Source: an uncultured Flavobacteriaceae bacterium
GTDB taxonomy: Bacteria > Bacteroidota > Bacteroidia > Flavobacteriales > Flavobacteriaceae
Direction of reading: 5' to 3'
NCBI GenBank assembly: GCA_947501625.1
Contig: CANMWN010000001.1
Location: 186,001 to 250,000 of the forward strand
Length of the DNA: 64,000 bases
Shown: one piece after another, positions 1-64,000 of the stretch
How the letters are laid out: every line of letters starts with the position of its first letter
How positions within the stretch are numbered: position 1 is the stretch's first letter
The notes under the pieces: generated by a model
Seen by the model: only the letters and a program-made list of their open reading frames with translations
Database searches by the model: none
Told to the model about the DNA's origin: nothing
Translations under genes and position numbers: made by a program

Positions 1-474
1 GGCTTTCAAGTAGCAAAACAATTGGCTGAAGTAGTTAAAAATGGTGGTTATGACTTAGTACTTGCTGGAAAAGAATCTAGTGATTATAATGGAGGAATGG
101 TCCCAGCGATGTTGGCTTCAATATTAGATTATAGTTTTGCAAATGCATGTACTGGATTGGAAATAGATGGAACAAACGCAACTATCAATTCAGAGATTGA
201 TGGAGGTAAGGAAACTTTTTCTGGAAGCTTACCATTGGTAATAGCTGGTCAAAAAGGACTAGTAGAAGAAAAAGATTTAAGAATCCCTAATATGAGAGGT
301 ATTATGATGGCGCGTAAAAAACCTCTAAATGTTGTTGAGCCTGTTGATTTTGATTTAACTACTGTTTCTACAAATTTTGAAAAGCCTGCACCAAAAGGCG
401 CTTGTAAAATGGTAGATGCTGATAATGTAGATGAATTAATCTCATTATTGCACAATGAAGCTAAAGTAATTTAA
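1..474 (+). CDS. etfB: Electron transfer flavoprotein beta subunit, 5'-truncated by window edge
   Basis: Reading frame 1 is open from base 1 (GFQVAKQLAEVV...) to the stop at 472-474, so the gene starts before the window and only about the last 157 residues are visible. The segment DLVLAGKESSDYNGGMVP and the later GQKGLVEEKDLRIPNMRGIM are typical of EtfB, which with EtfA forms a soluble FAD/AMP-binding heterodimer that takes electrons from acyl-CoA and other dehydrogenases. The gene is followed after 19 bases by etfA, the usual operon order. A TTG at 22 is inside the gene and is not the start. Identification is firm. Confidence 0.93.
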   Translation, partial: GFQVAKQLAEVVKNGGYDLVLAGKESSDYNGGMVPAMLASILDYSFANACTGLEIDGTNATINSEIDGGKETFSGSLPLVIAGQKGLVEEKDLRIPNMRGIMMARKKPLNVVEPVDFDLTTVSTNFEKPAPKGACKMVDADNVDELISLLHNEAKVI

Positions 475-493
475 TCCTAAAAAAAGAGAGAAC

Positions 494-1456
494 ATGTCAG
501 TATTAGTATATGCCGAATCATCGGAAGGAAAATTTAAAAAAGTTGCTTTAGAAGTAACTTCATACGGGAAAAAAGTAGCAGAACAACTAGGAACTAACTT
601 AGTTGTATTGACAATAAACGCAGATGACACATCAGAATTAAATACCTATGGTGCTGAAAAAGTACTAGCAGTTAATAATGATGCTTTGAAAGGATTAAAT
701 GCTAAAGTAGTTGCTGATGTAATCAAACAAGCAGCCGCTAAAGAAAATTCATCACTAGTAATTATTGATTCTAGCGCAAACGGATTAAGCGTTGCGCCTA
801 TGGTTGCTGTAAATATGAATGCAGGTTATGCTTCAAATGTTGTAGCATTGCCAAATAGCACAAGTCCATTTACAGTAAAGCGTAAAGCATTTTCAAATAA
901 AGGATTTAATTTCACTGAAATAAAAACCGATAATAAGGTTATTGGATTGGCTAAAAATTCATTTGGTTTAGTTGAAAACCAAGTAAGTGGTGATTCAGAG
1001 AATTTTTCACCATCGGTAATTGAAAGTAAATTAACTTCAACTGCGGTTGATAAAACTACTGGAAAAGTAACTATTGCTGATGCGGATATAGTAGTATCGG
1101 CTGGAAGAGGGTTAAAAGGTCCAGAAAATTGGGGAATGGTTGAAGAACTAGCAGAAATCTTAGGTGCAGCAACAGCATGCTCTAAGCCGGTTTCTGATAT
1201 GGATTGGAGGCCTCATAGTGAACACGTTGGACAAACTGGAAAGCCAGTATCTTCAAACTTATATATTGCAATTGGAATTTCTGGAGCAATTCAACACCTT
1301 GCAGGAATAAATGCTTCTAAGGTAAAAGTTGTTATTAATACGGATGCTGAAGCACCTTTCTTTAAGGCTGCTGACTATGGTATTGTTGGCGATGCTTTTG
1401 AAGTTGTACCTAAATTAATTGAAAAGTTAAAAGATTTTAAAGCTCAAAACGCATAA
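494..1456 (+). CDS. etfA: Electron transfer flavoprotein alpha subunit
   Basis: A 320-residue protein, the normal length for EtfA. The N-terminal half is the alpha/beta domain shared with EtfB. The C-terminal half carries the FAD-binding signature: GRGLKGPENWGMVEEL near residue 203, the S-DMDWRPHSEHVGQTGK stretch, and NLYIAIGISGAIQHLAGI followed by INTDAEAPFFKAADYGIVGD. It binds the electron-carrying FAD of the ETF heterodimer and passes electrons onward to the respiratory chain. It lies 19 bases after etfB and is closed by a strong hairpin terminator at 1482-1530, so the pair is a transcription unit of its own. Confidence 0.95.
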   Translation: MSVLVYAESSEGKFKKVALEVTSYGKKVAEQLGTNLVVLTINADDTSELNTYGAEKVLAVNNDALKGLNAKVVADVIKQAAAKENSSLVIIDSSANGLSVAPMVAVNMNAGYASNVVALPNSTSPFTVKRKAFSNKGFNFTEIKTDNKVIGLAKNSFGLVENQVSGDSENFSPSVIESKLTSTAVDKTTGKVTIADADIVVSAGRGLKGPENWGMVEELAEILGAATACSKPVSDMDWRPHSEHVGQTGKPVSSNLYIAIGISGAIQHLAGINASKVKVVINTDAEAPFFKAADYGIVGDAFEVVPKLIEKLKDFKAQNA

Positions 1457-1481
1457 TTTTATTAAATTGTGCCTCGAAAGG

Positions 1482-1530
1482 CTGTCTAATTTTAGGCTTA
1501 ACTAAGTCTTAAAGTTAGACAGTTTTTTTT
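1482..1530 (+). terminator. Rho-independent terminator after etfBA
   Basis: The arm ctgtctaattt (1482-1492) pairs with aagttagacag (1512-1522), and the inner bases (aggctt with aagtct) extend the stem. Eight T residues follow immediately. It sits 25 bases after the etfA stop and before the next gene on the same strand. Confidence 0.88.
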
Positions 1531-1572
1531 GTATATTAGACTAATTATTCTACAATAATTAAATTTTAAAAA

Positions 1573-2178
1573 TTGAGTTTAGTACGATTAGACATTAAAG
1601 GGATTTCATATAGTCAAACACAAAGTGGCGCATATGCCTTAGTCCTTAGTGAAGTAGATGGAACCAGAACTTTACCAATAGTTATTGGTGCTTTTGAAGC
1701 ACAATCAATTGCAATTGCACTCGAAAAAGAGATAAAACCTCCAAGACCTTTAACGCATGATTTATTTAAAAGTTTTGCCGATAGGTTTAATATTATAATA
1801 AAGCAAGTTATAATTCATAAGTTAGTAGATGGAGTTTTTTACTCAAGTCTTATTTGCGAACGAGATGGAATTGAAGAAATTATTGACACACGTACTTCAG
1901 ATGCCATTGCTTTGGCAACTCGATTCAACGCACCAATATTTACTTATGAAAATATTTTAGATAAGGCAGGTATTTATTTGAAATTAAAAGAAGAAGATGA
2001 AATTGATGAAGAAAATATTACGCTAGGAGATTTAATTACCGAAAGTGTAGAAGAAACTTCATATTCGGCTACTACATTAAAAGAATTAAACAAACAACTT
2101 GGTGAGGCTGTGGCAAATGAAGACTACGAATTGGCAGCTAAAATAAGAGACGAAATAAACAAAAGAAACAAAAAATAA
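1573..2178 (+). CDS. DUF151 bifunctional-nuclease-family protein with C-terminal UVR-like motif
   Basis: 201 residues. Residues 1-130 match the DUF151/BFN family: an N-terminal LPIVIGAFEAQSIAIALE segment, RPLTHDLF, and RTSDAIALATRFNAPIFT. Some members of that family have been described as having DNase/RNase activity. The last 40 residues (LKELNKQLGEAVANEDYELAAKIRDEI) form a UVR-type helix-turn-helix like the UvrB/UvrC interaction motif, an arrangement common in Bacteroidetes. The start used is TTG at 1573, which gives the family's usual N-terminus MSLVRLDIKG; no ATG fits. The next gene begins 1 base after the stop, so the two are co-transcribed. The biological role in this phylum is not established. 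Confidence 0.85.
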   Translation: MSLVRLDIKGISYSQTQSGAYALVLSEVDGTRTLPIVIGAFEAQSIAIALEKEIKPPRPLTHDLFKSFADRFNIIIKQVIIHKLVDGVFYSSLICERDGIEEIIDTRTSDAIALATRFNAPIFTYENILDKAGIYLKLKEEDEIDEENITLGDLITESVEETSYSATTLKELNKQLGEAVANEDYELAAKIRDEINKRNKK

Positions 2179-2179
2179 G

Positions 2180-3577
2180 ATGAACAAAAAACTCATATTA
2201 ACTTTAGGATTTATTTTCAGTTTTTTACTGATAAATGCACAAGAAACAGTACCGAACGAAATAATTCCAAGTCAAGGGTTTTCATTTAATTCTTTATGGA
2301 GAGGAGTCCTAGGAATGGCTTCATTAATTTTCATAGCCTATTTATTTAGTAATAATAAAAAAGCAATCAACTGGAAAGTAGTTGGTATTGGCTTAGGGTT
2401 TCAATTATTAATTGCTATTGGTGTTTTAAAAATTCCATTTGTAAAAGCAATATTTGAATTTATTGGAGGTCTTTTTGTAGAAGTCTTAGAATATACTAGA
2501 GCAGGAAGTAAGTTTTTATTTGAAGGGCTAGTTGTTGATATGGATACTTTTGGATTTATTTTTGCATTTCAAGTTCTTCCTACAATTTTGTTCTTTTCGG
2601 CATTAACTTCTGTCCTTTTCTATTTAGGAATCATACAAAAAGTAGTAAAAGCGTTTGGCTGGCTATTATCTAAATTATTAAAAATTTCTGGTGCAGAGAG
2701 TTTGAGTGTCGCTGGAAATATCTTTTTAGGGCAAACGGAAGCACCATTATTAATCAAAGCATATTTGGAAAAAATGAATAAGTCTGAAATGCTGTTAGTT
2801 ATGATTGGAGGTATGGCAACAGTTGCCGGCGCAGTACTTGCTGCTTATATTGGGTTTCTTGGCGGTGATGATCCAGCATTAAGATTGGTTTATGCTAAAC
2901 ACTTATTAGCCGCTTCAGTTATGGCAGCTCCTGGAGCCATTGTAATTTCAAAAATATTATATCCTCAAACAGAATCAATCAATACTGACGTAAAAGTATC
3001 TTCTGAAAAAATTGGAACTAATATATTAGATGCTATTTCTAATGGAACAACAGAAGGATTAAAATTAGCGGTAAATGTTGGAGCAATGCTATTAGTTTTT
3101 GTTGCGTTTATAGCAATGATTAATGGAATTTTAGGTTGGGTAGGAAATGTAACATCTTTAAATGATTGGATGGCATTAAATACTCCATATCCTAAATTTT
3201 CTCTTGAAGCTATTTTAGGAACTATATTCGCTCCGCTAATGTGGTTAATTGGTATTGCTAAAGAAGATATGATGATGATGGGACAATTACTTGGGATAAA
3301 ATTGGCTGCCAGTGAATTTGTTGGTTATATTCAATTAGCCGAATTAAAAAATGTAGCAAGTGCAACACACCTTACATACAATAAGTCAATCATTATGGCA
3401 ACTTATATGCTTTGTGGATTTGCCAATTTTGCTTCTATCGGAATTCAAATTGGAGGAATTGGATCTTTGGCTCCAGGACAACGAAAAATATTATCTGAAT
3501 TTGGCATGAAAGCATTAATTGGAGGTACAATTGCTTCATTGATTTCTGCTACCATTGCTGGAATGATAATAGGTTAA
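2180..3577 (+). CDS. nupC: Concentrative nucleoside transporter, NupC/CNT family
   Basis: 465 residues of very hydrophobic sequence. A possible signal peptide (MNKKLILTLGFIFSFLLINAQ) is followed by a short linker and then the CNT fold. The family hallmark GNIFLGQTEAPLLIKAYL lies near residue 180, with the later motif ATHLTYNKSIIMATYMLCGFANFASIGIQIGG near residue 395. CNT proteins import nucleosides with a coupled cation gradient. The N-terminal extension before the first core helix is longer than in E. coli NupC (about 400 residues) and is seen in other Bacteroidetes members. The start ATG lies 1 base after the DUF151 gene stop. Specificity for purine or pyrimidine nucleosides cannot be read from the sequence. 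Confidence 0.9.
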   Translation: MNKKLILTLGFIFSFLLINAQETVPNEIIPSQGFSFNSLWRGVLGMASLIFIAYLFSNNKKAINWKVVGIGLGFQLLIAIGVLKIPFVKAIFEFIGGLFVEVLEYTRAGSKFLFEGLVVDMDTFGFIFAFQVLPTILFFSALTSVLFYLGIIQKVVKAFGWLLSKLLKISGAESLSVAGNIFLGQTEAPLLIKAYLEKMNKSEMLLVMIGGMATVAGAVLAAYIGFLGGDDPALRLVYAKHLLAASVMAAPGAIVISKILYPQTESINTDVKVSSEKIGTNILDAISNGTTEGLKLAVNVGAMLLVFVAFIAMINGILGWVGNVTSLNDWMALNTPYPKFSLEAILGTIFAPLMWLIGIAKEDMMMMGQLLGIKLAASEFVGYIQLAELKNVASATHLTYNKSIIMATYMLCGFANFASIGIQIGGIGSLAPGQRKILSEFGMKALIGGTIASLISATIAGMIIG

Positions 3578-3620
3578 AAAACTAAAAAAAAGTTAATAAC
3601 TTATTGAAATAATTTTAAAA

Positions 3621-3655
3621 AGCGCTAACCAAAATTGGTAGTGCTTTTTTATTTT
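3621..3655 (+). terminator. Rho-independent terminator after nupC
   Basis: The arms agcgctaacca (3621-3631) and tggtagtgct (3636-3645) pair with one bulged A, followed by a T-rich run to 3655. The run overlaps a TATTTTTG sequence (3650-3657) that fits a Bacteroidetes -7 box for thyA, whose start lies 25 bases further on. Confidence 0.8.
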
Positions 3656-3682
3656 TGAAAAGACAAATAAGAAAGTGAATAT

Positions 3683-4507
3683 ATGAAGCAATATTTAGAT
3701 TTAATAAAGCATGTTCAAAAGAATGGAGTTGTAAAAACTGATAGAACAGGAACGGGAACAAAAAGTGTTTTTGGATACCAAATGCGTTTTGATTTAGCAG
3801 AAGGTTTTCCAATGGTTACGACCAAAAAATTACACTTAAAATCTATTATTCACGAACTCTTATGGTTTTTAAAAGGAGAGACTAATATTGGTTATCTCAA
3901 AGAACACAATGTGAAAATTTGGGATGCTTGGGCAGATGAAAATGGAGATTTAGGACCTGTTTATGGTCACCAATGGAGAAATTGGAATAGTGATGGTATT
4001 GATCAAATAGTGGATGTAATAAATACTATTAAAACAAATCCTGATAGTAGAAGAATGATTGTTTCGGCATGGAATCCAAGTGTATTACCAGATACTTCAG
4101 TTTCATTTTCCGAAAACGTTGCCAATAACAAGGCTGCTTTACCTCCTTGTCATGCTTTCTTTCAATTTTATGTTGCCAATGGAAAATTATCTTGTCAGTT
4201 ATATCAACGTAGTGCTGATATCTTTTTAGGAGTCCCTTTTAATATTGCTTCTTATGCATTATTGGTTATGATGATGGCGCAAGTATGTGACTTGGAATAT
4301 GGAGAGTTTGTACATACATTTGGCGATGCTCATATCTACAACAATCACCATGAGCAAATTGAATTACAACTATCAAGAGAAACAAGAGAATTGCCAACAA
4401 TGAAATTAAATCCAGCAATAAGGAATATATTTGATTTCAAATACGAAGATTTTGAATTAGTTAATTATAATCCTCATCCAATTATTAGAGGAAAAGTATC
4501 TGTTTAA
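3683..4507 (+). CDS. thyA: Thymidylate synthase
   Basis: 274 residues, slightly longer than the 264 of E. coli ThyA because of an insertion ([14 protein letters not shown]) just before the active site. Key motifs are [12 protein letters not shown] (residues 20-31), the catalytic cysteine Cys156 in [33 protein letters not shown] for dUMP and folate binding, and [12 protein letters not shown] near the C-terminus. The enzyme methylates dUMP to dTMP using methylene-tetrahydrofolate and releases dihydrofolate. The next gene, dihydrofolate reductase, starts 4 bases after the stop and recycles that product, so the pair is a functional operon. A TAnnTTTG-like box lies at 3650-3657. Confidence 0.97.
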
Positions 4508-4511
4508 AATT

Positions 4512-5399
4512 ATGCAAGACCAACACGAATTATATGAAAAGGCAAGAAAGCGCGCTAAACAAAAGAAGCGCTTGTATCTTCATTTTATAATTTTTGTAGT
4601 TGGTTCCATTTTCCTTTTCATTCTTGATAGATATTTAAAAGTTGGTAACGACTTTCTAAAAGATTGGTTTATTTGGGCAATTGTTCTTTGGTTTTTCTTT
4701 TGGGTTTTACACTTTGTGAATGTTTTTATTACCAAACGTTTTCTTGGAAAAGAATGGGAGCGAAAACAAACTGAAAAACTAGTTGCGCTGCAAGAAAAGA
4801 AAATTGAAAAAATAAAAAAGAGGTTAGAAAAGGAAGCAAACTTCAAAGCGGAAAGTGAGTTTTATACCGAACAAAAAAAAGTTGAACCTGCAAAATCAGT
4901 TGTAAAAAGCAACCAAACTATTACGCTAATTGCAGCTATTGCAAATAACAATGCTTTGGGCAAAGACAATGATTTGATTTGGCATTTACCTGCCGATTTA
5001 AAACGCTTCAAAGCCACCACTTCAGGTCATCATATCATCATGGGACGTAATACCTATGAATCTATTGGGAAACCATTACCAAATAGAACTTCGGTAATTA
5101 TTACAAGAAATCCTGAATATAAGGCTGAAGGTTGTATAGTAGTTAACTCTTTGGATGAAGCATTAGAAGTTGCCAAAAATGACGATTCACCCTATATTAT
5201 TGGAGGTGCTCAGATATACAAACTTGCTTTGCATTATGCCAATAGATTAGATATTACTGAAGTGCATCATTCTTTTGATGCCGATGTTTATTTCCCAGAA
5301 ATAAACCCTAAAATATGGGAAGAAACTAGCAGAGAAAAATTCTTGGCAGATGATAAAAATGAATACGATTATAGTTTTGTGACGTATAGAAAAAGATAA
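4512..5399 (+). CDS. folA: Dihydrofolate reductase fused to an N-terminal 2TM membrane domain
   Basis: 295 residues, against about 160 for an ordinary DHFR. Residues 1-80 contain two hydrophobic helices (about 22-39 and 52-74) framed by basic segments, in the style of the 2TM domain (PF13239). Residues 83-130 are a charged, probably coiled-coil linker. From residue 134 the sequence is a complete DHFR: LIAAIANNNALG, LIWHLPADLKRFK with the catalytic acidic residue Asp162, HHIIMGRNTYESIGKPLPNR, and YIIGGAQIY. It reduces dihydrofolate made by ThyA. The frame is open throughout, with no start-like context at the DHFR boundary, so I read it as one membrane-anchored enzyme. An internal start cannot be excluded. 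Confidence 0.9.
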   Translation: MQDQHELYEKARKRAKQKKRLYLHFIIFVVGSIFLFILDRYLKVGNDFLKDWFIWAIVLWFFFWVLHFVNVFITKRFLGKEWERKQTEKLVALQEKKIEKIKKRLEKEANFKAESEFYTEQKKVEPAKSVVKSNQTITLIAAIANNNALGKDNDLIWHLPADLKRFKATTSGHHIIMGRNTYESIGKPLPNRTSVIITRNPEYKAEGCIVVNSLDEALEVAKNDDSPYIIGGAQIYKLALHYANRLDITEVHHSFDADVYFPEINPKIWEETSREKFLADDKNEYDYSFVTYRKR

Positions 5400-5405
5400 T
5401 TGTTT

Positions 5406-5430
5406 GTCATTCCTGCGAAGGCAGAAATCT
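5406..5430 (+). repeat. Short dispersed repeat, GTCATTCCTGCGAAGGCAG type
   Basis: The 25-base element gtcattcctgcgaaggcag plus aaatct has a palindromic core (cctgcgaaggcagg in the other copies). It matches the element present twice at 8096-8162 except for one base (gcagaaatct here, gcaggaatct there). It lies in the 119-base gap after folA and may help end transcription. It looks like a REP-like intergenic repeat. Confidence 0.75.
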
Positions 5431-5518
5431 TAACTCAATTATTATCACTAACTTTACTTATCGCTGGTTAATTTGAATTCAAATTCCATTTATTTAAATA
5501 TTAGGTTAAATTTACAAA

Positions 5519-6154
5519 ATGACTCTTAGCCAAATCCTTTCAGAACTTGATAGTTCACAACAAAAGTTTATAGATATTGGAAAGAAAACTGCTGAGACCC
5601 ATGCGTTATATACTTATGATCTTTTTATATCAGCAATACTAAATCGAAGTTTAAATCTAGTAAGAGGGTTTTGTTCATTAGTTCGAGATAATAATTTTAT
5701 TGCCGCAGCTCCAATTGTTCGTATACATTTAGATTCGCTATTGAGATTATATGCTTCTAGACTTGTAGATTATAATATTGATGAGTTTGCAAAAAAAGTA
5801 ATTAGTGGCAAACAGATTAGGAACTTAAAGGATAAAGATGGTAAAAAAATGAGCGATAACTATTTGGTCAAAAAAATCATGGAAGTGGACAATCATGATT
5901 GGGTAAAGGAGATTTATTATACAGGAAGCGGTCATATCCACTTCAGTAATTATGTATCTTCCTACACTACAAAAATTGAAACAAAAAAACATAGAACAAT
6001 ATTAACAACAATTGGAAAGCACGATTTATTTGTTGATAATGAAGAAAAAATTGGAGCTGCAATTCGTATGCAACAAATTTCATTAAGAATTGTAGCCATA
6101 ATCCAGTTATGGATAGATTACAAAGTCAATCTACAAAAACAGCCCAAAACATAA
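5519..6154 (+). CDS. Hypothetical protein, DUF5677-like all-helical protein
   Basis: 211 residues, not confidently recognised. The sequence is mostly helical. A hydrophobic core segment with regularly placed arginines (SLNLVRGFCSLVRDNNFIAAAPIVRIHLDSLLRLYA, residues 43-78) is followed by a conserved-looking YYTGSGHIHFSNYVSS stretch. Proteins of the DUF5677 type share this pattern of a helical bundle plus a central S-x-H-x-H motif, and I suggest that family only as a resemblance. There is no signal peptide and no obvious enzyme motif. The gene stands alone between folA and the convergent sppA. ATG at 5519 has the sequence aaatttacaaa in front of it, an AT-rich leader typical of this genome. Confidence 0.6.
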   Translation: MTLSQILSELDSSQQKFIDIGKKTAETHALYTYDLFISAILNRSLNLVRGFCSLVRDNNFIAAAPIVRIHLDSLLRLYASRLVDYNIDEFAKKVISGKQIRNLKDKDGKKMSDNYLVKKIMEVDNHDWVKEIYYTGSGHIHFSNYVSSYTTKIETKKHRTILTTIGKHDLFVDNEEKIGAAIRMQQISLRIVAIIQLWIDYKVNLQKQPKT

Positions 6155-6217
6155 ATTATCTAGTGATAATTCACTCGAATTACAAAATTTAAACCAAAAA
6201 ACAATTAGATTTCTAAG

Positions 6218-7972
6218 TCACTTTATCTCAATCGCATAAGGTAATCTTGCTTGAATTCCTTTAATTTTTGATAGTTTTTCAACTTCTTTATAAATCTTAT
6301 AGTTAGATTCTCCCAACTCATCTTTAATTAGTTGTTCTTTAAAATTCATAAAAGGAAAACTCTTGAAAGCATCTTCAAAATCTTTCTTATATCTTGGGTA
6401 ACTATTCAATTTATAATCAGTAATTTCAACTAAATCGGCAGCATAAGAAATAGCATCATTCAAACTACCTAATTCATCAACCAATCCAATTTCTTTCGCC
6501 TCTTTTCCTGTCCAAACTCTACCTTGAGCAACGGCATCTGCTTGTTCTTTAGTCATGTTTCGACCTTTTGAAACTCTATCTAAAAACATATCATACACGC
6601 GCTCTACGCCTTCTTTAGTCACATCATAGAACTCTTTTGTCATTGGCTCATAAGGAGAATATCCTGCAGAATTTTTATTGGTTGATACTTGCTCAGCATT
6701 GATTCCAAGATTATCCACCAATTGACTAAAGTTAGGAATAGTTCCAAACACACCAATAGAACCAGTAATAGTTGTAGGCTCCGCAAAAATTCTATCGGCA
6801 TTCGCAGCAATATAATAGCCTCCAGATGCAGCATAATTACCCATAGAAACTATCAATGGCTTTTCTTCTTTCAACAACTCTAACTCTCTCCAAATTAAAT
6901 CGGCAGTAAGTGCAACTCCTCCTGGAGAATTCACACGCAATACAACTGCTTTAATATTATCTTTCTTTTTAATCTTTCGAATAGCATTTATCATAGACTC
7001 TTGACCAATATAAGTCTCATCACCTTTTCCATACAATATATCACCTTGTGCATACAAAACAGCAATTCGATTTGAAGAACTTGACTTTATCCTGCCTTTT
7101 CCGTTGTCAATATACTCATCAATCTTCACAATATTAACATCTTCACTTGAGGTGAGTTCTTCTAAAATAGCCTCGTATTGATCTTGGTAAATAGCGCCAT
7201 CAATCATATTATTTTCTAATGCTAATGTTGAATTTCTTGCCAATAAATCATCGGCAATTAAGTTCAATTCATCAGCCGACATATTTCTACTTACCGAAAT
7301 ATCATCAATCATTTCTCCCCAAATTGAGTTCAGAAACGACGTAATTTGCTCACGATTTGCTTCACTCATTTTATTATCAAGGTAGCCTTCCACTGCACTT
7401 TTATATTTTCCGTGACGTATCACTTCCATTTTCACGCCATACTTGTCTTGAAAATCTTTATAAAACATTCTTTCGCTAGACAACCCTTTAAAGTCAACAC
7501 CACCATAAGGAGTTACATAAATAGAATCGGCAACTGAAGATAAATAGTAATTTTTTGGAGTGTATAAATCGGCATACGAAGTAATAAATTTACCAGACTC
7601 TTTAAACTCAACTAATTTATTTCTTATTGCTTGTGTTTGTGCAATTCCAGCATTTACAAACAAATTTAAAATACTGATTCCCTTAATTTTATCATCATTT
7701 TTAGCATTCTCAATAGCATTCAACACATGGCTTAACTGCAACATATCTTCATCAAACAGTTGGTCAAATGCGCTATCACTTTTAGGGGCATAGTCTTTAA
7801 CAACATCGCTCAAGTTAATTTCCAATACCGAATTATTAGTAACTACTACTTTTTCGCTTTCATTCATAGATGAAGCAATCATGCCGAATAGTAAAAATCC
7901 AAACAAACTCAGTACAATAACTCCAATGATTGTACCTAAACAACTCGCCAAAAGGTTTCTCAAAAAATTCAT
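6218..7972 (-). CDS. sppA: Signal peptide peptidase SppA, 67-kDa type
   Basis: 584 residues, the long tandem-domain form of SppA. An N-terminal membrane anchor (about residues 11-36) is followed by two crotonase-like serine protease domains. The first domain supplies the general-base lysine, Lys191 in RHGKYKSAVEGY. The second supplies the nucleophile, Ser383 in NYAASGGYYIAANAD, with the preceding RVNSPGG motif and the following GSIGVFG. It is predicted to degrade cleaved signal peptides in the membrane. The gene is convergent with the hypothetical gene at 5519 and divergent from folK-dNK. A TATATTTG box lies on the minus strand just upstream at 7996-8003. Confidence 0.94.
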   Translation of the reverse strand: MNFLRNLLASCLGTIIGVIVLSLFGFLLFGMIASSMNESEKVVVTNNSVLEINLSDVVKDYAPKSDSAFDQLFDEDMLQLSHVLNAIENAKNDDKIKGISILNLFVNAGIAQTQAIRNKLVEFKESGKFITSYADLYTPKNYYLSSVADSIYVTPYGGVDFKGLSSERMFYKDFQDKYGVKMEVIRHGKYKSAVEGYLDNKMSEANREQITSFLNSIWGEMIDDISVSRNMSADELNLIADDLLARNSTLALENNMIDGAIYQDQYEAILEELTSSEDVNIVKIDEYIDNGKGRIKSSSSNRIAVLYAQGDILYGKGDETYIGQESMINAIRKIKKKDNIKAVVLRVNSPGGVALTADLIWRELELLKEEKPLIVSMGNYAASGGYYIAANADRIFAEPTTITGSIGVFGTIPNFSQLVDNLGINAEQVSTNKNSAGYSPYEPMTKEFYDVTKEGVERVYDMFLDRVSKGRNMTKEQADAVAQGRVWTGKEAKEIGLVDELGSLNDAISYAADLVEITDYKLNSYPRYKKDFEDAFKSFPFMNFKEQLIKDELGESNYKIYKEVEKLSKIKGIQARLPYAIEIK

Positions 7973-7995
7973 AAAAATGTTTATAAAATGGTTTG

Positions 7996-8003
7996 CAAAT
8001 ATA
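7996..8003 (-). promoter_or_regulatory. Bacteroidetes -7 promoter box for sppA
   Basis: The minus strand reads TATATTTG, an exact TAnnTTTG match, 24 bases before the sppA start codon. I see no convincing TTTG at the -33 position, so this rests on the -7 element and location. Confidence 0.6.
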
Positions 8004-8095
8004 CATTTTTCTAATGTACATTTCTTTCCTTTGTATTCTTATCACTTTAATAAGAATATAATCTCAATATTTTTATTCAAAAAAGTATAAGACAT

Positions 8096-8162
8096 GTCAT
8101 TCCTGCGAAGGCAGGAATCTATTCTAAGTTTAGGTTTGGATTCCTGCCTTCGCAGGAATGAC
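8096..8162. repeat. Inverted pair of dispersed repeats forming a long hairpin
   Basis: gtcattcctgcgaaggcagg plus aatct (8096-8120) recurs as its reverse complement at 8138-8162, matching over 24 of 25 bases. A 17-base spacer lies between them. A related single copy is at 5406-5430. Each half is itself partly palindromic. The pair lies between the divergent sppA and folK-dNK genes, ending only 8 bases before the upstream candidate start of folK-dNK, so in RNA it would form a stable hairpin in or near that leader. Confidence 0.85.
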
Positions 8163-8170
8163 AAAACAGT

Positions 8171-9322
8171 TTGATTCACAAAACAGAAAATTTGAAAATA
8201 GTAAGAACCACATACTTATCACTTGGTAGTAATCAAGGAGAAAAACTGAACAATCTTCAAAAAGCGATTGATTCAATTGGCGATGAAGTTGGTGCTATTC
8301 ATAAAGTTTCATCAGTATACAAAACTAAATCTTGGGGTTTTGAAAGCGATGATTTTTTAAATTGTTGTGTGGAAGTTTCTACAAGTTTAAACCCTGAAGA
8401 TTTACTTACTACTATTTTAAAAATCGAAGAGAAATTAGGAAGAATAAGAAGTGATGATAATGAATATAGTGCCAGAAGCATTGATATTGACATTCTTTTA
8501 TTTGACGATGAAATTATCTTTTCACCCAATTTAATTGTTCCGCATCCAAGAATGTTAGAACGAAAATTTGTTTTGGTTCCATTGACTGAAATTGCACCAA
8601 ATTATAGACACACTATAGAAAAGCAGACCATTTTAATGTGTCTTCAAAATTGTACTGACAATGGTATAATTGAAAAAATTGACGAAACATTAACCCGTCC
8701 AATTTCACTTTTCGAAAAATACAATTACATAGCAATAGAAGGAAATATTGGTGCTGGAAAAACATCACTTGCCAAAATGATTGGCGATGATTATAATGCC
8801 AAATTGGTTTTGGAACGTTTTGCAGACAACCCATTTTTACCAAAATATTATGAAGACATGGAGCGCTATGCGTTTCCGTTAGAAATGAGTTTCTTGGCAG
8901 ATAGATACAATCAATTGTCAGATGATTTAGCACAGTTTGACTTATTCAAAAACTTTATTGTTTCCGATTATTATATTTTTAAATCTCTGATTTTCGCACA
9001 AGTTTCTTTGCACAAAGATGAGTATGCACTATACCGAAAAGTATTTGATGTGATGTATAAAGAAATATCAAAACCAGATATTTATGTGTATTTATATCAG
9101 AATACGGAGCGTTTATTAAAAAATATCAAAAAACGCGGTCGTGATTACGAACAGAATATTGAGCCAGAATATTTAGAGAAGATTCACGCAGGATATTCGA
9201 CGTTTATAAAATCGGAAAAGGAATTAAATACCTTGGTGATTGATGTTTCTGAATTAGACTTTGTAAACAATCAAGATAATTACAGATATATTATCAATCA
9301 GATTTCGGAGTTTAAGGGTTGA
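8171..9322 (+). CDS. folK: Fused HPPK (FolK) and deoxynucleoside kinase
   Basis: 383 residues with two enzymes in one chain. Residues 12-160 are 6-hydroxymethyl-dihydropterin pyrophosphokinase: YLSLGSNQGEKL, SSVYKTKSWGF, and the signature RSIDIDILLFDDEII followed by VPHPRMLERKFVL. Residues 185-383 are a deoxynucleoside kinase: P-loop EGNIGAGKTSLA, the FADNPFLPKYYEDMERYAFPLEMSFLADRY segment, and the lid KKRGRDYEQNIE. The first domain serves folate synthesis and the second salvages deoxynucleosides, fitting thyA, folA and nupC nearby. HPPK-dNK fusions are known in marine flavobacteria such as Polaribacter. No ATG fits; the start is TTG at 8171 or, more like other HPPKs, TTG at 8192 (MKIVRTTYLSLG). 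Confidence 0.92.
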   Translation: MIHKTENLKIVRTTYLSLGSNQGEKLNNLQKAIDSIGDEVGAIHKVSSVYKTKSWGFESDDFLNCCVEVSTSLNPEDLLTTILKIEEKLGRIRSDDNEYSARSIDIDILLFDDEIIFSPNLIVPHPRMLERKFVLVPLTEIAPNYRHTIEKQTILMCLQNCTDNGIIEKIDETLTRPISLFEKYNYIAIEGNIGAGKTSLAKMIGDDYNAKLVLERFADNPFLPKYYEDMERYAFPLEMSFLADRYNQLSDDLAQFDLFKNFIVSDYYIFKSLIFAQVSLHKDEYALYRKVFDVMYKEISKPDIYVYLYQNTERLLKNIKKRGRDYEQNIEPEYLEKIHAGYSTFIKSEKELNTLVIDVSELDFVNNQDNYRYIINQISEFKG

Positions 9323-9659
9323 TTTTAGAATTAACCTTTTTAGTAATTAATTTTGCTTTTTCTAAATCACAATTAAATAACTCTATTTTTAATAATTCAT
9401 TTTCATAAGCAATATTAAATTTCTCTTTATTTTTATATTTATAAACATCTCCTCCTCCACTTCCAACAATAAATTCTGTAATATTACTTAATATAGTTAC
9501 AAACCAATTAGTAGGTGAATTTTTAAATTCAAAAGAATTGATAAATTCATAAACAAAACTTCTTCTCTCTTTCTGTTTTTCATTTATAACCTCAAACCCA
9601 TCTTGATTAAAAATGAATTTAAGTTTTGGACTTTCTCGTAAAATTATAGATTCAAACAT
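9312..9659 (-). CDS. Hypothetical protein, 115 residues
   Basis: Not recognised. The protein is soluble, rich in Lys, Glu, Phe and Asn, with no signal peptide or transmembrane segment. The middle contains a small glycine cluster (IVGSGGGDVYKY). Its 3' end overlaps the 3' end of folK-dNK by 11 bases in convergent orientation. Its start lies only 3 bases after the gldC stop, so it is probably the last gene of a gldB-gldC transcript. The tight spacing supports a real gene. Function is unknown. Confidence 0.6.
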   Translation of the reverse strand: MFESIILRESPKLKFIFNQDGFEVINEKQKERRSFVYEFINSFEFKNSPTNWFVTILSNITEFIVGSGGGDVYKYKNKEKFNIAYENELLKIELFNCDLEKAKLITKKVNSKINP

Positions 9660-9662
9660 TTA

Positions 9663-9998
9663 TCATTTTTTCAACTCCAACTTCTCAGCAAAATAATCAC
9701 AAAAATCGCGCATAGTTGCACTCATTTTTTCATCGTTTGTTGCCGTTTCAAAAGTGTTTGCCATAGAAACCAACGTTTGGTGAAAAAACTGTTTCATCTC
9801 GTCAACAGGCATGTCTTTGGTCCATAAATCTACCTTTAAAGTGTCTTTCTTTTTATTATCCCAAAGTGAGATTAATATTGCTTTTGCCTCAGCATTTTTT
9901 ATATCACCATCTTCAGCACTCCAATTCAAGGTTTCAGGAATATTATTTTCATCTAGACCTATCGTAAATTCAATTTTCGATTTCTTTTCAACTGCCAT
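9663..9998 (-). CDS. gldC: Gliding motility protein GldC
   Basis: 111 residues, the family's length. The segments KIEFTIGLDENNIPETLNWSA, AKAILISLWDNKKKDTLKVDLWTKDMPVDEMKQFF and ATMRDFCDYFAEKL are typical of GldC, a cytoplasmic protein conserved in Bacteroidetes and genetically linked to gliding in Flavobacterium johnsoniae, where loss impairs but does not abolish movement. It follows gldB after 2 bases and shares its transcript. The divergent nadE completes a gene neighbourhood often conserved in flavobacteria. The gene's presence does not prove that this organism glides. Confidence 0.93.
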   Translation of the reverse strand: MAVEKKSKIEFTIGLDENNIPETLNWSAEDGDIKNAEAKAILISLWDNKKKDTLKVDLWTKDMPVDEMKQFFHQTLVSMANTFETATNDEKMSATMRDFCDYFAEKLELKK

Positions 9999-10000
9999 TC

Positions 10001-10963
10001 TTAATTCTTTTTGGGTTTATATTTTGATTTTTTATATATAATATCAGGACTTGTTGCCAATAATTCTTGCAAAGTTACATCATTATTTTTCATATACGAA
10101 CGAACAATTTGCCAACCTATCCAAACACCAATTCTTCCTGGAGATTCTTGATCAAATTGCTTATAAAATTTGGAAAAAGGTGCAATATCAATAAATCTTC
10201 CATCCAGTTTTGAATCGTTACTAAAAAGCAATTCGTTTTCTATAAAATATTTCCAAATATTAAGTTCGTTCATTATTGCCCATTCCATTTTATCCAATGA
10301 ATAATTTATCTTTAATTCATCCGAAGTAGTAGGTAAATAGGCATCTAATAAATATAAGTTCTTGCCTTCATTTATTATTTTGTCCAAAAAACTTCTTCCT
10401 TTTCGTTTTGGATAACTTAGATTGATAATATCTTTAGCAGCATCAACTACAACTGCTTCTTTCTCATATTGCTGAGATAAATAAGTCGGAAAATCTTTAT
10501 ATACAACATTATCTTTCCCTAAATACATGTCCAAAGAAACAAACAGCAAACTATCAGCATAAATAACAGGATATTCATAATCTAAATTAGAAATATTAGT
10601 CACAACCTTAGGTGCTTTAAACTTAGGATTGTAATATTTAATATGTTTGAATAAATCCGATAATTGTTTTTTTGATTCTGAAAAATCACCAAAAACACGT
10701 TGAGATTCTTTAAACAAGTATTGCTCATCTTCATTGTTTATTTTATTTAGCCAAACACTATCATGGGTGTTGCCTAACAAATAAAAATATTCTTCTTTTA
10801 AAGTATTTAATTCAGATGGTTTAATCGAATAAAATTTTTGGTCAAATCTATCTACATCAAATTCAACATTGACATTTGAAACATCAACTAGTTCTTTTTT
10901 ATCATCTGTATTACATGAATAAAACATCAAAAAAAGGAACAATAAACGAACTATCTTGGACAT
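10001..10963 (-). CDS. gldB: Gliding motility lipoprotein GldB
   Basis: 320 residues beginning with a lipoprotein signal peptide, MSKIVRLLFLFLMFYSC, with the lipid-carrying cysteine at position 17. The body matches GldB: VEFDVDRFDQKFY near the N-terminus, YLGKDNVVYKDFPTYLSQQYE, and the C-terminal PGRIGVWIGWQIVRSYMKNN. GldB is required for gliding and is associated with the type IX secretion/gliding machinery in the cell envelope. It starts the gldB-gldC operon, divergent from nadE. A minus-strand TATTTTTG at 11002-11009 fits a -7 box about 40 bases before the start codon. Confidence 0.93.
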   Translation of the reverse strand: MSKIVRLLFLFLMFYSCNTDDKKELVDVSNVNVEFDVDRFDQKFYSIKPSELNTLKEEYFYLLGNTHDSVWLNKINNEDEQYLFKESQRVFGDFSESKKQLSDLFKHIKYYNPKFKAPKVVTNISNLDYEYPVIYADSLLFVSLDMYLGKDNVVYKDFPTYLSQQYEKEAVVVDAAKDIINLSYPKRKGRSFLDKIINEGKNLYLLDAYLPTTSDELKINYSLDKMEWAIMNELNIWKYFIENELLFSNDSKLDGRFIDIAPFSKFYKQFDQESPGRIGVWIGWQIVRSYMKNNDVTLQELLATSPDIIYKKSKYKPKKN

Positions 10964-11023
10964 AAATTTTTGTTATCTTTACAATTAAAATCAATAACGC
11001 ACAAAAATACTAAATAGTTTAAG

Positions 11024-11812
11024 ATGAATTCTGAAAAAGTAGTAAATCACATCGTAAAATGGTTAAAAGATTATGCAACTAAAGCAAATATCAAAGGATT
11101 TGTTATAGGTATTTCTGGTGGAATTGATTCAGCATTAACCTCAACATTGTGTGCAAAGACTGGATTAAAGTTATTGACATTAGAAATGCCAATTCATCAA
11201 GAAAAAACCCAAGTAAGTAGAGCAATTAATCACATCAATTGGTTGAAAGAAAATTTTGATGATGTATCGATGTTAAATGTTGACTTAACACCAACCTTTG
11301 ACACTTTTATTGAGGCAGTTCCAGATGTAGAAAACGAAGAAGATCGATTTATGGCGTTAGCAAATACACGTGCAAGGCTTAGAATGACAACACTTTATTA
11401 TTTTGCAGGTTTGCATGGATATTTAGTTGCTGGTACTGGAAATAAAGTAGAAGATTTTGGTGTTGGTTTTTACACCAAATATGGTGATGGCGGAGTAGAT
11501 TTGAGTCCAATTGCCGATTTAGTAAAATCTGAAGTGTATGAATTAGCGGCGTATTTAGGAGTAAATCAAGAAATATTAGATGCTGCTCCTACTGATGGAC
11601 TTTGGGGAGATGACCGAACTGATGAAGATCAAATAGGTGCATCTTATCCTGAATTAGAATGGGCAATGGACATGGTAGACCAAGGAAAATCTATAAATGA
11701 TTTTGAAGGAAGACAACAAGAAGTCTTTGAAATATATACGCGTTTAAACACAGCAAATAGACACAAAATGGTGCCTATTCCTGTATGTGAGATTCCTAAA
11801 AATCTAAAATAG
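11024..11812 (+). CDS. nadE: NAD+ synthase, short ammonia-dependent form
   Basis: 262 residues of the N-type ATP pyrophosphatase fold. The P-loop-like SGGIDS is at residues 31-36. ANTRARLRMTTLYYFA and GTGNKVEDFGVGFYTKYGDGGVDLSPIADL form the NaAD site, and PTDGLWGDDRTDEDQIG is the C-terminal motif. No glutaminase domain is present, so the enzyme should use ammonia to amidate nicotinate adenine dinucleotide. It is divergent from gldB. A weak box TATCTTTA (10974-10981) lies upstream on the plus strand. The 3' end faces the small gene at 11815-11937. Confidence 0.95.
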   Translation: MNSEKVVNHIVKWLKDYATKANIKGFVIGISGGIDSALTSTLCAKTGLKLLTLEMPIHQEKTQVSRAINHINWLKENFDDVSMLNVDLTPTFDTFIEAVPDVENEEDRFMALANTRARLRMTTLYYFAGLHGYLVAGTGNKVEDFGVGFYTKYGDGGVDLSPIADLVKSEVYELAAYLGVNQEILDAAPTDGLWGDDRTDEDQIGASYPELEWAMDMVDQGKSINDFEGRQQEVFEIYTRLNTANRHKMVPIPVCEIPKNLK

Positions 11813-11814
11813 CC

Positions 11815-11937
11815 TTAAGCCATTTGGATTAATAGTCTTGCTTTTTTTCTTAATTTGTTTTTTGTCGCTTTTGTAAATGCAAACGGAAGATTAAGCAGTA
11901 TTAATACTGCCCTAGAGTAGTTTTTCACGGCTCTCAT
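11815..11937 (-). CDS. Small ORF of 40 codons with its own promoter; unknown function
   Basis: An ATG at 11937 opens 40 codons to the TAA at 11815. The product begins MRAVKNYSRAVLILLNLPFA and continues FTKATKNKLRKKARLLIQMA: a short hydrophobic middle (about residues 10-20) and a strongly basic second half, with 11 Lys/Arg overall. Upstream is an excellent Bacteroidetes promoter (11966-11996) with a leader of about 25 bases, and AACAAAAAAAGTT just before the start. It lies convergent to nadE, stopping 2 bases after its stop codon, and upstream of the dnaG 3' end. I do not recognise a family. A membrane-active or RNA-binding peptide are both possible. Confidence 0.55.
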   Translation of the reverse strand: MRAVKNYSRAVLILLNLPFAFTKATKNKLRKKARLLIQMA

Positions 11938-11965
11938 AACTTTTTTTGTTTTGGGGTTGTTAAGA

Positions 11966-11996
11966 CAAATATAGAAAAAACAATTAAAAAAGCAAG
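11966..11996 (-). promoter_or_regulatory. Bacteroidetes promoter for the small ORF at 11815-11937
   Basis: On the minus strand CTTG (11996-11993) is followed after exactly 19 bases by TATATTTG (11973-11966), matching the TTTG-N19-TAnnTTTG consensus except for one base in the -33 box. Transcription would start near 11960, some 23 bases before the ATG. It has no other gene to serve in this direction before nadE's 3' end. Confidence 0.7.
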
Positions 11997-12014
11997 TTTC
12001 TTAGTTCTTTTTTC

Positions 12015-13955
12015 TTAAATAACCCTACTTAACTGGCTGAATAAGCGCTTTTTAAGATTTGAATAATTAACAATTTCGTCTAAAATAGTATCGTTATTTT
12101 CTTCAGTAGAAATGTCTTTTTGAAGTTCATCAATTTTATGATCTATTAATATTCTACGAAGATTAAACACCGAATCAGTAACCATTTTAGAAAGTCCTTC
12201 ATCAATATTTTGAACATATATTTCTCTTCGTTTCCAATCACTCAAGGTATAACGTTCATCATCCATTAAAATATTAGTGACTAGCGAAGAAATTTCAGGA
12301 TTATCATGATTTACGAACTTATCTATATTAATATTCTCTTCTTGATTTAGTTGATTAATGACATCATAATAAATACTTCTAAACAACTCATTGGTAAACT
12401 CAATTTCATCATCTTGAAGGTCTAAATATATTTCTTCGGCGACAAGATTCGTATAAATCTCTTTTTTCTTTTCTTCCGATTCTTCATTAAACAAATCAAT
12501 AAAGTCAACTTTCTTATTGCCGTGCAACAACAAAATTTTAATAATCTCTCGTTCGTATTTTAATAACTCATTGACTTGCTCTAATTTCTCTGTTTTTTGG
12601 AGTACAGGTTCAACAGGTCTTATTTGGACAGGCTTTTTTGAGGCTTCTCGTTGTTCCTTTTTGAATATTTGTGCTAACTCGCTAAACAAAACTTCTTCAG
12701 AAATATTCATTATTCTAGCACATTCTTGAATGTACACTTCCTTTTGAATTCTATCTGGAATTTTAGAAATACTCACGACTATATCACGAATCAATCCTGC
12801 TTTTTTTACAGGATCATTTTTCGCTTCTTCCATCAACAATGAAACTTTGAAATTGATAAAATCTTGGGCATTTTCGGTCAAGTATTCTTTTAACTCATCA
12901 TTTGAAACGCGTTTAGAAAAACTATCAGGATCTTCTCCTTCAGGAAATGTTAAAACCTTAACATTCATTCCTTGTTCCAATATCAAATCAATTCCTCTCA
13001 TCGATGCTCTGATTCCAGCAGCATCACCATCAAAAAGGATGGTAATATTTTTGGTAAGTCGGCTCACCAATCTTATTTGATCTGGCGTTAAGGCAGTTCC
13101 AGAAGAAGCAACAACATTTTCTACTCCATTTTGATGAAACGAAATTACATCGGTATATCCTTCAACCAAATAACAATTATCTTCTTTAGCAATTGCTTGT
13201 TTTGCATAATAAATACCATAGAGAATTTTACTCTTATGGTAAATATCACTTTCAGGTGAATTTAGATATTTAGCAACCTTTTTTTCATTCGTTAGAATTC
13301 GTCCTCCAAATCCAAGAACTCTTCCACTCATACTATGAATTGGGAATAAAACTCGGCTTTTAAAACGATCAAATTGACGCGTTTCATTTACAATAGTCAA
13401 GCCTGTTTTCTCTAAATATTCTATATCATAACCCTTACGAACAGCAGTATCAGTAAAATGGGACCAATCATCTAAACTATATCCTAACTCAAACTTTTTT
13501 ATAGTTTCATCAGTATATCCACGTTCTTTGAAATATGAAAGACCTATCGCCTTTCCTTTATCATGATTCAATAAAATATCATGAAAATAATCTCTAGCAT
13601 ATTCAGAAACCAAATACATACTCTCTCGCTCACTTGCTTGCTCTTTCTGTTCGGCAGTTTGCTCAGTTTCATCAATTTCAATATTATACTTTTTGGCTAA
13701 AAAACGAATGGCTTCTGGATACGAATAATGTTCGTGTTCCATCAAAAAGGAAACTACATTTCCTCCTTTTCCTGAAGAGAAATCTTTCCATATCTGCTTC
13801 ACTGGAGATACCATAAAAGATGGCGATTTCTCGTCAGAAAATGGACTTAGTCCTTTAAAATTACTTCCTGCTTTTTTGAGTTGCACAAATTCTCCAATGA
13901 CTTCCTCTACACGAGCAGTCTCAAAAACAGCGTCTATGGTGTTTCTTGAAATCAT
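12015..13955 (-). CDS. dnaG: DNA primase, with degenerate zinc-finger domain
   Basis: 646 residues. The order is N-terminal zinc-ribbon-like domain (1-100), TOPRIM catalytic core (EGYTDVISFHQNGVENVVASSGTALT near 265-290, then ILFDGDAAGIRASMRGIDLILEQG) and a C-terminal helicase-binding region. It makes RNA primers at the replication fork. The zinc module keeps the family frame (SPFSDEKSPSFMVSPVKQIW), but all four ligand positions of the CHC2 finger are replaced: Ser37, Ser40, Asp58 and Ser61 stand where E. coli has Cys, His, Cys, Cys. The catalytic acidic residues are intact. Similar loss seems common in flavobacterial DnaG, to my recollection. Convergent with nadE and the small ORF. Confidence 0.94.
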   Translation of the reverse strand: MISRNTIDAVFETARVEEVIGEFVQLKKAGSNFKGLSPFSDEKSPSFMVSPVKQIWKDFSSGKGGNVVSFLMEHEHYSYPEAIRFLAKKYNIEIDETEQTAEQKEQASERESMYLVSEYARDYFHDILLNHDKGKAIGLSYFKERGYTDETIKKFELGYSLDDWSHFTDTAVRKGYDIEYLEKTGLTIVNETRQFDRFKSRVLFPIHSMSGRVLGFGGRILTNEKKVAKYLNSPESDIYHKSKILYGIYYAKQAIAKEDNCYLVEGYTDVISFHQNGVENVVASSGTALTPDQIRLVSRLTKNITILFDGDAAGIRASMRGIDLILEQGMNVKVLTFPEGEDPDSFSKRVSNDELKEYLTENAQDFINFKVSLLMEEAKNDPVKKAGLIRDIVVSISKIPDRIQKEVYIQECARIMNISEEVLFSELAQIFKKEQREASKKPVQIRPVEPVLQKTEKLEQVNELLKYEREIIKILLLHGNKKVDFIDLFNEESEEKKKEIYTNLVAEEIYLDLQDDEIEFTNELFRSIYYDVINQLNQEENINIDKFVNHDNPEISSLVTNILMDDERYTLSDWKRREIYVQNIDEGLSKMVTDSVFNLRRILIDHKIDELQKDISTEENNDTILDEIVNYSNLKKRLFSQLSRVI

Positions 13956-13995
13956 TTATTGTACTTTCAGGAATAACAATTTCTTAGAGATAAGA

Positions 13996-15240
13996 TTAAG
14001 AAACTGCCTTCAACTTTTTAAGTGTTGTTTTGGTAATTTTTGCTTCAGCGTACTTTTTAGTCACTTTCAATTCTTTGGTTTCAGTTCCTGGCAATTCAAA
14101 CATAGCATCAGTCAAAATTGCTTCACATAATGAACGTAAACCTCTTGCGCCTAATTTATATTCAACTGCCTTATCAACAATATACTGCAATGCTTTTTCA
14201 TCAATAGAAAAATCTATACCATCCATTTCAAACAACTTTTTATACTGCTTGATAATAGAATTTTTAGGCTCTGTTAAAATGGCTCTAAGCGTATGCGCAT
14301 CCAATGGATTCATATGCGTTAAAACAGGTAATCTTCCAATAATTTCGGGAATCAAACCAAAAGATTTTAAATCGGTTGGTAAAATATATTGCAACAAGTT
14401 TTCTTCATCAACCTTATCTTCTTTGATTGATGCGCTATAACCTACAGCTTGTCTATTTAAACGTTTGCTTATCACTTTGTCAATACCAGAAAAAGCACCA
14501 CCTGCAACAAATAAAATATTACGCGTATCTACTTGCACAAACTTTTGATCAGGATGTTTACGTCCTCCTTTTGGCGGAACATTAACAACGGCACCTTCTA
14601 ATAATTTCAATAGCGCTTGTTGTACACCTTCACCAGAAACATCTCTAGTAATTGAAGGATTGTCACCTTTACGAGCAATTTTATCTATTTCATCTATAAA
14701 TACAATTCCTCGTTGCGCCTTGTCTACATTATAATCTGCTGCTTGTAATAACCTTGTTAAAATAGTTTCTACATCTTCACCAACATATCCTGCTTCGGTC
14801 AAAACAGTAGCATCAACAATAGCAAATGGAACATTTAGCATTCTAGCAATGGTACGAGCAATCAATGTTTTCCCAGTACCTGTTTCTCCTACAATAATGA
14901 TATTACTCTTTTCAATTTCTATTTGCTCTTCATCTTTGTCAGATTTCTTCTGCAATAATCTTTTGTAGTGATTATAAACAGCAACAGCCATGACTTTTTT
15001 AGCATCATTTTGTCCAATCATATATTGATCTAAAAATGCTTTTATCTCAATAGGCTTCTTCAATACTATTTCAGAAGAAAGTGCATTTGACTTTCCTTCG
15101 GCAACTTCTTCTACCACAATACCGTGTGCCTGCTCAATACATTTATCACATATATGCGCATCTAGACCTGCAATAAGCAAGTCTGTTTCTGCCTTTTTAC
15201 GACCACAAAATGAGCATTCTAATGTTTCTTCTTTCGACAT
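13996..15240 (-). CDS. clpX: ATP-dependent Clp protease ATP-binding subunit ClpX
   Basis: 414 residues. An N-terminal C4 zinc-binding domain (Cys9, Cys12, Cys31, Cys34) is followed by the AAA+ module: Walker A GETGTGKT (118-125), Walker [12 protein letters not shown], pore-loop GYVGED, and the sensor region [11 protein letters not shown], ending with [10 protein letters not shown]. ClpX unfolds tagged substrates and feeds them to ClpP, encoded 66 bases upstream on the same strand. The pair is very likely co-transcribed, followed by dnaG. Confidence 0.97.
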
Positions 15241-15306
15241 ATCATTCTATTTTAGGGACAGTTAGTCTACAGTATTAATCAAACTAACAATATTTTGCCT
15301 ACTATT

Positions 15307-15984
15307 TTATTTATCTCTTCTTAAAACTTCATCAATCATACCATAAGCCTTCGCCTCATCTGCTTTCATCCAGTAATCACGGTCAGAATCATCGTGCACT
15401 TTTTCAACTGTTTGACCTGAATGCTTTGCAATAATTTGGTATAATTCATCTTTTAATTTTAATATTTCACGAGCAGTAATTTCAATATCACTTGCTTGTC
15501 CTTGCGCTCCACCTAGAGGTTGATGAATCATCACTCTTGAATGTGGTAAAGCAGATCTTTTCCCTTTCTCTCCAGCACACATTAATACAGCACCCATAGA
15601 AGCAGCCATACCAGTACATATAGTTGCAACATCTGGCTTTATAAACTGCATAGTATCATAAATACCTAAACCAGCATATACACCTCCACCAGGAGAATTG
15701 ATATATATTTGAATATCTTTAGAATTATCAACGCTTTCTAAAAACAATAATTGTGCTTGAACTATATTGGCAACATAATCATCAATTCCTGTTCCTAAAA
15801 ATATGATCCTATCCATCATTAAACGAGAGAATACATCAAAAACAGCAATATTCATTTGACGTTCTTCAATTATATTTGGAGTTAATCCAACAGGATACAT
15901 CGCACTAATCATTTTATCATAGTACATGCTATTGATACCTTGGTGCTTTGTAGCAAATTCTTTAAATTCTTTTCCGTAATTCAT
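15307..15984 (-). CDS. clpP: ATP-dependent Clp protease proteolytic subunit
   Basis: 225 residues. The serine protease triad is visible: Ser129 in [19 protein letters not shown], His154 in [12 protein letters not shown], and the aspartate in DSDRDYWM. The oxyanion-hole motif [12 protein letters not shown] is at about residues 95-106. A propeptide of around 30 residues precedes the conserved core, as in other Bacteroidetes. It assembles into the barrel served by ClpX, the next gene. In many bacteria tig lies directly upstream; here two plus-strand genes (16117-17040) separate tig from clpP. Confidence 0.96.
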
Positions 15985-16053
15985 CTAGTTCTAATTAAAA
16001 TAATAAAGGGTAAAGATAAGAACAAATGCTGAATTATACGATTGTTTAGAAAG

Positions 16054-16085
16054 TTTGACGTTTAATTAACTTTTTGTTACTTTTG
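16054..16085 (+). promoter_or_regulatory. Bacteroidetes promoter for the 16117-17040 gene pair
   Basis: TTTG at 16054-16057, a 20-base spacer, then TACTTTTG at 16078-16085: an exact match to TTTG-N19/20-TAnnTTTG. It lies 31 bases before the ATG at 16117 and within the divergent gap with clpP. Confidence 0.72.
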
Positions 16086-16116
16086 AGGATAGCAAGTTTA
16101 TAGTTAAAAACAAGGA

Positions 16117-16593
16117 ATGGCAAACGCTCGAATAGAATTTAAAATTGGAAATATAGAATTTGTTGGCGAAGGTGAACAAGATTGGGTAACAGAGCAACTA
16201 GACAAAGTATTAAAGCGCATTCCTGAATTGGCAACTGAAAGTATAAAGACTGCTCCAAAAGCAATTTCTCAACCTGCAACTACTACTAGAAGCACACAAA
16301 ACACCACTCAAAATAACGAGCAACTTGCCAAAGAAAATCTTTCTACATTTTTACGCAAACGTGATGCAATTGACAAGCAACGTAGACGCTTTTTAGGCAC
16401 TGCTGTTTGGTTACAACTACGTGGACAACAACTCATAAAAACAAAAGAAGTAACTGACGCTTTGCGTGCTGCACGACAAGTAAAAATTACCAATCCTAGC
16501 CATCAATTAAACCAAAACATAAGTCAAGGGTACTGCCAAAAAGAAGGTCAAGGATTTTATGTAACGCCTCAAGGTGTGGAGAATATATTGTAA
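16117..16593 (+). CDS. Hypothetical protein, possible winged-helix C-terminus
   Basis: 158 residues. The N-terminal 40 residues read as a small beta/alpha segment (IEFKIGNIEFVGEGEQDWVTEQLDKVL). A low-complexity Thr/Gln/Asn linker follows (about residues 52-72), then a basic helical C-terminal part with QRRRFLGTAVWLQLRG, VTDALRAARQVKITNPSHQLNQN and a final GQGFYVTPQGVENIL. The last block (two helices then a short beta hairpin) resembles a winged-helix or wing-like nucleic-acid binding fold, but I cannot name a family. It is followed with no gap by a membrane protein gene, on the strand opposite to tig, clpP and clpX that flank it. Confidence 0.65.
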   Translation: MANARIEFKIGNIEFVGEGEQDWVTEQLDKVLKRIPELATESIKTAPKAISQPATTTRSTQNTTQNNEQLAKENLSTFLRKRDAIDKQRRRFLGTAVWLQLRGQQLIKTKEVTDALRAARQVKITNPSHQLNQNISQGYCQKEGQGFYVTPQGVENIL

Positions 16594-17040
16594 ATGAAAA
16601 TACTTGCATATCTAACTTCACTAATTTTTTCAGGATTTATCTATCTATTATTTGCAAGTTACATGACAGTTTCAGCAGGATTAAATTCATATTCCCCTAT
16701 TGCTAGTTTTTACAGTTCTATTTTAATTTTTGGAATTTTTAGTTGGCTTCATTTTTATACTTCAAAAACTGGAGCAGTACTTTTAACAATATTTACAATA
16801 ATCGCTTTTTTCACTTTACCTTACTTTTTATTATTAGATTATTTTATTGGAGAAGAATATAAACCCTCAGTACTTGAGGGAGGGATTCCTTTAATTTTTG
16901 GTATCCTATCTATATTTTTTGTTTGGAAAGCCAAGAATATAGAAATAAACAAATACGCAAAATTAATTTTAGTAATTCTTCCTTTCATTATGGCAATTTA
17001 TGTTGGAGGTTACTTTACTATTATGGCTTTTGGTCGTTAA
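16594..17040 (+). CDS. Hypothetical integral membrane protein
   Basis: 148 residues with four to five hydrophobic helices: about 3-25, 35-52, 60-82, 92-112 and 122-142. Charged residues are confined to short loops (for example the FIGEEYKPSVLEGG loop). No family is recognised. The start codon directly follows the stop codon of the upstream gene (TAA then ATG), so the two are translated from one message. A strong terminator lies 4 bases beyond the stop. With its partner it forms a two-gene unit inserted between tig and clpP. Confidence 0.7.
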   Translation: MKILAYLTSLIFSGFIYLLFASYMTVSAGLNSYSPIASFYSSILIFGIFSWLHFYTSKTGAVLLTIFTIIAFFTLPYFLLLDYFIGEEYKPSVLEGGIPLIFGILSIFFVWKAKNIEINKYAKLILVILPFIMAIYVGGYFTIMAFGR

Positions 17041-17043
17041 CCA

Positions 17044-17074
17044 AAAAAAGCCTTAATTTCTCAAGGCTTTTTTA
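17044..17074. terminator. Rho-independent terminator, works in both directions
   Basis: aaaaaagcctt (17044-17054) pairs perfectly with aaggctttttt (17063-17073) around the loop aatttctc. The T run serves the plus-strand gene pair. The A run makes it a plausible terminator for tig on the minus strand too. Confidence 0.85.
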
Positions 17075-17082
17075 TTGTTATA

Positions 17083-17108
17083 AGATTCTGAAACAAGTTC
17101 AGAATGAC
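17083..17108. repeat. Short palindromic element, GATTCTGAAACAAGTTCAGA type
   Basis: agattctgaaacaagttcag plus aatgac is built on the palindrome ttctgaa-acaag-ttcagaa. It lies directly after the terminator and before the tig 3' end. It differs from the elements at 5406 and 8096 but, like them, ends in the motif aatgac, as dispersed intergenic repeats of flavobacteria often do. Only one copy is in the window. Confidence 0.55.
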
Positions 17109-17115
17109 GTTTTAA

Positions 17116-18438
17116 TTATTTATAAACTTCTTTCACAAAGTTTTCATACGTTACTTTCTTGGTTTTAAATGTCATTTTTTCTTTGTAGAAATCTAACAAT
17201 TTAGCACTCATCATTTGCTCTTGTAATCTCTTTGCTTCGTCTTGGTTACTCAACACTCTTGTTGCAATATCTTCCAATTCTTTTTCCTCAGGATTCATAT
17301 TTCCATATTGAGCCATTTGACCTTTAATGAAACCTTTAGCATAGTCTTTCAACTCTTCAAAGGTTATTTGAAGATTATTATCCTTGATGATTTTACCTTC
17401 AATCAATTGGTAACGCAATCCTTTTTCCGAACGGTTAAATTCTTCAACTGCTTGCTCTTCAGTTAATGGGTTTTCACCTGCAACTGCTAACCATCTTTTT
17501 AAGAAATCGGCAGGTAAATCAAACTTTGTGTTTTCAATTAAATACTCTGTAATAGCATTCAATAATTGTTGATCTCCTTGTGATTTGAATTGACCTTCAG
17601 CATCTTCTTTGATTTTTTCTCTCAGTTCAGTTACTGTTTTGATAGCATCTTTACCCATCACTTTGTCAAAAAAGTCTTGATCCATTTCAGCCAATTCAGT
17701 AAATGTAATATCTTCAACAGTAAACGTTAATGGAATATTTAATCCATGAACTTCATCATGAGTTAATCCAGTTGCACCCATTAATTTATGCTCATCGGCA
17801 AATAAACCTTTGGTCTTCAACTCAATTACATCTCCAACTTTCTTACCAACAAATTTCTTTTGGTTCGCTTTCCCTTTTACATCTTCTAAAACAAAGTTGT
17901 ATTTTTTATCTATCTCTTTCTCTTCGTTTTTGAAAACTCCCGTGATATTCACTCCTTCAGCGATTTCATCTTTTGCTGAAATTTTCCCAAAACGTTTTTG
18001 TAAGTTCTCAACTTCTTTATCAATCAATGCATCATCAGCAACAATATTATATTGAGTAATTTTCTTTTTAGTATCAAGATTTACATCAAATTGCGGCGCT
18101 AAACCTAATTCGAATTCAAACGAATAGTCTTTTTCATCCCAAGAAAAATCATCTTGTGCTTTTGGAATAGGATTTCCAAGAATATCCAATTTTTCTTCAA
18201 CCAAAAACTTGTTTAAAGAATCTTGAATCAATTTATTAACCTCATCAATCATTACAGACTTTCCATACTGCTTTTTCACCATTCCTAAAGGCACGTGTCC
18301 TTTTCTAAATCCAGGAATATTTGCTTTTTTAGAGTAGTCTTTTAATACTTCAGCAACTTTTTCTTGATAATCAGCTTCAGAAATTTCAATCTTCACAACT
18401 GCATTTAATGCGTCAATACTTTCTTTGGTAATATTCAT
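17116..18438 (-). CDS. tig: Trigger factor, ribosome-associated chaperone and prolyl isomerase
   Basis: 440 residues. The N-terminal ribosome-docking loop GFRKGHVPLGMVKKQYG is near residues 42-58. The FKBP-like domain spans about 150-240 and is more divergent than in E. coli. The rest is the helical cradle. Trigger factor meets nascent chains at the ribosome exit tunnel. The order tig-clpP-clpX is conserved in many bacteria, but here two opposite-strand genes intervene. A full promoter is visible at 18501-18531. Confidence 0.94.
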   Translation of the reverse strand: MNITKESIDALNAVVKIEISEADYQEKVAEVLKDYSKKANIPGFRKGHVPLGMVKKQYGKSVMIDEVNKLIQDSLNKFLVEEKLDILGNPIPKAQDDFSWDEKDYSFEFELGLAPQFDVNLDTKKKITQYNIVADDALIDKEVENLQKRFGKISAKDEIAEGVNITGVFKNEEKEIDKKYNFVLEDVKGKANQKKFVGKKVGDVIELKTKGLFADEHKLMGATGLTHDEVHGLNIPLTFTVEDITFTELAEMDQDFFDKVMGKDAIKTVTELREKIKEDAEGQFKSQGDQQLLNAITEYLIENTKFDLPADFLKRWLAVAGENPLTEEQAVEEFNRSEKGLRYQLIEGKIIKDNNLQITFEELKDYAKGFIKGQMAQYGNMNPEEKELEDIATRVLSNQDEAKRLQEQMMSAKLLDFYKEKMTFKTKKVTYENFVKEVYK

Positions 18439-18500
18439 TTGATATTATTTTTGTGTAATCTTATTATTAATGCACATATATGTTTCCATAAATGAGCGTG

Positions 18501-18531
18501 CAAAATTAGTGCTTTTTTTGATTTGAACAAA
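18501..18531 (-). promoter_or_regulatory. Bacteroidetes promoter for tig
   Basis: On the minus strand TTTG (18531-18528) is followed after exactly 19 bases by TAATTTTG (18508-18501), a perfect match to the consensus. The start of tig is 63 bases downstream. Confidence 0.8.
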
Positions 18532-18552
18532 CGATAACTTGTTCAATTTCAA

Positions 18553-18900
18553 CTATTTTTTCTTTTCCTTCAAAAATGAATAAAGTACTGATTGTAAAAA
18601 TGATAGCAAAATACTAAAAAGTAGTGCTACCCAAAATCCGCTAACTGCAAATCCGTCTAAAAAATAATCGGCAATAAGTACGACAATTGCATTAATTACA
18701 AACAGGAATAATCCTAAACTTACAATGGTTGCTGGAAGTGTAAAAAATATTAATAATGGTCTTACCGTAATCCTCAAAATTGCTAAAACTATAGCAACAT
18801 AAATTGCTGTTTCTGGTTTTGCCAGTTGAACTCCTGGTAAAAAATGTGCTAAAGCCAATACAGCCAAAGCAGTAAATACTATTTTTAAAATGGTTTTCAT
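18553..18900 (-). CDS. Small membrane protein of the PF04020 'phage holin IV' superfamily
   Basis: 115 residues with four hydrophobic helices (about 3-22, 30-48, 53-78 and 86-108). The segment AILRITVRPLLIFFTLPATIVSLGLFLFVINAIVVLIADY is typical of the PF04020 four-helix family, with its positively charged VRP motif followed by LP. Members are widespread chromosomal proteins, and despite the family name there is no phage context here. It lies after the alpha/beta hydrolase gene on the same strand, 48 bases apart. Function is unknown. Confidence 0.85.
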   Translation of the reverse strand: MKTILKIVFTALAVLALAHFLPGVQLAKPETAIYVAIVLAILRITVRPLLIFFTLPATIVSLGLFLFVINAIVVLIADYFLDGFAVSGFWVALLFSILLSFLQSVLYSFLKEKKK

Positions 18901-18948
18901 ATATCGTTTTTAAATTTATTTTAAATGAACGATAACTATGCCAAACGG

Positions 18949-19719
18949 TTATTTGTCCAAAAAACTGACAGTTTCAGTATAAAAATCAATTGGATTATCG
19001 GCATGAAGCCAATGTCCTGCATTTTTGACAGTTACAATTTCTGAATTTGGAAAATAATTAGAAATCAAAAAATGATCTTCAAAAGTGATGTATCCAGATT
19101 TTTCTCCTCTTAAAAATAAGGTGTCGCCTTCAAAAACTTCATTTGAATCAAAACCAACTGTTACTTCATTATAATGCTCCGTCAATACTTTTAAATTAAA
19201 TCGGTAATCAAACGTATCTCTAGTCTTTCGATAGATATTTTTCATTAAAAACTGACGCACTCCATATTGTGGAATGTAATGCTCTAGAACATTTTCAATT
19301 TCTTTTCTAGATTTTTGTTCTTCAAAATCCACCGCATTCAAAGCAGTTAAAATATCTTGGTGATGCGCTGGATATTTTTTTGGAGATATATCAGCAATAA
19401 TTAATTTATATACTTTTTCAGGGTAATTCACAGCAAAATTCATCACCGTTTTTCCTCCCATTGAATGACCCAATAAAATAGCATCTTCAAGATTATGATA
19501 TTCAATATATTCTTTTAAATCATTGGAAAGAATCTCATAATTAAATGCATCATCATGAAAACTACGTCCATGATTTCGTTGATCTATTAAATGCACTTGA
19601 TAATTTTCGGAAAACTTATTCCCCAACGTTTTCCAATTATCACCCATTCCAAGAAATCCGTGAAGAATTAGAAATGGTTTTCCTTCTCCTAATATTTTTG
19701 AGTGTAAAATCTCTTTCAA
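18949..19719 (-). CDS. Alpha/beta hydrolase, YbfF-like esterase
   Basis: 256 residues, the full hydrolase fold. Oxyanion region LILHGFLGMGDNW (17-29), a strand with QRNHGRS, nucleophile elbow GHSMGG with Ser86, and the catalytic histidine in NAGHWLHADNP near the C-terminus. The pattern is closest to the E. coli YbfF group of small acyl esterases. There is no signal peptide, so it should be cytoplasmic. It follows pdxJ by 3 bases and is co-transcribed with it. The substrate cannot be inferred. Confidence 0.86.
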   Translation of the reverse strand: MKEILHSKILGEGKPFLILHGFLGMGDNWKTLGNKFSENYQVHLIDQRNHGRSFHDDAFNYEILSNDLKEYIEYHNLEDAILLGHSMGGKTVMNFAVNYPEKVYKLIIADISPKKYPAHHQDILTALNAVDFEEQKSRKEIENVLEHYIPQYGVRQFLMKNIYRKTRDTFDYRFNLKVLTEHYNEVTVGFDSNEVFEGDTLFLRGEKSGYITFEDHFLISNYFPNSEIVTVKNAGHWLHADNPIDFYTETVSFLDK

Positions 19720-19722
19720 AGT

Positions 19723-20442
19723 CTAGTCTTTTTTTAATCTATGCAAATACATATTCACTACATTTTCCAGCCCTAAATACAACGATTCAGAAATCAATGC
19801 ATGACCAATAGAAACCTCGTCTAAATAAGGAAGTTGCTCAGCAAAAAAACGAATATTATCTAAATTCAAATCATGTCCAGCATTCACTCTCATTCCTAAA
19901 CTATTTGCCAATTTCGAAGCCTCTACATACGGTTTTACTGCGTCTTTATTTCCTTTTTCATATTCACTTGCGAACTTTTCGGTGTATAATTCAATTCTAT
20001 CTGTTCCCGTTTTTATCGCATTTTCTATCATTTTTAGGTCTGCATCAATAAAAATAGACGTTCGAATATCATTTCTTTTAAACTCTGAAATAACTTCGGT
20101 TAAAAATGACTCATTTTTTATAGTATCCCAACCAGCATTAGAAGTCAACACATCCACAGAATCTGGCACCAAAGTAACTTGTGTTGGTTTTACATCCAAC
20201 ACCAAATCAACGAACTTTTTTATTGGGTTTCCTTCAATATTATATTCAGTTTTTATAGTTGGCACTAAATCATACGCATCTTGATATCGTATATGTCTTT
20301 CATCTGGTCTTGGATGAATCGTAATTCCCTCTGCTCCAAAACGTTGAATATCTACCGAAGCCTTAACAACATTTGGTGTATTTCCTCCTCTAGAGTTTCG
20401 CAATGTTGCTATTTTATTAATATTTACACTTAACTTTGTCAT
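19723..20442 (-). CDS. pdxJ: Pyridoxine 5'-phosphate synthase
   Basis: 239 residues from the ATG at 20442; a TTG one codon earlier is also open but less likely. Family motifs: [17 protein letters not shown] at the N-terminus, [24 protein letters not shown], the VTLVPDS motif, ELYTEKFA and [11 protein letters not shown] with a C-terminal SIGHALISE phosphate-binding segment. It condenses 3-amino-1-hydroxyacetone phosphate with deoxyxylulose 5-phosphate in the last step of de novo vitamin B6 synthesis. It heads a small operon with the alpha/beta hydrolase. A minus-strand TATTTTTG lies at 20457-20464, 15 bases upstream of the start. Confidence 0.95.
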
Positions 20443-20550
20443 CAAAATATTTTTTACAAAAATACTTTAAAAAAAGTATATTCTCTTTTTATTTCGAAAA
20501 CTCATTTTTGGATTAATTTTTGATTTATTTGACTTATATTCGTAATTCAT

Positions 20551-21210
20551 ATGAAAATATCAGATTACATATCAAAAGATGTTAAAGCGTTAACATTAGA
20601 CAATACAATTGGAGAAGCAAAAAAATTACTTAACGGTTTCGCTTTCACCCATATACTTGTTATAAGAGGTGAGTTTTTAATTGGTGCGATCATGGAAAGC
20701 GATATTAGAGCCATTGAAGACAATACCAGAAAAATTGTGGATTACAAAGACCTAATTGACGAATTCTACATTGAAAATAATGCTAATTGGATTGATATAT
20801 TAAAGAAATTTTCTGCTTGTGAAACCAATATTTTACCTGTTTTATTTGACGACCATAAATATGCAGGCTATTATGAATTAACAGATATCTTACATTATTT
20901 TAACGACACTCCGTTATTGAATGAAGACGGTATATTTATTGTGATTGAAAAAGGGGTTCGAGATTATTCATTTAGTGAAATTTCACAAATTGTAGAGTCA
21001 AATGATGCAAAATTAATTGGTTTATTTATTTCAGGATACAAAGAAGATAAAGTACGATTAACATTAAAAATACATTCGGAGGAAATCAATGAAGTAATAC
21101 AATCTTTTAGAAGATATGAATATAATTTATTGACCAAACACGAAGATGACATGCTTTTAGAAGAACTAAAAGAACGCTCAGAATATCTTCAAAAATACTT
21201 AAACATGTAA
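20551..21210 (+). CDS. CBS-domain protein with ACT-like C-terminus
   Basis: 219 residues. A tandem pair of CBS motifs covers about residues 1-125 (TLDNTIGEAKKLLNGFAFTHILVIRGEFLIGAIMESDIRAI, then DILKKFSACETNILPVLFDDHKYAGYYELTDILHYF). The last 80 residues (GIFIVIEKGVRDYSFSEISQIVESNDAKLIGLFISG) look like an ACT-type ligand-binding fold. It is a soluble sensor, probably of adenine nucleotides. It starts a plus-strand unit with nadK 3 bases downstream, so a role linked to NAD or nucleotide status is an attractive guess only. A possible promoter has TTTG at 20507-20510 and TATATTCG at 20535-20542. Confidence 0.82.
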   Translation: MKISDYISKDVKALTLDNTIGEAKKLLNGFAFTHILVIRGEFLIGAIMESDIRAIEDNTRKIVDYKDLIDEFYIENNANWIDILKKFSACETNILPVLFDDHKYAGYYELTDILHYFNDTPLLNEDGIFIVIEKGVRDYSFSEISQIVESNDAKLIGLFISGYKEDKVRLTLKIHSEEINEVIQSFRRYEYNLLTKHEDDMLLEELKERSEYLQKYLNM

Positions 21211-21213
21211 GTC

Positions 21214-22101
21214 ATGAAAATTGCCATTTACGGACATTATTTTAGTGTTGAAGCCGAAAAGTACATCGAAGAGTTGTTAAATACATTGGCAAATAAAAAT
21301 GCTGATATATATATTGAAGAAAGGTTTTCTAAATTAATTGTAGCATCATTTACAACTAAAACATCATATTCAACTTTCAATAGTTATCAAGAATTAGACA
21401 CTAGTTTTGACTGTATGTTTACACTTGGCGGAGATGGAACGGTTTTGCGTTCAATAACTTATTTAAGGGATTCAAACATTCCAGTAATTGGTGTAAACAT
21501 TGGTCGTCTAGGTTTTCTAGCGACCGTAAATAAAGAAGAAATTTTCAACGCAGTTGAAGCTATTTATAACAAGGAGTTCATTATTAAAGAACGATCATTA
21601 CTTACTATAAACACTGAGCCAAAAATTGAAGAAATAGAAAATTTTAATTATGCTTTAAATGAAATAACAATCAGTCGAAAAAATACAACTTCGATGATAA
21701 CTATCGAAACACATATTGACGAAGAGTATTTAACATCTTATTGGGCCGATGGATTAATCACCTCGACTCCTACTGGATCAACAGGATATTCATTAAGTTG
21801 TGGAGGTCCAGTAATTTCTCCAAGTGCCGAAAATTTTGTTTTAACACCAATTGCACCTCATAATCTAAGCGCTAGACCATTAATTATTCCTGACAATAGT
21901 AAATTAAAAATGCGTGTTCATGGTCGTGAAAATCACTTTTTTGTATCATTAGACTCAAGGATAGCAACTATAAGCAGCGACACTGAAATTCAAATCGAAA
22001 AAGCGCCTTTTACTATAAAAATGATTGAACTCAACAATCAAAGTTTTATAAAAACCTTGAGAAAGAAGCTTCTTTGGGGAGAAGACACTAGAAATAAATA
22101 G
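21214..22101 (+). CDS. nadK: NAD kinase
   Basis: 295 residues. The signature GGDGT is at 72-76, followed by NIPVIGVNIGRLGFLATV and the conserved TPTGSTGYSLSCGGP of the diacylglycerol-kinase-like fold, then NLSARPLIIPD. The enzyme phosphorylates NAD to NADP in the cytoplasm. It lies 3 bases after the CBS protein gene and about 110 bases before the outer membrane protein gene, which has its own promoter. Confidence 0.95.
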   Translation: MKIAIYGHYFSVEAEKYIEELLNTLANKNADIYIEERFSKLIVASFTTKTSYSTFNSYQELDTSFDCMFTLGGDGTVLRSITYLRDSNIPVIGVNIGRLGFLATVNKEEIFNAVEAIYNKEFIIKERSLLTINTEPKIEEIENFNYALNEITISRKNTTSMITIETHIDEEYLTSYWADGLITSTPTGSTGYSLSCGGPVISPSAENFVLTPIAPHNLSARPLIIPDNSKLKMRVHGRENHFFVSLDSRIATISSDTEIQIEKAPFTIKMIELNNQSFIKTLRKKLLWGEDTRNK

Positions 22102-22190
22102 TAATTCCAATTACTTTCGTAACAATATTTTATAATAAAAACAGTTATCAAAAAGTGTCGAATATCTTATTTTAACCGAACATAAATAAC

Positions 22191-22198
22191 TATATTTG
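22191..22198 (+). promoter_or_regulatory. Bacteroidetes -7 box for the DUF6089-uppS-bamA operon
   Basis: TATATTTG is an exact TAnnTTTG match, 15 bases before the ATG at 22213. The leader would therefore be under 10 bases. The -33 region (ttattttaacc) is a weak match. Confidence 0.6.
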
Positions 22199-22212
22199 CA
22201 CGCTATTTTATT

Positions 22213-22896
22213 ATGGTAAAAAAGTTTTTATTTATTCTTTTATTAAGTATATCAACAATAGCCTCAAGTCAAATTCACGAAGCGGGAATATTTCTAGGAG
22301 GTAGTAATTATATTGGAGATATTGGGCCAACCAACTATATCTATCCAAATAATGTCGCTGGAGGTATTATATATAAGTACAATTTAAATCCACGTATAGC
22401 CTTGAGAGGAACGTTTACATATGCTGAAATTTCATCAGATGATGCTGATGCAAAAAATAGCGGTCGAAAACAACGCGGCTTAAATTTTACCAATAATATT
22501 AAAGAATTAGCAGTAGGTATAGAATTCTCTTACTTTGAGTATGAAATTTCTAATCCTGAAAAAAGTCAAACTCCATATATCTTAGTTGAGTTTGCTGCCT
22601 TTAATTACAAGACTGTTGATAGGGAAACTAGTCCAAATCAATATGAGTACAAAAACAAAACTTCCTATTCAATTCCTTTTGGTCTTGGTTACAAAACAAA
22701 ACTTGGAGAATCATTTGCATTAGGTTTAGAAATTGGTGCTAGGTACACATTTACTGACGATTTAGATTTTAATAACAATGCTATTGAATCACTTCAGTTT
22801 GGAAATCCAAATAGTAATGATTGGTATGTTTTTTCAGGAATAAATTTAGTTTATACTTTTGGAAGACCAGCTTGCTACAATACACCCAAATTTTAA
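22213..22896 (+). CDS. DUF6089 outer membrane protein, PorG-like
   Basis: 227 residues. A signal peptide ends at about residue 19 (SISTIASSQ). The remainder is an eight-stranded-type small beta-barrel: alternating hydrophobic strands, EAGIFLGGSNYIGDIGPTNYIYPN at the start, and NPRIALRGTFTYAEIS. DUF6089 members upstream of uppS and bamA are a constant feature of Bacteroidetes. PorG of the Porphyromonas gingivalis type IX secretion system is reported to belong to this kind of barrel, so a role in secretion or outer membrane assembly is inferred. It abuts uppS with no gap. Confidence 0.75.
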   Translation: MVKKFLFILLLSISTIASSQIHEAGIFLGGSNYIGDIGPTNYIYPNNVAGGIIYKYNLNPRIALRGTFTYAEISSDDADAKNSGRKQRGLNFTNNIKELAVGIEFSYFEYEISNPEKSQTPYILVEFAAFNYKTVDRETSPNQYEYKNKTSYSIPFGLGYKTKLGESFALGLEIGARYTFTDDLDFNNNAIESLQFGNPNSNDWYVFSGINLVYTFGRPACYNTPKF

Positions 22897-23652
22897 ATGG
22901 ATTTAATTGCTCAAATAGACAAAACTAAAGTACCTCATCATGTTGCTGTAATCATGGATGGAAATGGACGTTGGGCAAAACAACAAGGAAAACCTAGGGT
23001 TTATGGTCACAAAAATGGCGTCAAGGCGGTAAGAGAAACTATCAATGCTGCTGGAAACGTTGGTGTTAAAGCACTTACGCTTTACGCTTTCTCAACCGAA
23101 AATTGGAATAGACCAAAAGCTGAAGTAAAAACTTTAATGACATTATTGCTTTCTTCATTAAAAAATGAAGCAAAAGAATTAATAAAAAATGATATCAAAC
23201 TTCAAATAATTGGAAATCAAGAAAATTTACCAAAATCGGTATTAAAAGGCTTGAAAAAAGTTATTGAAGATACTAAAAACAATAAATCATTAACACTTAC
23301 TATTGCGCTGAGTTATGGCTCAAGAGAAGAAATTGTTAATGCTTTCAAAAATATTTCTAAAAAAGTTGTTAATAAAGAACTTAGGGTTGAAGAAATAGAC
23401 GAAAATATTATTAATAATCATTTATATACATTTACTTTGCCGGATGTTGATTTAATGATTAGAACAAGTGGAGAAAAAAGAATAAGCAACTTTCTTTTAT
23501 GGCAAATTGCTTATGCTGAATTACATTTTACCAATGTACTTTGGCCTGATTTTTCAAAAAATGATTTTTACAACGCGATATTAGAATATCAAAACAGAGA
23601 ACGACGCTTTGGGAAGACAAGCGAGCAAATTGAGACGACAAATGAGATATAA
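22897..23652 (+). CDS. uppS: Isoprenyl transferase, undecaprenyl diphosphate synthase
   Basis: 251 residues of the cis-prenyltransferase family. The catalytic aspartate is Asp21 in VAVIMDGNGRWAKQQG. Other motifs are LTLYAFSTENWNRP and the C-terminal DLMIRTSGEKRISNFLLWQIAYAEL followed by LWPDF. It makes the C55 lipid carrier for peptidoglycan and surface polysaccharides. The start directly follows the DUF6089 stop, and its last 11 bases overlap the start of bamA (ATG at 23642), indicating translational coupling of three envelope genes. Confidence 0.96.
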   Translation: MDLIAQIDKTKVPHHVAVIMDGNGRWAKQQGKPRVYGHKNGVKAVRETINAAGNVGVKALTLYAFSTENWNRPKAEVKTLMTLLLSSLKNEAKELIKNDIKLQIIGNQENLPKSVLKGLKKVIEDTKNNKSLTLTIALSYGSREEIVNAFKNISKKVVNKELRVEEIDENIINNHLYTFTLPDVDLMIRTSGEKRISNFLLWQIAYAELHFTNVLWPDFSKNDFYNAILEYQNRERRFGKTSEQIETTNEI

Positions 23653-26191
23653 ATTATCCTTACTACTATTTACTTTTTTATTTACTACAACTTATACTTT
23701 TGCACAGCAAAATTCTAATAATACTTCTGAAGAAATTGTAAAAGTTACTTCAGATTCTATTCCAAGCAATACACCTATAACTTTCACAAAAGGTGGAAGT
23801 TATGAATTAGGTGGTATTTCTGTTACTGGTTTACAAAAATTTAGTGAACAAGCCGTTAAAGTTTTTTCAGGTTTAAAAGTTGGGCAAAAAATCAGACTTC
23901 CTGGAGATAAACTAACAAGTGCAATAAAAAAATTATATGGGCAAAAACAATTTAGCAATGTAGATGTTTATATAACCAAGATAGATGGTAATGTAGTTTA
24001 TATTGAATTTGATGTTACAGAATTACCGCAATTAAACAAAGTAACAGTAAGAGGTGTCAAAAAAAATAAAGGAAAAGAATTACAAAAAGAAACAGATTTA
24101 GTAAAAGGGACTATGATTACCGATAACTTGATTGTAACTTCCGAAAACTATATTAAAAAAGACTACCAAGAAAAAGGGTTTTTAAATGCCAAAGTAAAAA
24201 TTGATACTAAAAAAGACACTTCTAATATCAATTCTCTAGATATGCTAGTTCATATTGATAGAGGTGAAAAAGTAAAAATTAGAGATATTATTATCGATGG
24301 TAATGAAGCAATAAGTGACAAGAAATTGCGTAAAGCAATGAAAAATACCAAAAAAGCCTTTTTGGGTAGGTTTTGGAAAAAGTCTAAGTATATAGATGCT
24401 GACTTTAAAGAAGACTTACAATCAATTATTGATAAATATAGTGAAAAAGGACATAGAGATGCTAGAATTTTAGGTGACTCTATTTCATGGAATGACGATA
24501 ACACTATTGATGTACATTTATCATTAGAAGAAGGGCAAAGATATTATTTTGGCGATATTGCATATCTTGGAAATACTGTTTATACCGATGACCAACTTGA
24601 CAGAATATTAAGAATTGACAAAGGGCAAGTATATAATTCAAAAGTTTTAAAAGAACGTGTAAGTGGTGACGGAACTCCTGATTCAGATGACATTTCAAGT
24701 TTATATCAAAATTCAGGTTACATATTCTCTCAAGTAAATGCTGTTGAAACAAAAGTTGAAAACGATTCAATCTATGTTCAGGTTAGAATCAATGAAGATG
24801 AACCTGCCATCATTAGAAAAGTAACCGTAAATGGCAACGACAGAACCAACGACCATGTTGCTTACAGGCAATTAAGAACACGCCCAGGATACTTATATAG
24901 TAAAGAACAAATTATTAGAAGTATCCGAGAATTAGGACAATTAGGCTTTTTTGATCCAGAAACTATAACGCCAGACTTAAAACCAAACTTTTATGACAAA
25001 ACTGTAGATATTGATTATACAGTTGCAGAAAAAGGAGCAAGTCAAATAGAACTCCAAGGAGGTTATGGTGGAGGAGCCTTTATAGGTACTATAGGTTTAT
25101 CTTTTAACAATTTCTCAATGAGAAATATATTTAATAAGAAAGCTTATAAACCCTTACCAATGGGTGATGGTCAAACACTTTCATTGAGATGGCAAAAAAG
25201 TAGATTTTATTCAACAGGAAGTTTTTCATTTGTTGAACCTTGGCTTGGAGGAAAAAAGCCACAATCATTATCTTTTTCGCTTTCGCAATCAAAACAGTTT
25301 AGATTCAATACTGCTACACGTCAAGTTGATAAAGATCAACGTTTAAATATAGTTGGAGCATCTATAGGATTAGGAAAAAGATTAAAATGGCCAGATGATT
25401 ATTTCACATTATCTCAAAGTATTAATTACCAATTATATGATTTAAAAAACTATGTATTTAATATTGGTGGTTTGTTGCTGAGCGATGGAAAATTAAACAA
25501 CCTTTCGTACTCTGTGAATTTAGGAAGAAAATCTGCTGGTCCAAATCCAATTTTTCCAAAAACAGGTTCGGAATTTAATATTGGTGCAAAATTAACATTC
25601 CCATATTCTTTGGTTAATGATACTGACTACACTGATCCAGACTTACCTCTTCAAGAAAAATATAAATGGTTAGAGTATTACAAACTTAACTTTAGAGGTA
25701 AGTGGTATACTCCATTATTTGACAAGTTTGTTTTAATGTCCAATTTTGAAGCAGGATTTTTAGGTTCTTATAACAATGAAGTTGGAGATTCTCCGTTTGA
25801 AAGATACTTTGTTGGAGGTGATGGTCTTGCAACATTCCAATTGGACGGAAGAGAAACTATAGGTCTAAGAGGTTATGAAAACGCAAGGATTTCATCAGTA
25901 GATGGAGGAACTATTTATAATAAGTTTCAGTTAGAAATGAGATATCCAGTTACGCTAAAACCTTCAGCATCTATTTACCTTTTAGGGTTTTTAGAAGGTG
26001 GTAATTCATATAACGGATTTGATAATTACGATCCATTTAAATTAAAAAGATCGGCTGGATTAGGTGTACGTATTTTTATGCCTGCATTTGGTTTATTAGG
26101 TATAGATTTTGCTCATGGGTTTGATCCATTACCAGGAGAAACAGTGAAATCTGGATGGCAAACACACTTTATTATTGGGCAACAATTCTAA
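23642..26191 (+). CDS. bamA: Outer membrane protein assembly factor BamA
   Basis: 849 residues from the ATG at 23642, which gives a clean signal peptide (MRYKLSLLLFTFLFTTTYTFAQ). The frame is open 33 bases further upstream, but that start would put charged residues before the signal peptide. Five POTRA-like repeats fill about residues 50-440, each with the beta-alpha-alpha-beta-beta pattern (for example IRKVTVNGNDRTNDHVAYRQLRTRPG). The rest is the barrel, with RGYENARIS near the end and a final strand closing in THFIIGQQF. It inserts beta-barrel proteins into the outer membrane. Two Skp-type chaperones follow under a separate promoter. Confidence 0.95.
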   Translation: MRYKLSLLLFTFLFTTTYTFAQQNSNNTSEEIVKVTSDSIPSNTPITFTKGGSYELGGISVTGLQKFSEQAVKVFSGLKVGQKIRLPGDKLTSAIKKLYGQKQFSNVDVYITKIDGNVVYIEFDVTELPQLNKVTVRGVKKNKGKELQKETDLVKGTMITDNLIVTSENYIKKDYQEKGFLNAKVKIDTKKDTSNINSLDMLVHIDRGEKVKIRDIIIDGNEAISDKKLRKAMKNTKKAFLGRFWKKSKYIDADFKEDLQSIIDKYSEKGHRDARILGDSISWNDDNTIDVHLSLEEGQRYYFGDIAYLGNTVYTDDQLDRILRIDKGQVYNSKVLKERVSGDGTPDSDDISSLYQNSGYIFSQVNAVETKVENDSIYVQVRINEDEPAIIRKVTVNGNDRTNDHVAYRQLRTRPGYLYSKEQIIRSIRELGQLGFFDPETITPDLKPNFYDKTVDIDYTVAEKGASQIELQGGYGGGAFIGTIGLSFNNFSMRNIFNKKAYKPLPMGDGQTLSLRWQKSRFYSTGSFSFVEPWLGGKKPQSLSFSLSQSKQFRFNTATRQVDKDQRLNIVGASIGLGKRLKWPDDYFTLSQSINYQLYDLKNYVFNIGGLLLSDGKLNNLSYSVNLGRKSAGPNPIFPKTGSEFNIGAKLTFPYSLVNDTDYTDPDLPLQEKYKWLEYYKLNFRGKWYTPLFDKFVLMSNFEAGFLGSYNNEVGDSPFERYFVGGDGLATFQLDGRETIGLRGYENARISSVDGGTIYNKFQLEMRYPVTLKPSASIYLLGFLEGGNSYNGFDNYDPFKLKRSAGLGVRIFMPAFGLLGIDFAHGFDPLPGETVKSGWQTHFIIGQQF

Positions 26192-26200
26192 TAAAAAAGT

Positions 26201-26208
26201 TATCTTTG
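26201..26208 (+). promoter_or_regulatory. Bacteroidetes -7 box for the two Skp/OmpH genes
   Basis: TATCTTTG, an exact TAnnTTTG match, lies 10 bases after the bamA stop and 49 before the next ATG. A TTG at 26175-26177 is a possible -33 element, with spacing slightly longer than ideal. Confidence 0.6.
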
Positions 26209-26256
26209 CCTAACTAAATTATTTTTGGCACGATTTTTTCTAAAACAAGTATAGTT

Positions 26257-27063
26257 ATGATAAAAAAAGTTCTTTTAACATTGGTAATCTTGACAAGCAT
26301 AACTTCGTTTGCTCAAAGAGGTCAAAAAATTGGCTATGTGGATATGGAATATATTTTAGAAAATATCCCAGAATATGCACAAGCTCAAAGTCAATTAAAT
26401 CAAAAAGCAATAAAGTGGAAACAGAAACTTGACAAAATTAAGAATGATGTTGAAACTATGAAAGCAAACCTAAGTAATGAAAAAGCATTACTTACCGATG
26501 ATTTAATTGCTGAAAGATTAGAAGACATCGCCATACGAGAAGACGATTTTAAAAAATTGGAAGCCGCATATTTTTCATCTAATGGAGATTTATTTCATTA
26601 CCGAAAATTATTAGTAAAGCCTATTCAAGATAAGGTATTTAATGCTGCTCAAGAAATTGGTAAAGCGCGTGGATATGATATTATTTTTGACAAGTCTTCT
26701 GAAGTAATAATGATTTATACCAACAAAAAAGCTGACATAAGTGAATTGGTTTTAAAAAGCATCACAAGAGCTGAAAAAACTCAAGAAGCAAAAGAAAAAA
26801 GAGCAGAAAAAAATAATACTCCTACAAGAGAAATAAGTGAAGAAGCTCAGAAAAAAATTGATGAAAGAGATGCAAAACGTCAAGCTCTTGTTGATAGAGC
26901 AGAGAAATTAAAGGCTGAGAGATTAAAAAAGCGTGAAGAGCAAAAAGCTGAAATAGAGAGAAAGAGATTAGAACGACTTAAAAAAAGAGAAGAAGCAAGA
27001 AATAAATTAAAGGAAAATAAAGAAGATAATAACAACGAAGAAGAAAATAAAGAAAACGATTAA
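26257..27063 (+). CDS. OmpH/Skp-family periplasmic chaperone, long form
   Basis: 268 residues. A signal peptide ends at about residue 19 (ITSFAQ). The OmpH/Skp domain begins at KIGYVDMEYILENIPEYAQAQSQLNQ and includes the long helical hairpin plus the short strand GYDIIFDKSSEVIMIY. The last 100 residues are an unusually long, highly charged Glu/Lys/Arg coiled coil (to about residue 255) ending in an Asn/Glu-rich tail, which classical Skp lacks. The family holds unfolded outer membrane proteins in the periplasm, consistent with bamA upstream. It is paired with a shorter paralogue 29 bases downstream. Confidence 0.9.
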   Translation: MIKKVLLTLVILTSITSFAQRGQKIGYVDMEYILENIPEYAQAQSQLNQKAIKWKQKLDKIKNDVETMKANLSNEKALLTDDLIAERLEDIAIREDDFKKLEAAYFSSNGDLFHYRKLLVKPIQDKVFNAAQEIGKARGYDIIFDKSSEVIMIYTNKKADISELVLKSITRAEKTQEAKEKRAEKNNTPTREISEEAQKKIDERDAKRQALVDRAEKLKAERLKKREEQKAEIERKRLERLKKREEARNKLKENKEDNNNEEENKEND

Positions 27064-27092
27064 CACAACAATTATTTAACAATTATAAAAAA

Positions 27093-27599
27093 ATGAAAAA
27101 TTTAAAAACACTTTTACTTATTGCAGTATTAACTTTAGGATTTAATACAGTTCAAGCACAAAATAAAATTGCACATGTGAATATGCAAGAATTAATTGAT
27201 GCAATGCCTGAAACTATTGCTTTGAACGCTGAAATCAACAAATTAGGTAAAACCTTAAATGATGATATTACTGCTGCTGAAACTGCACTTGAAGCAAAGT
27301 ATAAAAAATATCAAGCTGAAGGAGCTTCGCAAACTAAAGAAGAAAATGAAAAGAGATCATTAGAATTAGAGCAAGATCAAAGAAAAATTAATTTGACAAA
27401 ACAAGCTGCTCAAAAAGAAATAAATGATAAAAGTCAAAAAGGAATTGAGCCAATCATAAAAAAAGCAAATGAAGCTGTAAAAGCTGTTGCAAAAGCTCAA
27501 GGCATTCAATATGTTATTGACTCGTCAATTCCTACATTTGTAGTTGCTGATGGAACAAATTTGTTACCTGCAGTTAAGACACACTTAAACATAAAATAG
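27093..27599 (+). CDS. OmpH/Skp-family periplasmic chaperone, short form
   Basis: 168 residues, the classical Skp length. A signal peptide ends near residue 22 (NTVQAQ). The body follows Skp: KIAHVNMQELIDAMPETIALNAEINKLGK, a long charged helical hairpin, and a C-terminal AKAQGIQYVIDSSIPTFVV strand. It lies 29 bases after its longer paralogue and is followed by a strong terminator, so the two chaperones form one unit next to bamA. Confidence 0.92.
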   Translation: MKNLKTLLLIAVLTLGFNTVQAQNKIAHVNMQELIDAMPETIALNAEINKLGKTLNDDITAAETALEAKYKKYQAEGASQTKEENEKRSLELEQDQRKINLTKQAAQKEINDKSQKGIEPIIKKANEAVKAVAKAQGIQYVIDSSIPTFVVADGTNLLPAVKTHLNIK

Positions 27600-27621
27600 T
27601 AACTTATTTTTAGTATAAATT

Positions 27622-27648
27622 AAAATCCCGAATCTTCGGGATTTTTTT
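27622..27648 (+). terminator. Rho-independent terminator after the Skp genes
   Basis: aaaatcccgaa (27622-27632) and ttcgggatttt (27635-27645) form a perfect stem with a two-base loop region (tc) and a T run to 27648. It lies 22 bases after the stop codon. Confidence 0.9.
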
Positions 27649-27660
27649 ATTTTTGTATAT

Positions 27661-28446
27661 ATGACATATCCTATTGGTATTTTTGATTCTGGCATTGGCG
27701 GCACCTCAATTTGGCAAGAAATAACTTCACTACTTCCAATAGAAAATACCATTTATTTATCGGATAGTAAAAATGCTCCTTATGGAGAAAAATCTCAAGA
27801 AAAAATTATAGAATTCAGTATTAAAAACACTGAATTGTTGTTAGAAAAAGGTGCGAAAATTATTGTTGTTGCTTGTAATACTGCCACAACAAATTCAATA
27901 GATATACTTAGATCAAAATATGATGTGCCGTTTATTGGCATTGAACCAGCTATTAAACCTGCTGCGTTAAAAACGGCGACAAAAAGTATAGGAATACTTG
28001 CAACCAAGGGCACACTAAGTAGCGCGCTCTTTTCAAGTACTTCAGAAAAATTTGCATCAGACATAAAGGTCGTTGAACAAGTTGGCAAGGGACTTGTTGA
28101 ACTTATTGAAAGTGGTAAACTATACTCTGAGGAAATGACTGAGTTACTTTTTAGTTATTTAAAACCTATGATAAAAGAAAACATAGACTACCTTGTTTTA
28201 GGGTGTACTCACTATCCGTATTTGATCCCTCAAATCAAAAAAATAGTTGGCCAAAATGTTACTGTCATTGATTCAGGACAAGCGGTAGCGAAGCAAACAA
28301 ATGCAATATTAGAAAAATTGAACTTGAAAAATTTTACTAAGAAGTTTGGAACTCATCAATTTTACATCAATACTAAAAAAGATGTATTACAAAGTATATT
28401 AAGTGATGTAAAACTAAATTATTCTGTTAATGAATTAGATTTTTAA
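27661..28446 (+). CDS. murI: Glutamate racemase
   Basis: 261 residues. The two catalytic cysteines are visible: Cys72 in VVACNTATTNS and Cys182 in LVLGCTHYPYL. The N-terminal IGIFDSGIGGTSI is the family opener. The enzyme makes D-glutamate for peptidoglycan. It completes the envelope gene run (DUF6089, uppS, bamA, two Skp) but lies behind a terminator, so it needs its own promoter. Its stop faces the convergent response-regulator gene 4 bases away. A small hairpin (ttatcatt / aatgataa, 28448-28468) spans the junction. Confidence 0.95.
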   Translation: MTYPIGIFDSGIGGTSIWQEITSLLPIENTIYLSDSKNAPYGEKSQEKIIEFSIKNTELLLEKGAKIIVVACNTATTNSIDILRSKYDVPFIGIEPAIKPAALKTATKSIGILATKGTLSSALFSSTSEKFASDIKVVEQVGKGLVELIESGKLYSEEMTELLFSYLKPMIKENIDYLVLGCTHYPYLIPQIKKIVGQNVTVIDSGQAVAKQTNAILEKLNLKNFTKKFGTHQFYINTKKDVLQSILSDVKLNYSVNELDF

Positions 28447-28450
28447 ATTA

Positions 28451-29185
28451 TCATTGAAAAAATGATAATAACGCTGCCTTTCTAGAAGGAGCAACAGACA
28501 ATTCCTTATCATTATTTAATACTACAGTTCCACCTTTCCCTTTTTTGTAGGTTTTAATATAATTCACATTGACCATATATGATTTATGAATGCGTACAAA
28601 ACCACTTTCAGACAAAATATTCTCAAAGTATTTTAACGTTTTACTAACTAACTTTTTATGACCATCTACCAAAAAAAGTTGAGTATAATTATCATCAGCT
28701 TTACAATACAACATATTGCTAAGTTCAATAACTTCAAAACCGTCTTGAGTAGGAATTGTAATTTTACCATCTACTGAAGTAATTATTGGTTTTAAAACAG
28801 CATTTTGCAACTCCTGTTCTCGTTTTTTAGTTTCAACAACATAATCAACCGCTTTTATAAGTTCGTCAATAGAAATAGGCTTTAAAAGATAATAAGACGC
28901 ATGGTTATTCAATGCTTCGATTGCATAATGATCGTATGCTGTAACAAAAATAGTTTCAAAATCAACTTCACCCAATTTTTCTAACAAATCAAATGCATTA
29001 CCATATGGCATTTCTACATCCAGAAAAACCATATCCAATTTAGTATTTCGAATCAAAACCAAGGCTTCCTCTATATTTTCAGCTTCACCCAACACCTCAA
29101 CATTTGGGCAATATTTAGCCAAATAATTCTTTAGAATTTCTCTACTTGTTTTTTCGTCTTCTACTATGATTGTTTTTAGATTCAT
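28451..29185 (-). CDS. LytTR-family response regulator
   Basis: 244 residues. A receiver domain (1-120) has the acidic pair Glu9-Asp10, phospho-acceptor Asp56 in MVFLDVEMP, and a conserved lysine in YYLLKPIS. A LytTR DNA-binding domain covers about 140-240 (GFEVIELSNMLYCKADDNYTQLFLVDG, then GFVRIHKSYMVNVNYIKTYKKGKGG). It should be phosphorylated by the histidine kinase encoded two genes upstream. Its ATG overlaps the stop of the intervening lipoprotein gene (29182-29185), indicating coupled translation. Targets are unknown. Confidence 0.93.
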   Translation of the reverse strand: MNLKTIIVEDEKTSREILKNYLAKYCPNVEVLGEAENIEEALVLIRNTKLDMVFLDVEMPYGNAFDLLEKLGEVDFETIFVTAYDHYAIEALNNHASYYLLKPISIDELIKAVDYVVETKKREQELQNAVLKPIITSVDGKITIPTQDGFEVIELSNMLYCKADDNYTQLFLVDGHKKLVSKTLKYFENILSESGFVRIHKSYMVNVNYIKTYKKGKGGTVVLNNDKELSVAPSRKAALLSFFQ

Positions 29186-29745
29186 CTATTTTTGATATTT
29201 TTTAACTCTTTATAGGATTCCATAATTTTGTTATATTCCTTATTCGAATCTTCAATTTCCTCTTCTGTGAAATCAACCGATTTAAACTCTATTTTTTTAC
29301 TTTCTATATTAATAAAATCATAAACTATTAATTCTTTTGACTCCCTAATTGCATTAGTAGAACTTTTATAATAGGTTTTCCAAAAAAGCAATTTACCTAT
29401 TGGATCTGACTTCTTTTTCTCACCTTTATATAGATAAGGAGAGTAGCCTTTAAACTCTGAATAAATAGGAACGTTATCTAAAGTATAAATCACAGAATTA
29501 AAATTCATATTGAGACCATAATCTACATCTACGATAACTTTTGAAAGGCTATTCTCATTTTTAAAAAAAGTAATTATCTCTTCTCCACCATTAACTGAAT
29601 CCTTTTTCACTAAATCAATCTCTGCAATTCTATTATAATTAAGAATGACACTATTAATATGATGTTTCCAATCTTGTTCTTCATTATGTTGACAAGAAAG
29701 TAAGGTAATTAATATGCCAATTAATAAATATGTCTTTTTCATCAT
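29182..29745 (-). CDS. Hypothetical lipoprotein between histidine kinase and response regulator
   Basis: 187 residues with a lipoprotein signal, MMKKTYLLIGILITLLSC, giving Cys18. The mature part is not recognised. It has a run of aromatic- and Lys-rich beta-type sequence (VIVDVDYGLNMNFNSVIYTLDNVPIYSEFKGYSPYLYKG) and a charged helical C-terminus. The gene begins 2 bases after the histidine kinase stop and overlaps the response regulator start by 4 bases, so all three proteins come from one transcript. A periplasmic accessory role in signal sensing is inferred from position only. Confidence 0.72.
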   Translation of the reverse strand: MMKKTYLLIGILITLLSCQHNEEQDWKHHINSVILNYNRIAEIDLVKKDSVNGGEEIITFFKNENSLSKVIVDVDYGLNMNFNSVIYTLDNVPIYSEFKGYSPYLYKGEKKKSDPIGKLLFWKTYYKSSTNAIRESKELIVYDFINIESKKIEFKSVDFTEEEIEDSNKEYNKIMESYKELKNIKNR

Positions 29746-29747
29746 TA

Positions 29748-31946
29748 TTAATCTTTCTTAAGCGTTAGTACAACTTTTGTTCCAGTAGCATCAGTATGTA
29801 AATCTTCAATAAAAACATCAACTTTATCACTATACATTTCATTTAATATAGCAATTCGCTTTTTGATATTATTCATCCCTTTACTCTGTTGCTTTTGTTG
29901 ATTCTCCGTTTTTAATTCTTTAGATTTTTTACGCCCTATTCCATCATCTTCAATTGAAATCTCAACTGTTTCGCTATCTTTTTGACGTATATTTATTTCT
30001 AAATTTCCTTTCTCTTTCTTATAACGCAATCCGTGCCATACAGCATTCTCAACATAAGGTTGTAACAACATAGGTGGAATTTGAAATTCACTTATTTGTA
30101 ATTTATCATCTACTTTTAATTGATAATCAAATTTATCGGCAAATCTAGAATGCTCTAGTTTCATGTACAACTCAAGCAATTCAATCTCTTTTGACAGCGG
30201 AATAAAATCTTGCTCTGAATTATCTAAAACGCTTCGCATCAAAGTAGAAAACTCAGTCAAATATCTATTTGCTGCACGTTCATCATTTTGTGCAACATAA
30301 CTATTTACCGAGTTTAACGCATTGAATATAAAGTGTGGATTCATTTGCGAACGCAAAGATTTTAATGCCAATAAATTATTCGCCAACCTTCTTTGCTTAT
30401 TACTTTTATACATCCAAAAAACAGAAAGAAGTAAGAGTAAAAGTCCGCCAATAAGAGAATATATAATTAAGCGTTGTCTTCTATAAGTTTCTTCGGTCAA
30501 TTGCTCTTGTGTGCTGAAGAATTTATACCTACTTTCCGATAATTCTCGATCTTTTTCAAGACTATTTATCCTGTTTTGTTTATTGGTCAGTTCTTTACCC
30601 AGTTCAATTGCTTCGTCAATTTCTTTTTCCTTTTGTTTATAGATAACATCCACCAATTGCGCATATTCTTGATATTTCTCCAAGGCTTTATCAGATTTAC
30701 CAGCACTTCTATACAATTCAGACAATCGTTGTAAGGCATCTTTTTGAGTTTCTAAATCATCAACCAAATTTGCTTCTTCTATACTTTCTTCTAAATAAGG
30801 AATTGCTTCTTTTAATTCGCCTTTATTAACATATGCTTCACCTATTTCAAGGTTAATTTTTTGAGTTGTTATTATTTCATCATTCTTATTTTTATCAACA
30901 TCAATTTTTGATTGTGAAGTTGATTGCAGTTCTTTTAGAGTCTCTTTCCTTAATTCTATCTCTTTATCATAATTTTGATTATCCCTATAATAATCGGCTA
31001 TTGAATTGGTGGAACGTGCTCTTGACTCAGCATCTTCTTCTTCCGACAATTCAAGTGTATTATTAAAAAACACTTCTGCTTGTTCAGATTCTCCTTTTTG
31101 AGAATACGTTTCTCCAATTTTAGAATTCAACTCAGTTATTTTTGACGAAATTTTATTCTGATTGGCAATTTCTAACCCTTTTTGATAATTTTCAATAGCA
31201 ATATCTAATTTATCCAACCTTTGAGAAGCATTATCTCCAAGACCTTCATAAATCGCAATCTTTTGTTTGATAGTAATTTTCTCTTTGAGCAATTCATTAT
31301 ACATTTCTGTACTCTCTTCATAATTAGAATTAAGCGTATAAGCCTTCGCCAATTTAAATTTTATAGAATTAAGTTTATTAAAGTTTAGTGCTATTTCATA
31401 ATTACTTACAGCAAGATCATACTGTTTTATATTAAAATAGACATCCCCTAAAATTGTATAGGCATTTGAAATATCTTTTGCATTTCCTCTTTTCCCTACT
31501 TTTTTTAATGCATTTTCAACAAAAGCAATACTCTTATCTGGATTAGAATTTTGGTAGTATTTAGCAGAATCTAATAAGTATCTAACTTCAAAATCTTGTT
31601 CTAAATTTTTACTAATTTTTCTTTCTGAGGCTCCTTTACTTTTTTTAGATAATACTTCGGATTTATCATCAACTTTATAAAAATTACTATTATTGAGTGT
31701 TACTGTATTTATTCTCTTACCATCTTTGCTGATGATTAATACATCTCCAGAACCCGCATTCACTGTAAATTCACCATTTTCATTGGTCAATACCGATTGT
31801 CCAGTTCCACGAACTCTAACTGTAACATTACTCAAAGGATTCCCCAAATCATCTCTTATTATAGATGTATAAGTTTCTTTTTCTTGTTGCCCTAATACTG
31901 AGAAGCACAAAAAAAAGAAAAAAGGAATGAGGATTTTTAATCGCAT
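29748..31946 (-). CDS. LytS-type sensor histidine kinase with carboxypeptidase-regulatory-like domain and TPRs
   Basis: 732 residues. In order: signal peptide (1-19), CarboxypepD_reg-like beta-sandwich (about 26-90; NPLSNVTVRVRGTGQSVLTNENGEF), a TPR solenoid (about 120-430), a coiled coil (435-490), one transmembrane helix (493-513), and a His_kinase domain (PF06580) with the phospho-histidine His538 in QMNPHFIFNALNS. A HATPase with ENAVWHGLRY and DDGIGRKKS closes the protein. The sensor half lies in the periplasm. The kinase is of the type that pairs with LytTR regulators, as found here. An Asp/Glu-rich operon context gives no hint of the ligand. Confidence 0.93.
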   Translation of the reverse strand: MRLKILIPFFFFLCFSVLGQQEKETYTSIIRDDLGNPLSNVTVRVRGTGQSVLTNENGEFTVNAGSGDVLIISKDGKRINTVTLNNSNFYKVDDKSEVLSKKSKGASERKISKNLEQDFEVRYLLDSAKYYQNSNPDKSIAFVENALKKVGKRGNAKDISNAYTILGDVYFNIKQYDLAVSNYEIALNFNKLNSIKFKLAKAYTLNSNYEESTEMYNELLKEKITIKQKIAIYEGLGDNASQRLDKLDIAIENYQKGLEIANQNKISSKITELNSKIGETYSQKGESEQAEVFFNNTLELSEEEDAESRARSTNSIADYYRDNQNYDKEIELRKETLKELQSTSQSKIDVDKNKNDEIITTQKINLEIGEAYVNKGELKEAIPYLEESIEEANLVDDLETQKDALQRLSELYRSAGKSDKALEKYQEYAQLVDVIYKQKEKEIDEAIELGKELTNKQNRINSLEKDRELSESRYKFFSTQEQLTEETYRRQRLIIYSLIGGLLLLLLSVFWMYKSNKQRRLANNLLALKSLRSQMNPHFIFNALNSVNSYVAQNDERAANRYLTEFSTLMRSVLDNSEQDFIPLSKEIELLELYMKLEHSRFADKFDYQLKVDDKLQISEFQIPPMLLQPYVENAVWHGLRYKKEKGNLEINIRQKDSETVEISIEDDGIGRKKSKELKTENQQKQQSKGMNNIKKRIAILNEMYSDKVDVFIEDLHTDATGTKVVLTLKKD

Positions 31947-32166
31947 TATTTTATCATTTATTATCGTAAAACTACGTACTATTATTGGTTTGAAAAAATG
32001 GCAAACACGTGAAAAGTACCAATTTTGAATGTTTAATCATACAAATTGATTTGTTTACATATTCAACTAGCTTCTTCACTCAATCAAACAGCAGGTTCCC
32101 TCATTTTCAATTTATTTTAAAGAAAGTTGCTTCTAATTTTACAATGGAATTAAATCTTAACAACTC

Positions 32167-33333
32167 ATGAAAACACTATTTAAAACTGCACTATTAGTAA
32201 TGTTAGCCACAACATTATCGTGCAATGCAAACAACAAAAAAAAAAACAAAGAAAATTTATTGGCTATCAACACCACTGAAGTTGATGAACCAAAAAAAAC
32301 AGTAAAAGTTGCTTTACTATTAGATACTAGTAATTCCATGGATGGATTAATTGATCAAGCCAAAGCACAACTATGGGAAATTGTAAACGAATTATCGTAT
32401 GCTAAGTGTGAGCATGAAGATCCGGAATTAAAAATTGCCTTATATGAATATGGAAATGATAGATTAGAATCGGCTGATGGCTATATAAGGCAAGTAATTG
32501 ACTTTAGCGAAGATTTAGATGAAATCTCTGAAAAACTATTTTCATTAACTACCAATGGAGGAAGTGAACATTGTGGTGAAGTAATTCAAACATCATTAAA
32601 TCAATTGAAATGGGGAAATAATGAAGATGATTTAAAACTAATATTTATTGCAGGTAACGAACCGTTTACACAAGGTAAGGTTGATTATAAAGATGCAACT
32701 ACTAATGCAACAGAAAAAGATGTTGTAGTAAATACTATTTTCTGTGGAAACTATAATAATGGAATTCAAGGTAAATGGCAAGATGGAGCAAAACTTACAG
32801 GAGGAGATTACTTATCTATAGATCATAATAAAGAAGTAGTACATATTGCAACACCTTATGATGATATCATTATCAAATTGAATAGTAAATTAAATAAAAC
32901 CTATGTAAGGTATGGAAGACAAGGTTATTCAAAATACGCAAATCAATCTGCACAAGATTCAAATGCGCAAGAATTAGAAGAAGCGGTTTTGGTGAAGCGT
33001 GCTGTTAGTAAAAGTTCTAAAATGTATAAAAACAAATCTTGGGATTTAGTTGATGCAGAAAAAGAAAAAGATTTTGATTATTCAAAAGTTGATAAAAAAA
33101 CATTACCTAATGAATTACAAAACAAATCTGATGCTGAATTAAAAGCATATGTAAAAAAGCAAAGTGAAGAAAGAGCAAAAATTCAAAAAGAAATTCAGGA
33201 ATTAAATAAGAAGCGTACAAAATATATTGCCGATAAGAAAAAAGAAACATCAGGTGAAGAAACTTTAGATAGTGCAATGATAAAAGCAATCAAAAAACAA
33301 GCGAAAAAGAAAAATTATACTTGGGAGAACTAA
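32167..33333 (+). CDS. Von Willebrand factor A domain lipoprotein
   Basis: 388 residues. A lipoprotein signal (MKTLFKTALLVMLATTLSC, Cys19) precedes a Lys/Asn-rich spacer. The vWA domain runs from about residue 45 to 245, with the metal-binding MIDAS motif DTSNS in ALLLDTSNSMDGLIDQ and the supporting TNGGSEHCGEV segment. The C-terminal 130 residues are charged and helical (KKQSEERAKIQKEIQELNKKRTKYIADKKK), probably coiled coil. Likely a periplasm-facing or surface protein that binds a partner through its metal site. It stands alone, divergent from the LytS-type kinase, and ends at a terminator. Confidence 0.88.
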   Translation: MKTLFKTALLVMLATTLSCNANNKKKNKENLLAINTTEVDEPKKTVKVALLLDTSNSMDGLIDQAKAQLWEIVNELSYAKCEHEDPELKIALYEYGNDRLESADGYIRQVIDFSEDLDEISEKLFSLTTNGGSEHCGEVIQTSLNQLKWGNNEDDLKLIFIAGNEPFTQGKVDYKDATTNATEKDVVVNTIFCGNYNNGIQGKWQDGAKLTGGDYLSIDHNKEVVHIATPYDDIIIKLNSKLNKTYVRYGRQGYSKYANQSAQDSNAQELEEAVLVKRAVSKSSKMYKNKSWDLVDAEKEKDFDYSKVDKKTLPNELQNKSDAELKAYVKKQSEERAKIQKEIQELNKKRTKYIADKKKETSGEETLDSAMIKAIKKQAKKKNYTWEN

Positions 33334-33360
33334 TATAGATTCATTAAGTAAATTGAATAA

Positions 33361-33390
33361 AAAAAGGCACTCAATATAGAGTGCCTTTTT
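33361..33390. terminator. Bidirectional rho-independent terminator
   Basis: aaaaaggcactc (33361-33372) pairs perfectly with gagtgccttttt (33379-33390) around aatata. It lies between convergent genes and has A and T tracts on both sides, so it can serve both the vWA gene and sprF. Confidence 0.9.
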
Positions 33391-33407
33391 ATTATATCTA
33401 ATATTTA

Positions 33408-34382
33408 TTAATTAAATGCAGCATTGATATTTGGACAACCAGCCGCTCTTGGTGGTCTACATCCAACATTCATACCTAAAGAAATTTGGTGATATCCACC
33501 ATCGTCAAATAAGAAATCTCCAGATTGCTTTGTATAGGTATATGAAGCCATAAATTTTTGGAAATTTACACCAACAATAGGTGTAATATATTTTAATTCT
33601 TCAATATTATTACCATCAAATCCTTGGCGATAAGAAATACCAGCCCAAATTTGAGCTTGATCTAATTTTTTATAAGCCTTTAAGTTAAAATCAACAAATT
33701 TCTCTCCTGTTCTTTCTACCAACTGAGCCATAACCGACGGTTCAAACTGCACAGATTTTTCGTTTCCGAAATAATAACCAGCCGTCACTAAGTATCTTCT
33801 TAAGTTCAATGATTCGTAACGATCACTATATAAGTTACGAGCACTTAACAATAAGTTTTTAGCAGTAAAATATGAGAAGAAACCACTATTGTGATAAGCA
33901 ACCCCAAAATCAGCATTCACATAATTTCTACTTTGTACAATTTGAGTAATTACTGGATCGGGAATTAAAAAAGAAGACTCATCCACGCTATTTTCAACAA
34001 GCATAACAGATAAACCAAAAGATAATTGGTTTGCATCATCTAAATGTCCTAAATTGATATGATAAGCATAGGTACCAACAATACCTTTTTGTGAATGAAA
34101 TCCATTTTTGTCATTAAAAACAATTCCACCAACACCAGTATTTTCTCCAACTCTTGTATGAAAACTCAATGTTTGTAATTGAGGCGCATCTCCAACACCA
34201 CTCCATTGACTACGAGCAGTTAATCGGATTTTTCCACAATTTCCAATTCCAGCAGCAGCAGGATGAACTAAATAAACGTTGTCTGATAAATAATCAGAAT
34301 ATATTGGAAGTGTTTCTTGAGCGTTTACAAATAGACCTCCTAAAACAAGGGTAGCTACAAATATTATTTTTCTAATTTTCAT
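33408..34382 (-). CDS. PorP/SprF-family type IX secretion membrane protein
   Basis: 324 residues from the ATG at 34382, which gives a standard signal peptide (MKIRKIIFVATLVLGGLFVNAQ). An ATG 21 bases upstream is also in frame but lies inside the promoter box. The body is a PorP/SprF barrel: YSDYLSDNVYLVHPAAAGIGNCGKIRLTARSQW at the N-terminus, a repeated G-V-Y-H-N-x-G-F-F-S pattern, and QISLGMNVGCRPPRAAGCPN at the end. SprF-type proteins help deliver a particular partner with a type B C-terminal sorting domain; the neighbouring 1,640-residue gene encodes exactly such a partner and lies just upstream on the same strand. Confidence 0.92.
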   Translation of the reverse strand: MKIRKIIFVATLVLGGLFVNAQETLPIYSDYLSDNVYLVHPAAAGIGNCGKIRLTARSQWSGVGDAPQLQTLSFHTRVGENTGVGGIVFNDKNGFHSQKGIVGTYAYHINLGHLDDANQLSFGLSVMLVENSVDESSFLIPDPVITQIVQSRNYVNADFGVAYHNSGFFSYFTAKNLLLSARNLYSDRYESLNLRRYLVTAGYYFGNEKSVQFEPSVMAQLVERTGEKFVDFNLKAYKKLDQAQIWAGISYRQGFDGNNIEELKYITPIVGVNFQKFMASYTYTKQSGDFLFDDGGYHQISLGMNVGCRPPRAAGCPNINAAFN

Positions 34383-34400
34383 TCTGTGAATTATGATTTT

Positions 34401-34408
34401 CAAATATA
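34401..34408 (-). promoter_or_regulatory. Bacteroidetes -7 box for sprF
   Basis: The minus strand reads TATATTTG, an exact TAnnTTTG match, 18 bases before the ATG at 34382. Transcription starting some 6 bases downstream would exclude the alternative start at 34403. Confidence 0.65.
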
Positions 34409-34543
34409 AGATATTGCTTAATACTTAAACTTTTATTAATTATATTTATTATACTTTCTTTTTACTTATTACAACTTTTAACATTTACTTTCCGTATTAT
34501 TCAGACCTTTTAAATTGTTAAAGGTTGCGCATTTTTTATTAGT

Positions 34544-37500
34544 TTATCTTCTTATCAAACTAAAATTACCTCTTCTTACTATTGGATTTCCATCTGCATC
34601 ATTCATAACAACACTAAACCAGTAATCGGTCGAAGGCAATGATTCATTATTATAGAATCCGTTCCACCCTTCAGAAGTACCATCGAATCGAGTCAATAAT
34701 TTTCCAAAACGATCATAAATTGAAACTTGTGCATCAGGTTGTGATTGAATATTTACTATTTGCCAAAAATCATTCTCACCATCATTATTTGGTGTAAAGA
34801 ATTTTGGTGCTCCCATAACAACTGCTCCACTTGTAATTACTGCATCAGGCAAACAACCATTCGTATCTCTAACAGTTACAGTATAAGTTCCAGGAGCAAC
34901 ATTTTCAAACACATTTTCTGACTGAAAATTGACACCATCTATTGAATATTCAAAATCTCCAATTCCAAAATCAGTACCACTCACAATTCCTTGAGTAGTT
35001 ATCGTTATGGTATTATTATCTGAAAAATCAACAACATCAATACTAGAAATAACTGGTGCTTCAGACAAGGTCACAGTAACTGTTGCCGTAGCATCGGCAC
35101 ATGCTCCAGACCCTGAAACTGTATAAGTATATACTCCTGCGGCATCTATTGCGGGATTAAAGACTCCTGTTCCACTAGTTAAGGCAGGAGACCAAGTTCC
35201 TCCCATATCTGGTGTTCCTCCAAGTGTATCAAATAAATCTCTTGAAACATCAGTCATACAAAAGAAATCATCTGCATTTATTCCTGCATCAGGTGAACGA
35301 ATCACTGTTACTTGAACTGTTTCGCTATCTGCAACTGCACAAGGACTTGTTGGCGCAACTGTATAGGTAAAATTGTATGTTCCTGCTGCTACTCCTGTAG
35401 CATCAAAAGTATTTCCTGTTAAGCCACCTGTTCCATCGTCGTCATTCCATGTTCCGCCTGCATCTTGTCCTGTCAAGCCTGTCGTTAAATCTACACTATC
35501 CGTATCACAAATATCAGCAATCGCTACTGCGGTTCCAGCATTTGGTGCTGCTGTTACTTCTATCGAAACAGTCGTTTGTGATTGTGGACATGGTCCTAAA
35601 GCAGCAACTGTATAAGTAAAATCATAGGTTCCTGATGCCAATCCTGTAGCATCAAACATATTTCCTGTTAAACCTCCTGTTGAATCGTCATCACTCCATG
35701 TTCCGCCTGCATCTGCTCCTGTTAAACTTGTATCTAAATCCAACGCTGCATCTGTATTACATACTGCTAAGTTTGGTGTTACTGCAGTTCCAGAAGTAGG
35801 TGAGCGAACTACCGTTACTTGAACTGTTTCGCTATCTGCTACCGCACATGGACTTGTTGGTGCAACAGTATAGGTAAAATTATACGTTCCTGCCGCTACG
35901 CCTGTGGCATCAAAACTATTTCCGGTCAAGCCGCCTGTTCCATCATCATCATTCCACGTTCCGCCTGCATCTTGTCCTGTTAATCCTGTAGTTAAATCTA
36001 AAGCAGTCTCTGTATCACAAATATCAGCAATCGCTACTGCGGTTCCTGCATTTGGTGCTGCTGTTACTTCTATCGAAACTGTTGTTTGTGATTGTGGACA
36101 TGGCCCTAAAGCTGCAACTGTATACGTAAAGTCATAACTTCCTGTTGCCAATCCTGTTGGATCAAACATATTTCCTGTTAAACCTCCTGTTGAATCATCA
36201 TCTGCCCACGTTCCGCCTGCATCTTGTCCAGTTAAACTTGTGTCTAAATCTAACGCAGCATCTGTATTACACAATGTTAAGTTAGGGGAAACCGCTGTTC
36301 CTGCTGTTGGTGAACGCACAACTGTTACTTCTACTATTTGACTATCTGCAATTGCACATGGACTTGTTGGAGCAACTGTATATGTAAAGTTATATGTTCC
36401 TGCTGCTACGCCTGTGGCATCAAAACTATTTCCTGTCAATCCGCCTGTTCCATCATCATCATTCCATGTTCCGCCTGAATCTTGTCCTGTTAATCCTGTA
36501 GTTAAATCTAAAGCAGTCTCCGTATCACAAATATCTGCTATCGCTACTGCCGTTCCAGCATTTGGTGCTGCTGTTACTTCTATCGAAACAGTCGTTTGTG
36601 ATTGTGGACATGGTCCTAAAGCTGCAACTGTATACGTAAAGTCATACGTTCCTGTTGCTAATCCTGTTGGATCAAACATATTCCCTGTTAAACCTCCTGT
36701 TGAATCATCATCACTCCATGTTCCGCCTGCATCCGCTCCTGTCAAACTTGTATCTAAATCTAATGCAGCATCTGTATTACACAATACTAAGTTTGGTGTT
36801 ACTGCAGTTCCTGATTCTGGGGCGGTTACAACAGTTACTACTACATCAGCAGTAGCATTTAGAGGACATGTTCCTGTAGGTGTAACCGTATAAGTATATG
36901 TACCAGCTGGATCAACAGCTGGATCAAAAACGCCTGTTCCACTAGTCAATGCTGGAGACCAAGTTCCTCCTGCATCTGGTGTTCCACCTAAACTTGTAAA
37001 TAAATCCGCAGTAGCATCCGTAGTACAAAAATCTGCAGTACCATTTGTCCCTGCATTTGGTGCTGTATAAACTGTCACATCAACAGTAGCAGAAATATTG
37101 GCACAAACTCCAGTTCCATTTACTGTATAAGTATAAGTTCCAGCAGTATCAATTGAAGGGTCAAAAACTCCTGTTCCACTAGCTAAAGCAGGTGACCAAG
37201 TTCCTCCTGTATCAGGTGTTCCTCCTAAACTTGCAAATAAATCCGCAGAAGCATCGGTAGTACAAAATTCAACGGTACCGTTTATTCCAGCATTTGGCGC
37301 AGTATCAACTGTTACAGTAATTGTTGCTGTTGCATCAGCACAACTTCCTGTGCCTAAAACAGTGTAAGTATACATACCAGCAGTATCTACTGAAGGGTCA
37401 AAAACGCCCGTTCCACTTGTTAATGCAGGAGACCAAGTTCCTCCTGTATCTGGTGTTCCTCCTAAACTTGTAAATAAATCCGCAGTAGCATCCGTAGTAC

Positions 37501-39466
37501 AAAAATCTGCAGTTCCATTTGTTCCTGCATTTGGCGCTACATCAATTGTTACAATAACTTCCGAAGTAGCATCAGCACAAGCACCACCAGCAACAATATA
37601 CGTATATGTTCCAGCAGTATCGACCGAAGGGTCAAAAACTCCTGTTCCACTTGTTAATGCAGGTGACCAAGTTCCTCCTGTATCTGGTGTTCCACCTAAA
37701 CTTGCAAATAAGTCTGCTGAAGCATCGGTAGAACAAAAATTAATTGCTCCATTTGTTCCAGCATCTGGTGCAGTATCAATTCCTACTGTAATAGTTGCAG
37801 TAGCATCAGTTGTACAATTTCCGGCTGCTAATACTGTATATGTGTAGACACCTGCAGCATCCACTGAAGGGTCAAAAACACCTGTTCCACTTGTCAATGC
37901 AGGTGACCAAGTTCCTCCTGCATCTGGAGTCCCTCCTAAACTTGCAAATAAATCTGCTGAAGTATCGGTAGAACAAAAATCAATGGTATTATTTGTTCCA
38001 GCATTTGGTGCAGTAGTAATCGTAACAACTACTTCAGCCGTAGCGTCTGGACATCCATTTCCATCTAGAGTATATGTATATGTACCAGCAGTATCCACTG
38101 AAGGATCGAAAACACCTGTTCCACTAGTCAATGCTGGAGACCAAGTCCCTCCTGTATCTGGTGTTCCTCCTAAACTTGCAAATAAATCTGCTGAAGCATC
38201 GGTAGAACAAAAATCTATCGTTCCATTTGTTCCAGCATCAGGAACTGGATTATATGTTATATCAACTTCTTGTTGTAAGGTACAACCTCCAGAATCAGTA
38301 ACCTCCACCACATAAGTACCTGTAGTACTTACGGTTAATGAGTCACCAGTACCCAACGAAGTTGATGGGTCTGCGGCTTCATACCAATTATAACCTGTTA
38401 TAGTGACACCTCCAGTTGTTGTGGTTGTAGTATTTATTGTATAGGCTGGATCACCTACACAAAAATCTTGATCACCTCCATCAATAGCTAGCGTAAAAGG
38501 CAAATCAACTGTAACTATTACTGAATCTTCATCCTCTACTGTGTTTCCTACACAATTTATCCAAGTAACATGCGCAGTATATTCTGTAGTTTCTGTAGGA
38601 CAAACTTCATAGTCAGGGTCTGTACTCTCAACCATACCAGTAGTTTCATTTATCCATTCAAACTGATAAGTAATATCTCCTGAAATCTCTGGCGCAAAAC
38701 GCCAAGCTTCATTAGTTGCAGACCATTCTCCTGTATTTCTTCCTGGAGCAGCATAACCCTCTGTTCCTCCAATATTCTGAATTCCAATTACTGCTCTTGG
38801 GTTTGCAGCACCTCCACAAGCATTTGGTTTTTCCGTTATATATACATCAATATAGTTAGAGGTTTCGTGTAATACTATCTGTTGAGTAGTAACATCATCA
38901 TAACAACCATATAATGTACAAGATCTATACGAGATAATAAATGCTCTAAATGGCGCTGTTCCAATAACACCGTAAGTAATTTCTCCTGAGCCTCCTCTAG
39001 CTGGCTCAACATCTATATCATGATAAGCTCCAAATATTCCTCCTGAGGGTAACGCTGGACTTGGAACGGATGCAGTAAATTGCCATGGATTAAATTGACC
39101 TGCCAAAGATGTGTCAAAAGATAAATTTCCATTATCACCAATTACAATTTGATCTGAAACATTTCCAAAATAACAAAATTGAAATGGTAAAGTAATAACT
39201 GGAGAAAATTCATCATCTTCATCTATTGTTGAATCAGTCGAAACAGGAACACCTGCAAATGGAATAGATTCAACAGTATATCTAGCATTAGTAACATGTG
39301 ATTCAAGAAAATCAGCCGATAAAGTTGTACATGGACCTGAAGTACAATCTAAAGTAACATCATCACCTGCATCAACATCTCCTAAAATAAATATTTGAGA
39401 ATAACTAATATTAACAATACATAATAAAACTATAAAAAGTCCTAACCTCTTATTTATAAACCCCAT
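34544..39466 (-). CDS. Giant repetitive surface protein with type IX (type B) C-terminal sorting domain
   Basis: 1,640 residues from the ATG at 39466 (MGFINKRLG, then a signal peptide ending ISYSQ); an ATG 21 bases upstream is also open. An N-terminal globular region (about 20-330) contains a GIFGAYHDIDVEPARGGSGEITYGVIG segment and PGRNTGEWSATNEAWRF. It is followed by an Ig-like region, thirteen tandem modules of about 79-85 residues in two families (see repeat entries), and a C-terminal PKFFTPNNDGENDFW... domain ending VRRGNFSLIRR, the gliding-motility-associated/type B sorting domain. It is predicted to be exported by the type IX system to the cell surface, likely as an adhesin, with the SprF neighbour as partner. 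Confidence 0.93.
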   Translation of the reverse strand: MGFINKRLGLFIVLLCIVNISYSQIFILGDVDAGDDVTLDCTSGPCTTLSADFLESHVTNARYTVESIPFAGVPVSTDSTIDEDDEFSPVITLPFQFCYFGNVSDQIVIGDNGNLSFDTSLAGQFNPWQFTASVPSPALPSGGIFGAYHDIDVEPARGGSGEITYGVIGTAPFRAFIISYRSCTLYGCYDDVTTQQIVLHETSNYIDVYITEKPNACGGAANPRAVIGIQNIGGTEGYAAPGRNTGEWSATNEAWRFAPEISGDITYQFEWINETTGMVESTDPDYEVCPTETTEYTAHVTWINCVGNTVEDEDSVIVTVDLPFTLAIDGGDQDFCVGDPAYTINTTTTTTGGVTITGYNWYEAADPSTSLGTGDSLTVSTTGTYVVEVTDSGGCTLQQEVDITYNPVPDAGTNGTIDFCSTDASADLFASLGGTPDTGGTWSPALTSGTGVFDPSVDTAGTYTYTLDGNGCPDATAEVVVTITTAPNAGTNNTIDFCSTDTSADLFASLGGTPDAGGTWSPALTSGTGVFDPSVDAAGVYTYTVLAAGNCTTDATATITVGIDTAPDAGTNGAINFCSTDASADLFASLGGTPDTGGTWSPALTSGTGVFDPSVDTAGTYTYIVAGGACADATSEVIVTIDVAPNAGTNGTADFCTTDATADLFTSLGGTPDTGGTWSPALTSGTGVFDPSVDTAGMYTYTVLGTGSCADATATITVTVDTAPNAGINGTVEFCTTDASADLFASLGGTPDTGGTWSPALASGTGVFDPSIDTAGTYTYTVNGTGVCANISATVDVTVYTAPNAGTNGTADFCTTDATADLFTSLGGTPDAGGTWSPALTSGTGVFDPAVDPAGTYTYTVTPTGTCPLNATADVVVTVVTAPESGTAVTPNLVLCNTDAALDLDTSLTGADAGGTWSDDDSTGGLTGNMFDPTGLATGTYDFTYTVAALGPCPQSQTTVSIEVTAAPNAGTAVAIADICDTETALDLTTGLTGQDSGGTWNDDDGTGGLTGNSFDATGVAAGTYNFTYTVAPTSPCAIADSQIVEVTVVRSPTAGTAVSPNLTLCNTDAALDLDTSLTGQDAGGTWADDDSTGGLTGNMFDPTGLATGSYDFTYTVAALGPCPQSQTTVSIEVTAAPNAGTAVAIADICDTETALDLTTGLTGQDAGGTWNDDDGTGGLTGNSFDATGVAAGTYNFTYTVAPTSPCAVADSETVQVTVVRSPTSGTAVTPNLAVCNTDAALDLDTSLTGADAGGTWSDDDSTGGLTGNMFDATGLASGTYDFTYTVAALGPCPQSQTTVSIEVTAAPNAGTAVAIADICDTDSVDLTTGLTGQDAGGTWNDDDGTGGLTGNTFDATGVAAGTYNFTYTVAPTSPCAVADSETVQVTVIRSPDAGINADDFFCMTDVSRDLFDTLGGTPDMGGTWSPALTSGTGVFNPAIDAAGVYTYTVSGSGACADATATVTVTLSEAPVISSIDVVDFSDNNTITITTQGIVSGTDFGIGDFEYSIDGVNFQSENVFENVAPGTYTVTVRDTNGCLPDAVITSGAVVMGAPKFFTPNNDGENDFWQIVNIQSQPDAQVSIYDRFGKLLTRFDGTSEGWNGFYNNESLPSTDYWFSVVMNDADGNPIVRRGNFSLIRR
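35294..36820 (-). repeat. Tandem array, three 507/510-base super-repeats of type-B modules
   Basis: Six modules of 84-85 residues alternate between two forms: one with LCNTDAALDLDTSLTG and ALGPCPQSQTTVSIEVTAA, one with AIADICDTETALDLTTGLTG and APTSPCA. Each pair forms a unit of 510, 510 and 507 bases; the last has lost one codon (DTDSVDL in place of DTETALDL). The near identity of pairs points to recent duplication or gene conversion, and makes copy number likely to vary between strains. Confidence 0.92.
36821..38242 (-). repeat. Tandem array, six type-A modules of about 79 residues
   Basis: Within the giant surface protein. Each unit begins P(N/D)AGTNGT, carries FCxTDAxADLFxSLGGTP, DxGGTWSPALTSGTGVFDPS and AGTYTYTV, and ends in a beta strand such as ATITVTVDTA. 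The units are nearly identical in their first 55 residues and vary in the last 25, as expected for an Ig-like domain under exchange between copies. A seventh, more diverged unit lies apart at about 35060-35293, after the type-B array. Confidence 0.92.
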
Positions 39467-39633
39467 AATAAATAATTTTAAGTGCAATATTTTTATCTTA
39501 CTACCTAATGAAAGTTATAAAATGTAATAGTAGTGGAGATATAAAAAACACCTATACTATAAAACAAGTGAGGCTAATATTACCCTACTTATTTAATAAA
39601 CATTTATTACTTGGCTCAGTAGTTTTTTCTTTT

Positions 39634-41763
39634 TTATTTTTTTATCCCCAACTTCACCAATAATGGTTCAATTTGAGGTTCTTTTCCTCTAAATTCTTTA
39701 TACAGTTCCATACCGTCTTTTGAACCACCATCACTCAACATTTTACGATATCTCTTTGCAGTCTCGGCATCAAAAATACTTCCAGCATCCTTAAATGCTT
39801 GGAAAGCGTCGGCATCTAAAACTTCAGACCATTTGTAAGAATAGTATCCTGAAGAATATCCAACAGGACTAGAGAAAATATGGTTAAAATAACCACTTCT
39901 ATAACGTGGAATAATTTCTTCTATCAATCCTAATTGTTTCATTTTATCTGCTTCAAACTGACGAGCATCACGTTTATCAGTATCTTTCAATGTATGCCAG
40001 AACATATCTAAATATGCAGCAGCCATATACTCAACATTAGCAAAACCTTGGTTAAAACTATTGGCATCATTCATTTTCTTAATCAATGCATCTGGAATTA
40101 CTTCACCAGTTTTATAATGCTTCGCATATAATTTTAATACCTCTGGCTCACTCATCCAATTTTCCATTACTTGTGATGGAAATTCTACAAAATCACGAGG
40201 AACATTCGTTCCAGATTGTGATTGATACGTAGTATTGGAGAACAATCCATGTAATGCATGTCCAAACTCATGGAATAATGTTTCTGCTTCTCTAAATGAT
40301 AATAAAGACGGTTGATCTTCAGTAGGTCTTGGATAATTAAAGTTATTGGTAACGATAGGTGTTACAAAGTTTCCATCTACATTAGACTGTGCTCTTAATT
40401 CATTCATCCATGCACCTCCACGTTTTGAGTCACGTGCAAAAAAGTCCATATACAAAACACCTAAATGTTTGCCATCTGCTTCTAAAACTTCAAATACTTG
40501 TTGATCTTCATGCCACTTTGGAATATCTTTTAATTCTTTAAAAGTCAATCCGAATAATTTAGTTGCTAATTCAAATGCTCCGTTACGAACAGCATTGAAC
40601 TCAAAATAAGGACGCATTTCTTCTTCGTCAAAATCATAACGTTCTTTACGAACTTTCTCAACATAATGTCTCCAATCACTTCCATTAAATTCTCCTTCAA
40701 CACCATCTTTTGCCATAAACTCCTTCATGGCTTTACGTTCTTCTTTAGCCATATCTAAAACTGGCTCCCAAAGTTGGTCCATAAAGTTCATAACTGCTTC
40801 TGGTGTTTTAGCAGTTGCTGTTTCAAGAATTAAATCGGCATGTGTATCATATCCCAATAAATTTGCTTTTTCTACACGTAATGAAACCATTTCTTCAATA
40901 ATTTCTTTGTTATCGTTTTCATTATCGTTATCACCACGCATAGCGTAGGCATCAAACATAGTTTTACGCATCTCTCTATTTGGTGATGATTGTAAAAAAG
41001 GATTGATACTTGGTCGTTGAACCGTGATTGACCAACCACTATCATGGCCTCTCTTTTTTGCTTCATCGGCAGCTAATGCTACTAAACTTTCAGGTAAATT
41101 CCCTAAGTCTTTCTTATCAGTAATATGTAATTCAAAAGCGTTCGTTTCTGCCAATACATTTTTTCCAAACTTATCAGCCAACTCTGCTAAACGTGCATTG
41201 ATTGCTCTTAATCGCTCTTCTTCTTTTCCTTCCAATGCTACACCTGCTCTCACAAAACCTTTATAAGTATCTTCCAATAGTTTCTGTTGTGGTCCAGTTA
41301 ATTTTGACTTATCTGTAGTATCATAAACGGTCTTAACTCTTTTAAACAAATCTTTATTTAAATTGATATCATCGGAATGTGCAGAAAAAATTGGCGCCAT
41401 TTCACTGGCAACTTCTTTGAGAACATCATTGGTATGTGCTCCATTAACTGCATAAAATACACTCGCCACTTTATTCAAAGTTGCACCTGATAATTCTAAT
41501 GCCTCAATAGTATTTTTAAAAGTTGGTGCATCAGGATTATTAATAATTGCTGCAACTTCTTCTTTTTGTTCTTTTAGTCCAACATCAAACGCTGGCTTAT
41601 AATGTTCGTTTTGAATCTTATCAAACGGTGGAACTCCAAATTGAGTTTTCCATTCAGTCAATAAAGGATTATCGCTAGTTGTATCTGTCACTTTTTGTTC
41701 TTTAGATTGGCAAGATGCAAGTAAAACAATACATACAAGCGCAAGAATAGTATTTGGTTTCAT
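39634..41763 (-). CDS. M3-family zinc metallopeptidase, peptidyl-dipeptidase-like lipoprotein
   Basis: 709 residues. A lipoprotein signal (KPNTILALVCIVLLASC, Cys18) is followed by the long helical M3 fold. The zinc motif HEFGH is at 498-502 (AETLFHEFGHALHGLF), with the third ligand glutamate about 25 residues on (PRDFVEFPSQVMENW). The length matches Dcp and oligopeptidase A. It should cleave short peptides, and the lipid anchor places it outside the cytoplasm, unlike E. coli OpdA. It is a single gene, 147 bases from the start of the giant surface protein gene. Confidence 0.94.
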   Translation of the reverse strand: MKPNTILALVCIVLLASCQSKEQKVTDTTSDNPLLTEWKTQFGVPPFDKIQNEHYKPAFDVGLKEQKEEVAAIINNPDAPTFKNTIEALELSGATLNKVASVFYAVNGAHTNDVLKEVASEMAPIFSAHSDDINLNKDLFKRVKTVYDTTDKSKLTGPQQKLLEDTYKGFVRAGVALEGKEEERLRAINARLAELADKFGKNVLAETNAFELHITDKKDLGNLPESLVALAADEAKKRGHDSGWSITVQRPSINPFLQSSPNREMRKTMFDAYAMRGDNDNENDNKEIIEEMVSLRVEKANLLGYDTHADLILETATAKTPEAVMNFMDQLWEPVLDMAKEERKAMKEFMAKDGVEGEFNGSDWRHYVEKVRKERYDFDEEEMRPYFEFNAVRNGAFELATKLFGLTFKELKDIPKWHEDQQVFEVLEADGKHLGVLYMDFFARDSKRGGAWMNELRAQSNVDGNFVTPIVTNNFNYPRPTEDQPSLLSFREAETLFHEFGHALHGLFSNTTYQSQSGTNVPRDFVEFPSQVMENWMSEPEVLKLYAKHYKTGEVIPDALIKKMNDANSFNQGFANVEYMAAAYLDMFWHTLKDTDKRDARQFEADKMKQLGLIEEIIPRYRSGYFNHIFSSPVGYSSGYYSYKWSEVLDADAFQAFKDAGSIFDAETAKRYRKMLSDGGSKDGMELYKEFRGKEPQIEPLLVKLGIKK

Positions 41764-41898
41764 TTAAAATGATTTAACAGTTATGTAAAAAAGGATTGCA
41801 AAATAAGGTTTTTTAGGATAAAAACAGCAGAATTTAACAAATAGCTTGGTTTCTTTAATATTTTGTATTTTTAATCGAACATAACAAATAATAAACAA

Positions 41899-42270
41899 AT
41901 GAAACTAGGAGCATTCTCTGTCAGTCTTGCAGTGAAAGACATCAAAAAATCCAAAACATTTTATGAAAACTTAGGCTTTACTGTTTTTGCCGGTGATTTA
42001 AAAATGAACTATCTAATTATGAAAAATGGGAATTCATTGATTGGCTTATTTCAAGGAATGTTTGAGAACAATATTCTAACCTTTAATCCTGGATGGGACG
42101 AAAACGCCAATGAGTTAAAAGAATACGATGATGTTAGAGCGATTCAGCAACACCTGAAAGCAAACGGTATAAAACTAAATAGAGAAGCAGACTTAAATTC
42201 TACTGGTCCAGCAAGTATTGTCTTAACAGATCCTGACGGCAATCATATCTTGATAGACCAGCATATTTAG
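41899..42270 (+). CDS. VOC-superfamily (glyoxalase-like) protein
   Basis: 123 residues, one glyoxalase/bleomycin-resistance fold built of two beta-alpha-beta-beta-beta units. The first starts LGAFSVSLAVKDIKKSKTFYENLGF, the second contains AIQQHLKANGIKLNREAD and ends IVLTDPDGNHILIDQHI, where the histidine and nearby acidic residues could bind metal. A single unit acts as a dimer in this superfamily. No specific reaction can be assigned. It lies alone between the M3 peptidase and the convergent DUF5916 gene. Confidence 0.85.
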   Translation: MKLGAFSVSLAVKDIKKSKTFYENLGFTVFAGDLKMNYLIMKNGNSLIGLFQGMFENNILTFNPGWDENANELKEYDDVRAIQQHLKANGIKLNREADLNSTGPASIVLTDPDGNHILIDQHI

Positions 42271-42286
42271 TACATTAATTTTTCAA

Positions 42287-44698
42287 TTATTTATTTCTTT
42301 TTAGTTTATTCCAATCCAAAAAATAAGTCATTTTTAAGGATACGGTATTACTACTATTTTCCTTCAAAGTGTTACTCAAATTATCAAAGTATGAAGAACG
42401 TACATCGTTATTAAAAAATGTACTACCTAGTTTATATCCTATACTAATTTCACTTGCTGGTGCAAATTGCCATTTTGCCAAAAAATCAATATTAAATTGA
42501 TTAAAATTATCATCAAAATCATTTGGATTGATGTCATAATTATTCTCAACTAAACCTCCATTATCTAGTAAAGTAAATTGATCATTATAATCTACTCTAA
42601 TCCAATAATGACGGATTCTAGCATTCAAATTTAATTTTGAATTCACTGAGTAATTTAATGTTAATGAATTGTTTAATTCTTTCACATTTCGCTGTCCGAA
42701 AATAATATCATCATTTTCAAATGTGATAAAACCAGCTTTACTTGGTTGATGCTCATAACCTTGTCTAAAATAGGCAAATAAATGTTGTCCAATTCTTGCT
42801 CTAATACCATAACCTGCTATAAATTCGTTAGTGAAAATTTCGGAATTCAGGTATTTCACCAACACTAAATAACCTGAAAAAGATAAATTCTTATTTCTAT
42901 TTGTTTGGTATTCTAAAAATGCTTCTGCTTGCGATGGAATATTAACATGTCTATCTCTAACTCTTGGTTCATAAAAGTTTTGTCCTTTTGGCAAATAAGT
43001 AAAATCGGCAAAAAAACTATGTTGTTTCTTTTTAAATGTTCCGTTAGTTCCAAGTTTAATATACGTTTGCTCATGTTTCATTAAACTATGATAATAACGT
43101 CTTTGAAAATCAACAAAAAATTGATATCGAGAGAACTTCTTTTTTGGATTATTTTCAGTAAACCTTATATCTCCTCTAAAACGCATTTGATTGTTTCTAG
43201 TTAAGAAACCAAAATCGTTATTATCAAACTTATCGTCAACCAATTTAAATGAAACTCCTCCTGTCCATTTTCCACTTACTTTACCTGCATAGGCAAAATA
43301 ATCATGTCCAAATTCATCATCGGCATTTGAAAAGTATTTTTGAGAAACTCCTTTTCTAAAACGCATTGCATAGGTTCTTTTTTTATTATACCATCGATAA
43401 GCAAGTGCTGTTATATTCGCATCATAATCACTGCCATTCCTTAAAACGGAATTATTTACAAATGTTATCGAAGAATTATTTTTTAATGCTTTATCTAAAA
43501 CCAAAGCATTATAATTTGTCAACGGATTGGTCACAACTTTTCTTGTTTCTCCCGTAACCTCATTTTTCACTACAGCTTCACTTTTTGCTGTAATTCCGTT
43601 TAGTACTCCTATTGACAATCCACTAGATGATTTTCCGGTAAACTTTATCAAGTTTAAAATATTAGAGGAAATCGGATTTTCTTCAATAACCTCGTTTTCA
43701 GAAAGTTCAATGTTATTAATATTAATAGGTCTCCCACCAATACGTCTAGTATATAAATAACCTGATTTATCAAAAATTTCGGTTCCTTCAACAAAAAATT
43801 GACGGTTTTCATTAAACCTAACTTCAAATGGTGATAGATTAAAAATCTGATCATCACTTGGTGCTTGGCTAAAATCTGGAATAAGTGACATATCTAATGT
43901 ATAGGCATTTTTATGTACATATTTTAAGTCCAAACCTCCATTAAAAGTTGTATTACTTTCTCCTGAAGGGCTTTTTTCATTTACCAATGACACAAAAGGA
44001 TACAACGATAAATTTAATGGCGGATTAATCCCATTCAATCCTTTTAAGTTACCAAACTGATTCAAATATCCATCTATTTCTGGCTTTATAGGGCTCCAAT
44101 AAGAAGTCTCATTAAATTTTGAAGAAAAACGCTGAAAGTTGACTTTGAAATTACTTAAGTTTTCTTTAGGAAAACGAATACTATTGAATGGAATTTTCAT
44201 TTCAACTACCCATTTGTCATCATAAATTTTAACGTCACTTTCCCAAACCACATTAAAATTACTATCCTCTCCAAATGCTGTAAGTTTCCCATCATACTGA
44301 ACATTTGCCGCAGTTACTGAAAAATCATATCCTTCGCGAGCTTCACCAAAAGGATCCATTTGAAAGCCAAAAAAATCTGAATTCCCAATATCATCTCTTG
44401 CAGTAAGTTGTTTATTAATTTCATCTCTATTCTCAATATGAAAAACAGCCATGACATATAAATAGTTTTGGTCATGTAAAATTGCAATTTCAGATTTCCT
44501 ATTTGAAGGTTTGCCATTTTCAGGTTCATTCTGAATAAAATTACCTTCCTGTAAATTATCATTCCACACTTCTTCTATCTCACCATCTATTTTTATAGTT
44601 TCTGTAATTGAATGAATAGTTATTGAGTTTTGTGATTGTAGGCTTACAAATCCGAAGAGAATAAATAATGTGCTGACGCTTTTGATAAATGAATTCAT
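42287..44698 (-). CDS. DUF5916 outer membrane protein with CBM9-like N-terminal domain
   Basis: 803 residues. A signal peptide (to about residue 22, LQSQ) is followed by a CBM9-like beta-sandwich (about 25-225): ETIKIDGEIEEVW, SEIAILHDQNYLYVMAVFH, and a central WVVEMKIPFNSIRFPK. The remaining 570 residues are a DUF5916 region of amphipathic beta strands, with PFEVRFNENRQFFVEGTEIFDKSGYLYTRRIGG as the family signature, ending in an aromatic strand pattern typical of an outer membrane barrel. Such proteins are common in Bacteroidetes. Their substrate is unknown. It is divergent from the two-component operon at 44942. Confidence 0.88.
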   Translation of the reverse strand: MNSFIKSVSTLFILFGFVSLQSQNSITIHSITETIKIDGEIEEVWNDNLQEGNFIQNEPENGKPSNRKSEIAILHDQNYLYVMAVFHIENRDEINKQLTARDDIGNSDFFGFQMDPFGEAREGYDFSVTAANVQYDGKLTAFGEDSNFNVVWESDVKIYDDKWVVEMKIPFNSIRFPKENLSNFKVNFQRFSSKFNETSYWSPIKPEIDGYLNQFGNLKGLNGINPPLNLSLYPFVSLVNEKSPSGESNTTFNGGLDLKYVHKNAYTLDMSLIPDFSQAPSDDQIFNLSPFEVRFNENRQFFVEGTEIFDKSGYLYTRRIGGRPININNIELSENEVIEENPISSNILNLIKFTGKSSSGLSIGVLNGITAKSEAVVKNEVTGETRKVVTNPLTNYNALVLDKALKNNSSITFVNNSVLRNGSDYDANITALAYRWYNKKRTYAMRFRKGVSQKYFSNADDEFGHDYFAYAGKVSGKWTGGVSFKLVDDKFDNNDFGFLTRNNQMRFRGDIRFTENNPKKKFSRYQFFVDFQRRYYHSLMKHEQTYIKLGTNGTFKKKQHSFFADFTYLPKGQNFYEPRVRDRHVNIPSQAEAFLEYQTNRNKNLSFSGYLVLVKYLNSEIFTNEFIAGYGIRARIGQHLFAYFRQGYEHQPSKAGFITFENDDIIFGQRNVKELNNSLTLNYSVNSKLNLNARIRHYWIRVDYNDQFTLLDNGGLVENNYDINPNDFDDNFNQFNIDFLAKWQFAPASEISIGYKLGSTFFNNDVRSSYFDNLSNTLKENSSNTVSLKMTYFLDWNKLKRNK

Positions 44699-44914
44699 GA
44701 TTAATTGTTTAATAATTTCGACAACAAAGATGAAGCAGCAAAACAGATAAACAGGTTAAGCGGAAGTTAAAGAGAGGTTAATGTACTTTACACACAATTA
44801 CCAATTACATTAACATAAATCAATGAACTTAGGAATGTCCTACTGTTATAAAAAAATTAACGTTAATAGAAGGTTAACGAATCCATTTTATATAGTTTCA
44901 ACAAACATATTCCC

Positions 44915-44922
44915 TACTTTTG
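44915..44922 (+). promoter_or_regulatory. Bacteroidetes -7 box for the two-component operon
   Basis: TACTTTTG, an exact TAnnTTTG match, lies 20 bases before the ATG at 44942. The -33 element is unclear. Confidence 0.6.
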
Positions 44923-44941
44923 AAACATGTAATCAACAAAC

Positions 44942-46336
44942 ATGAAAAACAAAATAACCATATTAATTGTAGCATCTATATTGGCGCTTTTTGCATTAAC
45001 CTCTATTCAAGCTTATTTGATAAGCAATACGTATGAACTAAAAAAGAAAGCATTTATTAAAGAAACCGACAATGCTTTAGATGGACTTGATTATAGAAAT
45101 GAGTTAGACTCTTTAGATAATGTATGGAAAGAAGATTTAAGAAATCACCTAAATGATTACAAAAGTAACCGTATAACAAAAGGAGAAATTTTAAATAAGT
45201 TTTTTACCAAAACAGACAGTCTTAATCTACTTCATAAAAAATTATATAAAGAAAAATTAAAAACTCTTGACTTAGGCTATGATGTAGACTATAAAGAAGT
45301 AATTACAAGTATCGTAATAATTGATGGAGAAGTTTCTGATACTATTTATCCTTTAAAAAACGAAACTAGAAGTAAAATTTTTGGTAGCGATTTTAACCCT
45401 AAAGAAGGGCATCAAATTAATACTTCAATTTGGTTTACCGAAAGTGAGTATATACATCAAAAAGATGATGAAATTATAACCGACAATTATGATTTAGAAG
45501 TAAGAGATATCAGTTATATACAAATGAAAGATTGGAAACAAATAGTTTTTGGTAGAATGGCTAGTTTATTTTTTGGATCACTGTTATTGTTTCTATTTGT
45601 TATAGGATTATTTTATTATTCTATTAAAAGTCTAATAACTCAAAAGAAAATAACCGAAATAAAAACAGATTTTATTAATAACATCACTCATGAATTAAAA
45701 ACTCCATTGGCAACTTTAAGCATTGCAACAAAGAGTTTGAAAAACCAAGAAATTGTAACCAGTCCAACTAAATTTAAAAACACGCTAAATATTGTAAATC
45801 GTCAAAATCAGCGTCTTCAAAAATTGATTGATCAAGTATTGACAAATAGTTTGAGTAATGAAGATATTGTTCTAAATAAAGAGCAGATAATTGACAATGA
45901 ATACTTTAACAATATCCTTGAAGATTTTAAATTATCAAAACAGCATAATAATCTAAATATTATCAATGAAATTCATTCCCCTGAAATACTCTTACGTTTA
46001 GACAAATTTCATTTAGCAACAGCCTTATTAAATATCTTAGAAAATGCTGTAAAATATTGCACAAAAGATCCAGAAATTACCTTTAAAACCATATTAAAGA
46101 ATAATAGTTATTGCATAATTATTAGTGATAATGGTATAGGAGTCTCTGAAAAAAATCAAAAACATTTATTTGATAAATTCTACCGTGTAAGTGAAGGTAA
46201 CATTCATGACGTTAAAGGGTTAGGGCTTGGTTTATATTATACTAATCAAATAATAAATGCTCATAATGGAACTATTTCAATTGATAGTCAATTAAATAGC
46301 GGAACAACATTTACAATTAAAATACCTATAAACTAA
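44942..46336 (+). CDS. Sensor histidine kinase
   Basis: 464 residues. Two transmembrane helices (about 8-28 and 205-227) enclose a periplasmic sensor domain of about 175 residues with no recognised family. There is no HAMP domain. The HisKA segment has His250 in NNITHELKTPLATLSIATKSL, and the HATPase shows NILENAVKYC, SDNGIGVSEKNQKHLFDKFYRV and GLGLGLYYT motifs. It pairs with the OmpR-type regulator encoded next; the stop and start share one base (TAATG), so translation is coupled. Confidence 0.94.
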   Translation: MKNKITILIVASILALFALTSIQAYLISNTYELKKKAFIKETDNALDGLDYRNELDSLDNVWKEDLRNHLNDYKSNRITKGEILNKFFTKTDSLNLLHKKLYKEKLKTLDLGYDVDYKEVITSIVIIDGEVSDTIYPLKNETRSKIFGSDFNPKEGHQINTSIWFTESEYIHQKDDEIITDNYDLEVRDISYIQMKDWKQIVFGRMASLFFGSLLLFLFVIGLFYYSIKSLITQKKITEIKTDFINNITHELKTPLATLSIATKSLKNQEIVTSPTKFKNTLNIVNRQNQRLQKLIDQVLTNSLSNEDIVLNKEQIIDNEYFNNILEDFKLSKQHNNLNIINEIHSPEILLRLDKFHLATALLNILENAVKYCTKDPEITFKTILKNNSYCIIISDNGIGVSEKNQKHLFDKFYRVSEGNIHDVKGLGLGLYYTNQIINAHNGTISIDSQLNSGTTFTIKIPIN

Positions 46337-47052
46337 TGGAAAAGATTCGTGTATTATTAGCCGAAGATGATTTTGATTTTGGAAGTATCCTAAAACAATA
46401 TCTTGAAATTCACAATTTTGAAGTGACTTGGGCAAACGATGGTAAAGAAGCATTAGACATTTTTAAATCAACTATTGAAAATCCATTTCATATTTGCGTG
46501 TTTGATGTTATGATGCCAAAATTGGATGGTTTTTCATTGGCTAAAAAAATAATTTCAGTAGATCCAGAAATTCCTTTTGTATTCTTAACTGCCAAGAAAA
46601 TGAAGGAAGACAAAATCAAAGGTTTAAAATTAGGCGCAGATGATTACATCGTTAAACCTTTTGAAGCAGACATATTGGTATTGCGCTTACAAAACATATT
46701 AAAAAGAACAAGTAAAACAACTAATAACTCTAACGTTTCATCAAAAAGTGATAGTATTATTAATATAGGACGCTATGTTTTTAATAAACAAAATTATCAA
46801 CTTAAAATTGATGACAACATTCAACGACTTACAGAAAAAGAATCACAACTTATTACTTATTTATTTGAAAATAAGAACAAACTAATTAAAAGAGATGATC
46901 TTTTAACATCAGTTTGGGGAAGCGATGATTTTTTCTCAGGAAGAAGTATGGATGTATTTATAAGTAGACTACGTAAATATTTTAAACAAGACAACAACAT
47001 ATCTATAGAGAGTGCACGTGGTGTTGGATTGACATTTAAAATTGATAAGTAA
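46336..47052 (+). CDS. OmpR/PhoB-family response regulator
   Basis: 238 residues. The receiver domain (1-120) has acidic residues Glu10-Asp11-Asp12, phospho-acceptor Asp57 in HICVFDVMMPKLDG, a conserved threonine in PFVFLTAKKM and lysine in ADDYIVKPFE. The winged-helix output domain (about 140-238) contains RLTEKESQLITYLFENKNKLIKRDDLLTSVWG and MDVFISRLRKYF. It is the DNA-binding partner of the kinase that overlaps it by one base. The downstream exported coiled-coil gene is a likely target because it belongs to the same transcript. Confidence 0.95.
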   Translation: MEKIRVLLAEDDFDFGSILKQYLEIHNFEVTWANDGKEALDIFKSTIENPFHICVFDVMMPKLDGFSLAKKIISVDPEIPFVFLTAKKMKEDKIKGLKLGADDYIVKPFEADILVLRLQNILKRTSKTTNNSNVSSKSDSIINIGRYVFNKQNYQLKIDDNIQRLTEKESQLITYLFENKNKLIKRDDLLTSVWGSDDFFSGRSMDVFISRLRKYFKQDNNISIESARGVGLTFKIDK

Positions 47053-47071
47053 TAATTAAAAACACATTAAA

Positions 47072-48361
47072 ATGAAAACTATAATAAAAATAAAATTAGG
47101 TATAATAGCGCTTTTAAGTACAATATCTTTAAACGCTCAAACTCCACCAAATCCGCCAAAAACACCAAGTGTACATATTTCTGAACACAGTGATAGTAGC
47201 ACAAACAATTCTTCTTATTCGTATAGTCATAGCGACAGTGATAACAAGAAAAGTAATGTTTCCGTTTCGGTAAACAATTCAGAAAATTCTTATTCGCTTC
47301 GCGCTAAGTTTCCTGAAGAAAAATACAATGAAATCAAAGAAGTCCTTATAAATGAAATGAATAAAAAAAATCATTCAGTCTTAAAAGGAAAAGATATTTG
47401 GAGTTCTGATTCAAACGGAGAAGAAGTTTATGAAGTTAGTTTAAGTAAAAAGAAACTATCAATGTATTTAGATAAAGATATCGCTTCAAGTAGTTTAGCA
47501 GAAAAATTTAAAAATTTAGGCATAACAATACGAACTGTAATTGTTGGGAAAGAAAATGAAGCACGAAGAGAAGCAGCTCGTTTGCAACGTGAAGCTGATA
47601 AATTACGAAGAGATTCTGAACGAATGCAACGAGAGGCACAAAGAATTGAAAGAGAAGCGCAAAGAGTCAAAACATCTGAACGATATAGAAACGATGCTAG
47701 AAGGTTTTCAGATGAAGCAAAACGCCTAGCTGATGAAGCCTCAAGATTGAATACAAGAGCAAGTCATAAAGGTGGAATCAGTTCATACATTAGAATGCTA
47801 TTACAAGATGTTAAGACTCAAATTAATGAAAGTCTAGTTAATAATTGGAATTGGTCAACAATTCAAAAAGAAATACTAAACAATCTTGAGAATGATAACT
47901 TAGTTGATTCTAAAAATGATGTTGTTTTTATAAAAGACGAAACAGGTTTTTATATAAATGGTGAACAACTATCAAAAAATATGGCTTCAAAATACAATAG
48001 TATTTTAACTAAAAATAAAGTTTCCAGTACCAACTACTTTACTTTTTACAAGAGAAATCAAAACATAGTTTTGGTAAACAACAATGCTAATATAGATGGT
48101 TTTTTAAGAGATTTAGTTTCAAATAAAATAATAGAATCTGATCGTAAAAAAGTAAAACTAGAGCTTAATGGAACTAGTTTTTATAAGAATAATAGCAAAA
48201 TATCTAGCAGTCAATCAAACACTTTGAATTCATTACTTCTAAAAAATAATATTATTCCTGCTCCTGGAAAAATCTTTGAAATTATTAAACCTGACAACTA
48301 CAAGTTAGGATATTCAATAGGTGGAAGAACACATATTGGTACTTGGAGTATGAAAAATTAG
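47072..48361 (+). CDS. Hypothetical exported coiled-coil protein in the two-component operon
   Basis: 429 residues, not recognised. A signal peptide ends near residue 22 (ISLNAQ). A Ser/Asn/His-rich low-complexity stretch covers about 35-65. A strongly charged Arg/Glu/Ala coiled coil (about 165-235) carries short repeats such as READKLRRDSERMQREAQRIE. The C-terminal half has two similar stretches around FYINGEQLSKNMASKYNSIL and FYKNNSKISSSQSNTLNSLL, suggesting an internal duplication. It starts 19 bases after the response regulator and ends at a strong terminator, so it is the third gene of this operon. Confidence 0.75.
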   Translation: MKTIIKIKLGIIALLSTISLNAQTPPNPPKTPSVHISEHSDSSTNNSSYSYSHSDSDNKKSNVSVSVNNSENSYSLRAKFPEEKYNEIKEVLINEMNKKNHSVLKGKDIWSSDSNGEEVYEVSLSKKKLSMYLDKDIASSSLAEKFKNLGITIRTVIVGKENEARREAARLQREADKLRRDSERMQREAQRIEREAQRVKTSERYRNDARRFSDEAKRLADEASRLNTRASHKGGISSYIRMLLQDVKTQINESLVNNWNWSTIQKEILNNLENDNLVDSKNDVVFIKDETGFYINGEQLSKNMASKYNSILTKNKVSSTNYFTFYKRNQNIVLVNNNANIDGFLRDLVSNKIIESDRKKVKLELNGTSFYKNNSKISSSQSNTLNSLLLKNNIIPAPGKIFEIIKPDNYKLGYSIGGRTHIGTWSMKN

Positions 48362-48365
48362 TCAT

Positions 48366-48398
48366 AAAAAAAGGATTGTGAATTCACAATCCTTTTTT
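48366..48398. terminator. Bidirectional terminator beside the tRNA fragment
   Basis: aaaaaaaggattgtgaattc continuing acaatcctttttt is a perfect palindrome around gaattc, with A and T tracts on either side. It ends the kinase-regulator-coiled-coil operon and would also end a tRNA transcript from the right, which fits the former location of an intact tRNA here. Confidence 0.9.
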
Positions 48399-48400
48399 AG

Positions 48401-48442
48401 TAGCGGGAACAGGACTCGAACCTGTGACCTTCGGGTTATGAG
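48401..48442 (-). pseudogene. 3' fragment of tRNA-Met(CAT); probable attachment site (attL)
   Basis: Read on the minus strand, this is the 3' part of a tRNA: anticodon loop CTCATAA (48442-48436), 3' anticodon stem CCCGA, variable loop, T arm ACAGG-TTCGAGT-CCTGT, and acceptor strand TCCCGCT plus A. The matching 5' anticodon stem, D arm and 5' acceptor strand are absent; the sequence to the right (ctctttgaaagcaatatt) cannot supply them. The break falls exactly at the anticodon loop, where tyrosine-integrase elements often cross over. An element that integrated here would leave the 42-base 3' fragment at its left end and rebuild the whole tRNA at its right end, beyond base 64000. Confidence 0.85.
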
Positions 48443-48498
48443 CTCTTTGAAAGCAATATTATTAACACTTTTATTGGGCTACACAACTATCAAATACT

Positions 48499-48522
48499 AA
48501 AAACGTATGCAAAAACGTATGC
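48499..48522. repeat. Perfect 12-base tandem repeat near the attachment site
   Basis: aaaaacgtatgc occurs twice in succession, 57 bases inside the left border. Short direct repeats at this distance from the core are typical of arm-binding sites for tyrosine integrases, which makes that the leading guess. Confidence 0.6.
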
Positions 48523-48912
48523 AGTTTTAGACTTATATTTATTATTAATAATTTGATGTAAAAATAAAGATTATTTTATTACTATCAATATTTGTAACAT
48601 TTGACTTTAAATAATAAAAAACATAAGTTGTTATTAATTAATATATTAAAAATTAGACCTTACAATATGTTTGTTGAATTGCAACGCTTATGAGATTAAA
48701 CTTTTACAAGATGATTCTTAAAACTACGCTTATTAATTTCAGAAGTTTATTGGCTCCAAATAATATATTCTTGTAACGAAAATAATGTTGATGTGATTGG
48801 TTATCTAACAATATATTAAAAAAATATATCTACTATTTCTATTGTGAAGTATTCTCTGAAAACACTATAAATTGGATGAAAATATCTATCAAATTCTTGA
48901 CACCTATGTTAC

Positions 48913-48934
48913 TATAGTGTTTAACAACACTATA
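48913..48934. repeat. Inverted repeat, 9-base arms
   Basis: tatagtgtt (48913-48921) and aacactata (48926-48934) are perfect inverted copies around taac. There is no T tract, so it is more like a protein-binding palindrome than a terminator. Nothing around it identifies the binder. Confidence 0.4.
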
Positions 48935-49417
48935 ATAATAAACAAAATCTAAAATGATTAATTTTAGAGTGAAAAATAAATAAACTTAATATGAAATAGA
49001 CTATCTTATCATTCCTTGGTTACAAAAAAAACTTTGCAAAGTAAAATATCAAAAAAACTTTCCTGAAATTATTAAAAAGCAAAAACCATTATAAGGAAAA
49101 GGTGTGTAGTTGGTTAAGGAACTTGAAGTTGAATAGTATTGTGTTTAAGATAAATATTAAATCTATAAAAAATAGTATTTACTAAGGAGTAAATAAATAG
49201 AAAATGAAATTGTTAGAAAATATTTTATAATTCTTAAGTGATCTAAAATATTAAAAAAAATTATAAAATTAAGACTATTAAATTATTTGAACTTAAATAC
49301 CCCCCAAATTTCAAAATTCACATTAAACAACATAAAAAACAATTTATATATACCATATAATATTCATTATCTATAGATTAAAATAAATTGGTTGCTCTTA
49401 GTCGATTTATAGATTTT

Positions 49418-49957
49418 ATGGCACCAGTAAATTTAATAATACTAAAAGTCACTTTATTAAAAAAAGGAGATACAAAAGCATTCAAATATATTTTTGAATA
49501 TTATTTTGAAAAATTAGTGGGTTATAGTTATAAGATAACTAAAGATAAAGATGTGTCCAAGGATATTGTTCAGGAACTATTTATAAAAGTTTGGAAAAAT
49601 AAGTCCAAAATCAAGGAAGAATTTATAGAACCCTATTTATACAAATCCACTTACAACAGTAGTTTAAACTATATTCGGAATCAAAAGAAATTCGAACAAA
49701 TAATTCCATATTCAAAAGTAGATTCAGTTTTAATAAATGAAGATAACAGTTTTATAAAAGAGGATAAAAGAATGGATTTACTTAAAAGTGCCATAAGCCA
49801 ATTACCTAGAAGGTGTAAAGAAATATTTTTGAAAACTAAACTTCAAAATCTCTCCTACAAACAGACAGCGATAGATTTAAATATTTCTGAAAAAACAGTA
49901 GAACGACAGGTAAGTATAGCACTAAAAAAAATTAGAACATTCATCAATAATTTCTAA
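49418..49957 (+). CDS. ECF-type RNA polymerase sigma factor, Bacteroidetes family
   Basis: 179 residues from the ATG at 49418; an open TTG 30 bases upstream gives an unlikely longer form. Region 2 (LLKKGDTKAFKYIFEYYFEKLVGYSYKITKDKDVSKDIVQELFIKVWKNK) and region 4 (AISQLPRRCKEIFLKTKLQNLSYKQTAIDLNISEKTVERQVSIALKKIR) are complete, with the helix-turn-helix near the C-terminus. It should direct RNA polymerase to the genes controlled by the FecR anti-sigma factor encoded downstream, after one small lipoprotein gene. It is the first gene of a sigma/FecR/TonB-receptor cascade in which the receptor relays the presence of its ligand to transcription. Confidence 0.92.
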   Translation: MAPVNLIILKVTLLKKGDTKAFKYIFEYYFEKLVGYSYKITKDKDVSKDIVQELFIKVWKNKSKIKEEFIEPYLYKSTYNSSLNYIRNQKKFEQIIPYSKVDSVLINEDNSFIKEDKRMDLLKSAISQLPRRCKEIFLKTKLQNLSYKQTAIDLNISEKTVERQVSIALKKIRTFINNF

Positions 49958-50028
49958 ATAATTCATTTTTTTGGGGGTTTTTTTAATTCCATGTGTAATG
50001 ATAGTAATAATAATAAAAATTTAAAATT

Positions 50029-50409
50029 ATGAAATCAAAGTTTTATGTCGTTTTATTAATGCTGTCATTATATGCATGCAGTGACGAAGATTTTTTAACA
50101 CCTACCTTGGAAACAAATGAGGCTACAAATATTGCACAGAATGATGTACAGTTAAATGGAACGCTAACTAGTAAGGGTAGTAACGAAATCCTAGAACTCG
50201 GCTTTGAAATCTCTTTGGATGCCGCAGAGCTTGCCAATGGCAATGGAGAAAAAATAACTATCATACAACAACTTAATTCTCTCCCTTTTGATTTCAGCGC
50301 CACGGCAGACCAATTAGAACCAAATAAAGAATATTTCTTTAGAGCATATGCTAAATCGGGAGATATAGAAGTATATGGAGACATACTTTCCTATATAACA
50401 TTAGAATGA
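50029..50409 (+). CDS. Small lipoprotein with fibronectin-III-like domain
   Basis: 126 residues. The signal ends in a lipobox (MKSKFYVVLLMLSLYAC, Cys17), so it is lipid-anchored. The mature part has the layout of a single FN3-like beta-sandwich: TNEATNIAQNDVQLNGTLTSKGS, ILELGFEIS, and LEPNKEYFFRAYAKSGDIEVYGDILSYI. The gene is unusual in lying between the sigma factor and FecR genes, which are normally adjacent. It is 71 bases after the sigma factor and 19 before fecR. A ligand- or receptor-binding role is conjecture. Confidence 0.75.
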   Translation: MKSKFYVVLLMLSLYACSDEDFLTPTLETNEATNIAQNDVQLNGTLTSKGSNEILELGFEISLDAAELANGNGEKITIIQQLNSLPFDFSATADQLEPNKEYFFRAYAKSGDIEVYGDILSYITLE

Positions 50410-50428
50410 TAATTCGTTGGTTTAGGCA

Positions 50429-51226
50429 ATGCAATTAAATCAAAGTGAAATGGAGGAAGTTTGGCTTACAATTGAAGAAGCCATAGAAAAGCATAAACGA
50501 AAATATGTTGTTAAGCAACTAACTGTACTGTATTGCTTATTAGGCATATCATTTTTTATATATGAATTAAACAGCAAAAATATAAGACAATACAACTCTA
50601 AAGAATTTGCTGATGTTTCGCTTATAGATTCAAGTAGCATATCGTTAAATAAAAATACCATTATTGAAGTTACGAGCGATTTTTTAAAAGACAACGAGCG
50701 TCTGGTAAGCCTAAAGGGAGAGGCATTTTTTAACGTTAAAAAAATGCCAAAAAAGCCTTTTAGAATTAATTGCCAAGGTGCAGAAGTAATTGTTCTTGGA
50801 ACTGCATTTAATGTCCGAAATATTGCCAAAGATAGCCTCATAGAAGTTGTTGTATCATCTGGAAAAGTCCAATTGACAGCTGGAAGGCAAGTGATAGAAC
50901 TTGCCAAAAATGAAAAAGGAATTTTTAATAGAAATCAAAACACATTATACAAACTAAAATCTAAGAACTTAAATGATTTAGCCTGGCAAACCAAAAAACT
51001 TGAATTCAAGAATGCATCAATGACTGATGTTGTTCAAACGATAGAGAAGTTATTTGATTTGAAAATTACGGTTACCAATCCAGCTATTCGAAATTGCAGA
51101 ATTACTTCAAGTTTTAAATTTCGTAATCTGGAAGATGTTCTAACAATAATTGAAACTACTACTAACACCCGATTTAGAAAAGTAAATAACCAAATTAACG
51201 TTGAAGGTAATGGGTGCAAGGACTAA
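50429..51226 (+). CDS. fecR: FecR-family anti-sigma regulator
   Basis: 265 residues. A short cytoplasmic segment (1-26) precedes one transmembrane helix (about 28-46), then the periplasmic FecR domain (about 65-170; VSLKGEAFFNVKKMPKKPFRINCQGAEVIVLGTAFNVR) and the C-terminal DUF4974/STN-like domain (ETKKLEFKNASMTDVVQTIEKLFDLKITV, then LEDVLTIIETTTN). It holds the sigma factor at the membrane and takes the signal from the TonB receptor encoded next. Its last 17 bases overlap that gene, whose ATG is at 51210, so the two are translationally coupled. Confidence 0.92.
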   Translation: MQLNQSEMEEVWLTIEEAIEKHKRKYVVKQLTVLYCLLGISFFIYELNSKNIRQYNSKEFADVSLIDSSSISLNKNTIIEVTSDFLKDNERLVSLKGEAFFNVKKMPKKPFRINCQGAEVIVLGTAFNVRNIAKDSLIEVVVSSGKVQLTAGRQVIELAKNEKGIFNRNQNTLYKLKSKNLNDLAWQTKKLEFKNASMTDVVQTIEKLFDLKITVTNPAIRNCRITSSFKFRNLEDVLTIIETTTNTRFRKVNNQINVEGNGCKD

Positions 51227-53789
51227 ATTTATTGTGTTTCTATTGATGTTCATGTGTCCTAAAATCCAATATGCTCAAATGTTGGATGTTACAGTTACAT
51301 TGCCAAATCAGAATATCACAACTGGCGAAATCATTAAAACTTTAAATAACCAACATAATTTAGAGTTCTCATATATAGAAGGCTTGATTAATTCTAATGA
51401 ATTACACTCCCTACCGAAATTGTCAATCAAATTAAGAGATTTATTAAATGACGTTTTTGAGACCGAAGTTATTTCTTGGAAATTGCGAAACAACTTGGTA
51501 ATTATTACGAGGAAGGATAATAATAGGGTAATTAGTGGCTATATAAAAGATGCTTCCTCTAGTGAAGCTATTTCTAATGCTCATGTTTTCGATGAAAAAA
51601 GCTTAAAGGGTAGTTATAGTAATTCATATGGTTTCTTTAGTATAAATATCCCCGACGATAATAAAAATCTCATCGTCTCTCATTTAGGATATAGAACTAA
51701 ACATGTTAAAATTGAAGAGGAATCAACAATTACGATTTACCTTCAACCAAATGCACAAGAATTAAATGAAGTTATTCTTACTCCTAAATCAAAGGCTTTG
51801 GATGCTATTAATATGAGTACGGTAAATATTGGAATAAAGGAAATTAATCAAACACCTCAAATTTTTGGCGAACCAGATGTGTTAAAAACACTTTCAATAT
51901 TACCAGGTGTACGGTCTGGTGTTGAAGGCTCTTCGGGTGTTTATGTCCGAGGCGGCGGAAATGGTGGAAATCTTATCCTTTTGGACGATGTACCTGTATA
52001 TAATGCAAACCATCTATTCGGTTTTTTCTCGGTATTTAACCCTAATGCTATACAGGATGTCAAACTTGTTAAGGGTGGCTTTCCCGCTAATTATGGAGGA
52101 AGACTCTCATCTGTAATTGACATAAAAATGAAAGAGGGCAATAGAAATAAACTGCAATATGAGGGCTCTTTGGGTTTAATCGCATCTAACCTAACTATTC
52201 AAGGCCCTATAAAAAAAGAAAAAAGTTCATTTTTATTCTCTGCTAGAAGAACTTACTTGGATTTATTTACAACATCTATAGCTAAACTAGCAAATTCCAA
52301 TCGCACTATAGGATACAACTATTGGGACTTAAATGGAAAACTTAGTCATTCTTTTTCTGATAAAGACAGGATTTATTTAAGTATGTATTTAGGAGGAGAC
52401 CTTTATAATGATAAATATAAAACCGATTTTGGCATATCTAATGGTAGTGAACGTGTTAATGAAGAATCTGGCTTAAACTGGGGTAATGTAACTACATCAT
52501 TTAGATGGAATCACGTTTATAACAGTAAGTTGTTTAGCAATTTAGTGCTGTATAGAAGTAAGTATAAGTTCGGACTAGAAGCTAAAATTGATAATGTAAT
52601 TAGCAATGAAAGAGTGTTTAGAAAAAACGACTATAAATCCAATATAGAAGACTTGGCGGCTAAAATAGATTTTGATTATTTCTATTCTAACAAGCATAAA
52701 TTTAAGTTTGGTGCGGCCTTTATCCACCATACCTTTTTGCCCGGTGCTTTTACCTATAATTCTAATTTAACGGAAAATATATCCTTTGGTTCATCTGAAG
52801 TTGCAACAACCGAGTATTATGGCTATTTGCTAGATAGGTTTAATGTGTCTAAAGAACTATCGCTAAATCTGGGTGTTCATCTAGCTGGCTCAAGTTCTTC
52901 AGACAAATCATATTTTTCCATTCAACCTAGAATTGCTGGTAGATTTAACTTGAATAATTCAAGTTCTCTCAGGTTTTCGTTTGCTCAAATGGAACAATAC
53001 ATTCATTTGCTAGTTAATTCGGGTGTTGGCCTGCCAACAGATTTATGGGTACCCTCAAATAAAGAAATTAAACCTCAAAAATCTCAACAATTAGCGCTTG
53101 GATTCACTAAAAAAATAAAACCAGATTTAATAATGTCAGTTGAAACCTATTACAAATGGATGAAGAACTTAATTGAATATAAAGATGGTGTGAGTTTTGT
53201 AAATATTGATAATAATTGGGAAAGTCTTGTCGAGTCTGGTAAAGGAAAAAGTTATGGAGCAGAATTTCTATTAAAGAAAACTACCGGTGTAATAACTGGT
53301 CAGTTAGCCTACACTTATGCTAGATCACTTCGTAAATTTGATAACTTAAACTTTGGGAAGGAATTCCCTTTTAAATATGATCGCAAACATGATGTAAACC
53401 TGCTGCTTGTCCATAATTTTAAGAGTAATAAAACACTATCGCTTGCATGGAATTACGGTACAGGATACCCAATTACTTTACCAACGTCCACCTTTATAAA
53501 TGATACTGGACATTTTACGGGAACCAACCAAGAAGACTTTGTATATAACTATCCTGCTAGAAATAGTTCAAGAATAAAAGACTACCACAGGTTAGATTTG
53601 AGCATGACATTTTCGAAAAAAAAGAAATGGGGAACAAGGGAGTGGAATATTGGCCTATACAATGTTTACTCAAGACTCAATCCAACTTTTATCGATTTTG
53701 ATGATGAGAATGTTAACGATAAGAGATTTAAGCAGCTTAGCCTATTCCCAATAATCCCATCAATAAGTTATAAATTCATATCTAATTAA
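51210..53789 (+). CDS. TonB-dependent outer membrane receptor with STN signalling domain
   Basis: 859 residues from the ATG at 51210 (MGARTKFIVFLLMFMCPKIQYAQ). Order: signal peptide, STN domain (about 25-100; ITTGEIIKTLNNQHNLEFSYIEG), CarboxypepD_reg-like sandwich (about 105-190; VISGYIKDASSSEAISNAHVF, GYRTKHVKIEEESTITIYLQP), plug (SILPGVRSGVEGSSGVYVRGGGNGGNLILLDDVPVYN), and a 22-strand-type barrel to the end. The STN domain contacts FecR to report ligand binding. It is not a SusC (no SusD neighbour). The partner downstream is a DUF4249 lipoprotein, as often seen in Bacteroidetes. The substrate is unknown. Confidence 0.92.
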   Translation: MGARTKFIVFLLMFMCPKIQYAQMLDVTVTLPNQNITTGEIIKTLNNQHNLEFSYIEGLINSNELHSLPKLSIKLRDLLNDVFETEVISWKLRNNLVIITRKDNNRVISGYIKDASSSEAISNAHVFDEKSLKGSYSNSYGFFSINIPDDNKNLIVSHLGYRTKHVKIEEESTITIYLQPNAQELNEVILTPKSKALDAINMSTVNIGIKEINQTPQIFGEPDVLKTLSILPGVRSGVEGSSGVYVRGGGNGGNLILLDDVPVYNANHLFGFFSVFNPNAIQDVKLVKGGFPANYGGRLSSVIDIKMKEGNRNKLQYEGSLGLIASNLTIQGPIKKEKSSFLFSARRTYLDLFTTSIAKLANSNRTIGYNYWDLNGKLSHSFSDKDRIYLSMYLGGDLYNDKYKTDFGISNGSERVNEESGLNWGNVTTSFRWNHVYNSKLFSNLVLYRSKYKFGLEAKIDNVISNERVFRKNDYKSNIEDLAAKIDFDYFYSNKHKFKFGAAFIHHTFLPGAFTYNSNLTENISFGSSEVATTEYYGYLLDRFNVSKELSLNLGVHLAGSSSSDKSYFSIQPRIAGRFNLNNSSSLRFSFAQMEQYIHLLVNSGVGLPTDLWVPSNKEIKPQKSQQLALGFTKKIKPDLIMSVETYYKWMKNLIEYKDGVSFVNIDNNWESLVESGKGKSYGAEFLLKKTTGVITGQLAYTYARSLRKFDNLNFGKEFPFKYDRKHDVNLLLVHNFKSNKTLSLAWNYGTGYPITLPTSTFINDTGHFTGTNQEDFVYNYPARNSSRIKDYHRLDLSMTFSKKKKWGTREWNIGLYNVYSRLNPTFIDFDDENVNDKRFKQLSLFPIIPSISYKFISN

Positions 53790-54710
53790 ATGAAAAAATT
53801 AAGTCTTATTATATTTATAATATTAGTTTCTTGTGAAACTGATTTTTATCCAGATTTAAATTTTAAGGAACAAGTAGTAGTCAATGGTTTTTTTCGTCCT
53901 TCAAATTCTTTTAACATCAATTTAACCAAATCAATTAGAATAGACGAACCTTTAAATAGACTGCCAGTAACTGATGCATCAGTAGAAGTTTTTTACAACA
54001 ACCAGCCTTACGAGAGTTTAGTGTATCAAGGGAATGGACTTTATTCGGGTAATAGAATTATTGATAGCGAAAAAAACTTTACACTTAAAATTAATCATGA
54101 AGAATTCGGCTTAACAACTAGCCAAGATTCGATTCCTGAGTCTGTTCAAATTTTAAACGCTACGCTCATCCCTATAGAAGAAGACGTAAATTTGGACCAA
54201 GTTGGATATCCATGTGATATCCAATTCACAGACCCTGTCCAGGCGAAAAATTATTATGGTGTTGAAGTTGTTGTAGTAGATATTAGCAATCCCGATAATT
54301 CGGGTAATATTGGAGCGGGTTTTGCAGGAAGTATTTTTTTGGAGGATACCGATATTGATACCTCTGGAAATTCAGATATTATAATTGGCGATGAAAACAA
54401 TCAAAACATAGGGCAATCTATCATATTCTTTGAGGATGATGCCTTTGCAACCGAATCTATAAGTGTCAGGTTTTACCTATCATCTCATAACATTGATATT
54501 TTAAATGGCGATAATTATGAAGTATATTTTATACTCAAAACGTTAAGCGCAAGTTATTTCAATTATCTAAAATCTATTGCTTTACAAAATGAAGTCAATG
54601 AACAGGAAACTCCAACAGAGCCAGTTCAAATTTATACAAACATTAATAATGGTTTAGGCTTGTTTGGAGCGTATAATTTTTCTTATATAAATGCTGAACT
54701 AGAACAATAA
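53790..54710 (+). CDS. DUF4249 lipoprotein
   Basis: 306 residues. A lipoprotein signal (MKKLSLIIFIILVSC, Cys15) is followed by a DUF4249 body: KEQVVVNGFFRPSNSFNINLTKSIRIDEP, the PVTDASVEVFYNNQ segment, and a beta-rich rest ending in an ITNINNGLG-like stretch (IYTNINNGLGLFGAYN). It starts immediately after the TonB-receptor stop. DUF4249 proteins regularly accompany such receptors and probably act as a surface-bound cap or partner, in the way SusD partners SusC. It is the last gene of the sigma-factor operon. Confidence 0.88.
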   Translation: MKKLSLIIFIILVSCETDFYPDLNFKEQVVVNGFFRPSNSFNINLTKSIRIDEPLNRLPVTDASVEVFYNNQPYESLVYQGNGLYSGNRIIDSEKNFTLKINHEEFGLTTSQDSIPESVQILNATLIPIEEDVNLDQVGYPCDIQFTDPVQAKNYYGVEVVVVDISNPDNSGNIGAGFAGSIFLEDTDIDTSGNSDIIIGDENNQNIGQSIIFFEDDAFATESISVRFYLSSHNIDILNGDNYEVYFILKTLSASYFNYLKSIALQNEVNEQETPTEPVQIYTNINNGLGLFGAYNFSYINAELEQ

Positions 54711-55150
54711 ATAACCGATTTCTTTTGGATAAAAGTAATTTGAATAGCCTTTAACTATTACATCAAATACCAGAAATAACTCATTGAGCATTATTCACAT
54801 TAAGGATAGCACAATCATTTTAAGATGAAGTAGTTTTTATAGAATTTTACAATAGGTTTTTATAATAATACTGAATATATTATTTTTATTTGATATTTTG
54901 GTTTTCATTCGGAATGTTTGTTTAATGTTCCGAATGTTTTTCAAATTACTGATAATCCGAAACTTCCATTTTAGGTTAACTAGATTTCAATTTTCTACAT
55001 TATAACATGGTTTTATAGATTATTCATAACTATTATTCTGTATTTATTAATTCAATGTATTTATTAAACTTTTAAAATATGAAAAATAGTATTAGAATTT
55101 TCGCGATTATTTTTTCACTTTTTATTATTCGAACTTAAGATTTAAAAACG
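54711..55150. other. Gene-poor gap with an inverted repeat and a signal-peptide-like micro-ORF
   Basis: 440 bases. cattcggaa (54906-54914) and ttccgaatg (54928-54936) are perfect inverted copies followed by TTTT, a possible terminator or operator. At 55079-55138 a 19-codon ORF (MKNSIRIFAIIFSLFIIRT) looks like the start of a signal peptide cut off by TAA, perhaps a gene remnant. Nothing else is supported. Confidence 0.5.
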
Positions 55151-56791
55151 ATGAGAGCAATATTTTTAATATTTAGTATTCTCCTAACATCAGTTAGTGT
55201 TGGCCAAAGCATATCATCTAAAGAATGGGTAAATGACGTTAATTATTTGCAAAATATTATCCATAAAGAATATCTCTTTTTATTCAAAAAAATCTCAAAA
55301 GAACAATTTGATAACCAAATAGCAAGTTTTAAAGATAAAATACCGAGTTTAAAGGAACATGAAATAAAAGTTGGTATAGCAGAACTAATAGCGTTGTTTG
55401 GTTACGGCCATACGGTATCTTGGTTAACCTCATGGAGATATAATGATGATGTTGGCTTTCATCAGTTGCCTTTAAATTTTTATGCATTTAAAGATGGTAT
55501 TTACATACAAGGTACTCACGAAGATTACAAGGATATTCTTGGTGCAAAAGTTTTAAAAGTAGGAAACCTATCAGTAGAGGATGCTTTAGAAACTATTAGG
55601 CCTGTGGTTAGCGCAGAAAACGATCAATTCTTTAAGGCTCATGGAATTAATTATTTGGGAGTCCCTGAAGTACTTCATGCAAAGAAAGTCAGTAATTCCT
55701 TAAAGAGCGTTTGGCTAGAGGTTGAGAAAAATGGTAAACGTATTAAAAGAGAAATTATACCAATACCTTCATTAAGATTTCCTGGTAAATATAACCTAGT
55801 TCAAAATGGGAATGATTGGCTTGAAGCCAGAAAGAATGATGAAAGGCCATTGTGGATTAAAAATTTAGATAAATATTATTATTACGAGTACTTGCCAGAC
55901 TCTAAAACAGTATATGTCCGTCAAAGTAGAGTGCAAGATGATCCAAATCAGAAAAATATCGAAAATTTCTATAGTGAAGTATTTTCTTTTATTGAAAAGA
56001 ATGACGTCGAACGTATGATATTAGATCTGAGGCAAAACAGCGGAGGGAATAATTATAAAAATAAACCAGTAATTCTAGGATTAATAAAATCAAAAATAAA
56101 TCAAAAAGGTAAACTGTATGTAGTCTTAGGCAGAAGAACATTTTCAGCATGTCAAAACTTGGTTAATGAAATTGAAAATTATACAAATGCAATTTTTGTA
56201 GGGGAACCTACCGCAGAAAACGTTAATTTCTTTGGAGATGTAAATATTTTGACTTTACCAAATAGCAAGTTTAAAGTTAGATTATCTCATGCATGGTGGC
56301 AGGATAAAGACCCAAGAGATAAAAGGCAATGGACTAAACCATCAATCCCTGTTGAGTTATCTTTTAAAGACTATTATAATAATTATGATCCCACCATCAA
56401 TACTATTATAACTGCGTCTAAAACAGAAATTCGTTTAGACGAATTATTGAATAAGGAAACTGACACCAACTTAATATCGAAAATAAAGCAACTACAATCT
56501 AATAAGAAGTTAGGTTTTTATAATTTCCAAAACTGGATAAATGGTGCCGGTTACATTTGCATTAATAGCAATAATGCTAGAAGAGCATTTAAACTGTTTA
56601 AGTTGAATAGTGAGTTGTATCCTAATTCTCCGAATGTTTGGGATTCTCTTGCTGAAGGCTATTGGCGAACGGGCAATCGAGAAAAAGCTCGAGAACTATA
56701 TCACAAGGTAATTAAAATGGCTCCAAATTCAAGAGTTGCTCAACATTCACAAATTATGTTAAATTACATGAATAGAGAAAAAAGCAATTAG
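55151..56791 (+). CDS. S41-family (C-terminal processing) peptidase with C-terminal TPR
   Basis: 546 residues. A signal peptide (to about residue 19) precedes a helical N-terminal domain (25-95), a PDZ-like segment (113-150), the S41 catalytic core (about 245-400) and TPR-like helices (about 440-535; PNSPNVWDSLAEGYWRTGNREKARELYHKVI). The nucleophile is Ser332 in GRRTFSACQNLVNEIE, with the supporting motifs LDLRQNSGG and FVGEPTAENVN. Exported, it would act in the periplasm. It belongs to a run of hydrolase genes in the putative island. The substrate is unknown. Confidence 0.88.
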   Translation: MRAIFLIFSILLTSVSVGQSISSKEWVNDVNYLQNIIHKEYLFLFKKISKEQFDNQIASFKDKIPSLKEHEIKVGIAELIALFGYGHTVSWLTSWRYNDDVGFHQLPLNFYAFKDGIYIQGTHEDYKDILGAKVLKVGNLSVEDALETIRPVVSAENDQFFKAHGINYLGVPEVLHAKKVSNSLKSVWLEVEKNGKRIKREIIPIPSLRFPGKYNLVQNGNDWLEARKNDERPLWIKNLDKYYYYEYLPDSKTVYVRQSRVQDDPNQKNIENFYSEVFSFIEKNDVERMILDLRQNSGGNNYKNKPVILGLIKSKINQKGKLYVVLGRRTFSACQNLVNEIENYTNAIFVGEPTAENVNFFGDVNILTLPNSKFKVRLSHAWWQDKDPRDKRQWTKPSIPVELSFKDYYNNYDPTINTIITASKTEIRLDELLNKETDTNLISKIKQLQSNKKLGFYNFQNWINGAGYICINSNNARRAFKLFKLNSELYPNSPNVWDSLAEGYWRTGNREKARELYHKVIKMAPNSRVAQHSQIMLNYMNREKSN

Positions 56792-56804
56792 ATAGGTACA
56801 AAAA

Positions 56805-57182
56805 ATGAATAACTTAGTATTATTAACCTACATAATCATTACAGGTATTGTAATCTTATCGTCAATTAAAACAACTAAGATTGATGAAGAGATTTATAGA
56901 AACTTTTATAAAACTTGGACAAGTTTTTTAATATTAAACATTTTTATAATTTCTGGGAGCTTGATTTTCTATTACTATAACGCTTCATTCAAAGAACTAC
57001 CCCAGATAAAAATATTTCCCATCTTTAGCAAAATCATATCCATAATAATGATTTTTGGTAGTACATCTTTGCTTCTTGTTCTAACACTATGTAATAGTAT
57101 GCAAGAAATATCAAATTTTAGAACAGTCAAAAACATTTTTTGGTTGTGCTTAAGCGTTCTATTCTATATTTATTGGTTTTAA
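56805..57182 (+). CDS. Hypothetical membrane protein, 125 residues
   Basis: Four predicted helices: about 3-20, 37-57, 70-92 and 104-123. The first loop has Lys/Thr/Glu-rich sequence (KTTKIDEEIYRNFYKTW), the next (NASFKELPQIKIFP) is short. No family is recognised. The gene begins 13 bases after the S41 gene stop, so it probably shares the transcript. Nothing further can be said of its role. Confidence 0.6.
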   Translation: MNNLVLLTYIIITGIVILSSIKTTKIDEEIYRNFYKTWTSFLILNIFIISGSLIFYYYNASFKELPQIKIFPIFSKIISIIMIFGSTSLLLVLTLCNSMQEISNFRTVKNIFWLCLSVLFYIYWF

Positions 57183-57389
57183 AATAATATTTAAAATAAC
57201 AAATATTAATTGTTTAGATATAGTTTATAATAATTACATAACAAAATTTACTAGACCTCTTTCCTTTTATTGTTTTTTGGGTAGTCAATTTACAGTAGAT
57301 AATTCATGCTAAAATTTAAATATTCAAGATTACGAGAATTTAAAGAAATATATCTACAGTAAATCATAATATAACTTCCAAATTATTAA

Positions 57390-57512
57390 AATAAATATGA
57401 AATCAATCAAAAATTTAAAAGTAAGGATGATACAGTCTTTAGCATCCAGTATCAAAGAGGTTCTAAAGAATACCAAACAAAACTTACATTGTCCGATTTA
57501 ATTAAAAACTAG
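57390..57512 (+). pseudogene. PDZ-like 3' gene remnant
   Basis: A frame that has no start codon reads NKYEINQKFKSKDDTVFSIQ and then YQRGSKEYQTKLTLSDLIKN to a TAG at 57510-57512, directly before the next gene. It has the look of the last two strands of a PDZ domain (as at the end of S41 or aspartyl proteases). Upstream a TAA (57387) blocks the frame. A different frame holds a 34-codon ATG ORF at 57397 (MKSIKNLKVRMIQ...), which is less protein-like. The rest of the 333-base gap 57183-57515 shows nothing. Confidence 0.5.
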
Positions 57513-57515
57513 AGT

Positions 57516-58886
57516 ATGTTCAAAAAAATCACCTTCTTGTACAACGCATTAATAACACTTTTTTTTGTGACCAGCATATCGTCATATGCTCAAAAAAGTT
57601 TAGAACAAAAAGTAGATGAGTATATAAACCCACTAGTAGAAGCTACAGATTTTTATGGTACCGTGCTTTTTGCAAAAAATGGAAAGATAGAATTAGTAAA
57701 AGGTTATGGATTTCAAGACATAGAACACAATGTTGAGAATACCCCTCTAAGTGTGTATCATATGGGCTCGCTTAATAAACCTCTCACGGCAATAGGGCTT
57801 ATGAAACTGCATCAAGATGGTAAATTGCATATTAATGATGTCATCTCAAAATATATACCTGAATATCCAAGAGGCAACGAGATTTCAATTAAGAATTTAT
57901 TGGCGCAAACCTCAGGTATTCCTTCTTACAACAGGTTTTCAGATTATGGCACCTATGCTAAACGAGAGAATACCTTAAAGCAAGTAGTTGATTGGTTTAA
58001 AGATGAAGAACTACTTTTTAAGCCAGGAGAAAAATATAGTTACAGCAATTCTAATTATGTTTTGCTAGCTCATTTAATTGAATTGATTACTAATCAAACA
58101 TATGAAGACTACATGCAAAAAACGGTTTTTAAACCCTTGGGGATGCAACACACAGGTATCTATAAATATGATGAGATTATAAAGAATAGAGCTATTGGTT
58201 ATGACCCAGCTAATAATACATATAGCTTAAAGCCAATAGGATTTTACAATAATTCAATAAAGGTTGGTAGTGGTGCTGTACATTCAACGGTTTTAGATAT
58301 GTTTAAATTAGAAGATGCCTTATACACCAATAAAATTTTAAATGATAACACAAGACAATTAATGTTAACGGAAGTTGCAGAAAATGATTACGGACTTGGA
58401 TGGGGAATTTGGCAACGTTTCGATAAAAATAAATATGACCATGATGGTGCCTCACCGGGAGCAGTTGCCTATTTCTCTACATACCCAGATGATAAAGTTA
58501 CCATTATTTTTTTAGGAAATATCAATAGTGGAGCATTCCACAAAATGAAATACGACCTAGCCGCAATCTATTTTGATAAAGACTATGAAGTACCTACTCT
58601 AAGAAAATATGTAGTGCTAAAAAATGAAGAACTCTCAAAATTTGAAGGTAGGTATGAGTTTGAAAATGGTAACTTCTTCGATTTAAAAATCATTGAAGGT
58701 AACCTACGATTTTTATGGAGAGGAAGAGGCGAATTGGGCTATTTACTTTCCCCAACAAGTGATTACAGTTTCTACATGCGTGCACGTGGCGACCAAATTG
58801 ATTTTAGCCTAAACAATGAAGGTAAACTAGAAGCCTATTATGTAGAGCGTTCCGGTAGAAGTAAACTTAATAAAATTAGAAAATGA
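57516..58886 (+). CDS. Serine hydrolase of the beta-lactamase/class C fold
   Basis: 456 residues. A signal peptide ends near residue 25 (SISSYAQ). The penicillin-binding-like core has all three motifs: SxxK as Ser85-Leu-Asn-Lys88 (MGSLNKPLTAIGLMKLHQDGKL), YxN as Tyr176-Ser-Asn178 (KYSYSNSNYVLL), and HDG in YDHDGASPGAVAYF. The final 90 residues form a separate beta-rich domain. Such proteins are exported esterases or D-amino peptidases; drug resistance is not implied. Its stop overlaps the start of the following S41 gene (ATGA), so they were co-translated. Confidence 0.88.
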   Translation: MFKKITFLYNALITLFFVTSISSYAQKSLEQKVDEYINPLVEATDFYGTVLFAKNGKIELVKGYGFQDIEHNVENTPLSVYHMGSLNKPLTAIGLMKLHQDGKLHINDVISKYIPEYPRGNEISIKNLLAQTSGIPSYNRFSDYGTYAKRENTLKQVVDWFKDEELLFKPGEKYSYSNSNYVLLAHLIELITNQTYEDYMQKTVFKPLGMQHTGIYKYDEIIKNRAIGYDPANNTYSLKPIGFYNNSIKVGSGAVHSTVLDMFKLEDALYTNKILNDNTRQLMLTEVAENDYGLGWGIWQRFDKNKYDHDGASPGAVAYFSTYPDDKVTIIFLGNINSGAFHKMKYDLAAIYFDKDYEVPTLRKYVVLKNEELSKFEGRYEFENGNFFDLKIIEGNLRFLWRGRGELGYLLSPTSDYSFYMRARGDQIDFSLNNEGKLEAYYVERSGRSKLNKIRK

Positions 58887-60145
58887 TGAAAACGAAATTA
58901 ATAGCAGTAATTCTGATTACATGGGTTAAAGCAATTAGCTTTGCTCAGGAAATCAATGAGCCCCTAAAATCAAAAGTATTAAATGAGGTTTAAGCTTTAA
59001 TTAACATAAAATATGTAAATAAATCTGTTGCACATTCTATAATTGACTCTTTGAACTCTAAAAAATATGACGAAAATACAATTAAAGATTTTCGAATTAG
59101 ATTAAGTCGTGATTTGAAAAAATTTAGTAACGATAAGCATTTTCGAATCTTATATAATTTTGAGAATGATTTTTCAAATGCGATTACAAATATTGATAAG
59201 GGAAATAATTACGGGTTTAAGAAGCTCGAAATACTACCAGGTAACGTAGGCTATCTTAAAATAACTTCATTTGAAAATCCTAGTATTGCTGGTAATATCG
59301 CCACGTCATCACTAAATTTTTTGTCTAATACCCAAGCTCTAATTATAGACTTGAGGGATAATAACGGTGGAAGGAAAGCAATGGTACAACTTCTTTTGAG
59401 TTACTTTTTCGAAGAAACTTCTAAGCATTTATTTAGTATTTACGGTCGAAGTGAAGAATTTCATGGTTACACAGAAACATACTTAAGTGGAAAGAGATTA
59501 GATAATATACAACTCTATATTTTAGTAAATGGTAATACTTTTAGCGCTGCCGAAATGTTTGCTTTTATTTTAAAAAATCAAAAAAGAGCAATTATAGTTG
59601 GCGAAAAAACTTCAGGCGGTGGACATACAATAGGGAATTATAAAATTGGGAATGGTTTTTCAATTAATTTACCAGTTGGTAAGGTAGTAGATGCAGTATC
59701 CAAAGAAAGTTGGGAAAAAGTAGGTGTAGTTCCTGATATAGAAATAACAAGTGATTTAAGTATATATAAGGCTCATTTGATGGCTTTAGAAAATCAAATT
59801 ACTAATACAAATGACTCTTCTTCAAGTGCCAATTTTAAATTACATTGGCATATAGCAATTCTCAATTCAAAGACTAAACCAGTAACTTTAAGTAAAAATA
59901 CTTTAAAATCATATGTAGGTACTTTTGGTCGTAGAATTATAACATATTACGATGGAAAATTATATTACCAGGGTAGAGCAGGAATAGCTAAAACCGAATT
60001 AATTCCAATAAATGAAACCACTTTTAGATTTGATGTAGTTGATTTTTTTAGAATCAAAGTTGTTGTTGATAAAAACAAAAATATTGTGGGCATAAAAGGT
60101 TTATACGATGACGGTTATGAAGATTTTTCGAAGAAAAATGATTGA
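58883..60145 (+). pseudogene. S41-family peptidase gene interrupted by an in-frame TAA
   Basis: From the ATG at 58883 (overlapping the upstream stop) the frame encodes a signal peptide (MKTKLIAVILITWVKAISFAQ) and 15 further residues, then TAA at 58991-58993. The same frame continues open to 60145 and encodes a normal S41 body: DSLNSKKYDENTIKDF, ALIIDLRDNNGG, nucleophile serine in NTFSAAEMFAFILKN, and VGEKTSGGGHTIGNY, with a C-terminal domain. The block after the stop (ALINIKYVNKSVAH) is clearly part of the same protein. A restart at TTG 59051 or elsewhere would give a peptidase with no signal peptide. I read this as a nonsense-mutated gene. Confidence 0.8.
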
Positions 60146-60306
60146 GAGACTGAAAGCGCTTATAGTTATCGCATATTGGGTAATAGAAGATTTATGACTT
60201 TTAGTCAAAGTTTTTCGTGATATAAAATTTATAACAATTCAAATTCTATATTAATTTACTATTAGTTATTTAGTAAAAATTATTTAACATATCAGAAACT
60301 GACAAA

Positions 60307-61638
60307 CTATTCTACTAGTTGCTTTCCGTTTTTAACAACAGAAAATATACTTCGAGTGTTATTGATATTATCAACAGGGTTTTCATTGAATAGTACAAAA
60401 TCTGCTTTTTTGCCTTCTTCAATAGTGCCATGTGTTTTATGTTTACCAAAATAAACCGCAGGATTATAAGTGGCCATTTTTAGGATGTCGTTATTGTCAA
60501 TTCCTATATCTGAAAATAGTTGCATTTCTTCATGCAACCCTAAACCTGGGTAAACAAAAGGCATACCAGCAAAATCAGTACCGATTAGAAGGTTTACATC
60601 GTTTTTATAAAACCATTTCACAAGTTTTTTATAGGCATTGTAATCTTCTTTCAACTGACTTAAATTATCCTTAGATTTAGAAGAATTATTTAAAGCATAC
60701 TGCCACTCACTTTTTAAGTCAACATCTAAATCGTCATATAAAGGTTTAAATAAATCCTTCTTTTCGATAATATCTATTTTGCGTTTGTAAATAACAAGTG
60801 TTGGGCACATCCAAGTTTTATTTTTTAATAGTGCATTGGTAAAGCTTTTTAAAGATGTTGAATCTGTTTCTTTTATAAGGTAATCCATCCCATTAAAGTG
60901 CTCAATGCTTTTTTGCCCTAAACGAACAGCTTCAATAGGTTCCGTAAATTCTGAAATGTGTCCTGCAAACGGAATGTTTTTTTCATTTGAAAATTTGGCA
61001 ATTGTTTCCAAAGTTGTTTTTGGTAATAAGGAATAGACTTTTAAAAAATCTACCTTATTCTTATAGAGACTATCTAATACTTTGTCAATATTTTTGTTGG
61101 TTGCTGCAACACTAAAGTCTTTATGTATTGGATTAGGTCCATCAATAATTGGCCCAGCACCAAATAGTGTTGGCAAGGATGAAGGGTTTTGTTTGCTGTC
61201 TTCTTTAAATTGGTTTAAAATATCCAGTCGCCCACCCATATCCCTTAAGCCTGTAATGCCATAAGACAATAAAATTGGAAATAGCTTTTTATTTAAGTTA
61301 GGCTTCCAGCAGACATGAGTATGCATGTTCCAAAAACCACTTGAGATGTATTTACCATTGCCATCTATTATTTTAGTATTATCAGAAATATTGCCTTGAG
61401 GAAAATCATCAAGAATAGCAACTATAGTGTCTGAGTTAACAAGTATGGTTTTGTTTGGTTTTATCTGGTGGTTAACAGCGTCAATAATATTAACCTCCTT
61501 AATTATTAAATCATATGTGTGAGTCTTTTCTTTTATGAGGTAATAAAAAGCAAAGATTAAAGAAGCAGAAAACAGAATAAAAATTATAATGCTTTTTCGA
61601 GTCAAAACTCTTTTTAGCCATTGCAGATAATAACTCAT
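60307..61638 (-). CDS. Membrane-anchored amidohydrolase, imidazolonepropionase-like
   Basis: 443 residues. One N-terminal membrane helix (about 16-36) anchors a TIM-barrel amidohydrolase. The first metal pair is His106/His108 in GFWNMHTHVCW. A lysine in VDFLKVYSLLP may bridge metals. Further ligands are the histidines in IPFAGHISEF and KSIEHFNG and the aspartate in IGTDFAGMPFV. The small N-terminal beta-sandwich (VNSDTIVAILDD) and the closing GKKADFVLF are standard. The function is likely hydrolysis of a cyclic amide, peptide or ester outside the cytoplasm. Its start overlaps the restored stop of the PD40 gene by 3 bases. Confidence 0.88.
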   Translation of the reverse strand: MSYYLQWLKRVLTRKSIIIFILFSASLIFAFYYLIKEKTHTYDLIIKEVNIIDAVNHQIKPNKTILVNSDTIVAILDDFPQGNISDNTKIIDGNGKYISSGFWNMHTHVCWKPNLNKKLFPILLSYGITGLRDMGGRLDILNQFKEDSKQNPSSLPTLFGAGPIIDGPNPIHKDFSVAATNKNIDKVLDSLYKNKVDFLKVYSLLPKTTLETIAKFSNEKNIPFAGHISEFTEPIEAVRLGQKSIEHFNGMDYLIKETDSTSLKSFTNALLKNKTWMCPTLVIYKRKIDIIEKKDLFKPLYDDLDVDLKSEWQYALNNSSKSKDNLSQLKEDYNAYKKLVKWFYKNDVNLLIGTDFAGMPFVYPGLGLHEEMQLFSDIGIDNNDILKMATYNPAVYFGKHKTHGTIEEGKKADFVLFNENPVDNINNTRSIFSVVKNGKQLVE

Positions 61639-61756
61639 AATTTTAGAACTGAAATACTTATGTCACCATCCTTCTCTTGATTGAATACCATCATAGATTC
61701 AGTACTATTAAATTGAGGTCTCGCATCATTTAATGATGAATCTACCAGAATGTCTA
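61635..61756 (-). other. Displaced last blade of the PD40 protein, in the shifted frame
   Basis: After the A8 run the alternative frame reads IDILVDSSLNDARPQFNSTE then SMMVFNQEKDGDISISVLKL and stops with TGA at 61637-61635. DARPQFN...MMVFNQEKDGDISISVL is a normal PD40 blade ending. The TGA overlaps the ATG of the amidohydrolase gene (61638-61636) as ATGA, typical operon spacing. Both points show this was the original end of the gene. Confidence 0.8.
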
Positions 61757-62490
61757 TTTTTTTTAGTTTCAACATTTATTTTGGCAATATCCCAATTCTT
61801 TGACACACTGTTATAGAATGAATAATAAACATCTTTTCCACTTTTACTCCATACACAATGCCCTTCAAATACTGGGGAATTGGTCAATCTAGTTTCTTCT
61901 TTTGTAGCTAGGTCTAAAATATGTAACTCTCCATTTTCATTGGGTAACCACTTAATGAAAACAATTTTTTTCCCATCTGGCGAATAGTTTGAAAATGAGT
62001 CGAAATAATCATTCGAGGTAAGTTGTGAATTTTTTCTAGATTGAATATTAAATTCAAAAAGTTCTGTTTCTTCATCAGTTGGACCAGAACCATAAGTAAT
62101 TTTTTTGCCATCACTACTCCAAGCTGGATGATAATCAGGAAAACTGTTATGTGTGATTTTATCAAAGATGTTCCCCTTTAAATCCATCAAATAAATATCG
62201 GTATCACCATCAAGGTCTGAAATAAAAGCGATAGTCTTTCCGTCTGGGGAAACGGTTGGCGTGGTATTATTAAATCCATTGGATGTTAATTGTTTAATTT
62301 CTTTTCCATTTTGGTTCATATAGAAAATTTCCCAGTTGCCTGTTCTATTAGATTGAAAAACAAAACCAGAACCATCTGGCATCCAATATGGATACATATC
62401 TTTAATATTTGTTATTTTTTTTATTTGATTTTGTTGACCAAATGATACATTTAAGACGAGTAAAAAAAATAATATAATTGGAATTTTCAT
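61726..62490 (-). CDS. PD40/TolB-type beta-propeller protein, C-terminus displaced by frameshift
   Basis: 254 residues as it stands. A signal peptide (to about residue 18, LNVSFGQ) precedes five PD40 propeller blades: YPYWMPDGSGFVFQSNRTGNWEIF, TPTVSPDGKTIAFISDLDGDTDIY, HPAWSSDGKKITYGSG, NYSPDGKKIVFIKWL and HCVWSKSGKDVYYS. The last residues NRHSGRFIIK do not continue the pattern. They follow an A8 run (61757-61764 on the plus strand, T8). One base less would restore a sixth blade (next entry). Predicted to be periplasmic, possibly a substrate-recruiting partner of the S41 peptidase upstream. Likely truncated, or read through by slippage. Confidence 0.85.
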   Translation of the reverse strand: MKIPIILFFLLVLNVSFGQQNQIKKITNIKDMYPYWMPDGSGFVFQSNRTGNWEIFYMNQNGKEIKQLTSNGFNNTTPTVSPDGKTIAFISDLDGDTDIYLMDLKGNIFDKITHNSFPDYHPAWSSDGKKITYGSGPTDEETELFEFNIQSRKNSQLTSNDYFDSFSNYSPDGKKIVFIKWLPNENGELHILDLATKEETRLTNSPVFEGHCVWSKSGKDVYYSFYNSVSKNWDIAKINVETKKNRHSGRFIIK

Positions 62491-62552
62491 AAGTCTGTTT
62501 TTGATTTTCTATGAATTTTGGGTGTTTAATTCTGTGAGTCTTTTAAGCATTT

Positions 62553-64000
62553 TCAATCTTGATTATTATTTTTTAGAACTGTACTTAGCCTTTTGTTTAG
62601 TACTATCCATACTTTATCAGAATTACATTTTATATCAGGCACTACACCAACACCTTCCCAATCTGTATTGGTTTTTTTGTGTTTGGCATATGCAACTGGC
62701 ACAAAGCCCACAAAACCACTTTTTAGAGGCACATCGATAGAGGGATGTGCCATACCAAACGTGGTTTCACCAATTACTGTTGCTCTTCCAAAATTTTGTA
62801 ATACATAGGGCACTAACTCGCCAGCAGAAGCGGTACGTTTATTAACTAAAATGTAAATAGGCATTGTTCTGTGACTATCAATAGCTTTTGTATTTACAGT
62901 ATATATCTTCTTTTCTTTCCCTTTAGTAACATTGGTGTATAACAAAGCATTTTCAGGTAAAAAATAGCTAAGCATATAGTGTGCAAAGTCACCTCTTCCA
63001 CCAGAGTTATCTCTTAAATCAATAATCAAACCTTTGCTTTTGGCAGCTTTAGCCATCAAGCTATCGAAATAGTCTTTTACATTTTCAAGTGCACCAAACT
63101 CAGTGAGATGGAAGTAGAAATAATCCTGCTTGAGTCCTGTTTCTTTAAAAAAGAAATTATTGCTTTTTTCGTGTGCTTTTACTTTTTCTTTAAAAGCAAT
63201 TGTGTCATCATTAGTATCTTCTTGCTCTGGTATACTTAACTCTTTAAACAACTCAGGATTATAAATGATTCCAAAATGGTAATCTCCTGTAATTTTTACA
63301 ATATCATCCGATAATTTTTGAGCGAATGAATTATGTGAAGTTATGTTGTTATAATTTCCTTTTTGTACTCGATTAGATAACTCTTTTTTTAGTTTTTCAA
63401 TGACTTCAGTAAAGGGACTTTCTTTTTCCAAAGCAGCTATATAAGAACTTGTGATAGTATTTAATTGTTCTGAGGATAAAGGTTTTGTCTTTTTCCTGTT
63501 TGGCAAGTCAAATTCAGTATCTGAAACCTCATTAAATTCAATCGAATTTACCGTGTAAATTAACTCAAGTCCATCTCTATTGTCAATCCACTTACTTGGG
63601 TATTTTAAACCATCTTTTTCACTGTAGCTAGCATATGTTCTAGATACATTTACTTCACCCAATTGAAAATGATAATCTTTAAAATCGTGTCTTTCTAAAG
63701 CCCCTGTTTCACTATCAAAGTAGAGGGTTGTCTTTTCACCACTTTTGGTTTGGGTTGTTAAAATTATGGCACCATTAGCTGTGCTTTCATGCATAAATTG
63801 CCTATTATTTTTTAGATAAAACGAAGTTGTAAATGGAAATAAAAATTTAGTCTCTTGCCATAATTCTAACCCTCTACTTGGTAGCTCTTTATAATGAAAA
63901 CCTCTATTCATGGGGCGTTCATCAATTATGGTATACGCTTTGTCAGTAATTGTACGAATAATACCTGGATTCAAATCCATCCCTTGTTCTACAGCTTCTT
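62553..64000 (-). CDS. S41-family peptidase, 5' part beyond the window
   Basis: The frame is open to the edge of the window (EAVEQGMDLNPG...), so at least the start lies beyond 64000; the ATG at 63980 is probably internal. An N-terminal beta-rich region (visible residues to about 180) resembles an outer-membrane-lipoprotein sorting fold (TTLYFDSETGALERHDF). The S41 core follows: LIIDLRDNSGGRGDFAHYML, the nucleophile serine in NKRTASAGELVPYVLQ, and VIGETTFGMAHPS, ending GVGVVPDI. The 62-base gap to the PD40 gene and same orientation suggest an S41-PD40-amidohydrolase operon. Third S41 gene in 9 kb. Confidence 0.88.
   Translation of the reverse strand, partial: EAVEQGMDLNPGIIRTITDKAYTIIDERPMNRGFHYKELPSRGLELWQETKFLFPFTTSFYLKNNRQFMHESTANGAIILTTQTKSGEKTTLYFDSETGALERHDFKDYHFQLGEVNVSRTYASYSEKDGLKYPSKWIDNRDGLELIYTVNSIEFNEVSDTEFDLPNRKKTKPLSSEQLNTITSSYIAALEKESPFTEVIEKLKKELSNRVQKGNYNNITSHNSFAQKLSDDIVKITGDYHFGIIYNPELFKELSIPEQEDTNDDTIAFKEKVKAHEKSNNFFFKETGLKQDYFYFHLTEFGALENVKDYFDSLMAKAAKSKGLIIDLRDNSGGRGDFAHYMLSYFLPENALLYTNVTKGKEKKIYTVNTKAIDSHRTMPIYILVNKRTASAGELVPYVLQNFGRATVIGETTFGMAHPSIDVPLKSGFVGFVPVAYAKHKKTNTDWEGVGVVPDIKCNSDKVWIVLNKRLSTVLKNNNQD

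Follow-up and report, generated by a model that had tools for sequence, protein, structure and literature searches.

Why does the 3' part of a tRNA-Met gene stand by itself in a flavobacterial chromosome, and what begins at its edge? The window analysed here, a 64,000-nt stretch from the genome of an uncultured Flavobacteriaceae bacterium, carries at positions 48401–48442 a run of 42 bases that reads, on the minus strand, as the 3' part of tRNA-Met. The initial annotation, made from the letters of the window, took this run for the left border of a genomic island that would extend from 48443 to beyond 64000.

An orphan tRNA half and the island that it bounds

ARAGORN reported zero tRNA genes in the 64-kb window, which indicates that the 5' half of the gene is absent at 48400–48443, as had been annotated from the 42 bases (which are indeed present), and an Rfam scan of the window gave no match at the gathering score. 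When the whole genome (2.66 Mb in 11 contigs) was searched with the 42-mer at up to three mismatches, two copies were found, both exact, and a reversed-pattern control gave zero matches. The second copy lies within an intact tRNA-Met (CAU) gene at 268440–268513 of contig C1, minus strand (locus L004:16440–16513). This gene sits past the window end, 34,040 bp to the right of the fragment, between a tyrosine integrase gene and a gene that we take, from knowledge of its sequence, to be era; strong relatives of the latter (E below 1e-100) occur in 55 of 60 genomes, our own included. An intact tRNA-Met with the same bases and an adjoining integrase is what had been predicted to lie to the right. 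The extent of the fragment needs a slight correction, however: the 42 bases, said to end at the anticodon loop, are all there, but the exact repeat measures 44 nt (48400–48443 and 268440–268483, spaced 34,040 bp apart) and spans the entire anticodon loop (placed by eye). The tRNA 3' repeat is thus present at both ends and a complete tRNA at one only, as in a tRNA-integrated island. These findings confirm the orphan 3' half and support the reading of 48400–48443 as the left end of a 34.0-kb genomic island with an integrase, so that the proposed extension beyond 64000 stands, with the right end just past the window; taken by itself, the island is an unremarkable example of a familiar type, the tRNA-integrated genomic island. 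The features of the window are collected in Table 1. (Note that both copies of the tRNA-Met 3' half have, in the T-stem, an A-T pair where the other matching genomes of the genus have T-A; the same swap occurs in G034, a member of another genus.)

Table 1. Features in and around the left part of the island (window coordinates)
Feature	Position	Strand	Basis
M3 peptidase, nearest left gene shown to be common to the genus	39634..41763	-	Genome search
Lineage-specific chromosomal gene adjoining the border on its left; 429 aa, without a Pfam family	47072..48361	+	Pfam, genome search
Hairpin with A/T tracts abutting the tRNA 3' end	48366..48398		Sequence read directly
Orphan tRNA-Met(CAU) 3' half (44 nt); one of the two direct repeats at the island ends	48400..48443	-	Sequence, ARAGORN, genome search
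Left 15.6 kb of the island, whose right limit is position 268439 of contig C1 (window numbering: 82439)	48444..64000		Repeat copies
Pair of left-end sites, CGTATGC-N5-CGTATGC (period 12 bp), proposed as arm-type sites of the integrase	48504..48522	+	End comparison
ECF sigma factor, FecR-type anti-sigma factor, TonB-dependent receptor and DUF4249 gene	49388..54710	+	Pfam
S41 peptidase with TPR, unknown protein of 125 aa, PF00144 (Beta-lactamase family) serine hydrolase and S41 peptidase	55151..60145	+	Pfam
Amidohydrolase; PD40 beta-propeller protein	60307..62490	-	Pfam
S41 peptidase, 555 aa, start at 64220 in window numbering	62553..64000	-	ORF list, Pfam

The hairpin, which had also been annotated and is seen directly in the sequence, was probably the terminator originally shared by the tRNA gene and the preceding plus-strand gene. 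To the left of it, the annotation had placed conserved housekeeping genes, as against accessory genes to the right of the border. This holds in part: conservation reaches to about 41.8 kb at best, but the gene next to the border is lineage-specific, with no convincing relative in 39 other genomes and one weak, broken match (32% over 87 aa). The M3 peptidase has an 81–88% identical relative in 6 of the 13 other genus genomes and a partial one at 72% in G008; in none of the six do its right-hand neighbours in our genome adjoin it, within the reach of their contigs. To its right, G002 and G009 carry a block that is found at 17116 and onward in our window, and G001, G003, G006 and G012 carry yet other genes; the VWA and M3 peptidase genes indicate that the gene order left of the site is rearranged across the genus. 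(Within the window, 34544–39487 encodes a repetitive protein of 1647 aa that has a type IX secretion signal domain, and adjoins a PorP/SprF gene; GC there, in 2-kb steps, rises to 42%, above the surroundings.)

Because the flanking gene is lineage-specific and the left gene order is rearranged in the genus, the empty site in a close relative that the annotation had looked to was not found with exactly our left flank among the relatives compared. A probable pair of occupied and empty sites was found, however, in G005, where two contigs share a flank (four differences over the first 293 nt) that leads in one of them to an orphan 3' half and an element end, and in the other to a whole tRNA-Met and era. 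Judging from their sequences, these contigs are likely an occupied and an empty version of one site, in an assembly that may mix strains. A carboxylase gene left of the tRNA in G002 was also considered as an ancestral flank and set aside, its close relatives being confined to G005 and G008.

The lineage-specific left neighbour, and the stacking of islands that occurs in G006, would fit a fragment that is a decayed tRNA duplicate formed without integration, or the inner junction of an older stack of islands. We had indeed first suspected an inner junction, since relatives lack the left neighbour gene and the hairpin at first seemed like those of some element ends, and dropped the idea when most element right ends proved to have about 20–30 nt between hairpin and tRNA, whereas the two abut here (by eye). 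Either origin now appears very unlikely: an element end with matching sites follows directly after the fragment, the genome holds no third fragment at up to three mismatches, none with at least 28 of 42 matches occurs elsewhere in the window, Pfam identifies no integrase among the three nearest left genes (44942–48361), and the hairpin–tRNA spacing is like that of other, element-free flanks (by eye). We thus continue to read 48400–48443 as the outer left end of a single island.

To survey the cargo, all 27 non-overlapping island ORFs of at least 70 aa were scanned with Pfam. Over its whole length the island encodes three S41 peptidases, five PF00144 serine hydrolases, the amidohydrolase and the PD40 protein, together with aspartyl protease and M23 proteins, DoxX and a histidine kinase/LytTR pair. 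The damaged genes that had been annotated agree with a shortened IS1 transposase (117 aa, matching positions 50–147 of 199 of NF033558) and a 75-aa acetyltransferase piece. No defence gene was found among ten proteins tested. GC content is similar in the island (29.8%) and its flanks (31.7% and 30.6%), so composition carries no signal. Consistent with the expectation that gene order right of the border would not be conserved in all relatives, one cargo gene (55151–56791) lacks an orthologue in each of the 13 other genomes of the genus, where the matches are weak and partial, mostly to its TPR part; the remaining cargo genes were compared with the stretches around the integration site alone. 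Cargo thus varies among relatives, those islands that occupy the same site elsewhere bearing unrelated genes.

We also considered whether the island is what is left of a prophage or conjugative element that once relied on this integrase and has since shed its transfer genes, which we regard as unlikely. Nine viral contigs, of which eight measure 32–54 kb, do have a related integrase (38–47%) at or close to an end (a tenth relative is a weak, internal match), and a 35% relative is found in a cultured Leeuwenhoekiella phage. However, the 27 island ORFs contain, by Pfam, no relaxase, type IV secretion or conjugation gene, by which an ICE or IME would be recognised, and no virion structural or packaging gene of a prophage (seven of them were also compared with PHROGs), and at the same site other islands have cargo unrelated to ours.

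The tRNA-Met gene as a hotspot

Across the genus, the tRNA-Met 3' half was found at 18 places in 10 of 14 genomes, as 8 whole genes and 10 orphan halves, the latter distributed over 8 of the 14 genomes and all terminating at one identical base. Four genomes (G003, G007, G011 and G013) gave no match to the 3' half, G007 being 97% complete. An orphan half and a whole gene share a contig only in our genome and in G006; in the others the contigs are broken or the half lies elsewhere. In G006, two orphan halves are followed by the whole gene, at spacings of 27,669 and 35,465 bp, and an integrase ends each unit at its right, an order that points to two islands in tandem.

Several further observations bear on the traffic at this site. 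A gene cluster, taken from reading the sequences as secretion- or pilus-like, lies beside an integrase of one clade in G006 (L121, L122, L040), and beside one of the other clade in G009 (L126 and L043, on two contigs). In G002 (L123) the cluster is inverted and adjoins an orphan tRNA half. Since one cluster accompanies integrases of different clades, integrases and cargo seem to change partners at this site. On contig C50 of G001 (L130, about 7733–9287 after reversal), an orphan half is followed by an opposite-strand ORF of 445 aa that shows no 12-bp repeats and looks, by eye, like a different type of integrase, so a second kind of element may use the same core. Left of era in G007 (L041), ORFs resemble pieces of another integrase (by eye). 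In G012 (L045, L131), a tRNA-Met gene without a nearby integrase has on its left a sequence like an element right end (a hairpin and a CTTAAGC stretch), perhaps the trace of a decayed element.

Matched repeats at the island ends and in the integrase frame

The integrase gene of our island encodes 429 aa on the minus strand, left of the intact tRNA-Met, and its ATG follows immediately upon a hairpin with a T-tract. Pfam recognised in the protein only a SAM-like domain, and PHROGs identified it as an integrase. A search of solved structures with the single protein gave no match, and a profile search gave IntI4 alone, weakly. In an alignment of 47 family integrases, R271, K295, R369 and H399 are invariant and Y408 is present in all but one, so that the enzyme beside the whole tRNA has the R, K, R, H and Y that we take, by position and from knowledge of the family, to be the catalytic set. 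A Tyr replaces the first His of the HxxR box in every one of the 47, so integrase activity is not guaranteed. Integrase matches (E 0.001 or better, weak ones included) occur in 50 of 199 family genomes. Among 31 integrase loci, 25 adjoin an intact tRNA-Met (by ARAGORN) and 6 an orphan 3' half (by sequence). Outside the family, in 198 genomes of the class, matches at E 1e-30 or better cover only the part behind the N-terminus.

Just inside the left end of the island lies a pair of CGTATGC sites with a 12-bp period (Table 1), and a matching pair is found past the window, inside the integrase ORF at L004:16326–16344 (codons 15–21). The pair of our genome (G000) was found once in the window and once in L004, and shuffled sequences contained none. 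Other elements have repeats of their own that agree, by eye, at both ends: CGTGTTC and TGTGTAC, both in G006, and CGTTTAC in G008 and TATATGC in G009, where each pair joins two contigs. G010 has CGTGTTC at a left end on one contig and CGTATGC in an integrase on another, which do not match and which we read as belonging to two elements. The orphan halves in G001 and on contig C4 of G002 lack such 12-bp repeats.

To extend this comparison to the family, we searched 199 genomes with the left-end pattern and obtained 41 rows (40 sites) in 30 of them, as against one match for a reversed control; 28 of these 30 are among the 50 genomes with an integrase match. From the family search 43 integrases were picked by hand, weak and partial matches being left out, and 41 of them have at least two.GT.T.C sites at a 12-bp period in the 5' part of the ORF; the other two lack a regular chain, and one of these (L116) has no repeats at all. 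Of the 40 left ends, 25 could be paired with a correctly oriented integrase no more than 90 kb away on their contig, and the 15 without such an integrase were dropped. In the 25 pairs, left sites had their variable letters repeated in the integrase of the pair at a mean share of 0.94, compared with 0.286 when integrases were shuffled (largest value 0.64; 0 of 20,000 shuffles reached 0.94, in a test that ignores integrase relatedness). The match was complete in 22 pairs and half in three (G231, G224 and one of two pairs in G164). Matching short repeats thus lie on both sides of the core and share a type within an element, as in lambda-type systems. Since the repeats differ among elements and agree within one, each integrase appears to recognise its own address, and we read the 12-bp-period repeats as predicted arm-type integrase sites. 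On a quick tree of 47 integrases, from which the first 32 residues had been removed (13 of 44 inner branches strongly supported, 14 unresolved), the six labels (five repeat types and one without repeats) need at least 10 changes, the minimum being 5; this suggests that one repeat type has given way to another several times, each time at the two ends alike.

The repeats may instead be sites for a partner protein, namely an excisionase or the product of a small gene adjoining the integrase gene. Direct repeats one helix turn apart are described as typical of excisionase sites in the accessible part of one source (PMC7498355), and an ORF follows the integrase in 38 of 47 loci. Twenty-three of these partner ORFs, all in the first clade, resemble our own, which encodes 235 aa; those of the second clade, mostly 312–324 aa, are unmatched by ours. 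In the other nine loci the partner was not found, about four of these ending too soon. (A candidate assignment of the 235-aa protein as RteC-like received no support from Pfam.) We consider a partner protein distinctly unlikely as the ligand, because the repeats stand at both ends, as arm sites do, because their type tracks the integrase lineage, and because the partners differ by clade and were not found in 9 of 47 loci, yet nearly all integrases have repeats. The same features favour the integrase itself as the protein that would read the repeats.

The repeats are in frame in 46 of 47 integrases and encode a repeated peptide (AYxxAY, EHxxEH or VHxxVH). It could be argued from this that they are a protein feature, the DNA repeats merely following from a conserved N-terminal peptide. 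The same repeats recur, however, at the non-coding left end, in equal orientation and period and matching the element's own integrase, and third codon positions within them are fixed against the codon preference of the genes. In particular, when the repeat was chosen by protein letters alone (46 of 47 integrases), Tyr, His and Asn codons in the repeats ended in C 118 times and in T 6 times, compared with 892 and 1832 times elsewhere in the same genes, and Ala and Val codons ended in A in 64 of 64 cases, compared with 535 of 1716 elsewhere (the sequences are related, and hence no probability is given). The six T endings come from two integrases, L227 and L073, and the left end assigned to the L073 element (in G009) shows the same T. 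Because third positions are fixed against the genes' own preference, the bases appear to be kept, and not the residues alone; we regard an origin in the peptide as extremely unlikely and retain the interpretation as DNA sites.

Inspection of the reading frames indicates that the repeats lie inside the integrase ORF, which does not surely imply that they are translated. The T-tract stands right before an ATG in 27 of 28 loci (starts having been picked partly by the T-tract rule). After the repeats there is a Met in 14 of 16 second-clade integrases; in the first clade an ATG, GTG or TTG codon follows in 28 of 30 integrases and Met in 2 of 30. Codon-position signal ahead of the repeats is weak in both clades. 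Start-type codons after the repeats and weak codon signal upstream raise the possibility that the repeats lie in a leader. At several loci, the integrase frame is open backwards through the hairpin towards the tRNA gene.

The arrangement seems to extend to viruses. Of the ten viral contigs with a relative of the integrase, nine were examined (L248–L256), and in eight of them the integrase frame begins with repeats of 12-bp period. In Leeuwenhoekiella phage vB_LaeS_Arctus_1 (PP314354.1; L258–L259), TTGTTTGCGAT occurs twice at a 12-bp spacing in the integrase start, the record ends in a tRNA 3' half, and its other end has a similar stretch, with one mismatch in 12, at about position 59–70 (all by eye). 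Given these in-frame repeats, temperate phages seem to share the arrangement.

A proposed mechanism and its counterparts in known elements

Taken together, the data make it highly probable, in our assessment, that the 34.0-kb island entered the anticodon loop of tRNA-Met by means of its own lambda-type tyrosine integrase, which would use a core site and self-addressed arm-type sites. The arrangement is read from sequence; the integration event would have proceeded as follows. The element's tyrosine integrase would insert the island in the anticodon loop, and the element would supply a copy of the tRNA 3' half, so that the tRNA gene next to era remains complete, while the original 3' half, pushed aside, is left at 48400–48443. 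As a lambda-type enzyme, the integrase would hold two kinds of site: the core, in the anticodon region of the tRNA, and the arm-type sites, which are the 12-bp-period direct repeats found about 50–75 nt inside the left end and again in the 5' part of the integrase frame at the right end. That the integrase itself would bind these repeats is suggested by their presence at both ends, by their tie to the integrase lineage and by the lack of a single shared partner gene. With less certainty, and by analogy with KplE1 IntS, we suggest that integrase bound to sites in its own gene may lower its own expression. Equally tentatively, read-through from the tRNA promoter may be limited by the T-tract hairpin that separates tRNA-Met from the ATG of the integrase gene.

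For the family as a whole we lean, with moderate confidence, towards a broader proposal: tRNA-Met integrases throughout the Flavobacteriaceae would keep their own arm sites in frame, so that the DNA sites dictate the first residues of the protein, and the address (CGT-N-T-N-C with a 12-bp period) would have been switched repeatedly. With end repeats of its own type, each of several elements stacked at one tRNA would stay separately addressed.

Islands of this general form are familiar. Tycheposons, for example, are cargo islands at tRNA genes of marine bacteria that carry a tyrosine recombinase. Within the Flavobacteriia, one such region is the 10K island of Riemerella anatipestifer, for which excision and integration have been shown by experiment (PMC6764341). 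Like ours, it has a tyrosine integrase by a tRNA gene and a perfect direct repeat (53 bp there); unlike ours, it uses tRNA-Arg, and arm sites are not described in the part of that paper available to us (PMC6764341). ICEs of the ICECleSHZ29 type in Chryseobacterium likewise target the 3' end of tRNA-Met(CAT) in a flavobacterium, but according to the excerpt available they measure 74.9 kb, carry conjugation genes and have a 17-bp repeat at the very 3' end (PMC12561888), whereas our island has a 44-bp repeat that reaches to the anticodon loop and no conjugation gene was found in it. With IntS of prophage KplE1 our integrase has in common a gene linked to a tRNA and arm-type sites near the gene start; in KplE1, as far as the accessible text goes, these sites overlap the promoter and autoregulation is shown, whereas here the repeats come after the first in-frame ATG and autoregulation is proposed from the arrangement (PMC2951348). 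Finally, as in the integrases of Cluster K mycobacteriophages, arm-type repeats vary between close relatives alongside N-terminal changes; those integrases and hosts are different, and sites inside the integrase gene are unmentioned in the portion of the paper at hand (PMC3203893). Among the matches listed by a search of the open-access literature, there was no recognised description of sites inside an integrase gene or of this island family, and matched repeats inside an integrase frame are, to our knowledge and within the literature searched, undescribed.

With the ends, the target and the likely recombination sites known, islands and stacks of this widespread family could be cut from assemblies automatically. 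The matched end repeats also constitute a natural data set on change of site specificity, in which both ends and the gene change together. If the integrase indeed reads sites in its own gene, expression and recombination would be coupled by a very simple feedback, and, should our proposal be true, the set would be a natural series from which to read the arm-recognition code of these integrases.
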